Positions 1 through 64,000 of a stretch of DNA of 64,000 nucleotides are shown here, in pieces; positions within the stretch are counted from its first letter, which is position 1; the number at the start of each line of letters is the position of its first letter. This stretch comes from Hysterangium stoloniferum (taxonomy: Eukaryota > Basidiomycota > Agaricomycetes > Hysterangiales > Hysterangiaceae): assembly GCA_015178975.1 (NCBI GenBank), contig WHVD01000183.1:62001-126000 (forward strand), in the 5' to 3' direction. Position numbers and translations under genes: made by a program. The notes under the pieces were generated by a model, which was not told the origin of the DNA, did no database searches, and saw nothing but the letters and a program-made list of their open reading frames with translations.

Positions 1-1
1 T

Positions 2-1169
2 CCGCTAGGCTCAAAAGGAAATATGGCAAGAGCATTCGCTACATTATTGCATGACATCTGGCATGGTGATCTACCTTATTTATCCCCTAATGGATTTCGC
101 GTACGTAAAAAGTTCTGGTTTATTTTCTCCTCAACACTCACCTTTTTCTCAAGAAATCTATTTGTACCTTTGCACCGCAGTTCAGTGGCTCGGACCAGCA
201 TGACTCTCAAGAGTTTTTATCATTTCTTCTGGACGGTCTTCACGAAGATTTGAATCGCGTGTTGCACAAGGTTCATATTGACACGACGCCAGACCACGAG
301 GCTCGACTGGAGTTAATGCCCCAACAAGTCGCTAGTGAACAAGAATGGAAGATTTACCGCATGCGTAACGACAGTATCGTGGTCGATTATTTCCAAGGCC
401 AATTTCGCAATAGGTTACAATGCTTAACTTGTCATAAGGTAAGATACAACTCGTCCCTTTGTCTCATTTATATTCTAACCCTTTAACAGACATCTACCAC
501 GTATAATCCATTCATGTACCTATCATTACCCCTGCCGAGCGGACGTACTGCAAAAACGTCGCTAGAACAGTGTTTGGATGCCTTTGTCAAAGACGAAGTA
601 CTGGAGAAATCCGAAGCCTGGAATTGTCCTAATTGTAGAACATTGCGTAAAGCGACGAAAAAACTGTCGCTCTCCAGACTGCCTCCTGTGTTGATGATCC
701 ATCTCAAGCGGTTTTCTTTTAAAGGGCCTTTCACAGACAAACTAGACACCTTGGTCGACTTCCCAATAAAGGGTCTGGACTTGACTAATTACATGCCGTC
801 CCCCCTTCCTCCTAGTGCAGATAATCATCGCTCACATGCGATGACAACTGACGATCCGCGAACGCAACTTCCGCCTTATAGATATGACTTGTATGGCGTT
901 ACCAACCATTTTGGAAGCTTAAGCAGTGGCCATTGTGAGAGCCATATTCTTTGTTGGCGTGCTTTTGTCCTGAGTCATATTTTTTTCAGATACCGCGTAC
1001 ATAGCATCGCGAGGCGGATGGCTATATTGCGACGATAGTCGCGTTACCAATGCGGATAGCAAGAATATAGTTGTAAGAAAATCTATGCGCTTGTTTGATA
1101 TATTTCTCACTTGAAGATTTGTAGGGTCGTCCCGCTTATGTTTTATACTATAAGCGTGTCCAGACATAA
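2..1169 (+). CDS. Ubiquitin carboxyl-terminal hydrolase (USP/Doa4-type), 3' part
   Basis: Deubiquitinase of the C19 cysteine protease family; the window starts inside the gene, so the catalytic Cys box is missing. Five exons fit: 2-100, 181-438, 490-934, 990-1072 and 1125-1169, all with GT..AG introns and consistent phase. Visible marks are the QHDSQEF box after the first intron, a CxxC pair (CLTCHK and CPNC) forming the zinc-binding fingers, the IHLKRFSF strand, and the His box GHYTAYI created by splicing at 934/990. The C-terminus GRPAYVLYYKRVQT is the usual USP end. The closing segment with a DD pair followed by a short linker resembles yeast Doa4/Ubp4 and Ubp5. The family is certain; the Doa4 assignment is an inference. 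Confidence 0.9.
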
Positions 1170-1344
1170 TTTGTTTTCTTGGCGTTAACTAACGTTGTTT
1201 GGACTTTTAAATTTTTTATCTTCACATCGCAACCATACTGTACTATTGTTAAATGCATCATAACCCGGATAGTGTATTAGAGCCCAAGTTTGAGGAGATT
1301 TTCGTAGAAGCAGATTTCATATAGTACAATACGCTCATACCAAC

Positions 1345-1440
1345 AAGTCGTCACAATAATTGTAAATTCTCAGGCCATAGCCATACGACCGATAACCAAG
1401 TGTTGTGCAGCTTTCTCCGTATAACAACTATGATCATACA
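1345..1440. repeat. Degenerate tandem copy of the 3' end of the Snt2-like gene
   Basis: This roughly 100-base stretch lies just beyond the stop of the minus-strand Snt2-like gene and imperfectly repeats positions 1441-1550, which hold the end of that gene. Shared blocks include the region around CTTTCTCC.TATAACAAC (1411-1429 and 1522-1540) and GTTGTGC (1402-1408 and 1504-1510). The copy carries a gap of about 8 bases relative to the coding version. Confidence 0.6.
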
Positions 1441-1468
1441 AAGAGTCGCTACGGTAAATTGCAAAGTC

Positions 1469-4400
1469 TTAAGCCTCTATAGCCATTGGGCCAACGGCAA
1501 AGCGTTGTGCTGCTACCGTGGCTTTCTCCATATAACAACAGTGACATTCATATATCGGATTATCTCGGCCTTCGGATGTTTGTGAGGTTTCCTTCTTGAC
1601 AGGATGGAAAAAGGGTGAATACTCAGTGCCACAATTGTGGCATCGAGTATCCGATATCGAGATGTCTACCACGCGGCTTGGGTTCTTCTCTGAGATAATC
1701 TCCATAGCGGCGTCAAGCCGTCGAGCTTTGCGAAGCAAGCGGTAGGAATTATCCAACGGCACTTGCTTGTAGTTCTTCGTGTATACTTGTAATGCAGTCT
1801 GCGTAGAGTATACAAATCAAAGACATCGGAACGAAATGCACCATCAACATACCTCCCCGCGCTCGTTCATGTCGCAAAAATCATGCAGTCTCTTCTCACC
1901 TGGCGAGTGTGTCTTGCAAAACACTACTGGGGTCATGGCGCCTATATCACGTTTAAAATCCACCTGCACGGTTGTGTCGCGTTTGTTCGCCTTCACCTAA
2001 TTCGATGTTCTGAATTCAGAGCCTGTGTCTTCAAAAATATGACATACCCCTTGCATCTCGAAGGTAAACCTGTGCCCCAGTTTCCAAGCGCATGCTGGAT
2101 GATATTCTGTCACACACATTGCGCATTTGACACAAACACCGCCAGTACGGTGACAAATAGAGCAAACCTATAAGGCAATGTTTAAACAGAGACTGGGTGA
2201 GATGTTGTCTATAAAACTTACACTCTCCCAACGGGACTGAGCGATGGAGCTCACACCTTCAACCAGCCGAAGGCGTGAAGCATCTGCGTACACCACCTCT
2301 GGTGCAAACAAGGAACATAAAATGTGGACCCAACCCTGACTTTCGGTTGGTTTACGTGCTCGAAGAAAGCCCATATCCATCTCATCTTTTGGCACAGGCC
2401 CTGATTTCTTCTTGTCATCCTTCCGTCTACGAGGACAGAGGACACAATCGGAAACCTGCACATGCGATAGGCTAAGTTTTCCGTTTGCTTACAAGAGATA
2501 ATAATACTCACCAATGACGCCTCTAATGACGTCTCATTCTGACACACGTCACATAGCCAAGCCTCTGCCTCGGTGGAATCCATCAGTGATCCGCCAGATG
2601 TCGCACCGCAAACACCTATGATACACATTTTAGTAAGATAAGCCACTTTTAGAGGTCATATACGGTAGTGTACCTGCATGAATGCCCATACAGCATTGGA
2701 TACATTTTATTACCTTTCCAATCGCTCCAGACTTTTTACAACATTGACACATTACATGCTTGACCATAAGCGCTGGTGGGGTTGAAATAACGGACATCTG
2801 TACGAGATAAATGAATCAAAGTATAGGTAGCGAGGGCATGCATCCTCGCCCTGTTCAAACGCACTTTAGCTCGTTTTGCAACAGGACCAGCCATAGGGGT
2901 TCCTTCTCTCTTTTCCAAAATAGCCGCACGTTGCTTTGCAGAGGGTAGATTCTCTTCCTTGGGCGGTTTTAGATTTAAATCGCCGTACTTACGCCAATGT
3001 ACTCCGCAGTCATCGCAGAGAACAGACGTCGACAGCCCTTTGGGGGCTTTCCACCATACATTGGTCTGCCGGGTCCTACAAGCCGCACAAGTAGAAAATG
3101 CTGCGATGCTACGTCCATCCAGTTTCATGTTAACAACCGACTTCTCCTCTTCAGACATCCCTGCAGATGGTTGCCTAGAAATTGGCTTCGGTTGATGTGG
3201 CGATGCTTTGCCCAGCTTGCGGGCTTCAAGAATCCGGCGATTTTCCTCCAGTAGGTGAGTGCTGAAACGCCACTTAGGGGGGTGCAATTATATCGCGAAT
3301 TTATGACACTTACGTTTTCCAAAGGGTGAAGAACCGAACAACTTCATATACAGTTCTCGAGGAGATCTGATCACGGACTGACCGCAACTCTGGACCAAAA
3401 TCTTGAATAGCATTTTCAAAGATATGGATTTCGGAAGGATGCCAAGCTCTATCAGTATACCGAACCTCTTCCTTTTTCCACTGTATGATAAATTGTTTAG
3501 TAAGTGTAATAATGATTTTGTATTAGCACCCACTTTTGGCAGACGCATTAGAAGCGTCATGGTAACGTTACTAAATGGCTCCTTCTGAAGATACGCCACC
3601 GATAGGCGTCGAATAGCCTCCGTCAACCAGTCAACAGAGACGATCGATTCTGGAGTGCTTAAATTGATTTTGCAAGCCTCGACTGCTAGCATTAGATCTG
3701 TACAATCGAGTCACACATAACAGAAACCTACTTTCATCCACTAGTCAAGAACAGGATTAACAAAGTCCTCCAGGATAATATGGAAGGATAATGCTTACAC
3801 TCTTTTCCAGACATTCTAGAGACACAGCTTAGAATTTCAATAGTTTCGTCGGTCCCTCTTTCAGGTATGTCCGGACCTTTATGAAGGGATACATCAGATC
3901 ACATATATCTACATGCCTGGTTCACCCACCTGGGACGGGTAAGGAGGAACCAGTTGGTGGTACAGTCGTCTGAAATTTAAGTCCAACACGCGTATTTGCA
4001 CGGGGAAATATTATGTCTTCCGGATCTTTTAATGATGTGTTAGACAACTATGCTTTCACTTTCCATTCTGCCTCACCTAGCGTGTCTTCTGCAATCGTAT
4101 ACTGCCTAAAATAGATTAATTGTTCGACCCAGACGTAAAAGTATACTAGCTCTGACTCACCCAAAGTATCGAAATGGCCACATCTTGTAATACTTAGCTT
4201 CAGTTTCTTCCTGCTGTTTCGCTGGTGTTATTACAGTGTTGCGGGATCCCTTGGGCCGGCCTCTAGGTCGAGATCCAGCCCCGACAGAAGACTTAGGTTT
4301 GATATTAGAACCACCAGGAGTAGCTTGACCGCTCTCTTCATCGTCATTGTGGGCACAGCGAGCACAAGACCAGCCATAACCACGAGCGGGTTTAGCAAGA

Positions 4401-5209
4401 AGCGGAGGTTGAACACATGCCATGTGGAAGTGGGACTTGCAAGTATCACATTGCACAGAATCGGAGCTGTCAAAGGTAGGTTCGAATCGAGATAGGCATG
4501 AGAGCTTGACATAAATGCAGAGAAGCTATGTACCTTGGACACCATTCGCTACAAGTATCGCAGAGACGTAAAGAGTCCGTCAGTTCTGCAACGCATTCCT
4601 TTTCCGTAACGATCATGTCATATCGTGATGCAAGCTCATCCTTGATGTGTCGTGGAACTATGATAGAAAACAGTCAAAACAAATTTTATCGGGGGAACAG
4701 GAGGGAAAAAAAAAACATATATTTACGATTGTGAATGTCTGCTGTGAGGATAACTTCAAATTCTCTTTTGATGAATGGGTCGAAAAGTCTATTGTAGTAG
4801 AAACGGTCAGGTCGCTTCTTCCATGCTGCCAAATCAGCAATTCTGTCCTTATGCCTGACATAACATTTGGCCCGGAGTTGGGTAATAGGAATGACCTCGG
4901 AATATATCGCACAGAGAAGAAGTCGTGAATCAGCGACCTGTCGGTCGCTCACATCACTTGGGCGGTAATACCATGCAACGCGGACTCGAGTGAAAGCATC
5001 TTTTGTTTTTGCTCTTATGCCGCGTGTGGTACCTTCTGCGGTTAAAAATTCCATAATTCGCGCAATAGAATATGGTGTGCCATCTCGTACAGCCCAGTTC
5101 GGCGAGCAGTAAACATGGTCTGGAAGAATGAGACCGCAGAACCGAGAATTAATGTACAAAACAAACCATTTACTCTAACTTTTTCGCCGTTGGGAAGCGA
5201 TACCTCCAT
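1469..5209 (-). CDS. SNT2: Snt2-like BAH/PHD/SANT/GATA chromatin protein
   Basis: Multi-domain nuclear chromatin reader. In Schizosaccharomyces and Saccharomyces, Snt2 works with histone demethylase/deacetylase partners. Domains in order from the N-terminus (right to left): a BAH domain (about 5200-4700; NDHVYCSPNW, AWYYRPSD); a PHD finger (about 4540-4330; CDTCKSHFHMACVQPP, WSCARC); an ELM2-like stretch (about 4020-3950); a SANT/Myb domain (about 3480-3320); a GATA-type finger (about 3100-2960; CAACRTRQTNVWWKAP, LCDDCGVHW); an extended PHD (about 2650-2230; CVLCPRRR, GWVHILCSLFAPEV); and a final zinc motif (CHNCGTEY.. CHCCYMEKA). The chosen start at 5209 opens directly into the BAH domain; an in-frame Met at 5296 is possible. 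The first intron seems to use a GTTTGT donor. It has many small introns; exon borders are not all resolved. Confidence 0.85.
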
Positions 5210-5676
5210 AAAAATTGCTCTAGAGAACCGAAATAGAAGTAGGTATTGGTTAAGATGTGGAGATGATGATTGGGGATGAAGCTTGAAACTCCGCACTGAT
5301 CTAAAGGGGTACTATTACATGTAAATAATCTGATGTTAATAGTCAAATTCACACCCTATCCTCCACTTTCCGGCTAATAATATACTACATAAGTCTTGCC
5401 ATGTCCTTCAGACAACATGTAGTTAGCGTGAGGGGGGCATGCATGGATAACCGACTCAAAGGGCATCCGCCGAGCATTTGGTAAGTTGAATCTTGTTTTC
5501 TCCCGGGACTACTAGCACTTTCGTTCTTTCATCCCGTTTCAGAACCCTCCTTGATGCCACGCCACATGTTTACCAAGTACCAGCCAATTCATATGCATTT
5601 TATAACCAATTTTGAGAGGAGATTGAGCATACTCGCGCGCATATATATCAAGAAAACCCCTTGGCAGGACTCTTAA
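5210..5676. other. Intergenic stretch between Snt2-like and TBCB genes
   Basis: No coding signal was seen. It is the 5' flank of the Snt2-like gene (read leftward) and the 3' flank of the tubulin cofactor B gene. Confidence 0.5.
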
Positions 5677-6634
5677 TTACATCTCATCATCATCCATAGT
5701 AATATCCTCCATAGGGAAATCGCCTACTCGAATACGGTCGAGCCGTACAAAGCCGCCGTAAGATTGACGAGCAGTAAAGTACCTTTCGCCTTGTACCCTT
5801 CACACCAAACTTTATTAAACGGTGAGCGCGATCCATATTAGAAACTCACGATCCGTCATTCTTTCCCAAGGGTTCATCATATTCAACCCCAACCCATAGT
5901 CCTTTAGCAAACTTCGTGGGCCCTACAAAGCGTACGGTGCCTCTCTTTTTTAACTCGCTTTCTCCCGTATCGACTTCGCAGCGTGAACCTAGAGGAATTT
6001 CTGTCTTGGGTTCCTCCGGTTCGACACTCTGGAGAGGGGGGGCAAAGCGGCCAATTTTATGCGCCTGTTTATACGCCAGAATACTGTCTAAAGCCTCACC
6101 ATTAGTTTTAGAGGACTAATATTCTACAGAAGCTATTAGGAAGAGAAACCTGAACGTGTGGCATACTCCTCTGACGAAATTTCGAATTTTTGCACACGGG
6201 AAACATCAGTGTATTGGCCAGATAACGAAGCCGATGTCGGATTCGTATCCTTCACCTTTCTCGCAAGACTCAGCCCCGTAGTAACATCTGATGCATTGAT
6301 GAGGATTGGATAGACCCTACCTTCAAAACCTGCCAATCCCGGATATTATAAAAGCCAAGTTGTTTTGAGTCATCATGTAATATCGCTAGTGCCTGTGCAG
6401 ACTCGTCCTCTTCAGTACCCTGAGCATGTAGTGTTATACTCTGGGAATCCATCGAAATCCCAGTGACTGATTCAAGCTTTTTCTATAGAAATGATCCGAT
6501 AAGACTGATCGGACAACAAAACACACCATATTTGAAAATACCTTTAGCTGTTCGACAGTAAGGTGAAGGTCATATCGACGTTCCGAACGCGTTTCAGAAG
6601 AAACTACCCAGATAGATACGGCGGATGTGGACAT
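5677..6634 (-). CDS. Tubulin-specific chaperone B (cofactor B, Alp11/Alf1)
   Basis: Cytosolic tubulin-folding cofactor that binds alpha-tubulin. The N-terminal ubiquitin-like domain opens with [20 protein letters not shown] and [17 protein letters not shown] middle segment [19 protein letters not shown] and the linker [15 protein letters not shown] are hallmarks of TBCB. The C-terminal CAP-Gly domain has the [11 protein letters not shown] strand, the GKNDGS motif and [13 protein letters not shown]. The protein ends DDDEM, an acidic tail as in the family. Introns fall near 6541, 6320, 6150 and 5840; the last is spliced in phase so that GS joins VQGERYF. An in-frame Met lies five codons upstream (6649). 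It is transcribed divergently from the Nto1 gene. Confidence 0.9.
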
Positions 6635-6793
6635 TGTCCGTGCAATCAATCAATGTCTGAACCTTTGACAATGAACCTGATTGGGAAATGAGCAACAGTC
6701 ACGTGTGCTTTTTCTACTCCCCGTTGACGCCACAACGCGACTCAACACAATTGATCAAATCATACACAGGCGTCGTGGATCTCTCTCATTTCG
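6635..6793. promoter_or_regulatory. Short bidirectional promoter between TBCB and NTO1
   Basis: Only 159 bases separate the two divergent start codons (6634 on minus, 6794 on plus), so both genes must share control sequence here. No specific binding site was identified. Confidence 0.4.
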
Positions 6794-9700
6794 ATGCCGC
6801 CAGGGCGAGGGAGTCATGCTTCAAGTCCTGCACCTGCTCCACTTTTACCAAAGATTTCATTTAGAAAAGTGGAAGGCGAAGGGGTAAACGAGCCTGCTGG
6901 AGTGACTGACCCTGCCGCCAAGTCATATGGCTGTGAGCCGTCGAGTTCTGACTGTTATTACCACGATTGAGCACTGATAACCCTCTCAGATAATGACTTC
7001 TCCTTTTTCGTGCGACCTGATCATTATATTCGATACATTGGTAAGATGCCTAGCATAGATACCGTTGAACGTAGAGAATTCTAATCAACCGAAGAACCCC
7101 TGGAAAGCGAACTTACAAACCAGGTAGAATATGACATGGATGAGCAAGACCAGGAATGGCTCGATCTTGTGAATGAAGAGCGCAAGAAAGCCCAAGTTGG
7201 CTCCGTGTCCTCCGAGATTTTCGAGATCCTGATGGATCGACTGGAGAAAGAATGGTTTGAATTAGTGCGCACTCTCTTATTATAACACTTCTAATGAAAA
7301 TTCTAAACACCTGATTTGTAGATGAAACGTGTGCCAAAACCGGATACAGGGTTACCTAGTGAAGATTCGACGTGTGCAATTTGCGACGATGGCGAAGGAG
7401 AGAATAGTAATGCTATCGTATTTTGCGATGGATGTAATCTGGCTGTGCATCAAGGTGACACAACTCCTTAAGCGTCTCATTTTCATATGATAGGAATGAT
7501 TCGTAGATTGTTATGGAGTACCATACATCCCTGAAGGACAATGGCTTTGTCGGAAGTGTACAGTTTCCCCTGAGGCCCCCGTTGTATGTGCCCCGTGGCG
7601 TATTTAATTTACAAGCTAAATATTTTCAGTCCTGCGTTTTTTGTCCTAACGAAGGAGGTGCTTTTAAACAGACAAGCACGGCTCTGTGGGCACACCTTTT
7701 ATGTGCCATGTTTATTCCAGAGGTCACTGTTGGCAACGCCATGTTTATGGAACCCATTGACAATATTGACAAGGTGCCAAAAAGCCGGTGGAAACTGGTA
7801 AGCAACTTACCCGTGACTCCTCATTTTGCTTACTTGCCTGTCAGACCTGTTCTCTATGCAGAACAAAGCATGGTGCATGTATTCAATGTGACAAAACTAC
7901 CTGCTTTGCGGCTTTTCATGTTACGTGCGCTCGCCAGGCTAAATTACTAATGGGTATGAAGGGTTTGAGCGGGGAGGATGCCGCATTTAAAGGGTATTGT
8001 GAAAAGCATCTCCCGGTAAGAGTACTACAGTAAAAAATGACCTATATACCACTATGGCTCACTATACTACAGGACGATGTGAAACGGACTCGCGACGATA
8101 CCGGAAACTTTGAAGAATCGGATACCACCACCCAAGCACGGACCCCCAGGTCTTCCAAGACAGCTCGAGCATATTCTAAGAAGTATACTCTAGGACCTCC
8201 GCTCGTACCGCAGCTCATCGTGGATAAGCTGGAGGGCTATTATAAAAAGCATTTTAGACAAAAAACTCAGTTTATCCAGCTAGTGTGTAAATATTGGAGC
8301 CTAAAACGGGAGGTAAGGAGAGGTGCCCCGTTATTGAAGAGACTTCATCTGGAGGTATGTGCTCGGACTTGGCGGTTATGCCTGTTGCCAGAGAGTGATA
8401 TTATTTTGATTCATTTGTTAGCCTTGGACAGCTTCAACAGCCACTAAGCAACAGACAGATCAAGAAAAAGCTGTCAAGTACCAAGCACGTTGCACTTCTT
8501 AACATCTTTGGTGGTGTTAAAAAACTGACCTTGTTGATCAGTATCTCGTGCGTCTGCGCGATGATCTCGAAAATGTTCAAAAACTAGCCGATTTGGCACG
8601 TAAACGAGAACGACATAAGTTGCTACAGGTGCAGCTTCTCAAAGAAGTAATCTACGGGGTATTGTTTCCGCACATCACTGCAATGAAGCATGCCCTCGAA
8701 CAGGTTCAAAGGCAGGTGAATTACACCTTTTTCGTGTTATTTGTGGCAAACCAATTACTCTAGTCTCGACAAAAATGAGCTTTTTCAGAGACCTGTGACA
8801 CGCACAGAAGCACCTGATTATTTCGACATAATCAATACTCCAATGTGTTTTGAGATGATCGAATCCAAGCTGAAGCGAGGAGAGTACCGCGATCTTAAAT
8901 TGTTCAAGGTAATTCGATTGTTCTATATCCCATATTTAATATTAATTTTCACTAAACAGGAAGACGTAAATTTAGTATTCAACAATGCAATGGTGTACAA
9001 CAAACGAGATACTGTCTTCCACAAGACTGCAGTGCGTATCAAGCCAGCAGCCGCCGGCATCATAGAATCACTTTCAGATAGCCTTCAACTCCTTCCTAGA
9101 AATTATACTGCCGAGGAGGTCATTGGAGATGGTGTTGTAGGCAATTTAGAGGCAAATCCGGAGACTCTGGCTATGCTTCTCTCAGAAGACAGCATTAAGG
9201 ACGATACCGACCTCGCTATTGGGACTGACCCGATAATCTCGCTTTTTCGAACAGAACTTGCCGTGTTAAGACCCTCGCCGCCACCGCCGCCGTCACCTCG
9301 CCGCCTGCAACGTAAGGTTCCCAAGGTAACAAAGGAGCGCCCGAAAAGAGACTACAAGCTCGAAAGACAGCGACGAAAGGAGCTTTTGGCCATTGAAAGT
9401 ACAGCGTTCCTTGATGCATCACCAGGTTTCCGAGCACCTAGAGCCACTAGAAGTACCAAGGCAGCTTTAGCAGCGCTGGAATCCACCCTGGTTCAACCGG
9501 AGCATATTGGCAGTTCTGAGAAAGAACTCAATGCTGGTGAACCATCGATCAGTACAGACAAAGAAGCGATTGTCGCAACGGTTTCTCCACCAATGCCCAT
9601 TGCTGCAGATGCCGAACAGGCGGCTGCTGTTCCTATAAAACCTCGAAGTTGGAGACGGGAGCACTTAGTCTTACCCGGTCAAGGGGCGCCTAACATAGTC

Positions 9701-11342
9701 GAGTCCATGGACAATCATGGGTCCTTTAAAAACTTCGATCGCGGGTGGATCTTGCCTTCCGGTTCAAGAAGACATAATCGCGCCATACCCGAGCCGTCGT
9801 CGAGTCGTGATCCACAACCTCCCAGGAAGCGTCCTCGCACTGGTGAGATCGTGACTATTTCTGTGTTCCGTACTAAAGCCATCTCTAGAGCGTGCAAAAT
9901 CTCGACTCTCTATTGTTACTACTGACGTCCCTGATGTAAACGTCACTGATGTACATTACCTGGACGCTTTAGTCAGTGAACGTAGTCAAGACCTAACGAC
10001 GTTATCCCCTCGGGATTCTGCAGAATTTGGCCATTCAAAAGTGAGATCAAGAGATTCTTCTCAACAGCGAGCTCCTCTAGATGGTCTGAATTGCATTCTT
10101 TTTATTACCTACTATTTACGTTTTCATAGAATCCGCTCCAGAGAACGTTTCTGAGGCTTGGCGAACGATTTCCCCAGACAATATGGCTATCCCTGGTCTG
10201 CATGGCATCAAAAGGAAGAGAACTAGCAGTCTCCGCAGTGAATCGGATAAACTTGATGCAGCTTCTCGATCAAGCCAGCCACGGGATGAACGTCTCCCAT
10301 TTACATCTAGGTCTCACAAAAAAGGAGCCAAACGTCAATCTACGCAAGCTATTAACAAACAAAAGGCACTCGGACCACAACGAGGCATAATAACAGAAGG
10401 AGAAACGTTACTCGGAGGTACTCTTGGTAATACATTCATCTCCGAATTCACTAGATTAAGTCTAACATATTACATAGTGTGGGCAAAAATGGGTAAGATA
10501 ATTCGGAATTCGAAGTGCACTATTTTATTCCTTCCTCATTTAGAGTCCTATCCTTGGTGGGCTGCTGTGGTTTGGGAAGATGACACAAAAGGTGTACCTA
10601 TGAATGTCCTGAGAAGCAAAGCATCAATTCCGCGAACAGAGCCTGGCCCATTAACTTTGGTACAATTTTTTGATAGGTCAAGATCATGGTGCGTATGTGA
10701 GAGCTTGATTTCCACCCTTCACTTAAGTAGCTTTAGGCAGTGGTTAGAATTAAGTAGCTTGAGGCTGCTGGGCGAAGATAAGGGTGAATATAATAGCTCT
10801 CTTAAAAGTCGTATGGCTTATCACTTCTTACACTATTTTAGAATTGGATGATATACTGCTTTCAGGTCGTGGAAAGGTTCAGACATTCCGGACGCCAAGG
10901 TTGAGGCAAGGATGTCGCCAGGCCTATCGGTTTGTAATAATCACAGTATAGCGGGTGTATGTTGCTGATGTATTGTTAATATTTCTCTAATAGGGAAGCT
11001 ATGGCTGAGATGGAAGAGCCTGATGACAATGATGACAATACGAACACCAACCAGTCTGTGGAGCCTTCAGCGGAACCCGGATTTTGGAGTATAAGTCGTC
11101 CGGGAGACACGCCAACAAATGCAGGACCATCGCCATCATCTGAATTTTCACACGCATTTCAAGCGCCACCTACATCGTACGAAACTACCAACCATCCTTT
11201 AGATTTTTCCGCCGAAAACATGGATGTTGACAATGGGTCTTCTCATCCCATTCCAGTGTTCAAGTCAGAGATTGTGACCTCACCCACAGATGTGCGCACA
11301 GCCTTATCTTCAGAACTGAGCGAATTGGACTCAGAAAGTTAA
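6794..11342 (+). CDS. NTO1: Nto1-like PHD/bromodomain/PWWP subunit of a NuA3-type histone acetyltransferase
   Basis: Homologue of yeast Nto1 and animal BRPF, scaffold of a MYST acetyltransferase complex in the nucleus. Start [12 protein letters not shown] at 6794 is in frame with the conserved [20 protein letters not shown], which is formed by splicing a GTGAGC..CAG intron. An EPL1-like helix region ([17 protein letters not shown]) follows, then a PHD ([39 protein letters not shown]; 7370-7570), a zinc knuckle and extended PHD ([41 protein letters not shown]; 7630-8010), a coiled region, a bromodomain ([33 protein letters not shown]; 8790-9070), a long disordered basic stretch and a C-terminal PWWP domain (VWAKM joined to [11 protein letters not shown]; 10470-10680). 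It ends in an acidic Ser-rich tail. The domain order matches the family closely. Confidence 0.9.
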
Positions 11343-11545
11343 TGTTGTATATTTTTTTTTTGTTGCATTGTTTTTATCAGGATTGAAGTACTGTATGATT
11401 TCTGTATGAAGTCTGGAAGTTGACGAGGAAATATTTAACCGGTGTGACAGTGGTACGTGACAGCGCTTCGTAAGCCGCCCACCGCCATCTCGCTGTCCTT
11501 TCAAAAGACTTGTGTGCCCCGTACATACCTTAATCGTCAAAAACC

Positions 11546-12385
11546 ATGGGCAGACCTTTATATTCGTCTATACTTCTTTCACGCCAGGCCACAAAGCTTC
11601 CTGCTACCCAGCCACAGCCACCAAAAACAAACCCCATGTTGCCCAAAACTGAATCCCCAGAGGTCACAAAATGGAGTCGCACAAACGCGTTCGACCCAGA
11701 TTCTGATGAATTTTTTAACGAAGATAACGCTGTGTACGAAGTATTTTTGTCCGAAGAGCAGGTTGCTACGCGCGCAATGGAAGAGCAGACGCAACGGATG
11801 CGTTCATTGACAGAGAGGTTGTTGAGGGAGAGAATTAACGATGCGAGGAGTACTACGCCCCATGATGGACGACTCCGCCTGAATGTAGACGCCGAAGCCA
11901 ATCGCCGGCGCCCAAGTGACCTCGATGCATATTTTGTCGATGGTCTTGTTCGTGAGATCAGCCGTAGCGGCATCTCACAGACCGAACCGCCGTCGACACA
12001 AGAAGACGCGCCTCCATCAAATGTAGCTTTTCCTTCAGCAACAGCAAGAGACAATGTGGCAGCCTCTTCGCGCACCCATCCAGTGGATCTAGTTTCTGGC
12101 CTTCGGTATTTGTCGGAGTCGCCCCGTCCATTAGATCCAGTGGATCTCCCACCTCGTTCTATATCCCCCATACCTAATACGCCTGCTCGCATTTCAGACG
12201 TATTCCCCGCTTCCCCATCCCCACGTAGAAGAACATCTAATGTGGCACCGAGGTCGGGGCCGTCATTGACATCTCAATCAATGTCATGGGAATCCCCATC
12301 CAGATTGGAGCTGGTTATGCCAGGCGTTGGCCACAATGTTGAAGCTCGTCTCCCATCAGTTCCACGTCTCTCACATCATGAGTGA
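11546..12385 (+). CDS. Unrecognised 279-residue protein, Ser/Pro-rich C-terminus
   Basis: Single-exon reading frame starting MGRPLYSSILLSRQATKLP. Residues 35-75 are acidic and aromatic (NAFDPDSDEFFNEDNAVYEV), followed by a Glu/Arg-rich predicted helix (residues 75-100). The rest is Pro/Ser/Arg-rich and probably disordered. There is no signal peptide, membrane segment or catalytic motif I recognise. Good GC3 content and length argue for a real gene. It follows NTO1 on the same strand after about 200 bases. Confidence 0.6.
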   Translation: MGRPLYSSILLSRQATKLPATQPQPPKTNPMLPKTESPEVTKWSRTNAFDPDSDEFFNEDNAVYEVFLSEEQVATRAMEEQTQRMRSLTERLLRERINDARSTTPHDGRLRLNVDAEANRRRPSDLDAYFVDGLVREISRSGISQTEPPSTQEDAPPSNVAFPSATARDNVAASSRTHPVDLVSGLRYLSESPRPLDPVDLPPRSISPIPNTPARISDVFPASPSPRRRTSNVAPRSGPSLTSQSMSWESPSRLELVMPGVGHNVEARLPSVPRLSHHE

Positions 12386-13273
12386 CCAAAATGCTATATC
12401 GACCTAAACAACATGGAGAATTCTCCTGACGCTCTTTGTCCCGACCTGCCTCGCTCATTTTATGTCATTCCAGATATATTTCAGACTTGGATCGTAGCTG
12501 TACTCCGATGTTATATGCCTTCTATTCCAATTGTTTTACACTGGATAACCTTCCTTCGGTGTTTTCATGATGTTTTGAGTTACACATAGAAAGCTCGTGG
12601 GTTCTATTTGATCATGTCAAGGGTTTCCCTATGGCTATGCTATGTTCACGCCAAAGAGTGGCGTGGCACGTGGCAATCAAGCAAAACTTGCCGGTAATAA
12701 CAAACAACTTGATGAATACCAGATATCCTTAAGACCCGCTTCTAGAGTTATTTTTCACAGGCGCCTATTCCGCCATATCCCAGGATACTCTCGGATGGGT
12801 TCTTGGGTCATCGATCCCCAAGGTGTTGATTGGGATCTAAGTAACAGATGTATAAACGAAATCTATTATTATACATTTTCAAGAAAAAGTTTTGCAACTG
12901 AGGTACGTGCCGGATGCTCAATAACCTGGGGTAGGTAAGCTGGTAAGTGGAATAGGTTAATGGAATAAGTCAGTGGGAAAGTCAGTGGCATAGTCAGCAC
13001 CATCACTCCAGAATGTCGACGTCCTGGTCAAGAGGACTACGACTGATGTGATATTCTGATTATCGGTAAATTTCTTTGGAAGACTTTTTTAATTTCATAA
13101 AGCAAAAGTTTGCGAGTGTTTTACTAGTACTAGTAAGTGCCGTTAGAAACGAACCTTACTTGCATTACTTATTCCACACTGAAATCAACTAAATTGGATG
13201 CATTCAACATCAGAGATGGTATCTGTATCCGTTCCACTTATCCCCCTTCTCCCTTCTCGCCTGGTTAACGCTC
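12386..13273. other. Gene-poor stretch
   Basis: The only frame of note is a 98-codon one on plus (12642-12938) with no recognisable motif. Around 12950-13010 short GTCAGTGG/GGAATAG-type direct repeats occur. I see no supported gene. Confidence 0.4.
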
Positions 13274-13960
13274 TCATAGAATCCGTTTTGCGTTCCCCGA
13301 AATTCTGTCTTGGAATGAATATTTTCCCCTCATAATGACCTCGTCACGCTGTCCGCGTTCTCTCTTGCTATTCTCCATCCGGGACATTATAATCAGGACA
13401 GCCGTAGCAACGAAGGACATAGTGATATAACCAAGCTGAATAGCATGGCCTAAAGTATACCATGGGGTGTCTCGAGCGCGATACTAGTCATACGGTTAAA
13501 ATATCCATGCATTCAAGCCGAAGCACATACGACGCTGGACGCCACCGCTCCTTGAAGGTCACCACTGCGGATGATTGAGGGAATGGAATCCAGACTTTTT
13601 TAAAAAAAAACTAAAATGCTCACAAGCCTATCGCCATAGCTAACGTGACGCCTCGTTTATAGCTGTTCGCATACCAGGTCCTGGTATTAAGGAATTATCT
13701 AAACAAGTGGCAATGCAACACCTACGTAGAATTGGCAATAACAGGGTGGGTATATACCAGCTGCAGCCAAATAAATGGCAAAATACGAGAGTGCTGCATT
13801 CCGCGACACGGCAAGGATGAGGTACCCATGCTGAGGCTAGTAAGATTTAGAAATCCTCGATTCCTCAATATCCAACGATGCACGTTAGAATACAAGCAAA
13901 AACGTAGATGGGCACACTGAGCAAATTGGCAGCGGTAGCCTTGAAACGTATTGTATATTG
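13274..13960 (-). pseudogene. Decayed C-terminal half of an MFS anion:cation symporter (allantoate permease type)
   Basis: Reading leftward, translated pieces match the intact permease at 44246-47135. FKATAANLLSVPIYVFACIL corresponds to its KATPANLLTVPVYVLACM. RNRGFLNL corresponds to RNRGYFNLY, but a residue block before it is missing and the frame shifts with a stop. NSYKRGVTLAMAIG and a DLQGAVASS loop follow. The tail, with an ERGQRDEVI motif, corresponds to DRGERDEIIK. The terminal reading frame ends at a TGA (13274-13276). No equivalent of the first six membrane helices is seen next to it. Family assignment is firm; loss of function is inferred from the frame break and missing N-terminus. 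Confidence 0.7.
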
Positions 13961-14159
13961 GGTTAGATACCCGTTAAAAAAGGTATAGCACCTTGGGAAA
14001 TGACCTAGCTAAAATAGCTTCTGCGTATTATACGTAGTCATGCAAACAACGTGCATGATTTATTATGCTAGGAGTGAAAAGGGAGAATGTGTACAGCGGC
14101 CCATCACTGGAACCACTGTTGTCAGCACTACAGCTTGAGGCCAAAGGATAAATTTCTCA

Positions 14160-14453
14160 CTATCCAGCGGCCAGCAGTACTACAGGCGTAATGTTAGTGT
14201 TCAAGTCAGCAATACTCAGGAAGGACTGAACTAGAAACTCATGTTTTCGCATCTCGAAAGCTTTGCCATTCATATAAGATGGAAAGGCACTATTGCACCC
14301 ATCCTTCAATCTCAGGCTATGCACCTCCTCTGTCGCATTCTCCTTATCCACGGCAGCCGAGTCCAACACAACATCCCCAGCCCTCAAAGGATGTATAATC
14401 ATTGCCCTCTTAAGCCCCCTTCTCATACCAACACACTTTCCTGCACAATACAA
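14160..14453 (-). CDS. Possible exon of an unrecognised protein
   Basis: Open frame of about 97 codons preceded by an acceptor-like TTGTATTGTGCAG at about 14450. Translation has mixed, protein-like composition (GKCVGMRRGLKRAMIIHP, ending TPVVLLAAG) but no motif I know. It could be the last exon of the frame at 14477-14840, although no in-frame junction was found. Confidence 0.25.
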   Translation of the reverse strand: MYCAGKCVGMRRGLKRAMIIHPLRAGDVVLDSAAVDKENATEEVHSLRLKDGCNSAFPSYMNGKAFEMRKHEFLVQSFLSIADLNTNITPVVLLAAG

Positions 14454-14476
14454 GGATCATTCAGCCAAAAGGAACA

Positions 14477-14840
14477 TCAATAGCGCATTATGTGGATGGG
14501 AAAGAGGCGTGGAGAAGCGGCGGGCATTATGTAGCGGATGAGGAAGGTTTGTCCTTGTGTAACTGTAGAGTCGCCGTGGGCTGTGGACTGTGGCAGTCCG
14601 CGGCGGGGCAGTATTGGCGAACTAAATACCCTGTGTCCACTCGTAAATAGCGTCGAGCCAGGGTATCCCCACATCTTGAAGAATTCGGCTTCTGGACACG
14701 GATGAAAGTGCTAATGCCTGCCTGGCGCGATGCAGCGAGCTATCAGAGGAGACGTGAGGAAGAGAGTCCAATGCTACTTTGTTAAGTGATATAGGTTTTT
14801 GCGATAAAGGCGCATTGGTGTTCAGTTCTAAAAACGACAC
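14477..14840 (-). CDS. Possible two-exon small protein, unrecognised
   Basis: Exon 1 begins MSFLELNTNAPLSQKPISLN at 14840 and runs to WTQ, followed by a GTATTTAG donor. An acceptor CTGCCACAG about 45 bases on restores the frame and gives a second exon ending LFPIHIMRY with a stop at 14477. The protein would be about 105 residues, with no recognised domain. It sits between the MFS remnant and the NLR gene. Confidence 0.3.
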
Positions 14841-15073
14841 ATGAAAAATGAAATGAGTAAACTGAAGATAACGATAAATACACCATCAGCCAGAAAACAA
14901 GCCCTGAGGATGCAGCGGATGAAATATGGGTCGATAAGTTGCTCTTTCATAACTACTTTAAATCCCCAATTATGGATACGGGTCAGTTTGGTGTCTTCGA
15001 AAAATCGGTGTGACCCTTATCGCGTCACAGGATCACTTTGGCATTCACAATACCCTTTATCACTCGTTCCAAC

Positions 15074-18000
15074 ATGCCGACTCTGTCTCCTTCTAAACTT
15101 ATCATATCTACCCCCGGATTCGGACTGAAAGAGCTTGCGCCTGGAGGCGAATCTCCCACCATCGAGTAAGTGATACATCCCTGATCATATCCGATCACTG
15201 CTGATCTTCTCCATTTCCTTACAGTATTGTTGCCATACACGACCTCGACGGGCATCGGGAGGAGTCCTTCACTGCAGATAATGGTGTCCTTTGGCTTCGC
15301 GATCTCTTGCCAGAGGCGTTAACTTCTGCCAGAATTCTTACCTACGGTTATGATGCGCGCACCTATGGCGAGAATAGACCACAGCAGGCATTGTATGATA
15401 TATCTCTGGATTTCGTAACCAAATTGTCTGCATTCAGATTCTCTACTGGGACGAATGTTTGTGGTTCTATACATTTTTATTTTTTTCTTCTGATAATTGT
15501 CGTAATGCAGGACCGGCCGTTGATATTCATTGCGCACGGCTTCGGCGGAATCATATTGAAAAATGTCAGTACATCTATACAACACTCTTTGTACCGACTC
15601 ACATTTGTTAGGCACTTATCCATGCAAGCTCGACTCATATGAAGCATCTTCATAATCACAAGGCAGTCGAAATATCAACGTATGGTATAATTTTCATGGG
15701 GACTCCCCATCAGGGTGTCAACCCCGCTGAATCGACTCACACACACGTGGATTCCCAATCACTTGAGCCGTTACTGAAGCATTTGCTTTTACATTCGGAG
15801 GCATTGGACCAACAATTGACACAGTACAATTCCATTGGTGCCCGGTTCAAAACCGTATTTTGCTATGAATTGTATGGCACACCAGGACTGATGGGAACTC
15901 AAGTGAGTCCTGTATGTCTTTCCGACATATGGTTTACTTGACTTCTGCCAGCATATCCCAGCCTCATCGGCTAGAGTCCCCGGGACTGTTGACGCTGAAT
16001 CTCTGGCTATTCACAAGACTCATATCGAAATGGTAAAGTTTCCATCGAAGGAGGATGGAGACTACAACAATATATTTTTCCAATTGCAACAAATGTCGGA
16101 TAATGCTCCTTCTCATATTGAAATGAATTGGATGAAGTGCGGTATTTTTCTACCTGGCATGTCAGGACACAGACAGGTTATGGATACAGGTAAATTTGTG
16201 TGGGCTCCTGTGAACAAGTACTAAGTTCAAGAATTGCCAAAAGATATGGTAGATCTTTGTGGAAAGATTTCTGACTGGCTTACTGCTCCTGATCCATCAG
16301 AGAATTACTTTACAGCACAAAGACTTTGTATGAATGGCACAGGGACTTGGTTTACTACTAGTGCTGAATTCAGGCAATGGAAGAATGGTTCTAAGCCTTG
16401 CTTGTGGATTTATGGAAAGAGTGAGTGGATGGTACAAGTGATATATTGACTTATCTGGAATGTACAGTGGGTTCTGGAAAATCAATCTTGTGGTAAGAAT
16501 GCACCAGTTTTTGTACATATTTTATACATTCACTCCAAATAGCTCCACAATCATCATGGATATTGAAAAGTATTGTAATGCAAAGACATTACATGCAGTG
16601 GCATATTTCTTCTTTGATTCTAGAGATGCACAGGAAGGATTCCGTTTCTATCACAAATTGCTTCGGTCAATTATTAAACAATTGCTTGCACAATGTGCTC
16701 GGGTTCCTCAACCAATGTTGCATATATATAACAATGGACACCAGCCACCAAAATATGACTCTCTGCCTGATATGATCAACCATATCTTAGCTGTCTTTGA
16801 TCATGTTTATATCATTCTAGATGCTTTGGATGAATGTGAAGACCATCAGCAGTTGTTAAGGTGGATTCAAAATCTGGTTGGTCAAAATAGTGGAAAAATA
16901 CATCTTCTAGGCTCTACTCGTCCAGAGAAAAATATCACCACAATGTTAGATTCTTTGGATCTCATCTCACAATATGTGGATCTCAATACTGCTTCTCAAA
17001 ATAATGATATACAGTCCTATATCAAAGATAGAGTACTTTATAGTGGTGACTTCTGTGACTTTTCTGAGGATGTCAGAGAGACTATCCTTGAAAGACTTAA
17101 CAGGGGAGCCAATGGAATGTAAGACTCTTTGAAATATATGTGCAATGTATTTTTTTATTCTTTCTTTCTCTATATTTAGGTTTCAGTGGGTTGCATTGCA
17201 ACTTCACGACCTGCAGGCATGTGGTAGTGAATATGAGATAGAGGAGCAGCTTGACTGTCTCCCAGCAAGCCTCTACAAGACATATACACAAGTCATTGAG
17301 AGAATCTCAAAAAACCGTCAAATTGTTGCTATAAAGTTTCTCCGATGGCTTGCATTTTCATTTCACCCTTTAAAACCAAAGGAGTTAGGGGAAATTCCTG
17401 GGATTAATTCAGAGTTTGAAGTTGGTGGAACAAAGTCCCCTTTCAATCCTAAAGCAGTGTATCATAACCCAAAGGACATTCTTCGGGCCTGCTCAAGCTT
17501 TGTTGTATATACATGTAATGAAGGTAAGTAAGAACATATCTTTACATGAAGATGTGTAACATACCTTGACAGATCACATTAAACTTGCCCATTTCTCTGT
17601 AAAAGAATATCTTATGTTAAATCTTAGTGCTGGAGGGCCACCTTCAGACTTTCATTTGGAAGAGAAACTATCACATGTGCACATAGCACAAATGTGTTTG
17701 ATCTACTTGCTTCAGTTTCAAGAGCAATATTATGGCTCTACAAATAAAGTGTTGGGTATTGAGGACACTCATCACTTATTTAGGTATTGTGCCCTTCAAT
17801 GGATTTCACATTATCAGGATACTGGAGGTGATATGTCTCATAGGATGCTAAAACTGCTGAGGACACTGTTTTTGGAACAAAGCCAACAGTTTAATATATG
17901 GCGAACCAAGAGCTGGTATGGCATGCTTCCCATGGGAGATATTAGGACACAGGATTTGCCATTGCTAGTAGCAATAAAATATGATCTGCTCTCTGTAGTA

Positions 18001-21000
18001 AAGCTGTTATTGGAAGGGTGTGTAGATATCAATGCACAGAGAGATAGTCATTCCAGCACAGCACTAATTATTGCCTGTAAGGAAGGAAGTATTGAGATAG
18101 TCCAGCTACTCCTTGAAAAGGGTGCAAATATTAATGGACAGGCACCTGGTCTTGGTGGCACAGCACTGATTGCAGCATGTTGGAGGGGAAGGATAGACAT
18201 GGTCCAGCTCCTGGTTGAAAAGGGTGCAGATATCAATGCACACACAGATGACAATCATGACACAGCACTGATAACTGCATGCCGGGAAGGAAGCAGCAAC
18301 ATAGTCCAGTTTCTCCTTGAAAGGGGTGCAGATATCAATGCACAGACAGGTGGCAATTTTGACACAGCAATGATTGCTGCATGCTGGGAAGGAAGAATTG
18401 ACATAATCCAGCTGCTCCTTGAAAGGGGTGCAGATATCAATGCAGGTGGCAATTATGGCACAGCACTGATTACTGCATGCTGGGGAAGAAGGATTGACTT
18501 GGTCCAGCTCCTCCTTGAAAAGGGTGGAGATGTCAATGGACAGGCAGGTGTCAATTTTACCACACCACTGATTGCTACATGTCAACAAGGAATAATTGAC
18601 ATAGTCCAACTGCTCCTTAAAAAGGGTGGAAATATCAATGCAAAGGCAGCTGGCAATCTTGGTACAGCACTGATTGCTGCCTGCTGGGAAGCAAGGATTG
18701 ACATGGTCCAGCTGCTCCTCGACAGGGGTGCAGATATCAATGCACAGGCAGGTGGCAATTATAGCACAGCATTGATTGCTGTATGCCGGAGAGGAAGCAT
18801 AGACATGGTCCAGCTACTCCTTGACAGAGGTGCAGATATCAATGCAAAGGCAGGTGGTAATTTTGGCACAGCACTGATTGCTGCATGCTGGAAAGGAAAG
18901 GTGGATGTGGTCCAGCTCCTCCTTGAAAAAGGTGCAGACATCAATGCACATGCAGGTGTCAATTTTGGCTCAGCACTGATTGCTGCATGCCGGAAAGGAA
19001 GCACTAATGTGGTCCAGCTGCTCCTTGACAGGGGTGCAGATATCAATGCACAGGTAGGTGTTAACTATGGCACAGCACTATTTGCTGCATGCTGGGAAGG
19101 AAGTATCAACATGGTCCACCTCCTTCTTACCAGGGGTGCAGATATAAATGCACAGGCTGGTGTGAATTATGGCACAGTACTCATTGCTGCATGCTGGGAA
19201 GGAAAGATTGAAATGGTCCAACTTCTCATTGAACAGGGTGGAGATATCAATGCAGAAGCAGGTGGTAATTATGGCACAGGACTGATTGCTGCATGCTGGG
19301 CAGGAAAAACTGATGTGGTCCAGCTCCTTCTTGAAAATGGTGCAAATGTTGATGCACAGGCAGGTGGTAATTATGGCACAGCACTGATTGCTGCATGTCA
19401 GCAAGGAAGAAAGGGGATAGTCAAGCTACTCCTTAAAAATGGTGCAGATATCAATGCACATGCAGATGGGAATTATGGCACAGCACTGATTGCTGCATGC
19501 CATGAGGGAAGCATTGACATGGTCCAGCTGCTCCTTGGAAGCAGGGCAGATATCAATGCACAGATAGGTGGTAATTATGGTACAGCACTGATTGCTGCAT
19601 GCCAAAGAGAAAGCATAGACATGGTGGGGCTGCTTCTTGATACAGGTGCAGATATCAATGCACATGCAGATGGGAATTATGGCACAGCACTGATTGCTGC
19701 ATGTCATGAGGGAAGCATTGACATGGTCCAGCTACTTCTTAAAAGGGGGGCAGATATCAATGCACAGATAGGTGGCAATTATGGCACAGCATTGATTGCT
19801 GCATGCTGGAAAGGAAGTATTGACATGGTCCAGCTCCTTCTTGAAAGGGGTGCAGATATCAATACACAGGCAGGTGTCAATTTTGGCACAGCACTAATTG
19901 CCACATGCCGGAAAGGAAGGATTGACATGGTCCAGCTTCTGCTTGAACAGCATGCAGATATTAATGTACATGCAGGTGGCAATTATGGCACAGCCCTGAT
20001 TGCTGCATGCCGTGAAGGAAGCATTGACATGGTCCAACTGCTCCTTGAAAAGGGTGCAGATATCAATGCACATGCAGGTGGCAATTATGGCACAGCACTA
20101 ATTGCTGCATGCCATGAAGGAAGCATTGACATGGTTCAGCTGCTCCTTAAAAGGGGGGCAGATATCAATGCACAGATAGGTGGCAATTTTGGCACAGCAC
20201 TGATTGCTGCATGCCAAAGAGAAAGCATAGACATGGTGCAGCTGCTCCTTGACACAAATGCAGATGTCAATGCACAGGCAGGTGGTAATTATGGCACAGC
20301 ACTAATTGCTGCATGTAAGAAAGGAAGCATCCACATAGTCCACCTGCTCCTTGAAAGGGGTTCATATATCAATGCACAAGTGGGTGGCAATTATGGCACA
20401 GCACTGATTGCTGCATGTTCAGAAGAAAGCATCACCATGGTCCAGCTTCTCCTTGAAAGGGGTGCAGATATCAATGCACAGGCATGTGGCAATTTTGGCA
20501 CAGCACTGATTGTTGCATGTAGGAAAGGAAGTACCCATGTGGTCCAGCTGCTCCTTGAAAGGGGTGCATATATCAATGCACAGGCAGGTGGCAATTATGG
20601 CACAGCACTATTTGCTGCATGCTGGGAAGGAAGAGTGGACATGGTCCAGCTCCTCCTTGAAAATGGTGGAGATGCCAATGCACAAGCAGGTGGCAGCTTT
20701 GGCACTGCACTGATTGCTGCATGCTGGAAAGGACAGATCAACATGGTCCAGCTGCTCCTTGAAAAGGGTGGAAATATCAATGCACAGGCAGTTGGTAATC
20801 TTGGCACAGCACTGATTGCTGCATGCTGTAAATTAAGCATCCACATGGTCCAGCTGCTCCTTGAAAATAATGCAGATATTAATGCACAGGCAGGTGGCAA
20901 TTTTGGCACAGCACTGATTGCTGCATGCTGGAAAGGAAGCATCATCATTGTCCAGCTGCTTCTTGACAAGGGTGCAGATATCAATGCACAACCAGGTGGC

Positions 21001-21345
21001 AATTATGGAACAGCATTGATTGCTGCAAGCATGGAAGGAAGCATTGATGTGGTTCAGCTGCTTCTTGAAAGGGGTGGAGATATCAATGCACAGGTAGGTG
21101 GCAATTATGGCACAGCACTAATTGCTGCATGCTGGCAAGGAAGAATTGACATTGTCCAGCTGCTCCTTGAAAGGGGTGCAGATATCAATGCACAAGTAGG
21201 TGGTGAATATGGCACAGCACTAATTGCTGCATATAGGAAAGGAATGGTTAACATAGTCCGGCTGCTCCTTGAAAAGGATGCAGATATGAATATCACTATT
21301 ACTCCTGGGGAAACCATAACTGCTCTTCTAGAAGCAATACACTAA
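15074..21345 (+). CDS. NLR-like receptor: SesB/DUF676-like hydrolase + NACHT + about 33 ankyrin repeats
   Basis: STAND-class protein of the fungal NLR type, known in related proteins for self/non-self or symbiont recognition. Ten exons fit in phase: 15074-15165, 15225-15456, 15511-15564, 15612-15902, 15952-16189, 16226-16420, 16468-16492, 16543-17118, 17180-17523 and 17573-21345. This gives about 1,939 residues. Residues 1-300: alpha/beta hydrolase of the SesB kind (IVAIHDLDGHREESFT, LRDLLPEA, ARILTYGYDA, IIFMGTPHQG). The nucleophile elbow reads AHGFGG (116-121), with Gly where Ser is expected. NACHT: Walker A GKMGSGKS (366-373, built across two introns), Walker B YIILDALDE (465-473), and the closing GANGMFQWVALQL motif. 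From about residue 811: near-identical 34-residue ankyrin repeats (TALIAAC..VQLLLE.GADIN). CpG content drops sharply near 16180. Nothing suggests a broken frame. Confidence 0.9.
17956..21315 (+). repeat. Tandem array of about 33 102-bp ankyrin-coding repeats
   Basis: All units lie in the last exon of the NLR gene and keep frame. Almost every unit is exactly 34 codons; the fifth is two codons shorter. Units share TALIAAC, MVQLLLE and GADINAQ at protein level and long identical runs at DNA level. Variation concentrates right after TALIAAC and after LLLE, the surface-exposed turn and helix positions of ankyrin repeats. A distinctive pair of units recurs six units (612 bp) apart, at about 19480-19683 and 20092-20295, indicating block duplication. 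Confidence 0.9.
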
Positions 21346-22335
21346 GATAATATTGTGATAGTTCAATTATTTCAATTTTGGTTGATGCCAGTTCACAACA
21401 GGTCATTATAGTTTCCTAAAATGATTATCTTGGTAGCCTGGCCTACTATTGTTTCTAGTTCATTCCAGACTAGTTGAAGCCTTCTTCCATTTTTAGAACC
21501 TTCAAAACAGTTTTATATGATGTATCTATTTATTTTGCAATGATGACTATGTAGCTTAACCATATGGGAGGCTGGAATGCCAAGAGTTGGAGTGTTAAGA
21601 GTTTTGGCTGGCTGATGATGTCTTGAAGAGGATTAAGTGAAAGAGTAGGGGAACTTAAGTTGATATTCAAATCAAAGAACTATAGCATACAAGATGAGAG
21701 TTACATACATACATATATACTAAAAACAAGATGGGTGATTGGTAGGCCAAACACAGAGGTAAGAAGACAAATGGGTCAAAGGAAGCAAGTGACAGAATGG
21801 AGGGATGATAGGGACTAAATACAAAGTAATAGTAGAATACAAAAAGGGTTTGAGGTGGCAAATGGTGTGCACATGTAGAGTGAATGATGGGAAAGTGTCA
21901 AGATGGGAGTGGAATGGAATGATTAAAAGGGCAACCTATATTAAACCAAGTGTTGGGGTGCTGGGGGCAGTGATGCCATAACCAGGGGTACCAATATTGG
22001 GATGGTGGAGGGTTGCCAGAGTGAAAAAAAGCTACAGGAGGCTGAAAAGGTGAGGATCCTAACAGTATACTTGTGGGTGCATTGAGCACTAATAGATAAG
22101 AGACTTTCACCCCCTAACCTTGATGTGTGTTAAGGTCTAGGGTTCAAAGCTAAAGGTGACAGGATTATGGGGGCCCACAGGATTAGTAATGTACTCAAAT
22201 GGGAGGTTTGGTTCTACAAGTCAAGTGGAACTTGGCTTCAATGTATGTATGTATTGCACCCTTGCACAGACTGTCAGGTTGCTCCAGTATTTCAAAACAA
22301 GCAAGTAGTATGCAACAGAAACTAAAGTTGACACT
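21346..22335. other. Downstream flank of the NLR gene with repeat-derived sequence
   Basis: No gene was seen. Position 21660-22064 holds a reversed copy of dispersed repeat E. A possible further LTR start (TGTTAAGG) lies at 22138, but its other end was not found. Confidence 0.5.
21660..22064 (-). repeat. Dispersed repeat E, reversed copy
   Basis: Read on the minus strand from 22064 it starts TGTTAGGATCCTCAC and matches the plus-strand copy at 25108 over about 250 bases (CACTCTGGC.ACCCTCC, CATTTGCCA, TTCCCATCAT). Left end is approximate and no target-site duplication was found. Confidence 0.55.
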
Positions 22336-22692
22336 TGTTAAGTGCTGTGTCAGGAACTTATTCTGGAACTATTGGAAAGTCACTGGGAAGTCAGGAACTA
22401 TCAGATAGGGTTAGGATGTTGGCTTCAGCTTATGTGCTGCACCTCTACACAAATGCTCAAAAGTCCTTAATTTCAAAGGTGAGACTTACGATGGAAGGTA
22501 CAGATATTCAGAGTTCCGAAGAGTTCCGAATATCGAGCGTACAGAAAGATGGAAGAGGGAATAAGAAACTAAGTCAATATCAGATCTAAAGTAAAGTACA
22601 AATTTGCGGAAACTAATATAAGTCTTCTTGTTATTGTACTACAAACTAAGACCACAATAAGATGGAAATGGAAGTATTCTGAAATGGGAATA

Positions 22693-24217
22693 TGTTAGGG
22701 TATGTACATGGCAGGTCTCCGGAGAAACCCGCGGAATATCCAGTAGGACTTGGCTTCAGCTTATAGGCTGCGCCCTCGCTAGATTGTGTTGTCCAATTTC
22801 AGACAGGCAGACGGGAATCCCAGGGAGTCCAGGTGGGGGGTCATGGGTCGAGGGGTCGTAGGTCGGAGGTCATGGGTCGTGAGTCGAGATAGGTAAGAGA
22901 GATAGATGTGCTGGAGCCTGTGGGCTCCGACTAGTGTGAGTGGTGTAATTCAAGTAGGAGTTTAGAGTGGAAAATGTATTAGATTACTGGGGAATCTAAG
23001 CCAATTTTCTGACTGGATTGTATGTACAACATCTGCCAGTTTAAATAGACCGTGGAGTGAATGACATACCAAATCCAGTAATGATGAAATGAAACTAACA
23101 AAACATAAAACAGGAATAGTAAACACTAAGTTTGGTGTTAGGAACGGGATGGAATGGAGCAGAGTGTTAAGAACTGAAAACTGACTAATGTCGGTGGCTG
23201 ACAGGGACCGATCGGAAGGACTTGGCTTCAGCTTATGTGCTGCGCCCTTGCAAATATCTGTAGGGTGTCCTTAGATTTTGGGCGGGCGAAGACTAATCCT
23301 AAAGAGCTCCTTTCGGCGAGATACCAATTGGAACCGAAGGACAAGTCGAACGTCGGGCCAAGGCGAGCGCACGTGAAGGTGGATGGGGGGGTTCTTAGTA
23401 TGGGACTGTTACAGACGTATGAGGGTATTCTGAGTCGATATTCTGATTGCCTAGTAACTACAACTACAGCGGGTTCATATACAAGTAACAGGCGTCTAGA
23501 AAATACTAATGGGGAGAAGGGTGGAAAATGGCATTAACAATAAGCTTGGCTAGGAACGGGAAGTTTATGATTAGTTCGGAGGCCGATGATAACCGAGAGC
23601 GGGATTATGATAAAAGGAAATAGTTCAAGGACTACAAATATAGATAGACATATGTGAAACATAAGATTGAACGGATCAACATAATAAAAGGGACGTATCA
23701 AAAGTTTGACCAGACAATACGAGTTATTTTGACGTGGGCGTAAACAGAGTTTGATCTTCGCGAAAACATACATCAGCTTCGGGGCTGATGGTTTCCGAGA
23801 TGGTGACTTGAAACGTTGATAAGTGGCGATAACCTTGGGACCAATAGGGTTGCGACACGGTCGTAACACAGAGTCCGAATAGTGACAAATCATAAACCAT
23901 AATGGGAAATGGAGCAGGAGCGGAGTCCAAATTGTGATAGGTCATTTGACTAAAACGGGAATGGGGCTCTGTTAGAGGGATGACGGGTTTTACAAGCGGG
24001 GTCCAGTGACTGACATGCGGGATGAGGTCGGACATAGACAGGGGCGGAGTCCGGTAGGTTTTCCGGTGACTGAAACACAATGTAATGAAGATGAACGTGG
24101 ACAAGTCTGACATACAGAGTCCAGGTGGGAATTCTGGTAAACTGATAATGGGTGCGTATAGGGCGTGGGTACATATAAGTTAGTGCCTGGAGTCCAGCGG
24201 GAATTCCAGTTGTAACA
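22693..24217 (+). mobile_element. Solo LTR-B copy 1, interrupted by LTR-A
   Basis: TGTTAGGG...TTGTAACA with target-site duplication GAATA (22688-22692, 24218-24222). Net length is about 816 bp. Carries the family core GGACTTGGCTTCAGCTTATA. LTR-A sits at 23165-23868. Confidence 0.9.
23165..23868 (+). mobile_element. Solo LTR-A copy 1
   Basis: 704 bp, TGTTAAGAACTG...GGTCGTAACA, flanked by CAGAG (23160-23164, 23869-23873). Inserted within LTR-B copy 1. CpG-rich, so probably young. Confidence 0.9.
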
Positions 24218-24349
24218 GAATACAACAAGACAAATTGGGAAGACAATATTCTGAAACGGGAATATAATAAACAAATGAGTGAATACTTGTCAACAGACAA
24301 ATTACCAAATGTGGAACAAGGGAAGAGTGTGGAAGATACAGTAACTATG

Positions 24350-24947
24350 TGTGAGAGGTATGGCGAAATATAGTCAGGAAATATAGTCTGGATGAGCTCA
24401 TACTATATTTCCTTTATTATTTCTACTTTCTCTATTTTATTATACACTTATAACTAGTTCGACGACCTATGTATGCGGTACATCGACTCTTGTGGGCGCA
24501 TACATGCCAGACTTATGTATTCTAGCGCCCGTAGTTAAAACTCAGACACTTTTTTACCCCGCAACCATGACTTACCCAGACACACAGTTAGTGTCCTGTA
24601 AGTTGTGATTGGGGTATCATCTTGACCGTCACAGATGGGCTTCAACTATCTACACAATCATAGTTTCGAACTGTGCCAGTCGAAACTCCACTTATATCTC
24701 AATCCACGTGAACAACATCTGCACTACTCTATCATTCGACTCTCGTAACTCTTTTCTACACTCGAGCAGTCACTCAGAATCGCACCTAACGGTCGATTCC
24801 CTTTATTCGTTTTAGCTATCTACTCTACCTTAGATAGTTACTTCACTCAGACATATTGAACTAAATAGTCAATACAACTACGTGTCATACCTAAACGGTT
24901 GATATTCTTCGTATATAGAACAGTTAGAACTTCCACCACTCTTCACA
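24350..24947 (-). mobile_element. Solo LTR-C copy 1, reversed
   Basis: 598 bp, TGTGAGAGG...CTCTTCACA, flanked by CTATG (24345-24349, 24948-24952). Matches, in reverse, the split copy at 32147-33603. Confidence 0.9.
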
Positions 24948-25107
24948 CTATGATGTTCCCTAGTCGGAGGTCGGAAGTCAGAAGTCGGAAGTTGGATATT
25001 GAAACATCTGGGAACGGGTCGTAACAACACTCAGCTTAATCAATTGGGGGGCTGAAGTACTAAAGGTTGAGGTAAGATGAGTCTTGGTGGGCCAAAGACT
25101 TAGCAAT

Positions 25108-25480
25108 TGTTAGGAACCTCACTTTTGGGCCCCCACAACTTGTTTTCACTCTGGCCACCCTCCAGCATCCCAACCTTGGTATCCCCAATTGCAATGTCAC
25201 TGCCTCTGGCACCCTACTATTTTGTTTACTATATATTACAATTTTGGTCATCCCACTCCACTTCTGTCACAACACCTTCCCATCATCTGTATTCTACATG
25301 TACACATCATTTGCCATCTCCAACCATTTAGTATTCTTCTGTCACAAAAACATACAAGATTGACCTCAACAACTCTTCAACTTGACTCCAGGTCAGAAAA
25401 TGGTGTTGTCATGGAGCTTGAAATGCACAACATGTGGGAAGATTATGTAATCAGCATGTGAACTCTCAAATTTTTTAAAA
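25108..25480 (+). repeat. Dispersed repeat E, forward copy
   Basis: Begins TGTTAGGAACCTCAC and aligns with the reversed copy ending at 22064. Right end is uncertain. CpG is almost absent, suggesting age. A short 90-codon frame inside has no known motif. Confidence 0.5.
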
Positions 25481-25574
25481 GAAAATTATAATTGATTGGA
25501 TAATTTTGACTTGCAAAATTGTTGGCATAAACTTGTGAGATTCTGTAGAAGAAAAGATAGATAGATGGCAGAAA

Positions 25575-25720
25575 TGTTAGGATCCCATCATTTTGGACCC
25601 CCACAACCTGTTTTAGGCCCAAAACCCACCATCAACTCACTGTTGGAACCCCTGCCCTAAGTATCACCACTTGTGGCATCTCCAACACTTGTTTCACTAT
25701 AGTAGTTAACCTTTTAGTTT
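25575..25720 (+). repeat. Dispersed repeat E, third partial copy
   Basis: Begins TGTTAGGATCCC and shares the CCCCCACAACCTG-like block with the 25108 copy. Only the start is recognisable. Confidence 0.4.
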
Positions 25721-25779
25721 TCTGTTCCATCTCTGTCCCATTCACTGGAGGTATCCCAAGGTTTTTGGAGTTGGAAAAC

Positions 25780-26197
25780 CTTTTGAAAATTCTACTATTT
25801 GGCCAAATTTTATAAAAATTATTATATAGTTATTATATTTACTTTTAGTTAATTATAAATATAATATTTTATTATAATAATATATAACTATATATTGCCT
25901 TGATTATGCATGATTATTTCACATCGTGTTTTGCCCTTGTCGGAGTTTGTGACAAGTGTCGGGTTTGTGACAACTTATCATGTTCATGACAATATTCTTG
26001 TGCATTGTGCATAAGTGCTGAGTCGCCAGTGAATGACATGTTAATCAAAAAAGAATAAAAGATAGAAATTTCATAGCTCACTCAATTTATTAGATAAAAA
26101 TACAAAATAAATTACATAATTTCAAGATAAATCAAGACAATATTGTACAGTTTTATTGTCATGATATAAATACATTTAAATCTTCTTTTTCACAATT
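25780..26197. other. Very AT-rich spacer
   Basis: Long A/T runs around 25800-25910 and 26040-26190, with short GTTTGTGACAA-type direct repeats near 25950. No coding signal. Confidence 0.5.
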
Positions 26198-26696
26198 TGT
26201 TAGGGGAGATTGGGTTAAAAAATGGGAAATACATGACAGAAACCCACAGGAAAGCTGGTAGGACTTGGCTTCAGCTTATAGGCTGCACCCTTGCAAGATC
26301 ATGGCATCCAATTTCAGACAGGCAGATGGGAATCCTGGGGAGTCTGGGAGTAGTTGGTGGGTCAAGAGGTCGGAGGGTTGTTTGTGGGAATCCCATGGAG
26401 GTTGAGGGGTCAGGTGGTGATGGGTTGGAGGTCGAGTGTTACGACTGGAATTCCCACCGGACTCCAGGCACTAACTTATATGCACCTGCACCCTATACCC
26501 ACTGATTGTCAGTTTACTGGAATTCCCACTGGACTCTGTATGTCAGACTTGTCCATGTTCAACTTTGTTACATTGTGTATCAGTCACCGGAATACCCGCT
26601 GGACTCCATCCCTGTCTATGTCCGACCTCGTCCCATGTGTCAGTCACCGGACCCCACTCGGAAAACCCATCATCCCTCTAACTGAGTGTTAAGAAC

Positions 26697-27409
26697 TAGA
26701 AACTGACTAATGTCGGTGGCCGACGGGGACCGATCGGAAGGACTTGGCTTCAACTTATATGCTGTGCCCTCGCAAATATCCGTAGGTTGTCCTTAAATTT
26801 CGGACAGGCGAAGACTAAATCCTAAGAAGAACTTTTCGGCAAGATACCGATCGGAACCGAAGGACAAGTCAGGTGTCGGGCCAAGGGGTCGGGGCCGAGA
26901 GTGGGCGAGCGCACGCGAAGGCGGAAGAGAGATTCTCCTAGTATGAGACTGCTATAGACGTATGAGGGTATTCTGAGTCGATATTCTGATTGCCTCGTAA
27001 CTACAATTACAGCGAGTTCATATACAAGTAACAGGTGTCTAGAAAGTACTAATGGGGAGGAGGGCGGAAAACGGCATTAACAATAAGCTTGACTAGGAAC
27101 AGGAAGTTTATGATTAGTTCGGAGGCCGATGATAACCGAGAATGGAAATTACGATAAAAGGAGATAGTTCGAGGACTACAAATATAGTTAGACATATGTG
27201 GAACATAAGATGAGACGGATCAACATGATGAAAAGGACATATCAAAACATAACCAGACAGAAAGGCGTAGTCGGGTTTGATTGACCGGAGAGCATACGTC
27301 AGCGTCGGGGGTCCGACGGCTTCCGAGGTGTTGTATTGTCGGAGACGTATAACGAGGGTATTCCATCGGGGGCCGTCGGTTTGCGAAGGGTTACGACACG
27401 GTCGTAACA
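26697..27409 (+). mobile_element. Solo LTR-A copy 2
   Basis: 713 bp, TGTTAAGAACTAG...GGTCGTAACA, flanked by CTGAG (26692-26696, 27410-27414). Confidence 0.9.
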
Positions 27410-27578
27410 CTGAGCCCCATTCCCGTTTTAGTCAAATGACCTGTCACGATTCGGACTCTGCTCTGTTCCATCCTGTTCCTAACACCAAATTTGGTGTTTA
27501 CTATTCTTGTTTTATGTTTTGTTAGTTTCATTTCATTATTACTGGATTTGGTATGTTATTCATTCCACGGTCTATATA

Positions 27579-28248
27579 GGAGGGTGTTTATAATTACTCT
27601 AATCTCAAATATTTACTAATAAAAGTCTTATTTTTACAAAACTCCATCTTTAAATAGTGATATCTATTCTGAAACAATTATATCATCAAAAAACAATCAT
27701 CAGAAATAGTTCTCCATATTACATCTTATACAACCCATAGTTATTTAATAGATTTCATTGTATATAATTTCCTTCCTTTTACAAATATCTACTAATACTT
27801 TTATTAGTACTTTTTAAAAATTGTAATGTAGTTATTTCCATGTAAAATATGTAAAATATTATTGGAAATTTTTCATACCACAGCTGTCTTTATTAAGTGA
27901 AATCACCTATATATTCTGGGTATGTTGAATCAAGTAGAAATCTGTTCAGATTGACAGATCCATTCCGAAGTAATATATATGTATTTAGAGGTGCCAATGA
28001 TATACATATGCATGGAATGGACTATCTAAAGGTATCTATTTTTTAAAAGTATTAGTGTTTCAAACTACTAATTTTTTTTATTGTCTACTCATGTCCAGAA
28101 AGATTCTTTAGTTTGTAATGTACAAGAGAGTTTAAAACTTTTTGAAAGTTTTAAAAACCAAATTATATTTGAATCACATCCCAGATGTTTAAATGACCTT
28201 TAGAGTATATTAGAATTTGGTATACTTAATAGTTTTCAAATATCCTCC
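27579..28248. mobile_element. MITE-like AT-rich insert
   Basis: 670 bp with imperfect terminal inverted repeats (GGAGGGTGTT at the left, GGAGGATATT read inward from the right) inserted at CTATATA/GTCTGG of LTR-B with a 3-bp ATA duplication. The uninterrupted site is visible in other LTR-B copies (for example around 34050). There is no coding capacity, so it is a non-autonomous DNA element; the superfamily is not determined. Confidence 0.65.
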
Positions 28249-29996
28249 ATAGTCTGGCAGATGCCGCACATACAATCCAGTCAGAAAATTGGCTTAGATT
28301 CCCCCCAGTAATCTAATACATTTTCCACTCTAAACTCCCTCTTGAATTACACCGCTCCCACTAGTTGGAGCCCACAGGCTCCGACACTTCTATCTCTCTT
28401 ATTTATCCCAACTCCCCGATCTCTCAACCCACAACCTCCGATCTACGACCCCTCGACCCATGAACCCCACCTGGACTCCCCGGGATTCCCGTCCACCTGT
28501 CTGAAATTGGACAACACGATCTCATGAGAGCACAGCCTATAAGCTGAAGCCAAGTCCTACTGGATTTCCCACGGGTTTCTCCAGAACCCACCGTGTATGT
28601 ACCCTAACATCGAGTGATAGATAGGTCAGAGCCCATGAGCTCCAATGAGGTAATTAGTAGTGTGTTTCAAAGAGAGGGATAGAGCAGAAAATGTACTGAG
28701 ATTACTGGGGGAATTTAAGCTGATTTTCTGACTGGATTGTACATATGTACAACATGTGCCAGACTATATAGACTGTGGAATGTATGTACATATGTTATAC
28801 CAAATCCAGTAATAATTAAATCCAAACTAGTAATCATGAAATGAGATAAGTAAACACCAAATTAGGTGTTAGGAGTGGAACAGAATGGGGGTGGAGTCTG
28901 AAACGTGACAGGTCATTAGACCATAATGGGAATGGGGCAGGAGCAGAGTCCAAAACGTGACAGGTTGTTAGACCATAATGGGAACAAGGCTCAGTTAGAG
29001 AGCTGATGGGTTTTCCGAGTGGGTCCAGTTGACTGATGCATGGGACAGGGTCAGAGATAGACAGGTATGTTATGCGTGGGTCCTAGCAGGTATCCTAGTG
29101 ACTGATTCATGAGACAACTAAGGTCAGACATGGGCAAGTTTGTCATCTGGGTCCCAGTGGGTATTCCAGTTAACTGATAACTAGTGTGTAAAGGGTGTGG
29201 GTGCCTATAGGGTAGTGCCTGGAGTCCAGTGTGTTTTCTGGTCATAACACAGACTAATGAACTTCATGTAGCTTTCTGCTGAGTCATTGCCAATGCATGA
29301 CTGGTTTGTATAGTAGGTTTCCAGTGGCATGCTAGAGTAGCATTATGTATCATGAGTCTTACAACTACATCCACTGATGTTTTCTGTTCATAGAGAGTGC
29401 TAATATATATTGACCACTCTGCTGGCATGGATCCTAGGATGATTTTTTGAAACTCTGAATCATCTATTCGCTTCCCTGTCCAACAGCTCTTTCCCAAGCC
29501 TCACAAAGAGTTGTAAAGTGTGTAGTTATATTGACACCATCTTTATGTTTGATTGCCCATAATTCATTTTCTGCATTCAAACAACCAATATCTGAAACAG
29601 CATTGTATATTGTTGTGTGTTCCACACTTCTGCTGTAGACTTGATTCCAAGACCTAGAGGGTTTTTAACATTTAAAGTGACCATGCTTTTTGCATATGCA
29701 TCTTGTTGGTCCCACTTGTCTGATGTAGGTGTCTGACACGAATCAGATTTTACTCAATAAAGTCAAATAAACAATTGAAGAATATTCAACAATATTGAAT
29801 ACAGATGCCTCATTCGATGAAGTATCAATTCATCCTGTTAATAAAGTGTGAGGCAAAAATAGGACACAGAGGCTCACTAATTAAGTTGAATAAAGGCTCG
29901 GAAAAGTTTAACCATTATATAATACAGTAATTATTATTATTGTACAGGTTTTCTGACTGACTTCCTTCATTCCTATCATTGCCCTTTGTCACAAAT

Positions 29997-30421
29997 TGAT
30001 TATTCTTCAATAAAGTCGAATAATATTCTATTAATCGAACTCGAAAGCCTCATTCAACGAAGTATACATATATTCGCCCTGTCGATGAAGTAAGAGGCTA
30101 TTACCAGTCGCAAGAACTCACAGAAGTATTTGTCAAAGAAGTTACAACAAGATAGATTACTAGTATCACTAATTTACAGATATTTCGACTGACTTCCCTC
30201 GCTCCTTTCGTAGCCCTTTTATGCTTTTCTTCATATCGTTATGACTATGTTATGAACTAATAATGAAATCATACATGACGTCAAAATGAGACATGTCGAA
30301 AGAGATTCGATGTTGTCGAATAATGTTCGGGTTTGTTGAGTCGAATTTGATGAGTCGAAGAGTTGTTGAAAGTTACCTTTGATTGTTTGTGACAATGTTG
30401 TGACTTGTGACAGTTGTGACA
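29997..30421 (-). mobile_element. Solo LTR-F copy 2
   Basis: 425 bp, TGTCACAAATTG...GTTGTGACA, flanked by CCCTT (29992-29996, 30422-30426). Lies inside LTR-F copy 1. Confidence 0.9.
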
Positions 30422-30627
30422 CCCTTATATACTATACATATCTTATTTACCTATGATGATAATATGATATCAAAGTGAAATCATCAATGACATCAAACTG
30501 AGACAAGTCGAAGATATTTGAGATTGTCAAAGATATTCAAGATTGTCAAAGATATTGTTGAAGAATAGTCAAGTCGGAAGTCAAGTTGGAAATCAAGTCA
30601 GAAAGTTGAAGGAATGTTGAAGAAAGT

Positions 30628-31056
30628 TGTCATGAATCGATTATTCTTCAATAGAGTCAAATAATATTTTACTAATCGAACTTGAAAGCCTCGTTCGACA
30701 AAGTATATATTTGCCCTGTCGATGAAGTAAGAGGCTATTACCAGTCGCGAGAACTTACGGAAGTATTTGTCAAAGAAGTTACAACAAGTTAGATTACTAA
30801 TATCACTAATATACAGATATTTCAACTGACTTCCCTCGCTCCTTTCATAGCCCTTTTATACTTTCCGTCGTATAGTTATGACTATGTTATGAACTAATTA
30901 TGAAATCATATATGATGTCGAAATGAGACATGTCGAAAGAGATTCAATGGTGTCAAATAATGTTCGGTTTGTCGAGTTGAATTCGATAGGTCAAGAGGTT
31001 GTTGAAAGTTACCTTTGAATGTTTGTGACAATATGTGACATGTGACAGTTGTGACA
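30628..31056 (-). mobile_element. Solo LTR-F copy 3
   Basis: 429 bp, TGTCATGAATCG...GTTGTGACA, flanked by AAAGT (30623-30627, 31057-31061). Lies inside LTR-F copy 1. Confidence 0.9.
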
Positions 31057-31541
31057 AAAGTTAAATTGAATATTATTGAAATTTGAGCTTGTAGGTTCAT
31101 GACAGTGTCTTCAATCCCCAATAACTATTCACTGTTGTTTGGGGAGTCAATGGCTTAGTTATGCTCCCTTCCAGGTATCCATGGACTCCTCTAGCATTTG
31201 CCACTGATAGGATTGTTTCTTTCCAGGTGTACCATTTGGTGCCATTGAATCATTCTTCCACCATAAGCTGGAATAATGCAAGTTGTGAAAATGATGTCAT
31301 ATTGTTGTAGGGTTGGTTATATCTGCTTGAATAATCAGGTCAAGGTCGGTATCAGTATTGGGGTCAGCACAATCAATCAATGTTTTGGGTGGGTTGTGGT
31401 TCTGTGCACACTGTTCAACAAGGCATGGCTAATGGCTCAGTTCAGTTTCAGCATGTGACACTTTTCAATGTGGCATCCACAGGTTTGGGTTTGGGTTTGG
31501 GTTCAGATTTGGGTTCAGTGTGCAATGCTTTTTGATGATGC

Positions 31542-32021
31542 TGTCACGAACGTACAAACTCAAATTTTGATAATATTCAATTTAATATTTTTTCGACATT
31601 CCTTTGACATTCCTTTGACATTCCTTTGACATTCCTTCGACTTTCCGACTCGACTTCCAATTCGACTATTCTTCGACAATATCTTCGACTTGTCTCAGGT
31701 TGATGTCATTGATGATTTCACTTTGATATCATATTATCATCATAGGTAAATGATATATAGTATATAAGGGCAATGATAGGAATGAAGGAAGTCAGTTAGA
31801 AAACCTGTATTATATTATATTATTCTGTATTACATAATCGTTGAACTTTTCCGAATCCTTCTTTGACTTATTTATTCGTGAGCCTCTGTGTCCTATCTTT
31901 GCCTCATGCTTTATCAACAGGACGAATTAATACTTTGTTGAATGAGGCATCGTTATTCGATATTGTTGAATATTCTTCGATTGTTTATTTGACTTTATTG
32001 AGTAAAATTCGATTTGTGACA
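31542..32021 (+). mobile_element. Solo LTR-F copy 4
   Basis: 480 bp, TGTCACGAACG...GATTTGTGACA, flanked by GATGC (31537-31541, 32022-32026). Confidence 0.9.
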
Positions 32022-32146
32022 GATGCATCCACAGTTCAGGGATTGTTTATACTCAGTTTATATCTGAGTTGGGATCAATGTTGGTTTGGGTTCATGGTCA
32101 GCTCCTTGATCATAGCTGAGTTGGGGTCGATGTCAGTTTGGATTTG

Positions 32147-33603
32147 TGTGAAGAGTGGTGGAAGTTCTAACCATTCTATATATGAAGAATATCGACCATT
32201 TAGGTATGACACAATGATGTATTGACTATCTAAGTCTAATACAGGCCAAACACATATTAACTATTTAGTTCAATACAGTTAAGAGGATTAGCTATCCTAA
32301 GTAGAATAGATAGCTAAGACGAATAAAAGAGGATTGACTTTGAAGTTCAATTATGAGCAACTACTCAAGTGTTTGAGGAAATAACGAGAGAGTCAAATAA
32401 ACAGAGTAGTGTGGATATAGTCCGTGCGGATCAAGATAACAGTTTGAGTTTCGACTAGTGTAGTTCAAAACTATAATTGCGCTGATAGTTAAAGTGTTAG
32501 GATACATACAGGGTGGGTTTCCGGAGAAACCCACGGGATATCCAGTAGGACTTGGCTTCAGCTTATAGGCTGCACCCTCGCTAGATCGTGTTGTCCAAAT
32601 TCAGACGGACAGACGGGAATCCCGGGGAATCTGGGCGGGGGTCGTGGGTTGAGGGGTCGTAGGTCAGAGGTTGTGGGTCGTGAGTCGAGATTGGTGAGAG
32701 AGATAGATGCACTGGAGCCCACGGGCTCCAACTAGTGTGAGTGGTGTGATTGAAGTAGGGTTTTTAGAGCGGAAAATGTATTAGATTACTGGGGGAATCT
32801 AAGCCGATTTTCTGACTGGATTGTATGTATAACATCTGCCAGTTTAAATAGACCATGGAGTGAATGTCATACCGAATCCAGTAATGATGAAACGAAACGA
32901 GCAAAACATAAAACGGGAATAGTAAACACCAAATTGGTGTTAGGAATGGGACAGAACGGAGCGGAGTCCGAATAGTGACAAATCATAAACCATAATGGGA
33001 AATGGAGCGGGAGCGGAGTCTGAATCGTGACAGGTCATTTGACTAAAATGGGAATGGGGCTCGGTTAGAGGGATGACGGGTTTTCTGAGTGGGGTCTAGT
33101 GACTGACACATGGGACGAGGTCAGAAATAGACAGAGACAGAGTCCAGTGGGTTTTCCGGTGACTGAAACACAATGTAATGAAGTCAAACATAGATAAGTC
33201 TGACGTACGGAGTCCAGTGGGAATTCCGGTAAACTGATAATGGGTGCATATAGAGCGTGGGTGTGTATAAGTTAATGCCCGGAGTCCGGTGGGATTTCCG
33301 GTCGTAACATAAAGCCCATCTGTGATAGTCGAGATGATACCCCAATCACAACTTGCAGGACACTAAGTGGGTGTCTGGGCAAGTCATGGTTACGGGGTAA
33401 AAAGTGTCTGAGTTCTAACTATAGGTGCTAGAATACATAGGTCTTATGTATGCACCCACAAGAGTCTATGTACTGAATGCATAGGTCGTCAAACTAAATA
33501 TATGTGTGTAATAAAATAGAGAGAGAAATAGAAATAATAATAGAAATATAGTGTGGGCTTGTCCGGACTATATTTCAGAATATATTTTGCAGTACCTCTC
33601 ACA
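32147..33603 (+). mobile_element. Solo LTR-C copy 2, interrupted by LTR-B
   Basis: TGTGAAGAGTGG...CCTCTCACA. Flanks ATTTG (32142-32146) and GTTTG (33604-33608) differ at one base, a decayed duplication. Net length about 637 bp. Confidence 0.8.
32495..33309 (+). mobile_element. Solo LTR-B copy 4
   Basis: 815 bp, TGTTAGGATAC...GGTCGTAACA, flanked by TAAAG (32490-32494, 33310-33314). Inserted in LTR-C copy 2. Confidence 0.9.
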
Positions 33604-33697
33604 GTTTGGGTCAGCTCCTTGATTGTAGCTGAGTCAGGGTTAATGTTGGTTTGGATTTGGGGTCAGCTCCTTGATTGTAGCTGAGTTAGGGTCAATG

Positions 33698-34463
33698 TGT
33701 TAGGGTACATACACAGTGGGTTTCCAGAGAATCCCGAGGGAAATCTGGTAGGACTTGGCTTCAGCTTATAGGCTGCACCCTCGCGAGATCGTGTTGTCCA
33801 ATTTCAGGCAGGTGGACGGAAATCCCGGGGAGTCCAGGTGGGGTTCATGGGTCAAGGGGTCGTAGGTCAGAGGTTGTGGGTTGAGAGGTTGGGGAGTCGG
33901 GATAAATAAGAGAGATAGAAGCATTGGAGCCCATGGGCTCTGACTAGCGGGAGCGGTGTAATTCAAGGAGGAGTTTAGAGTGGAAAATGTATTAGATTAC
34001 TGGGGGGAATCTAAGCCGATTTTCTGACTGGATTGTATGTACAACATCTGCCAGACTATATAGACCGTGGAATGAATAACATACCAAATCCAGTAATAAT
34101 GAAATGAAACTAGCAAAACATAAAATGAGAATAGTAAACACCAAACACCAAATTTGGTGTTAGGAATGGGATGGAACGGAGTGGAGTCCAAATCGTGACA
34201 GGTCATTTGACTAAAATGGGAACAGGGCTCAGTTAGAGGGATGACGGGTTTTACAAGTGGGGTCCAGTGACTGATGTGTGAGATGAGGTCGGATATAGAC
34301 AGGGACGGAGTCCAGCGGGTATTCCGGTGACTGATACACAATGTAACGAAGTCAAACGTGGACAAGTCTGGTGGGAATTCTGGTAAACTGACAATCAGTG
34401 CGTATAGGGTGCAGGTGTGTATAAGTTAGTGCCAGGAGTCCAGTGGGAATTCCAGTCATAACA
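33698..34463 (+). mobile_element. Solo LTR-B copy 5
   Basis: 766 bp, TGTTAGGGTAC...AGTCATAACA, flanked by CAATG (33693-33697, 34464-34468). Confidence 0.9.
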
Positions 34464-34746
34464 CAATGTCAGTTTGGGTTTGTTATAATCAGGTTGGGGT
34501 CAGTGCAGTTGGGAGACAATGGTTGGTGTTATGGTTGTATCAGGGATCAGGGTCAGCACAATCAGTATTAGTGTGATCAGAGGTCAGTGTTTGGGTTGTG
34601 TCAATTTGTTGTTTAGTAACTTGGGTTGTGAGTCAGGGTCAGGATAGTTTAGTATTTCAGTGATCAGTTGGGGTCATTTTCATATTTAGATCAGGGTTGA
34701 TTGGTTTGGGGTCCTTTTATCAGGTTATCAGTATCTGTTCAGCAAC

Positions 34747-35459
34747 TGTTAAGAACTGGAAACTGACTAATGTCGGTGGCCGACAGGGACCGATCGGAAG
34801 GACTTGGCTTCAGCTTATGGGCTGCGCCCTCGCAAATATCCGTAGGATGTCCTTAAATTTCGGGCGGGCGAAGACTAGTCCTAGTGAGTACCTTTCGGCG
34901 TGATACCGATCGGAATCGAAGGACAAGTCGGGCGTCAGGCCAAGGGGTCGGGGCCGGGAGTGGGCGAGCGCACGTGAAGGCGGATGGGGGAAGTCTTAGT
35001 ATGAGACTGATACAGGTGTATGAGGGTATTCTGAGTCGATATTCTGATTGCCTAGTAACTACAATTACAGCGGGTTCATATACAGGCATCTGGAAAATAC
35101 TAATGGGGAGAAGGGCGGAACACGGTATTAACAATAAGCTTGACTAGGAACGGGAAGTTTATGATTAGTTCGGAGGCCGATGATAACCGAGAGCGGGATT
35201 ACGATAAAAGGAAATGGTTCGAGGACTACAAATATAGATAGACATATGCGAAACATAAGATTGAACGGATCAACATAATAAAGGGGACGTATCAAAGTTT
35301 GACCAGACAATACGAGTTATTTGACGTGGGCGTAAATGGAGTTTGATCTTCGCGAAACATTCGTCAGCTTCGGGGCCGATGGTTTCCGAGAGGATGACTT
35401 GAAACGTTGACAAGTGGCGATAACCTCGGGGCCGATAGGGTTGCGACACGGTCGTAACA
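34747..35459 (+). mobile_element. Solo LTR-A copy 3
   Basis: 713 bp, TGTTAAGAACTGG...GGTCGTAACA, flanked by GCAAC (34742-34746, 35460-35464). Confidence 0.9.
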
Positions 35460-35685
35460 GCAACTTGGGATGGGACCCATAACCTATAGCAGATAATATA
35501 TCTTAGTCAACAGATCATGAGAATTAACTAAGGTGTTATCTATCTAGACACTGGTTATAACTACTTTGTGAACAAAAGAATAGTGAAACAAAAGAAAGCC
35601 TACATGTCCAAACAAGGTTACACATTTCATCTACTGTCCTTCTCCTTTGGGTCGTGCCATGAGCCTGCATAAGCCCCTAAATCTA

Positions 35686-35800
35686 ACAAAGCCATGGGAT
35701 AAAACGTATATCCAGTTTGCGCAGCAAGGCCTTTCCATCAACCTCGGCATCCACCACACGAGAAAAAAATGTATGAGGCTTCTCCACAAATTCCAGCTTG
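35686..35800 (-). pseudogene. N-terminal remnant of an MFS permease
   Basis: Reading leftward, the translation contains VVDAEVDGKALLRKLDIRFI followed by PWLC. This is the conserved first-exon signature of allantoate/nicotinate-type MFS permeases; the intact gene here has DEKKLVRKLDWALVPW. Nothing resembling the membrane helices follows before LTR-A copy 3. It may be the other end of the remnant at 13274-13960. Confidence 0.55.
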
Positions 35801-35899
35801 GGGTGGGACACGATCAGACCCAATTTCGAGATGATTCCAATTAATAACCTTTACATATGGTATAATCGATCCAACATGGTTATGGTCTCAGCTCCAGAT

Positions 35900-36340
35900 G
35901 AACTTGGCAGATGAAGTGTAAGTACACCTTGGTTTTTTTTTCTTTTCCATTTTTATCTACCGTGGACGCGACTCATGGAGTGCGTTCGTCATAGGGTACA
36001 AGGGATCTGGGGGTATATAACGGATTTGACTGGAATATTAAATAGTTCGGATTGTCTTTCGCTATTACAGCGAGGTCGGCTTGTATCTTCTCTCTTCACT
36101 GTGACCGCATATGGAACACACCGTTGGGAAGAGAGATTTTTTAAACCGATGAAGGTGTTTTGGAGTGGGCACATTTGATCCTCAGCTGTGCTTGGATACT
36201 TTGCTGACGTCCCGTTGTGATTGTCAACGAGCCTGTGAAAGGATGCAACCACTGGATAGCAGACAGCACATTTTTCAGTGTTATGAAGTAGGTATAGGCA
36301 TCTAAACTTGTTTTCAAAACATGTTTAACCTTTACACATG
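35900..36340 (+). other. Coding-like but unassigned stretch
   Basis: A 67-codon plus frame (35975-36178) and, in another frame, a stretch ending ...QHIFQCYE before a GTAGGTA donor near 36290 look protein-like. No consistent gene model or family was found, so it may be a gene fragment left at the edge of the transposon block. Confidence 0.25.
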
Positions 36341-36597
36341 TTTTATCAGGATGGTAGAAATTGACAAAATTTCGTCACCCTTCTCCTTTAGTATTTTCCC
36401 GCATCTCCTGTCTTGTTTACGGGGAGGGGAGTGTGTAACAGAGGTAATAGATCTCTTGGTTTGGTAGCCAAGCCTCCCACCGCTACTTGTCCACATAGCT
36501 TGAGCTAATAGTGAAATGTGCCGTTTGTAATTGTACATGCTATATATAACAAATCGAATATTCAAACAGTACAATCAATGCTAGACGGGTTTGAATT

Positions 36598-36652
36598 CTG
36601 TAAAGGTGGTAATGGTCTCCCACCACGGACATATGTTCTAAATGATAGAAGA
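36598..36652 (-). repeat. Degenerate tandem copy of the last TUL1 exon
   Basis: Repeats 36655-36709, which hold the terminal exon of the Tul1 gene, including its TTTAG acceptor and the ATATGTCCGC block. In the copy a two-base loss and substitutions destroy the Cys residues. It lies directly beyond the stop codon. Confidence 0.7.
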
Positions 36653-36656
36653 GTTT

Positions 36657-39600
36657 CTACAAAGGGGGTAATGCTCTCCGACACTGCGGACATATATTCT
36701 AAATAATAAAAGGGAGGTCAGGAACACGAAACCACATGTAGGAAATAAGTACCTTGATAGCCAACCACTGCTCTAAACAGCGTGTGTGCTGCGCACTGTA
36801 TTAATTACTGTCGAGGAAAATAAATGGATAATCACGTACGAAGACATGATGGCACGGAGCCCAAGCATATGTTCTTCGCAAGCCGGCAGTCGTCGGTGGA
36901 AGCAATTGGGGACCCAAAGCGCCGCTTGGAGGCTCCGGATGAATGATGATCGGTTCAATGCAGATCGCGCAATCCCCTAATGACTGTTTTGGCGCTTCTG
37001 TATCTGGGTCTGGTAGAACGGGATGGTAATCGTACACGCTTAGGGTGACCCACTAAATCCTGACAGTGAGCAATAATCATTCTAAGCAGGTACAAACACA
37101 CATTATCTGGAAGGAAAAACGAAGGACCGAAGTAATCTTGACCCAAAATGATCGCTACTTGTACAAGTAACAGAATGACAACCAGCCAGACCCAGTCTAT
37201 AAAATCCTAGTTAGTTTTGCTACGAAAGCATCCAAAAGGAAAATAAATATTTCTTACACGATGCATCCACCCCTAAAACATTCTCGGGGCAACCGAAGGT
37301 ATCTGTAGACACATGAGACTAAGCAACTCTATTTTGTCCGGACCTACACAATGCGAAGAATAATCTTCCGATTGTACTGCCTATCAGATAATCTTTGTTC
37401 AATCCTGGCCTCAAGCTCCGACGAGCTGAACGATAAATTTGCGGGGCCCATAAGAATGAATATATAAGTCCTATGGTAAAAAGAGCCAAAACCGGGGAAA
37501 AGATCACGTTGAAGAAAAATATCATTGATACAACGACGAGGAACCCTGAAATATGAAGAAGAAAAAATCCAAGTTGTCAGCCCGATATACCTGAACATTG
37601 AAAGTATAGGGACATACAGAATTGTGTCTGCGGTTCTATTTGTATACGAGTTTGAATGGCCCCCATGACGTTTGTAGATTGCATGGTGCCCTCCGACTGT
37701 ACACTGGCGGCCGTTGATAGATCCGCTTCATTCGAATCTACTGAGCGACCGGCCATCCTCAATCCCTCCCTGAAGGCCGCTTCCTCAGGACCTTGAATCT
37801 GATTTATCAGAATTGCATAGCGCTTCCGGGAAGGAACAATTTTAGGTAACAATAATTTATTGAGTAATTAGACTTACGGCCTCATATACTAAGAGCAAAC
37901 AGGCCAGGAAGCCGGGCGCCATAAGTGACAGGGACGACTTGTTGTCAGAAAAGATTCCGAACGTCAAGTGCTACCAAGAATCAGAATGAAACTCCCACAT
38001 GTAAGAAATAAGCTTACTGCTATAAAAGATATCGAATCTGCGCCTGCTTGGGCGACAAAACTCCACCGAGAAACTCGAGAAATACCAGCTGGCGTTCGTC
38101 CGGCAGGTGACTCAATCTGGCGTGCCAATAGGACAAGAAGGCCCAAGTAAACCATAAAAGCATAACCGGCATCTTTACCAACGCGCGACGACATGAAACC
38201 AGGAATATACTAAATAAGAAATTGGACTCACAAGTAGTGGCTTTTCGCCAAAACTTCTGCAATCTATGATTCATATATAAGTACGAACTAATAGCCTATG
38301 CCTTGAATACTGACTTCATCCCCTTTGCATCCCGACTTTCCAATAATATGCCACAGTTTTTACTTATGAGAACGCCGTCGAGCACAAGAGGCGGGGCTCT
38401 GACAGTAGATATGCCAGTGGGCTTGTCTAACTCCGCTTCCAGCTCCCTCATAAGGAAGGGTGAAATATCTGAAGGTTGTAACTGGAGATGGAACGAGAAG
38501 TCGCAAGCTGGTGAGTCGGATTCATCTAAGCAATGCAACGAAATCAGAAAATTGCTCATAATATAGAAATGTACAGAATTGACCGTTTGGGTTACTATTA
38601 TCATTTTCAAACGACCCGGCTTCTATCATACTGGCCAGCTTCTCGATACGACGGTCTAATTCACGCGCTATAATATGTGCTGTGACACCATGAAGCCCGG
38701 GAGGTACGAGTGATGGAAGCTCTCTAATATCTGAAAAACGACTGATTTGCCGGTAAGGATAACGATCAAATAGAGCATGCACCAAGCTAACCCTTTGGGA
38801 GCCGCTAATCCGACGAAGGATCCGTTGGTCAAGAAGTGGATACCATCAATTTGCAACCTGAGCTCTGAACCATCATCAGTGGTCAGATCGACCTTTCCCT
38901 AAGAATACACTGAGCAAATGACATGAGCTATCAACCATGCTCACATGTAGAAGGACCAAATCTTCCGACGACTCTGTGGAATTGTTTATTGTCCCTTTAT
39001 CTCGACGTTCTAAAATTGTGACGACGATTTTGCGAACGTGTGTCCAATTGAAGGCTCCTGATCTTTCCCAGGCATTGATGGCGTTCACTTGGTCGTGCTC
39101 AAGGAATTGCTTTGAAAAAGGAAGCCATGCTGGTGATTCGGAGAGATTGCTGGTAGGGAATGACATGGTGTTTAATGCAGTCAAATTATGGAATTTAGAA
39201 GGTCCACTAAAAAATCCCGAGACGTTGCGATAATACGACGAGTGGCTGTCGAGCACCACGGGTGTAGGAATTAAAGAATGAACGAGTGGAAGGAGTGTGG
39301 GATCTTGCGAAGGCTAATAAAATACCTCAATGAAATATGCCTAACATCATAACATGCACATACCATGGAAAAATTGGACTCAGTCCCGTTCAGCCAAGCA
39401 GTGTAATTGGATTTCTGGTACTTCAAAGATTGCAGTGCATCCTCTTTCCTCTGAGTGTTAATACAGCTGAGATGTCACTGAAACATTAGTCTCACTGTGT
39501 TGGTTCTTTGAAGTGATCGAATTATCTTCGTTCCCTCCACCAGTCATCAAGAACAGCATAAATATTAAGAATAACATGGAAGATATCGAGCTACGAGTGA

Positions 39601-39781
39601 TATGTGATAAGCCCGTCTCAGTTATTATAACAAGTAGCTCTCACCTTCGAGCGGGGGGTAATGGTTGTGCGACAATTGGTTCATTCCTCTCTTCAGCATC
39701 GTTCACGGTGGCTGCATTTCGCCTGTCCATGAGTGAAGGAGGCGCTGATGAGAATCGTGGGAAGTCATACTGCTTTGTCAT
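36657..39781 (-). CDS. TUL1: Tul1/Dsc1-like transmembrane RING ubiquitin ligase
   Basis: Membrane E3 ligase of the Golgi/endosome Dsc complex, acting in membrane-protein quality control and, in fission yeast and aspergilli, SREBP cleavage. The N-terminal luminal part has a hydrophobic segment (SSMLFLIFMLFLMTGGG), NxT/S sites and the conserved STVRAPPLVLDGVLISKNCG block (about 38400). Several membrane helices follow between 38200 and 37080 (for example VYLGLLVLLARQI, VVSMIFFFNVIFSPVLALF). The C-terminal RING is assembled by splicing three exons: CAICIEPI and YAWAPCHHVF, then HTRCLEQWLAIK, then NICPQCRRALPPL with the stop at 36657. Start may be 39781 (MTKQYDFPRF) or the in-frame Met at 39730, which leaves more room for the divergent NNF1 promoter. 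Confidence 0.88.
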
Positions 39782-39792
39782 GCTTTTATATC

Positions 39793-40678
39793 ATGTCCCA
39801 AGGACGTTCCGACCAAGACGACCACGCTGTTGAGGCGGGGTCGAGTAAACGATATCAACACTTCTATTCTGCATTGCAACTAGCCACACGGAGCGCAGCA
39901 TCGAAATGGACGTCAGTCATTTCGATTAATTCTCTTCAATTTCCTCAGCTACATCTTACGATACGTCGGTTAATTTGGAACTATCTAGCTACGAAGACTT
40001 CCAGGAATGTTTTCCAACATATTGTCAGGAGTTCCCGGTGAAGGCCCAAACCCTTCGTACCCAAATGGCGAAGAATATATTTGAGGTCACCAAGGTGCGA
40101 TTTCATGCCTAGCATCCCCAGTAAGGTCACGCTTATTCACGTGTTGCGACGCGTCATTTAGCAAGAGACTGATCAACTACTGGCAGAGCATGATGTGGCG
40201 GCTGCCACAGACGTTTTGCACGAGGTTGTTCTTGAAGGGCGGGCCAAGAGACAGTCAGGGCAACACGACGATGCTCCAGATTTGTGGTCTGCCAGCACTG
40301 CGCCGCGGGCAGCTGTACACGCGCGCACTGTACCAGTTCTCGAGGCGGAACGTGACCGGCTACTTGCCCAGTTGCAGATGGTAAAAAGAAGCCTCCAATG
40401 AATCATCTTCGACTGCTTATTTTTCATCAATTGAAAGGTCACTAAGGAGAACGAAGCTTTGATAGAGGAATTGGAACAGAATGAATCCAACAAACAGGCA
40501 TTCGAAGCTGAGACTACTCGACGGTTAGATTTATTAGATCAGGTCTGTTTGATGTAGGCTTGATCCATTTACTCACTGAAGCTTTTTGCAGTTGGCTTCT
40601 TCCCTCGAAAATCTTCCGCTACAGGAAATGGAACAGTGGGCGATGGACACTGAGGAATCTCTGGGAACTCGCGCCTAA
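39793..40678 (+). CDS. Nnf1-like kinetochore (MIND complex) subunit
   Basis: Predicted 211 residues from five exons that keep phase: 39793-39911, 39989-40094, 40162-40380, 40438-40542 and 40592-40678. The N-terminal SKRYQHFYSALQLATRS followed by YEDFQECFPTYCQEFP matches the head domain of Nnf1/PMF1 (Mis12-MIND complex). The rest is a helical coiled coil with a long Glu/Gln/Leu pattern (VPVLEAERDRLLAQLQM, VTKENEALIEELEQNE). It has no catalytic motif. It is transcribed head-to-head with TUL1 from a very short shared 5' region. Confidence rests on pattern and length, since Nnf1 proteins are poorly conserved. Confidence 0.65.
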
Positions 40679-40919
40679 CATTCAATAGGTCGTGTGTATG
40701 AGACGGTTTCAGACTACCACGCCTTTTTATTCATGTCGCTTTGTATTAGCTTAGCTGTACAGTATTTGCCGGGGCACCTACCATGTACCATGCGTTGAGT
40801 GGAAATATTCCTTCTGCAGTCAACAGTCCTTTTTCATTGCTTTGACAAATACTTGATGGTACTTATCACCTGGATGTTCACCCACACGTCTTATACAATC
40901 GTCACAGATCCTTGAATTA

Positions 40920-43808
40920 TTATTGTGGCTGCACCCCGCCCCCTGTTATCTCTAGCAATCCCTCTATACTCTGGCCTAAATCACCGTCATTCGCTTCTAA
41001 GACCATTTCCGCTACCTCCTGATCCACGGTAGGGAATATCTGTCTCAAAGTCTCCCGCGCTGCATCCTGTGCGGCCAAATGAGCACGATCAATCTCATCT
41101 TGCATTGCTCCAAAATCTAGGGTTGGAGTTGGGTTTCTTGACGGATGTGCGCTATTTACTTGCAGTTGGCTATGAGAAGGTGACGAAGGTGGCAGCTGAG
41201 GGTTTTGATAAGAGGGTCCAAGAACTAGGGGTTGATTTGTCAAGGGCTGCCCGCGGGTCGTAGGCGTATAATCGATTCCGGGTGAGGATCCGAGATATGT
41301 ATTTGATGGCGAGTATGTTGGCCTAATTCGTGGTTTGTAAGGGGTATGAATAGGCTGTTGATACATAGGGTCATTGGTCGGCGTTTGTGGTGGTTGACTT
41401 GTTGGCTCCGTCGCATTCCCAACCGTGAGAGGTGCAAACGGACCGGGAAGATCACGCCAGCCCATGCGCCCACCTTCCCTTTCACTTTGAGCTCCAGATA
41501 AACCTGTCTCGTCCAACACATCACTGAAAATTCGGCCTATCGCTGTTAGAGGTTTTGAAATAGTATCAGATGTCCGTTGAAAAAAACGGCGGGTGTCTTC
41601 TGCCAGAGACACTTGAGACGCATTAGATTCTCCGTTCTCCCCAACGTTAGATGGCATGGGCAGAGACAGAGGCCGTGCTGCTTCCTCTCCTGCTAATGGC
41701 GATATGATGACATCTTTTGTTGGCGTGCCACGTGCAGTTGGTGTTCGCGGTGTCAATGGCGTCGTGGGTGGTGAAGGAGTGCGTGTTGGCGGCAGTGCTT
41801 CAATGGCAGACTCAACATTGCTACAGATTGAGTGCATGAGATCTCGAGTCCAAGATGTTAAGTATATGATATGAATTCACCCTTCGAACTCTTCCTGGCT
41901 GATGTTTGACAAAGATGTATGATCCATTGTTTCAATGAAAGATACAGCACCCATCTATAGAGATAAATTAACAGAGGAGGTTATCATTATACCGTTTTAG
42001 ACTCACCAAGCTAGATAGATAATACCCTGCTTCGCTCTGCAACTTATTGGGGCGTCGAAAGCGGCTGATGTATCTAACGTAAGTGCGTCAGACAACATAC
42101 AGCACAGCCGTACAACAAATACATGACTCACTCTATATTGCTTAATAAATGCTCTGGGTTCGCCTTTAACACTACGAATATAAGAATGGGAATGAAAGAA
42201 TCGGCTCCCTCTGACAGTTTGATATGCCGAATCAGACCTGCAAAAAAGCGTCAGCGACCCATCGGTATAGTTGTTTATATTAGCTTAATAGAAGCGAAGC
42301 CAACACAAGCACCAAAAAAATTGTGGAATTACCAAAGATGACCTTGCAGCAATTCAATATGCATATCAGCTTATCTCGCGGTGCTTTGTAGTGATTGATC
42401 TTCAGAAGTTCTAGATATATGCCTTCAGCTACACGCACTCGAGCGCAATAAATGCTCTGACCTTGTTGAGCAAACTCCAAAAAACCTTTGACTTCCTTTC
42501 CCTGAGTCATTCCACCGGTGGGTATATCAAGATGTTCCTCACGCAGCCATCCGAAAAGTAGGATGCGCTGTTTCAAAACATGGTCTCGTTCCAAATCATC
42601 TGTTGTGCGTAATGATGGCGGTAGTAATGGCTGAAACGTGCTGGTTCGAATTTAATCCCCATCGTCCTAGAGGCTAATGCTACCATTGAGACTTACAATT
42701 CATATAGTCGATTCATCACAAGCTTTTCCATGGCTTCCATAGCGTTTTCAAATTCCTGTGGGGGTGCATCTAACCAGGGTGATCCATCCAAGGTGCGCAT
42801 CTTGTTTGCAATAAACTATGTGACGTTAAAAAACAAATCATGTATGTCTTTAGTTAGGGACGCATACATCCAGAAAGTCGTGAATAATCTTAATTTGATC
42901 ATTCACAGCAAAAGTCTTCTTTGCAAAATTGGAGAGAAAACTGCCGAAAGAACGATTATAATTAATCATGTGATAAGCAGCCGATTGACGATATACCTTC
43001 GTAAATATTTGGCTATAGGATCGGCACCTTTCGTTTTCATTTGATCAAGAAACCTTTGGAAATCAAACTGATGATCTTGTTTGGGAGAGTTATTAGCGCC
43101 TCGCAGCGGAGGCGTTGCTTGCGAATTGCTTTGTTCTTGTAAGGCATTCGGCGGTGTATCTGGGGCAGTAATGTTGTTATTAGGAAGTGACGAGTGGTGT
43201 GAATGCCGTAGAGACGAGGATCGTGGTGGCAGGGGAAGCGGCGGGGTGACAGATCTCCTTGGAGAGAGCGACAATGTTCGCGCGAGGGAAGCAAGTGATG
43301 GGAAGGATGAAATGAATGCTGGAGCAGAATGTGCACCAGACAGCCCACTCTGGAGTACAGTTGGCTCATTATCTGAGATTTCTGAATCAGGCGGCGCTCC
43401 AGTAGATGATGGTGTTGAAGGTAACACAGATATTTCAGGATGTGGAACGTCTGCAACGTCTTTGCTCGGAGGAGGGGGTGGGGAAGGTGTGGAAAGCCGA
43501 GGTAAATGGCCAGCAGAACCGGCCCAGGCTTCTCGAGCGTCCCTTTCTACCTGATCTGCCACCAAAGGATCGAATTCGCTCAGGAGGGAGGTATCATGCT
43601 CCTGCAGTGGTTCAGATTTAGAGGTAGAAAATACGTTTTCAAATAAAGTCAGATCATGCGCTGACATAGCATTCACGGGCCGTGTTTCAGGTTCCATGGT
43701 AGTTTGTGGCTCGTCAAGATGTTGGCTAGATGACCATGGATTGATTTCCTCTGTAGCATGAAGCAAAGGTTTCTCAATAACTCGCTGTTCCAGTTCTTCG
43801 TCGGCCAT
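40920..43808 (-). CDS. VPS9: Vps9-type Rab5 GEF with C-terminal CUE domain
   Basis: Guanine-nucleotide exchange factor for Rab5-like GTPases in endosomal transport. The start at 43808 (MADEELEQRVIEKPLLHATE) gives a long Pro/Ser-rich N-terminal part. The helical bundle follows (FLDFIANKMRTLDG, NAMEAMEKLVMNRLYEL), then the VPS9 core: FGWLREEHLDIP, LLKINHYKAPRDKLICILNC, and the catalytic GADSFIPILIFVVLKANPE near 42190-42150. A Pro/Thr-rich linker leads to a C-terminal CUE domain (LRQIFPTVDQEVAEMVL, GDLGQSIEGLLEI), which binds ubiquitin in yeast Vps9. Introns of about 50 bases interrupt the core. An in-frame Met at 43877 is a less likely start. Confidence 0.9.
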
Positions 43809-44245
43809 AAAAGAGGATATTCGTGTAGATACTCGTGAGGTTCTAGATAGTATCAGGGGAAAGATATTAAGTATCAATACTTATTTCCCAATGCCGGCTG
43901 CGTGCAGCGTGGCCTTCAAGCGCGAAACGTGACGCGTTTGGTGTGGTCACAACGTCACAAGTATAGTTGCGCAATATAACTTGTCAAACACAAGTTACGC
44001 CTTTTATTTTTATTTATTAATTCTACGATCAATCACTACATATTTTTACTATTAGAATATTTATGTACCCATAAGTAATATAGTTTCAGCCCGCCCCCTG
44101 ACTCCTAATCAGCAACTTACATTAATGGCTACTCGCCCCTATTCCATACTCCCCATCCTTCTTGTTGTCACACCCATATTAATCAAAAAATATAACAACC
44201 AATATGTTTACATCAGATAGTCGTGACTAGATTAACCTGGCTCCC
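43809..44245. other. Intergenic stretch
   Basis: Upstream of the VPS9 gene and downstream of the MFS permease stop. No coding signal; A/T-rich in the middle. Confidence 0.5.
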
Positions 44246-47135
44246 TTACAGCACATATCTGTATCCAGACCATCCGTCGCCTTTCTCCATCTTTACCTGT
44301 GCGAGGCTCTCATAGACAGGTCCTTTACCCGGAGACCCCTTCTCTTCGGAATCATTAACACCTTTAATGATCTCATCCCGCTCACCACGGTCCCTGCGAG
44401 CATTTTCTTTCCGCAGGAGGTAGATGGTAATTAAAGTAGTGATAAATCCAATGCCGATGTACATCACTAAAGCCATAGCTTGAGAAACACAATAAATCAA
44501 ATATGAAAAAGGGGGACACGTACGTACAATCCCATGGCCAAGCCTGTACCATGGCTTATCATGGGCACGATACTTCAAAAAAACGTGTACATAAACGTGT
44601 TTGCGAGGCACTAGATCAGCGAACTCACAACATTGGAGCTGACGGCTCCATTGATATTCCCACTGGAAAGTCATCAGCGCATGTAAATATATTGTGGATA
44701 ATACTGACAAGCTGATAATCATGGCCAAAGTTACGGAACGTTTGTAAGTTCCCTCGACATTATTCGAGAACCATACACTATAGATAAAATAAGTTTCAAT
44801 CTGATATAAAAGTGCAACTAAAGCACACTGTGTTCGCTATTTAATGGGACATTAGCGCGAGAAAGAAAGGGAGGTTTGATGATACTCACGGATCAGTGGG
44901 TAGATGCCGCTCGCGGCAAGCTGAAAAAAAATTCCCCATGCTTAACAGCCGAAATAATTTAAGAATGCCCTATTTACTCACAAATACCGCAAAATATGAC
45001 AAGGCTGGATTCCTCGAAGCGATGAGAATGATATACCCAGTAGCACCTGAACAGTCGTAAAGTCACTGTATCATCGTTAACCTGCATGCTGCCTTACCAA
45101 TTGCAAAAAACACTCTGCGTAAGGTTTCAAGTAATTAATACGTCATTAAGATAGCCAGGAAATCCATTGCGTACAGATTGAAGTATCCTCTATTTCTCAA
45201 CTTGTCTGCGTAGTACCCAACGCCGCAAGTTACCATGCATGCCAATACGTAGACTGGCACGGTAAGTAGATTTGCAGGTGTCGCCTTGAAGCCTTCATGT
45301 AAAATTAAATGACAAGAGTTCAAGTTCATGCCAAAATATAGTTACCTAGCTGTGAAATACGACGTAACATCAATGGTGTTATCCATTTGAAGGGACAATG
45401 TTGCAAACCTGACTGATAATTGTAGGCAAAAACAATGAAAATGCATAGAGGGGACCGTCGCTACGTTTTTTTTCTTTTTTTCAGATCATACATATTATCG
45501 TTATCACGATGTACATACCATCCCATATATAAAAGCACTGAAAAAGTGTACATCAGTCTCAACTCAAGTAAGTAGTCCTAGATTGCGTACTTCCGATCCA
45601 CGTCTTCCAGTCCAAAAGGCTGTCGATGATATATTTCCACTTCAGTTTCTCACCTCCAGCTGAGAATTGGTCGTCTTCCTGTAATCTTTTGATGACAAAT
45701 GCACGTTCTGTTTCAGTCAAAAATTTTGCGTTGTCAGGGAAATCTTGAATGATCCAGAAGGAACATAAGCCCGCCAACACGGTGGCGAGGCCTTCAATGA
45801 TAAAAATCCAAGCCTGACAAAGGGTACAATCAGATAGGTCTGTGAGCGCGGTACACGAGAAGCGCACCCATGCGGGTTTTCCCCCAATCCCTTCCATATT
45901 AGAAATAGCAGCGGCTAACAGACCTAAGGTGTTTTCAGCTCGTAAGGATGTCATCCTCATGTCAGAGCCAACATACCCCCAAAAGCGCCTGACACTGTTG
46001 CAGCAGAAAAAAAGAAGGCAGCCCGGATACCGAATTCTGAACGTTTGTACCAGCTTTAGGGACAAAAATGAGGAGTATAAATGAAAAAAAAAATAATGCA
46101 CGGACCAACTAATTCCATTATAAGCGATAAACGGTCACCAATAAAGCAACAATCAGAGTTGACTAACCTTAGATAAAAGTTGACCTAGATCGGCTGTGTT
46201 AACATCCGACCATTCTGAATTAATTGTTACACATACTCCGGGAAAGAGTCCTGCTTCAAACATGCCTAATGGGGAAAATATCGGTTGTTAATATCCCTGT
46301 AGTCTATCATGCGTTCAAACGAAAGCACCAAGTAACCACCGCATTCCCAATAGACCACCGTAATTATGAACAAGACCTTGGACGGTCTAGATGATGAATT
46401 TAAGAGGTCAAGGGTATATAATATGTTGGTAATTCTTTAGAGAATTTCACGTACCATCATGATTCCCCATAGGAGCATCAAAAATGACAGCCAAATTGAT
46501 GGGCGGAGGCGTTTGAGGAAGACATTACTTGGGACCTGGGGATAAAATGGGTATAACTTTAAGCTTGGAGGAGAAAATTGTACCTCAAAAATAGCATATC
46601 TGTGCATTATTTGGTTATTGGACGAAAACTAGCTCATGAACAGCATAATAAACATACGAGAAAAAGAATATGGTCAGTGCAATGGCATACTGGTTGTCGT
46701 TAATATGAAGATCCGTCTCCAGGTTATAAAGCTACAAGGATTGTATAGCGGTGAATCACTCTGACATGGAATAAGACATATTCATACTCTGGCGTTTCCC
46801 TAACGAGACAATAAATTATTTGCAGGTATGTCCAAGAACAGCGAACTTACAATAGATGTCCTGTCTAGAAACGACAACAAATATAACAAAGATACTATAA
46901 TCATATCATGAGGGGGATATGCATAGAAGTCGTATTAGTTTATTCTTACACTATGGAATGGGCCGTCAGTGTCCAATTACACTTGTCATTAGTGTAAACT
47001 CACCCAAGGTACAAGAGCCCAGTCGAGCTTTCTCACTAGTTTCTTTTCATCAATCGACGAAAAATCGAATTCAGGTGTGGGGGAATCAGTGAGGTGCTCT
47101 GCTGGACCCTTTTCGCTGTCGTGTGTGGAGGACAT
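44246..47135 (-). CDS. MFS permease of the anion:cation symporter family (allantoate/nicotinate type)
   Basis: Plasma-membrane transporter of the Dal5/Tna1 group; the substrate cannot be told from sequence. Starts MSSTHDSEKGPAEHL at 47135, and the first exon ends with the conserved DEKKLVRKLDWALVPW. Later segments show AWIFIIEGLATVLAGL and IIQDFPDNAKFLTETERAF (the loop typical of this family), the ATPANLLTVPVYVLACMVTC helix with YYADKLRNRGYFNLY, a YKRSVTLAMIISLSV helix and the C-terminal ENARRDRGERDEIIKGV tail. At least ten short introns. Two decayed relatives lie at 13274-13960 and 35686-35800 on the same strand. Confidence 0.88.
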
Positions 47136-47389
47136 GGGCAACGTGGGGAATTGAAAATGAATCTGGCGCTTTTACATCGATATCAACAACAAAGTCTATT
47201 TCGAACAACATAAATGGCTAGGATCTGATTCGTTTCAATGCAGTGTCTCTCTGGACACCCAAGGTACAGAGACCATGATTCGGCAACCAGGAGCCGCCAA
47301 TTCTTCTCGTCGGCACACTGCTTCCGCGTTAATTCGGGTACACGCGTAGACCGTACCTTTTATCAAATTAAAGTGCTTATTACAAAGTT

Positions 47390-48753
47390 ATGTTCATCCA
47401 CCAAGGTGTCCTGCCCGAGGATCAGGAGGTTTTGACAACATTCATAAATAATCGACCATTCGTTCATCAGGTATTTATTGCATTTTGATGCTTTCTTCAG
47501 CCATAATTTCATCGGAAACCACGACCTCTTTCAAAATAGCTCGATGTCATTCTTGCCAATTCGGAGGAAGCTGCTGATCTTGTTTTGCCCCTTACTACGT
47601 CATACTTCAAGATCAAGGTCACATTCTCCACCATTTTTGAAATATTCACATCTAGGTATCGAAGCCCTGCCGTTATTCACATGATCACTCGTTCTGAATG
47701 TGCTCCTCTTCTAAGCACTACCACCACAGCCCTCACGGTTGGCGACTTTGAAACAGAAGACGTATGGTGTTTGGACAGTCGTGGTATTCTTTCTCTTTTG
47801 CTCACTAGCTCGACACATGAGCGTCTTGGTATCTCTGGCGGCACTCGAATTGCAGCCTTAGGCCACAAAATTAGTTTTCGTGAGAGTCAACTCGGCCCGA
47901 CTCGGCTGTCTAGTACTTATCAATTCGTTCAAAGTTATCAAGCTTGATTTACGTGATACCTCGTCGTCACTAGCAATGCGATCTCGGGAATGTTTGACGC
48001 AATGGGACAGCCGACGTGAGGACGCAGGAGAAGGCCTTTGGGAGGTTCTTCTTTCCACTGATTCTTCTTTCACTGGTAACCGAGAAAAATGTCGTACCTT
48101 TGCCGTTTATTCATCCCTCCCACGCTAGCAGCAGACCTTGGCACCAAAGTGACTGTCAATCCCGAATACCACACGATTTCGCATGCTCATATTCCCCCAT
48201 CAGTTCTCCCGTTTATCAAATCGGATAAACCGGATAACGCCGAGGCAACGGCAGAACTTTTCGAGTGGCTGGGCCTAGCCTGCCTTGGATCCCAATGGTT
48301 TGAGTGGCCCCTTTTATCTTATTTTTGACGTCACTTTGTAGCTGACTCCATATTTAGTTTGGATATCAATGGCGCTGTGAATTCCTATACAGCGTCATAC
48401 GATCCACCACAAGGCTCTACAATCGGGACTATTTATCATATTCGCTGGTTGGGATTCCTTTCGCCGGCATTCGTCAGTCTTGTTGTTAACGAAATTCTTT
48501 CAAGGTACGTTGGTCGTGGAAATTTCACATCGCAACTCACAATCCACTTGGCAGGTCTGAAGGGATAAGAGGGATCTCTGTTTTGACATTTGATGCACTT
48601 CTCTCCCGTACATCGTCAGTTGGTGGCACGAACCAGGGGGAAGATGCTTGGTCGTTAATTGCTGCCGAGGGAACCCACGCTCCACAAGACAGAACTATTC
48701 ATTGGCTTTTGGCTGAAAGAAATAGTTTTAGGACATCAATGCAAGTGAAGTGA
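47390..48753 (+). CDS. Rpp40-like subunit of RNase P/MRP
   Basis: Protein subunit of the tRNA 5'-processing/rRNA-processing ribonucleoprotein in the nucleus. Recognisable blocks are VLPEDQEVLTTFINNRPFVH, ILANSEEAADLVLPLTTSYF, a TYE.LGL-like TSSTHERLGISGGTR, ELFEWLGLACLGSQ, and a region with Y.P...IYHIRWLGFLSPAFVSL followed by GIRGISVLTFDALLS, all arranged as in human RPP40. Several introns are clear (for example 47472-47541, GTGAGA at 47880, GTACGT at 48505). The start at 47390 is provisional: an in-frame stop lies just upstream and an earlier exon may exist. The exon junction near 48040-48090 could not be put in phase. Confidence 0.6.
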
Positions 48754-50866
48754 GGACATCGATCCTCATCAAGTTTCATAAACTTCAGCGTTGCTCCCTG
48801 TTATGATATGTTGGATCGGACACCTGTGATTTGTCCTGGACTTGTACTGCCAATAGCTCACTTGTTAGCGATTGACTTTGATAATGATAATCATTTATTG
48901 AAAATCCCTAAAATTAAACAGAGTACTATCTGTTGGATTATGTGGTTTGAAACCCTAAGTACCTACCATAGTAGTCCTTATCCATGGCTTTGGTTCCGTC
49001 CACCATGCAGTTGTATGAGTTTGGTCACTTCTGGTGACCATTATATGTTTGTGTTTGAGTGGTGGTCTATCTGTCCATTATTTTGTGCCCCTCCCTTCCA
49101 TTTTATCATTTTAATATTATCTCCTCAAAATTAAATATGAATTTAGATGCCACAAGCCGATGGACAGCATCACATTGTCATAGACAGCCATATTTAGTAT
49201 GTCAGTCCAGGAATTTGGTTTTGTGGCGTCGTCTTTCAACCCAGCGCCAGTGGTCTCCATTTGCAAAACAAAAAACATCCCCCTCGCCTTCTTGATATAA
49301 TTAATGGCTTATAAAATATTCATGCGAGTCATGGTTGTGATCGAAATCGTAACTGATTTTAAACATCTACTACATATATTTCTCAATACTTTGTAAGCTT
49401 TTGTGACATCTACCACATGAGTTTTGTTTCTTTTCTCTTATTAAGTTTCGATGCTCTTTCTTTCTTCTGCAATAGGTCCAGCCTACTGTCTGGCTTGATT
49501 TTTTCCCTATCCCTCCCACCTTTTCTTTGTGAATATGCATGTCTATTTTTGGATGGACATGTCTATTTCTGGATTACTCGAAATTGAATTTTCTCATCAC
49601 GACTAATGAATGCGACAGATGTCGCGGAACTGTTATTCGTCGTCGTAGCCGCTGTGGCAGGTTTTGGTATCAAAATTATTCCAAAACCTGTCCTAGACAT
49701 GACACAAATCTCAATTAATCCTAACAATAGTACAGGTCGACTATAATTGTCGCTGCTATTGTAAGCCTCCCAGGGCTGCACGTTTCCCGTCCTTCTATCG
49801 CCTTGCTGTTGTTTGGCTCTCTTTATCTGTAGTCTCGCTTCGATTGTTATCGCTCTGAGACGAAGGCTCTGTATTTTTACCTTGTTGTCAAGATTTGGTT
49901 TGAATTAATCTTCATGACGCTCCTGATAGCTGGAGACCTGTTATGGATCTTAAACGTCTGAAATCCTTGTCTGACGTTGCTTCATATAACTATATTAGTG
50001 ATTGCTATGACTCATACACAAGAATGTGAATGTCTTCTTGAGCGTAATAGTCGTTAGTATTGCAATTTCCACGCTTTGACTACTAAAGTATATAGACGAA
50101 GTATCTTTTGCAAAGTATTCCATTTGCCGTGTGGTATGAGTGGAGATCTTGATCGTGACAGTTGGTAAGTTTATATGAATATCACAACCTGTACATGTTA
50201 CTGAATTTGTTCATACCACAGTGTTGTTGTATATCAGCTTAATTTTGACTATTTCTACTCGGGCATATCCTGAGATTCCTGGGCTTTTTGGTGCTGCCGT
50301 CCCTTGGGTGTATCACGATCGCAAAGCAATATCTGCCTGAGCCCTGGCATGCTGATCTTCGTTCTCCGATATATTTTCCTTAAATGACGTTGTCTACCTT
50401 TGATGTAGCAACCGGAACTCAGAACCTCAGCAAAATGGAGGAAGAATATGATACAGCGTACCAGCAGCGGCTATTCTCCTCATTTCCTTAAATACCATTT
50501 CACATTGATTTCACATTTCTTGAAGTTTCTTCACATAGATAACCAGCTGTAGTCTTGCCTCATTCTCATTTCCGAAGAATAAACATTGTCTGCTGAATAT
50601 ATTCAGTGTTTCAAGTCTGGATCAATGAAATTCTGCGATCGCTTATCCGTGAGAACTATTACCATCAGGCGGACCGATGCCACGGATCTGGATCTTTCCA
50701 TCAACAATTCAGGTCACTGTTTTCTTTGCAGTGTACATCTGTTCCAAATCGTCCTTGGTGGAGTGTCTCAGGTAAGAATAACAAAACTGATCGTGCATAG
50801 CTCTCTCTCAGAGTTTTAGGTCAGAGCTCAAACCTTTGAAGCGATGTATATGGCAGAGTAACGATT
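48754..50866. other. Gene-poor stretch of about 2.1 kb
   Basis: Only short frames (up to 108 codons at 48808-49134 and about 77 codons at 50586-50819) without recognisable motifs or splice-consistent models. No LTR ends with duplications were found. Possibly an old, decayed element. Confidence 0.4.
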
Positions 50867-52272
50867 TTATAGTGTTTTCTCTTTTGGAACATTTTTGGTG
50901 CTTGTAGAACTGGATAAGGTATATAAAATAGTTCCTATAAATACCACACTGGCCCCAAGAACGAGCCTTTTATCCCATGAGTTCCCAAACCACCAAACGC
51001 TAATACATAGGCTGAGGGCCTTTCGCGTAGTTAATATGAGATTTATTGACACCGATGATACAGACTGTTAAGCAGAAATTAAAGATTATCAGAGAGAGCT
51101 TGAAAATCCAGACGTACTGAGGATAATCTATTGACTGATGACGTGCATACTAGTTGCATCACTAAGTTCAAGGACAGAATTATGTAAGGGTATGGTATAG
51201 GTCCGAGAGTACCGCTAGATGTATGAGATAATGATGATAGGCCGCGCTGTATATCAGATCGCAAGAATAGGAATGTGGGTAACGAGAAGAGATGCTGCGG
51301 TCTAATGATCAAATTCGGGAACAGGCTACAAATTAACCATGGGCCTACGGTATAAAATACGCCTTCTTTCCAATGTGGACCATACTGTTTGTAGGTGCGC
51401 TCTTGTAATGTACCGTAATATCCCGTCAAAAGCGACCCAAGAACAAGCATTGATACCCCCATAGAGTACCGCCATAGATCCTTTACGTCGACAGATTTGG
51501 ATGACGAGGAAGGTCCAGATAGCGTGGCAAGAACCACACCTGATGTGATAAGACTTGCTGCCGTCTTTTTGAACGATCGATGTAAGTCGTTGTGCTAAAT
51601 ATAGTACACAGTTTCTACTTACGATCTGGGACAGAGTGTAGCTTTTGGATAAAGTGAAATACCCAAACAGCATCGACACAGCAAGTCCTAAACAGAACTG
51701 TTAGGTCACGGAAGGTGTGTAGGGTTGTAAATATAACTCGCCAGAGGAGCGGACGACAATTTGAACGGTAAGTGGTACATTATATGAAAACGCCCAGTTA
51801 TTGAGTAACGATGTGCAAACCATTAATATGACTTGGACCAGCCAAGTAGATAAGGGGATCGCCCGAGGCTTCAGACGAGGAATCCAACTGGAGTGATTAT
51901 CTTTTGTCTTAAAAATGATAAAGGAGGGTAACCCTTGGGCGGCAATGAAAGTCATTTGAGAGAACGTTAAGGCAGAGCCTGGAAGATGCAATATTACCTT
52001 AGGAAAGGAAGAGAAAGGAACCAACCAACCAATATTTGACCCTTGCTTTAGGAGCACTTCCAGAGACCAAGCATTTCTAATAGTTACAGTCGTCGGTTAA
52101 TTATGACAAAAACAAAGGGGCTGTCATACGTGCAGCAGCCCCCAAAAACCAGGGAAGTAATCAAGGCATAGTCGATCATTGCCAATCCTGCCTTTGCTGG
52201 CAAAGCATCGTTCAATACATGTTTCTCTACTCCTTTCTTCAGTCCATTATTTTCCGCGGCATCAGAAGCCAT
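50867..52272 (-). CDS. YEA4: UDP-N-acetylglucosamine transporter (Yea4/SLC35B4-like)
   Basis: Nucleotide-sugar transporter of the UAA family in ER/Golgi membranes, supplying chitin and glycan synthesis. The start at 52272 (MASDAAENNGLKKGVEKH) precedes helix 1 (MIDYALITSLVFGGCCT). Family marks are ALTFSQMTFIAAQGL, STWLVQVILMVCTSLLNNWA with FSYNVPLTVQIVVRSSG, a SMLFGYFTLSKSYTL helix, LQERTYKQYGPHWKEGVFYT, and the C-terminal TTRKALSLCISVWWFGNSW followed by LVLGASVVFIGTILYTL. Ten or so membrane helices are predicted. Introns of about 50-70 bases, one with donor GTACGT near 51115. Confidence 0.85.
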
Positions 52273-52611
52273 GGAGAAAAAGAAGTGAGATAAATGGTCA
52301 GGTCTAAGAAGGTCACATCTTGTCACTCCTAGGTATTGGTTGGCTCAGAGGACACGTACCAGTATATGGGACACGTAGTATTAGTAAAAGCGTGAGCGCT
52401 CAGCAGCTAAGTGTGACCAAGTGCTGTCACAGGGTCTTGATGTCGACATCTGAACCCTATCAGCTTGTCTCGATTAAACAACCTGTTCTTCGTTAATGCC
52501 GGCGATACGAAGGTTGAATCATTCTATCCGTTGCCCTCATCCATTAGTCCGTATGTTGAGCGATCAAACTTTGAAAATACATTATAATCCTACAAGTCTT
52601 TTATGATCGAC
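52273..52611. other. Intergenic stretch
   Basis: 5' flank of the Yea4 gene and 3' flank of the low-complexity protein gene. No coding signal seen. Confidence 0.5.
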
Positions 52612-53382
52612 CTAAAGTAATGTGTTTGTTCCCGTGGCAGCCTTAGCTGCCATAATTTCCCTCTCGCCTTCTTCCGCAATTGCTTTACCCTTTGTGGCAC
52701 CTTCTTTGTGCCCAAACGTCTCGTCCACAGCTGTCAGAATGTTTCCGCGGATACTTTCGCCAACTCCCTGGAAATAGACTGAGTATGGGCTTCCAGACGG
52801 TTGAAGATGGCTTACATGGATACCCGTGAACACGCCTCGTATACCTTGACCCGCTGCTCGACCACACCTCGCATCATCTTCCCCCGTCCCTGCATCCCCC
52901 GCTTGATCAATTGTTGATGTAGTTGCTCCGTGGGGAGTATACCCTGTAGCCCTAGAGTTTGAAGCCGACTGGTTGTAGCCGGAGGCTGCAGCGGTATTTG
53001 TACCTGACCCTTGGTTTGCCGTTTCATTGGCATTAGCCATGGTTTTCTGATTGTAAGTCCCAGGCTCATTATAATTTGTACCAGCCGTATCATTGGGACG
53101 ACCCGTCATATCTGTGGGTTGATCCTGACTGTGATCGCTGAAGGCGTGTTTAGTTCCGCCACTGGCATTCTTCACCGGATTATCTGACGAGCCAGTAGAG
53201 CCTTTCGAATTGTATCTTTCATTCATTGTGCTCTGTGGTCCCATCTGCCCATAGGCACCTGCAGGGACGTTGTTTGTACGATTCTCGTAGGAAGCGCCTT
53301 CGGTCGTTGCAGTATTTGTCGTAGATGTGTCGTTGTCATTTGGACTCATATTGTTTGATGTTAGAACGACGATATGCACCAC
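52612..53382 (-). CDS. Low-complexity Asn/Thr/Gly/Ser-rich protein, unrecognised
   Basis: Open frame of up to 256 codons; the Met at 53349 (MSPNDNDTSTTN) is the likelier start. Residues up to about 150 are Asn/Thr/Gly/Ser-rich and probably disordered. The C-terminal part holds a small Gly-containing helix region (GVGESIRGNILTAVDETFG). A stretch of 48 bases (GTAAGC...TTCCAG, about 52780-52827) in the middle has perfect intron ends and a length divisible by three. Splicing it would join IRGVFTGIH to GVGESIRG, so two isoforms are possible. Hydrophilic, without a signal peptide. Function unknown; some stress-related fungal proteins look like this. Confidence 0.65.
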   Translation of the reverse strand: MVHIVVLTSNNMSPNDNDTSTTNTATTEGASYENRTNNVPAGAYGQMGPQSTMNERYNSKGSTGSSDNPVKNASGGTKHAFSDHSQDQPTDMTGRPNDTAGTNYNEPGTYNQKTMANANETANQGSGTNTAAASGYNQSASNSRATGYTPHGATTSTIDQAGDAGTGEDDARCGRAAGQGIRGVFTGIHVSHLQPSGSPYSVYFQGVGESIRGNILTAVDETFGHKEGATKGKAIAEEGEREIMAAKAATGTNTLL

Positions 53383-53586
53383 ACGCTGATTTTTATTAAG
53401 TATGAGAACAATTATGACAAAGGCCCTGACGTCTTCTGCCCTCCAATGAAATTATGACCTCATCTGTGTCTGCAAGATCACGTGATTACCACGTCTGACA
53501 TCATTGGCCAACTACAATAAGAAAGTTAACGCCATATAGGTCATCAATTACTGCTAAATTAATAAAACAGAGTATTGTTCCCAAAA

Positions 53587-54910
53587 CTACCACCCAAAGA
53601 CCATATCGGAAATCTTTGAAAGAGTTGAACCCTCAGAAACACCAGTTTGTGGAGTGTGCTGTGGTGAAGGCTTCGGTCGTGCCGAAGGTGTCTTAAATGC
53701 AGCAGCTGATGGAACCAGGGTTACCGGTGTTCCCACTGAATTCGTGGATGAACGACCCAGTGAGAATGCTGGCACAAGACTATCCTTAGCTGGGGTCGCG
53801 GGGTCCGCTAGCTGAGGCGGAGAGCCAGGAACACCGCCGGGACGAGGGCCCTCGATAGGCACATCGGTCATAGAACCATTCTGAATAGCAGTTAGCTGTA
53901 ATCTGACAAGTGGAAACAGAGTTGGACTCACTGCTCTCGCTACACCTATCATATAGGAGTCATCCATCACCTTGCCATTTCTTCTCAGAGCCCGTTCAGC
54001 CTCCCAAGCCTGGCGGAAACCAATGGTGAACCACATCCCGTTCTCGCTCGGTTCCGGTTCTGTGGTATCTCCAAAGCTTTTGAATGATTTTGCTACTGAT
54101 TCATAGCGATCTAAAGGGTATCCAAACACGTTTAGGTATATGACATGAGATGGCTGCGATGTTTGAACTGGCTGTGGCTGACGACGAGAGGTGGGGGGTG
54201 ACCCCGTGGGAGTATCCTAAACCATAACGTTACTAAATATATATCATGCTATTTAAGATGTGACGCACTCGACGCTGGAACGGATTGATATGGGGTTCAT
54301 CGACCATGTCATTTATGGACGTGGTGGGAGGAGCATCTTCATCACGCGTCGGCTGTCTCGATCGTCTAGATCTGCAATAAATAGATTAGTTCACTGCCAT
54401 CATCAAATAGCTAAGCTACTGTCTGACTTCGTGCGTTCGAACATGGATTCTAGTCCAAATTCAGATGGCGAGCTGCGCGAAGCAGAGGGGTTGAATTTAG
54501 TAGGTATGATAGGAGGCTCTTCAATATTTTGTCCACCAGGAGGCGCTGCCTTAATATGATATCGTCAATCCAAGTCGGGACAAACAAGTAAACAAAACTG
54601 TACGTTGCTTTGAGTGACGGACTGTAGACGTGCGGATAAAAAGATCAGATATACTGCATGTACAATTGCCCATACGTACCATCAAGAAACCAGGTTGGTA
54701 ATGTGATCTCGAATGCGTGAAAGGATCGGACATGCCACCCGGTGCACCACTTGCAGCCCAGCTTGAATACCCTACGTTCCCAGATGCTGAGCCAGAGGAA
54801 AAGGCCATGTTCTGCTGTGCTTGTGGTAGAAGAGGGGAACGAGAAGCTCGATCCTGAGTGTTGCGCGGATCGTGGTGCAAAGGTGAGGGCGAAGAAGTTG
54901 AAGGGAACAT
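53587..54910 (-). CDS. Nup53/Nup35-type nucleoporin
   Basis: Nuclear pore inner-ring protein. The central RRM-like (MPPN) domain is clear: VFGYPLDRYESVAKSFKSFG, ENGMWFTIGFRQAWEAERAL, RRNGKVMDDSYMIGVAR (about 54130-53930). The N-terminal part, from MFPSTSSPSPLHHDP at 54910, is Ser/Gly/Pro-rich across several exons. The C-terminus ends SKISDMVFGW, an amphipathic membrane-binding tail as in Nup53/Nup59. An in-frame Met at 54949 is possible. Introns near 54650, 54380, 54240 and 53930. Confidence 0.85.
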
Positions 54911-55322
54911 TTTTGGATTGGCACCCTTTAAGCACAGATGGGGAAACAACAGGGGTTCAAAATGCCGTGGCGCCCATATGTGTCCTCACTTCTAAGTCGA
55001 TAGTCTTATCGCACTGACATCTGAGTAGTATACTATCATGCGGTCATTGACAAAATTAGATGTGTAGGACATGTTAAACCGACTAGCTTGAGGAGTCTTT
55101 CCATCTGCTACATCTTTAATTGAATCACTCCCCCAGTCACTCAACAATCGGTAAGCTAATACATAGCGACATGAATAAAAAGGCGTGGTAGTCTGAAACC
55201 GTCTCATACACACGACCTATTGAATGTTAGGCCGCATAACTTAAATGCAGAACGGCGTGAGTGCAAGAATGCTGAGGATAATACTTGTAAATGGCCCAAG
55301 TCAATTGCACAGAGTATACCAC
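54911..55322. other. Stretch between the Nup53 and lipase genes
   Basis: Contains a minus frame of 73 codons (54992-55213) without recognisable motif or splice context. No gene supported. Confidence 0.4.
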
Positions 55323-56826
55323 TCACCCATAGTATACAGTATGAGCTAGATCAATCCCCGCTGAAGCTATAAATCAAGAAAGCATATGGTATTTTGAACC
55401 AAATTCAACGAGACAAACAACATACGGATTGAGTCAGAACATGTCGGGTCCTCTCCATCAGCGGCACACATTTTTGTATTAGCTCCAGTAGCTAATGGAA
55501 GAAAAGGGGGATGAGGGGGGAACTCTTAGTGGACCCCTAGCGAATTAATCCGCATAAAGTCACTCACTACCATCGGGGTTCGACCAATATTCGATTCTGT
55601 ACCCAAGTGTAAATATTTTGGTCGTCATCGACCACAGACACCTACCCGTGGTGTCGGTATCCTATGGCTAATATAAGAACAGAATCAGCAAGGTCGCTAG
55701 ATGTCCATGATGAGAATTTACCTTGAGGGATGATAGTGGGAACTCCTGATTATAAGGCAGTCGGTATTACTCACAGGAAATCGCTACTCAATGCAATCCG
55801 GGACTGACCATCAGTTGTGTGGACTCCACGGAAAACTCTATCCTGTTGTATAATCGGTTAAATTCAGTTCCAGGGAAAACATCAAACGTCTGGCTTTAAC
55901 AACTCACCCCCAGCAACTCGTTGACCCAGAATGCATAGCTTGGATTTCCCGTGCGGGGTTGACCTTTTGTAAAGGCAATCAGGATGTGAATGTAAAAAAT
56001 ACGAGAGTTTCCAAACCATAGGTAAACATGGTAACTTGCGAAGATGGGAAGTTACTCTTGAGGGACACAGCTGCCAAGGATGAGAGTGCGCCACCGAGGG
56101 AATGACCTGAGGTAACCAGGTTGTATCCGGCATGGGCCTTCAGTTCTGCTCTGACCGTAGAGATGATGGTATCCGCCACTGAGTTGTATCTGGAGTTATA
56201 TTGGATTTAATTGTTCAAAGTATGTTCACATTTCCCCGACACGCACGCTTCCAGGAAACCGCTATGGACTTCTGTTCCGCTGGGAGCAGTGACGCCAGGA
56301 GACTCGTAAGCTGTTAAGAAAACATCCGCATCCGTGATGAAGTCCAATATGGACGAACTGGCGATTTTTGAGTCTAGGGATAGAAATTAGAAACATGCTA
56401 TACCTTCCACGTAAGGCTATGACGATTTCTTTTCTGGTATCATCACGAGCCACATAACCTTGCGTCTGAGTTGTACGAGAGTTAAATACCACTGAAAAAA
56501 AGATATCATTTTAACTTACTCCGGACAATGAGGTAAACTGTCGCATACAAGTTTAGAGAACGCATGATGGTGAATATTGGACCCTACCTGGGCTACCAGT
56601 GTATTGCCATTTGGACTTAGGCAAAAAGTAGAGTATGCGCTTGATGCATACTGGAAATCTGGCAGGTTATTGGTCAACTACCGGTTTCTTTTATATCTTC
56701 CTGGTACGAACAGAAGACCAGGTCATCGAACGTTGCTTCAGGGATGCTTCGCGTCTGAAGAGGGAAGGCAGCGATGGCTACGGTGGCCGCCAAAGTAGCA
56801 ACAAGACGAAAACCAACTTGAAGCAT
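55323..56826 (-). CDS. Secreted class 3 lipase
   Basis: Alpha/beta-hydrolase of the fungal lipase (Rhizomucor-like) family, exported by the secretory route. It starts MLQVGFRLVATLAATVAIAA at 56826, a signal peptide. A spliced second exon gives FQYASSAYSTFCL and GNTLVAQ; then TQGYVARDDTRKEIVIALRG (lid region). The nucleophile elbow is TSGHSLGGAL (about 56110), then GQPRTGNPSYAFWVNEL, RVFRGVHTTDG and a His-containing GYRHHG with EYWSNPDG (about 55640-55570). The C-terminus is IDLAHTVYYG with stop at 55323. Serine and histidine of the triad are visible. At least seven small introns. Confidence 0.88.
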
Positions 56827-57828
56827 AGAGAAAAATGTTCAAACTTCAGGGGCTCACGACAAGCAGATGGACTCGTGCAGACTCCGTAATATATCCAACG
56901 ATGAAGGCAGCATGTGACCAGAAGAGTTACACACTGCCAATAATACATCGTGTGTACAGACCAAGCTAGATCTAATGGTTGTTGTTACAGAGACGTGGGA
57001 CACGGACATGCAGCCAGTTCAGCGTGACCAGCGAGGGTTGCAAAACATCCTTGTGTGAAAACGTCACGAAGATCGTGAGATATTGTGATGCGCTATTCCA
57101 TGAGCAGTATACAATCATTGTAGCCACAGCGGCGGATGAAAAACTGGATACACTTAGTAGAAATCTCGATATTCAAGCTCAATTTGAATGCTGATATTGA
57201 ATACCTCAGGTGAATGGGTTAGGAAGATGCACTGGAAATGCTCCATAGAACAATTTTTCCTTTTTAAGCAATCCCCATATGCTACATAGGATGGCTAAGT
57301 CGGAAGTCATGGACGAGACTTGCATGTGATTGTTGCGGTTCAGTGAGCCAATAGTGAACTGGAAGCAAAAATCATCTGAGAGAATATCTACTCTAACAAA
57401 ATTACTAGTAGTTCGGTTTGATCGGACGTGAAATGGAGATAACAATAACTAGCACTGTGAACCAGTAGTGAGATGTTGAATTAGGCGCTTGGCACCACGG
57501 CTTGACATAAACAGATCACATAGTGCGGCCAGCTATGGCTACATGTCTCGCAGGCATATACCATATCTCATATTCATATACACATGTTACTTATATTCTA
57601 TAGCGCTCCATATACCTCAGTCGTTTACACACGTCTGTGTCGACTGAGGTATATTACCCATGCTTATGTGTAACGTTTACTAGTTTACTTACAAGTACTG
57701 TAGTGTTATATGGGCCCCACCCAACACTGCTGAGACACATATACCACAGACCATGACTCACTGAAACTGACCCCGACCAACCAAACCTGACCAACCAAGC
57801 CTGCCCAATATCAAAATCCAATTACAAT
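56827..57828. other. Gene-poor flank with a long hairpin
   Basis: Only short frames (up to 79 codons). It holds the inverted repeat at 57611-57653 and leads into copia-derived sequence from about 57710. Confidence 0.4.
57611..57653. repeat. Perfect 13-bp inverted repeat
   Basis: TATACCTCAGTCG (57611-57623) and its exact complement CGACTGAGGTATA (57641-57653) enclose a 17-base loop that itself holds ACACA..TGTGT. The structure could fold as a nearly continuous hairpin. Role unknown; it may mark the end of a DNA element. Confidence 0.7.
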
Positions 57829-58095
57829 ATGTCCAACCAGCCAGCACTGTTTGTGCACCCTCCCAAGGATCACTTTGATGGGAATAATTGGTTTACATGG
57901 CACAATATTATCTGGTCTGCCACAAATACATGTGGTGTATAAGGGTACTTAGAAGGAACTATCTAGAAACCTTCCCCCTGGAGATATACTGTTTCCTACA
58001 ATTTATTGGGGATCCAAGAACCCTTCCCCCTGTTGAGCATCACTTTGCCACATCATCTGCTACCACAGAATGTCTATCATTTATGTCTGCCTTGT
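57829..58095 (+). pseudogene. Ty1/copia-type gag N-terminal remnant
   Basis: Begins MSNQPALFVHPPKDHFDGNN and continues WFTWHNIIWSATNT; stops at codons 44 and 53 follow, surrounding a GYLEGTI motif typical of copia Gag. Related to the remnant at 29250-31260. Confidence 0.65.
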
Positions 58096-58369
58096 AACCT
58101 GTTTTCTTGATCCCCTGTTCTGTTTTCCCTGATCCCATTGTTCCAATAATATTGTAATACCATTTTCAGCTCTTCACAATTTGTTTTACTTGGTATATAT
58201 TCCCATCCTGTATACTACTCTTTAGTTCAAATATCAACTAAGAATACCCACTTAAATCCTTCTCCTCATACTTTAGAAGCTGACAAGATAATACTTTCAA
58301 TATCCTGAGGTATTGTCTGTACTTGTTAGGAACTACCCCTTTTTTTAAAAAAACCCTGTTTATAGTATT

Positions 58370-58570
58370 CATCTCTCTGGCTACCTGTGTTGGAAACCAC
58401 CAAGCCAACATTGGCTTAGTGGTTTTCAACATAAAGTAAACTCTGATACTCTGAAGACCCCACAAGGTCATGAGTTCAATCCCCACCCATACCAATAGTT
58501 TGAAGCATGTTGGAAACCACTAAGCCAACATTGGCTTAGTGGTTTCATTGACTTAGTGGTTTCCAACAAC
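58370..58570 (+). mobile_element. tRNA-derived SINE-like sequence with inverted-repeat flank
   Basis: Contains an A-box match TGGCTTAGTGG (58411-58421) and, some 50 bases later, a B-box-like GAGTTCAATCC (58470-58480), the internal RNA polymerase III promoter layout of tRNA genes. The T-stem does not pair well, so a working tRNA is unlikely. A second TGGCTTAGTGG follows at 58531, and TGTTGGAAACCACTAAG (58509) is mirrored by CTTAGTGGTTTCCAACA (58552), giving a compound inverted repeat. Confidence 0.45.
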
Positions 58571-58601
58571 CTGCCCTTTGGTCCCTCATCCCCAATGATG
58601 G

Positions 58602-59129
58602 TGTCACAACTGTCACAGTCACAAAATTGTCACAAAATATTCAAGGTAACTTTCAACAACTCTTTGACTCATCTTTGACACATCAATTTATTGACAAAAC
58701 TCTGACTCAATATTCTATTCAACATCTTCGACACCCTCAAATTTATTTGACCAACATTTGACTTACATACATTTGACTTGTTTCATTTCAACCTCACATG
58801 TATGTGATTTCATTCATAGGTCATAGTTTAATCATAGTTTAATGAAGAAAAGCATAAAAGGGCAAACAGAAGAGCAAAGGACCTCAGTCAGAAAATCTCT
58901 CCATTGTATATTAGTTATCTGTATTATTAATCTACCTCTTGATTTTGTCTTACATGATTGTCGAAACTCTTCAACATTAACATCTGTGAGCCTTCATGAC
59001 TGGTATTAGCCTCTCACTTCATTGACAGGGCAAATCTATACTTCGTCAAATGAGGCTTCTGTATTCAGTTTTGTAGAATATATTACAATTATTATTCAAC
59101 TTATTTGAAGGGAAAATTGATTCATGTCA
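58602..59129 (+). mobile_element. Solo LTR-F copy 5
   Basis: TGTCACAACTGTCACAG...GATTCATGTCA; matches LTR-F throughout but the flanks GATGG and GGTGT do not form a clean duplication. CpG-poor, so probably old. Confidence 0.7.
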
Positions 59130-59188
59130 GGTGTCAGTGTAAGGGCAACTTCAACAGGGCCTGTGGACCTCACACAAGGCTAGCAGAG

Positions 59189-60229
59189 TGTTAAGGGTGC
59201 ATACACGGAAGGTTTCTGGAGAAACCCACAGGAAATTTGGTAGGACTTGGCTTCAGCTTATAGGCTGCACCTTCACGAGATCGTGTTGTCCAATTTCAAA
59301 CAGGTGGATGGGAATCCTGGGGAGTCTGGGCAGAGTTCGTGGGTCAAGGGGTCGTGGGTCAAGAGGTTGTTGTCACAACCATCACAAGTCACAAAACTGT
59401 CACAAATATTCAAAGGTAACTTTCAACAACTCTTCAACGCATCAAATTCGACTCGACAAACCTGAACATTATTCGACAACATCGAATCTCTTTCGACATG
59501 TCTCATTTCGATGTCATGTATGATTTCATTATTAGTTCATAACATAGTCATAACAATATGAAGAAAAGCATAAAAGGGCTACGAAAGGAGTGAGGGAAGT
59601 CAGTTGAAATATCTGTAAATTAGTGATACTAGTAATCTATCTTGTCGTAACTTCTTTGACAAATACTTCCATGAGTTCTCGTGACTGGTAATAGCCTCTT
59701 ACTTCATCGACAGGGCAAATATATACTTCGTCGAACAAGGCTTTTGAGTTCGATCAGTAGAATATTATTTGACTTTATTGAAGAATAATCGATTTGTGAC
59801 AGTTGTGGGTCGAGAGGTCATGAAGTCAAGATAGATAAGTCAGAGGTTGAGTGATAGATGCATCGGAGCCCATGGGCTCCGACTAGTGAGAGTGGTGTAA
59901 TTCAAAGAGGAGTTTAGAGTGGAAAATATACTAAGATTACTGGGGAAAATCTAAGCTGATTTTCTGACTGGATTGTATGTACAACATCTGCCAGACTATA
60001 TAGACTGTGGAATGAATAACATACCAAATCCAGTAATAATGAAAATGAAACTAACAAACATAAAACAAGATAAGTAAACACCAAACTTGGTGTTAGGAAT
60101 GGGACGGAATGGAAGCAGAGTCGAATGTGGACAAGTCTGACATATGGAGTCTGGCAGGAATTCCAGTAAACTGACAATTGGTGCGTATAAGTTAGTGCCT
60201 GGAGTCTGGCGGGAATTCTGGTTGTAACA
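59189..60229 (+). mobile_element. Solo LTR-B copy 6, interrupted by LTR-F
   Basis: TGTTAAGGGTGC...GTTGTAACA, flanked by CAGAG (59184-59188, 60230-60234). Net length about 605 bp, shorter than other LTR-B copies because of an internal loss near its 3' part. Confidence 0.85.
59371..59801 (+). mobile_element. Solo LTR-F copy 6
   Basis: 431 bp, TGTCACAACC...GATTTGTGACA, flanked by GTTGT (59366-59370, 59802-59806). Inserted in LTR-B copy 6. Confidence 0.9.
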
Positions 60230-60234
60230 CAGAG

Positions 60235-60353
60235 GGATATCAGTAAGGGGACCTCTTGTGAAGATCCATTCCCAGAGACTCCATGGAGTATTTCCCAGAA
60301 ATCATATCAGGTTCTGAACTATATTCTTGAAGTATCTGGGAACAGGTCATAAC
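60235..60353 (+). mobile_element. 3' end of an LTR-D-like repeat
   Basis: Ends GAAGTATCTGGGAACAGGTCATAACA-like, the same terminus as LTR-D at 25026, and is followed within 50 bases by a gypsy gag remnant. It may be the end of the 5' LTR of that element. Its start was not located. Confidence 0.45.
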
Positions 60354-60402
60354 AGTCCCAAATGTAAAGCTATCAAAGGACCATCTCAATTTCAATCCCC
60401 CT

Positions 60403-60848
60403 TTGCAACTCTACACCATCCAGCCTGACCCTCCAGCTCAGCATATCACATCAGGTTCAGAAAGTTATTTCATTGAAATTCCCAATGTTCCTGAAGATTC
60501 CATAAATGATGAGGAAAACCCAGATCCTCCTGTTAAACCCCCAGAACAACCCACCGAAGATCTGACCATACTACTCTTCAAGTCCCTTGGAAACTTCTCA
60601 GAATATCTGAAAGCAGCCAATGACAACCTCAAAGATAGAGAACCATCTCATACAAACATTGAAGAATTTAAACCATTTTCTGGCAAAGACCTGAAGAAAT
60701 TGAAGGATTTCCTCCTGCCATTTTAATTTCTGTGACAGACCTTCCACATTCAAAACTGACAGCTGAAAAGTCAGATTTGCACTCTCTTATCTCAAATATT
60801 CTGTGCAGGATTGGTTTGAAATTAAGCAAGAGTTTCCATTATAATAAA
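60403..60848 (+). pseudogene. Ty3/gypsy-type gag remnant
   Basis: A 107-codon frame (60403-60726) ends KPFSGKDLKKLKDFLLPF, the basidiomycete gypsy Gag signature. The continuation is found in the next frame (DRPSTFKTDS, then after a stop KVRFALSYLKYSVQDWFEI). So one frame shift and internal stops have killed it. No protease, polymerase or integrase follows. Confidence 0.7.
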
Positions 60849-60861
60849 GGCCACCCCTCCA

Positions 60862-62156
60862 TTATTTACTTCTATGCCTATCTGACTCGGGTTCGTCAGC
60901 ATACACAACACCGCCAGGTAACCTTTGTCTGCCAGCTCCTGCGGTAGATCCTCCTCTTCCGCTTAATCCATAGTTCACCTCGCTCTGTCCCATTGGTCCT
61001 GGAGTATATGTTTCTGATGCACCTTTGAAACGAAATATGGGTGTCGAAGGAAAAGTTGTGGTGGGTAATGCAGAGTGCTCCGGTGGATGTTGTACAAGAT
61101 ACAGTCGATGCAGTGAATCTTCAGCAGCCTGGAAAGTATACTTAAGAAAGGCCATATGTAATAACTCGCGATCCATACCCGGTATTCGGCCATTTTTAAT
61201 GAGCTTCCAAACCCTTCCCCCAGTTTGTCTGTCCCTGAATATATTCCCACAACAAACACGGGCGAGTTAGATAGACGACCTGTCTCCCTTAATAGTCTGG
61301 AGCTGTATTAGCAACAATCACTGCAGACCCAAAGGTTTTAATATACCGAGAGATCGGACGTTCCCGCCCAAACTTCGCTACAGTGTCAACGAGTGCCACT
61401 TTTGGGTCTCGAAACCGTATCAAAGCACGAATGTCAACGGTGCGACTAAGAAAAAAGTCATGGGTCCATTTTCGAGCCGAGGAAAGCGACCGTTGTTGGT
61501 AGATCAGTGCGGTCAATGCCCGCGGAATAGAGGACAATGCTTCTGTGTGAAGGAGACTAGCTCGTGTAGCGCCGTTTGGCTGCGGACAACATCAGTAACA
61601 CAAGGCCTTCTCTTTCGTATCAGCTCACCGTACGATCCCACCGTAGAAGTTGCGCGGCACCCATTTCTTGGGCTACACTTGCGCAGGACAGCGGACCTAC
61701 ATATGCACTGACGACCGCCTTCATAACACGCGTAGGAAGATGGGGGTACGTCATATGGACGTATTCCGTCGCGAAAAGGCCCAAGAGAGCATTCCCGACG
61801 CTAGCAAGTGAGCCATTTGACGGCGGAATTGGTTCGTTTGGCCGTTGGGCTTGATGAACAGCAACAAAAGAAGGATGAATGCAAACTTGTTGGATTACAG
61901 CGGGGTCTGCTAGAGAATCCGATAGACCAATACGATGAGCAAAGGCTTTTAATGCGGAAGGTGGTGGTGGTTGGCGGGCTATCCACTCCTCAGGCTTGAA
62001 GGCATTTCTCTGCTCCCGGGATTTAGCTTCCTTTGGAGGAAATAGACTTGCTTTGGGCACTGCTATCTTTTTCGAAATTGTAGAGAGCAGCCGTCGTTGC
62101 CCATGAATCATTGCCTCTCCAGAAAAACGTAGAGGATTGTTTTTAAAAGCGCCCAC
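60862..62156 (-). CDS. MRPL3: Mitochondrial large-subunit ribosomal protein mL44 (Mrpl3), RNase III-like fold
   Basis: Mitoribosome protein derived from an RNase III domain without catalysis. Four exons fit in phase: 62156-61629, 61579-61347, 61296-61179 and 61128-60862, giving 381 residues. The N-terminus ([18 protein letters not shown] from the Met at 62111, a possible alternative start) looks like a mitochondrial targeting sequence. Family marks: [89 protein letters not shown], and the C-terminal double-stranded-RNA-binding part [20 protein letters not shown] joined to [11 protein letters not shown]. The gene ends 14 bases from the gypsy gag remnant. Confidence 0.88.
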
Positions 62157-62257
62157 CTGGGCTAATATTATCTAAGCTACATTACAAATCATATCTCATC
62201 TTCGAACTTGACTCTCTTGCTCTCATCTGAATTTTGTTAACGTTTATTTTGATATGA

Positions 62258-64000
62258 TTAAAACAGAAAAAACGCACTTTCATCGATTTTCTCTATTTTT
62301 CGTTTTCCCCCCTGTTTGGTAGCGTCTCCAGAAGTTGTTTCCACTTTGACTACTTGGATACCTTTTCCCTCAGTTTTAACATTAATTTGCTTCTCATCCT
62401 CCTCAAACTCGCCCATAAAGGGCAGTGGTGGAGGATACGGCTCGAAAAATATACTATAATCTTCTTTCGACTCGGGAACGTCTATTTTCAGTAAGCCTGC
62501 ACAAATCACCAACCTAGTACCTATTAAATAACAATAACATTTACTCACCGTCCAGGTCTTTAATCAAGCATTGGACAATCAGACTGAATGTATCTGCACC
62601 AACCGGATGACTGGGAGCCTTTAGCATGTCTTTCCAAACATGTCTACCAAGAACTCCATTTAAATCCACGGATCCAGATAAACACACGACAACATTCCGT
62701 TGCAATAAATCCTACAACACCTTTGAGTGAAACGCACGCGAGTCAATTAACTCACACTCACAGCATAAAGTTCTAAAGCTCCATCTGCAAACAGCTGTAG
62801 CCAATCCCAGATCTCCACGAATTCCGGAGGGTCCATCCCCCTCCATCGTAGCCCATATGGGTTTTTGATAATGATCCAATGGTTAGCCTCCTCTTGGTCC
62901 TCATCGTCGTCAGGATAGCAAAGGTCGAGGGTATCTATATCTGGCGCATTTTCCAACTTCGAAAGCATGGCTGGACTATCACTACAATTAGAGGTGCGCA
63001 GACCAGAAACTTCGCTCTTGATCGATGCCTGATGCTCGCGCTTAGGAGGGACATTACTTTCAGTGCTATTCAGTGAACGATCCAAGTTACTATCAAGAGA
63101 GGGATAGTAATGAAGCGGGCGTTCGTACGGGTGAAAATTATTTGCAGAGGGCTGTGGCTGGGTGGCGGGAGGGGACTCAGCTCGACGATTTGCAATAAAT
63201 AATGGCCCATCACCACTGGCATGAGTTGGCGTATCTGACGATATAGCAAGGGGATCTTGTCGTAGATCGTGACCTACATCTGCCTAAATGTATCGGATCT
63301 GTCATTAATTCTTCTCAGTGACACGACCAAGAGTAGAGTTCAGCACCTTTATCGGAACATTGACCATGGATTCATGTTTTATAGAACATTTATCATCAGT
63401 GTTTGAAACAGGGGATTGTTGCTTGACCTGAGATTTGTTGTCAGAAATCGATGCCTCACGACTAGTATTCCGCAAGTGGGACGCGGGTGCAAGATCTAAT
63501 GGCTCTGGTATGGCGATAGTCCACTTAAGAGGTTCGTAGCTTGGTTTCTTACACCACTTTGGGGCTGAGAACTTGTGAGCGATATCAATAGGGAAGTCCA
63601 CAGGGGGAGCTCGATTTAGCGGATAAAACTCCTTCCATTCTACAATTGAAATCATGATAGTTTAGCACGCGTTATTTTGAAGGACCCGAGTGGAAGGTTC
63701 ACACTCACGTTTTTGGCCTTGGTCCCCACATTCTGTGAAATTATATTCGAAAACCTGGGTGTTTTCACCATTGTGTTTTGACTCCGGCTGCTTTAAAAAA
63801 TCTACCCAGTTGTACTGTCCCAGTTTTGACGTGGTTTCAACTCGCAGATTAACTTTGACAATAACATAGTCTTTCTGAAAGGGACCCGACCATGTTACCA
63901 CCTAATGTAAAGCTGGAGCACTGACGAAGTAATAATAATACGCACATTGCTCTGATATTGCACGACTTGCACGAAAGTCCACGGGCAATTTAGAATCATA
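62258..64000 (-). CDS. Unrecognised multi-exon protein, 5' part outside the window
   Basis: Minus-strand coding pieces chain leftward with GT..AG introns: YDSKLPVDFRASRAISEQ (about 63990), VVTWSGPFQKDYVIVKVNLR (63900), EWKEFYPLNRAPPVDFPID and PKWCKKPSYEPLKWTIAIPE (63640-63500), a Ser/Lys-rich linker, HWIIIKNPYGLRWRGMDPPE followed by EIWDWLQLFADGALELYA (62890-62750), and a final exon with FFEPYPPPLPFMGEFEED ending in a basic stretch and FFLF (stop at 62258). Trp/Pro-rich folded segments alternate with disordered ones. There is no motif I can name, and it is probably a fungal lineage-specific family. Confidence 0.6.

Follow-up and report, generated by a model that had tools for sequence, protein, structure and literature searches.

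A SesB-NACHT-ankyrin receptor gene with glycine at the nucleophile position of its hydrolase domain, within a large fungal paralog family

Gene model, domains and paralogs

The stretch of DNA analyzed here (the window, 64,000 nucleotides) carries on its forward strand a receptor gene whose features are collected in Table 1. Its nine introns are all of the GT-AG type and 36-61 bases long, and the 1939 codons read from the genomic sequence have no internal stop. The nine introns of the part that encodes residues 1-800 were recovered identically by a home-made splice-aware homology aligner, and the paralogs L011, L012, and L013 each have nine introns at positions matching those of the window gene. 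The initial annotation had proposed a hydrolase, a NACHT domain, and ankyrin repeats in a single frame of ten exons, and the splice junctions, the open frame, and the agreement of the aligner bear this out. Beyond the gene, the window is gene-poor from 21346 to 40919, with only two overlapping open reading frames of at least 150 amino acids between the receptor gene and position 40920.

Table 1. Features of the receptor gene in the window
Feature	Position	Strand	Basis
Whole receptor gene, ten exons, 1939 amino acids	15074..21345	+	GT-AG junctions, open frame, Pfam
Exon 1	15074..15165	+	gene model
Exon 2, with the HGxxG oxyanion motif (reads HDLDG)	15225..15456	+	gene model
Codon 37, GAC (Asp); Gly in 56/61 paralog domains	15241..15243	+	paralog alignment
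Exon 3, 54-base nucleophile-elbow exon, DRPLIFIAHGFGGIILKN	15511..15564	+	gene model
Codon 118, GGC (Gly), replacing nucleophile Ser (AGC/AGT in 56/61)	15538..15540	+	codon comparison
Exon 4, with GTPHQG (residues 156-161) and candidate acid Glu212	15612..15902	+	gene model, paralog alignment
Codon 212, candidate catalytic acid Glu (putative role), kept	15867..15869	+	Glu in 56/61
Exon 5, with candidate catalytic His247	15952..16189	+	gene model, paralog alignment
Codon 247, candidate catalytic His (putative role), kept	16021..16023	+	His in 60/61
Exons 6-9 and introns, NACHT/STAND part with Walker A and Walker B	16226..17523	+	gene model, Pfam
Exons 6, 7, 8, 9	16226-16420, 16468-16492, 16543-17118, 17180-17523	+	gene model
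Exon 10, end of STAND part, ankyrin array, stop codon	17573..21345	+	gene model
Tandem array of a 102-base unit, 32.1 copies, ankyrin units	18020..21291	+	repeat analysis

The encoded protein consists of a SesB/DUF676-like hydrolase domain, a NACHT domain, and about 32 ankyrin units, in this order. Within the first 878 residues, Pfam detects NPHP3_N (2.7e-37), NACHT (2.5e-12), and ankyrin repeats, and with Walker A reading GKMGSGKS and Walker B reading VYIILDALDEC, the description of these motifs as intact is upheld. The best Pfam match of the hydrolase domain is DUF676 (E 0.0023), the family named in the initial annotation, at a score of 17.9 bits that lies below the cut-off of 20.3. The relatives L050 and L073 pass this cut-off. 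As the serine-bearing L012 also falls below it (15.4 bits), the low score of the window domain reflects divergence and not the glycine alone. Identities of 47-77% to eight paralog domains place the window domain among SesB-like/DUF676 homologues. Searches with this domain gave no PDB match at E<=1 with the single sequence, two weak PDB matches with a profile (best E 0.19), and no NCBIfam family.

The gene belongs to a very large family. In the fungal assembly that contains the window (111 Mb, 554 contigs), a search in which 150 of 341 candidates were scored gave at least 172 exon matches at E<=0.001. We fetched 65 loci (L009-L073) and read their domains with the splice-aware aligner. Left out were L069, which has no match to the elbow/exon-4 query, L016, a short piece of the L018 gene, and L052, L058, and L059, which are identical to others; the remaining 60 loci and the window gene give 61 distinct domains, with the near-identical pairs L031/L034 and L042/L044 counted separately. 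These domains represent the relatives that scored best against the window gene and not a random sample. A frameshift or stop is called in the stretch read in 23 of the 61 paralogs; some of these calls, all made with the home-made aligner, may be splice errors, and for the short loci L049-L073 the calls refer to the hydrolase part only. Judged by its sequence, the window gene is an unexceptional member of this very large SesB-NACHT-ankyrin family, nearly all of whose other members have the serine.

The family also includes variant arrangements. In L014, L017, L024, L026, L037, and L041 the hydrolase aligns and a NACHT of the window type does not within the next ~3 kb, so that the hydrolase stands alone or with another module; in L014, this ~3 kb holds no NACHT-like frame of at least 150 amino acids. 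In L018/L016 (G000:C24, ~767.4-769.8 kb), exon 4 is split by about 1.8-1.9 kb of extra sequence that looks like an insertion. Outside the assembly, 57 pattern stretches examined in viral contigs contained no relative, and 53 examined in bacterial genomes contained two, both with serine (L074 and L075). In L074 (JAQNCM010000443.1), a SesB-like hydrolase precedes a P-loop STAND sequence that contains DALDEC, the two lying in different frames; the contig is filed as a Mucilaginibacter MAG and looks like fungal contamination.

The hydrolase active site across the family

The nucleophile elbow of the window protein reads AHGFGG at residues 116-121, and the spliced gene model thus confirms the glycine codon to which the initial annotation had drawn attention. 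Across the 61 domains, the window included, the elbow residue is serine in 56, glycine in four, and deleted in one, with the codons AGC (30), AGT (26), GGC (3), and GGT (1). Glycine is found in the window gene, in L011, in L051 (whose contig also carries an identical copy, L052), and in L040, where the motif as a whole is PYGYGG, while in L027 an in-frame deletion of 9 bases removes AHS from the elbow. As 56 of the 61 paralogs have serine and the two distant relatives from the bacterial-genome collection, L074 and L075, read AHSLGG, serine is ancestral.

A different exon that supplies GHSxG would have removed the anomaly, and such an exon was sought in the three forward frames of 14500-16400. 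Three loose matches to the elbow motif came up: the first (14650) lies upstream of the ATG, the second (15740) is out of frame, and the third, HSEA, is in frame in exon 4 (about 15792). As none of the three is an HSxGG elbow, an alternative serine-bearing exon was rejected and the loss of the serine stands. Ser188, within HSEA, was likewise rejected as a substitute nucleophile because it is conserved in the Ser118 paralogs as well. The paralog alignment and motif scan found no serine or cysteine gained near the elbow and no other residue identifiable as a nucleophile, and the suggestion that another residue takes over this role is therefore not sustained.

The change at the elbow is not the only one in the active site. 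An active serine hydrolase would be expected to present HGxxG and a Ser, Cys, or Asp nucleophile at the elbow; the window domain presents HDLDG and Gly118. Of the 61 domains, 56 retain HG in the oxyanion motif, and HD is confined to the window gene and L063, a broken gene. Glu212 and His247 are both kept in the window domain, their putative places in the triad being assigned from conservation. With the window gene excluded, 53 columns reach 95% conservation; G37D is its sole departure from them, a count of one that other genes share. Column 118 itself lies just below the 95% threshold and hence outside this set.

Further active-site departures are present in every domain that has lost its nucleophile: G37D in the window gene, H159Y in L011, H117Y and E212P in L040, T157I and G161D in L051, and the deletion of H117 in L027, which belongs to the same 9-base event. 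Over 14 motif columns, with column 118 excluded, such a departure is found in 5/5 nucleophile-less genes and 11/56 serine genes (Fisher p=0.0007), although the columns were picked after inspection of the motifs, and the p values of this comparison and of its variants are indicative only. The 11 serine genes include L023 and L039, which count here only because their models begin late or stop early. Restricting the comparison to genes free of lesions in the stretch read gives 3/3 against 3/35 (p=0.0024), and excluding column 117 gives 4/5 against 11/56 (p=0.011). The co-occurrence of these changes fits a real loss of catalysis.

The glycine variants do not appear to descend from a single old change. 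The tree of all codons unites the window gene with L010 (support 100) and not with L011, and a single old glycine clade formed by the window gene and L011 is rejected (AU p=0.0008). With only the hydrolase codons, the rejection is weaker (AU p=0.039; KH and SH p=0.061). The 54-base elbow exons of the two genes differ at two silent sites only, and a conversion of that exon between them is therefore possible. L051 and L040 lie far from the window gene, and the losses are scattered over the tree; L040 has no close sister that shares its glycine, the best other gene being L014 at 56%. As the window gene and L011 do not group and the other two are remote, at least three separate Ser-to-Gly changes and one deletion can be counted, and on these trees the loss of the nucleophile is sporadic and repeated, on separate branches of one family. 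In the first tree, the NACHT sequence used for L048 came from a spurious model, and the later trees of the close clade were built without it.

All four genes with a missense change carry glycine. A random missense change from AGC or AGT yields glycine with a probability of about 0.26 (kappa ~3.2), and if the events were separate, as this calculation assumes, the chance of glycine only is 0.26^3 = 0.017 for three events and 0.26^4 = 0.004 for four. Glycine fits the strained, tight turn of a nucleophile elbow. This is the likely reason for the glycine-only pattern, as the fold would survive such a substitution and the chemistry would not.

Three of the other nucleophile-less loci have features of their own. 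L051 and L052 (G000:C68, ~116.0 kb and 144.9 kb) lie on opposite strands about 29 kb apart, with hydrolase domains identical in protein, glycine at both elbows, and GIPHQD instead of GTPHQG; as far as these features tell, the pair arose by segmental duplication of a gene already without its nucleophile. L027 (G000:C11, ~183.9 kb) is, apart from the exact 9-base deletion of A-H-S, a similar paralog, with a stop and a frameshift further on. L040 (G000:C533, ~433.4-434.3 kb) branches deeply, combines its PYGYGG elbow with a proline at the acid position, has no frameshift or stop over residues 11-796, and is possibly an older dead hydrolase.

Catalytic silence or decay

When these observations are placed together, we lean slightly toward the view that the window gene encodes a complete SesB-NACHT-ankyrin receptor with a dead N-terminal hydrolase, acting, if at all, by binding. 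Such a receptor probably still senses and assembles and cannot cut anything itself: sensing and assembly should still work because the NACHT and ankyrin parts are whole, and hydrolysis should be impossible because the nucleophile is glycine and the oxyanion glycine is aspartate. The initial annotation had envisaged a pseudo-hydrolase acting as a decoy, lipid binder, or scaffold; with the nucleophile serine gone, G37D in HGxxG, and second changes in the other nucleophile-less paralogs, the pseudo-hydrolase is the best reading of the domain rather than a settled one.

Going by the literature on the class, the ankyrin array of a serine-bearing paralog would sense a ligand, the NACHT domain would then oligomerize, and the clustered hydrolases would act on a lipid or ester, with altered membranes or cell killing as the expected outcome. 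The window copy would keep sensing and oligomerization and lack the hydrolysis step. It is conceivable that a silent receptor of this kind joins or blunts the assemblies of its active paralogs, or that it sequesters ligand.

The strongest competing explanation, to which we assign a lesser but appreciable probability, is ordinary birth-and-death decay: among very many redundant paralogs, this one would recently have lost its hydrolase activity, and the gene, though still open, would have no present function. The lesions called in 23 of the 61 paralogs agree with such turnover, as does the scatter of nucleophile losses across the tree, where no old, shared glycine clade was found. Against this, the window gene is free of lesions over its 1939 codons and differs from its family at a single one of the 53 conserved columns of the hydrolase, and L011 is likewise open, across 795 aligned codons and 910 more up to its stop. 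The nucleophile substitutions, moreover, are all to glycine and not mixed.

Evidence from selection can be read in both directions. The dN/dS ratio was estimated in a close clade of eight genes, with branch values on two trees, one of them the hydrolase tree. On the window branch, the hydrolase has a ratio of 0.715 against a background of 0.381 (p=0.037), or 0.704 against 0.386 on the hydrolase tree (p=0.066), and is indistinguishable from 1 (p 0.26-0.28); the window hydrolase is thus relaxed at borderline significance, as decay would have it. The rise is nevertheless a weak argument for decay, as the serine gene L012 has a higher hydrolase ratio (1.36-1.40, p ~0.04, on a short branch); the remaining branches range from 0.30 to 0.52 on the two trees. 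These include L011, with 0.50-0.52 for its hydrolase (p against 1, 0.007-0.018) and 0.625 for its NACHT part. The NACHT part of the window branch has a ratio of 0.364 (p against 1, 1.2e-5), but equally low values (0.37-0.47) are found in L009, L010, L018, and L047, all of which have stops or frameshifts in their models, and the low value therefore speaks of past constraint and not of present function. On balance, a silent receptor that has been kept is somewhat likelier than mere decay because the gene is whole and the elbow substitutions are glycine only; the two are not firmly separated.

It is very improbable that the window domain retains enzymatic activity, whether by means of a different nucleophile or of chemistry other than hydrolysis. 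The retention of candidate acid Glu212, His247, and the GTPHQG motif would suit that idea, but no serine or cysteine has been gained near the elbow, the conserved Ser188 is shared with the Ser118 paralogs, the oxyanion HG has become HD, and second departures accompany the loss of the nucleophile. Just as hard to credit is a true protein with serine, masked by an error in sequencing or assembly or by a wrongly chosen exon: GGC and AGC are one base apart, but glycine recurs in L011, L051/L052, and L040, the unlinked second change G37D and the lack of an alternative elbow exon speak against it, and the next best genome match among the matches listed is only 75% identical, so that no near-identical copy collapsed onto the window gene is seen.

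For the catalytically silent receptor, a broader hypothesis can be formulated, which we regard as speculative and rather doubtful: large fungal NLR repertoires may repeatedly yield dead SesB receptors by Ser-to-Gly change at the elbow, and some of these may be retained as silent partners, which would either enter assemblies of the active paralogs or compete with them for ligands. If true, silent SesB partners would serve fungal innate immunity as an inbuilt layer of brakes or decoys.

Relation to known receptors

SesB-like domains are described as predicted lipases and direct effectors of NLR activation, with a stated relation to SERAC1 (PMC4986451), and as linked only indirectly to cell death (PMC9815663), in the available text of these sources. 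The SesB-like/NACHT/ankyrin NLRs of filamentous fungi (Dyrka 2014, PMC4986451; a Bonometti-type survey, PMC12258605) are described there with the same domain order, large paralog numbers, near-identical ankyrin units, and predicted lipase or esterase N-terminal domain as the window gene, which differs from them in the replacement of its nucleophile serine and oxyanion glycine. The idea of an undescribed system is accordingly abandoned, since the gene is an ordinary family member of the known SesB-NACHT-ankyrin type with a sporadic loss of serine.

Other systems resemble the window gene in part. Human SERAC1-type and Pfam DUF676 serine esterases share with it the family that is its best Pfam match and whose cut-off L050 and L073 pass, whereas the window domain scores below that cut-off and lacks the serine. 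PLP-1 of Neurospora crassa (PMC12881547) is likewise an NLR with an N-terminal lipase-type effector, a patatin; it belongs to an unrelated hydrolase fold family and is active, whereas the window domain is predicted to be inactive. The pseudo-enzyme and integrated-decoy domains of plant NLR systems offer a parallel in that an inactive enzyme domain is put to use in binding, but the window hydrolase is the native effector and not an inserted bait.

The available text of PMC4986451, PMC9815663, and PMC12258605 contains neither the word "catalytic" nor "active site", with no tally of catalytic-residue loss in the first and third of these, and the open-licence full-text literature searched, as far as it was accessible, yielded no report of nucleophile-less SesB NLRs and no binding role for any fungal SesB domain. 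The architecture itself is already known; the nucleophile-less variant appears unreported. Fungal SesB NLRs are assumed to be lipases or esterases on sequence grounds. The dozens of serine copies and several whole or nearly whole glycine copies in one genome provide natural catalytic-dead controls, which make it directly testable whether killing by SesB NLRs depends on catalysis and whether active copies are modulated by dead ones.
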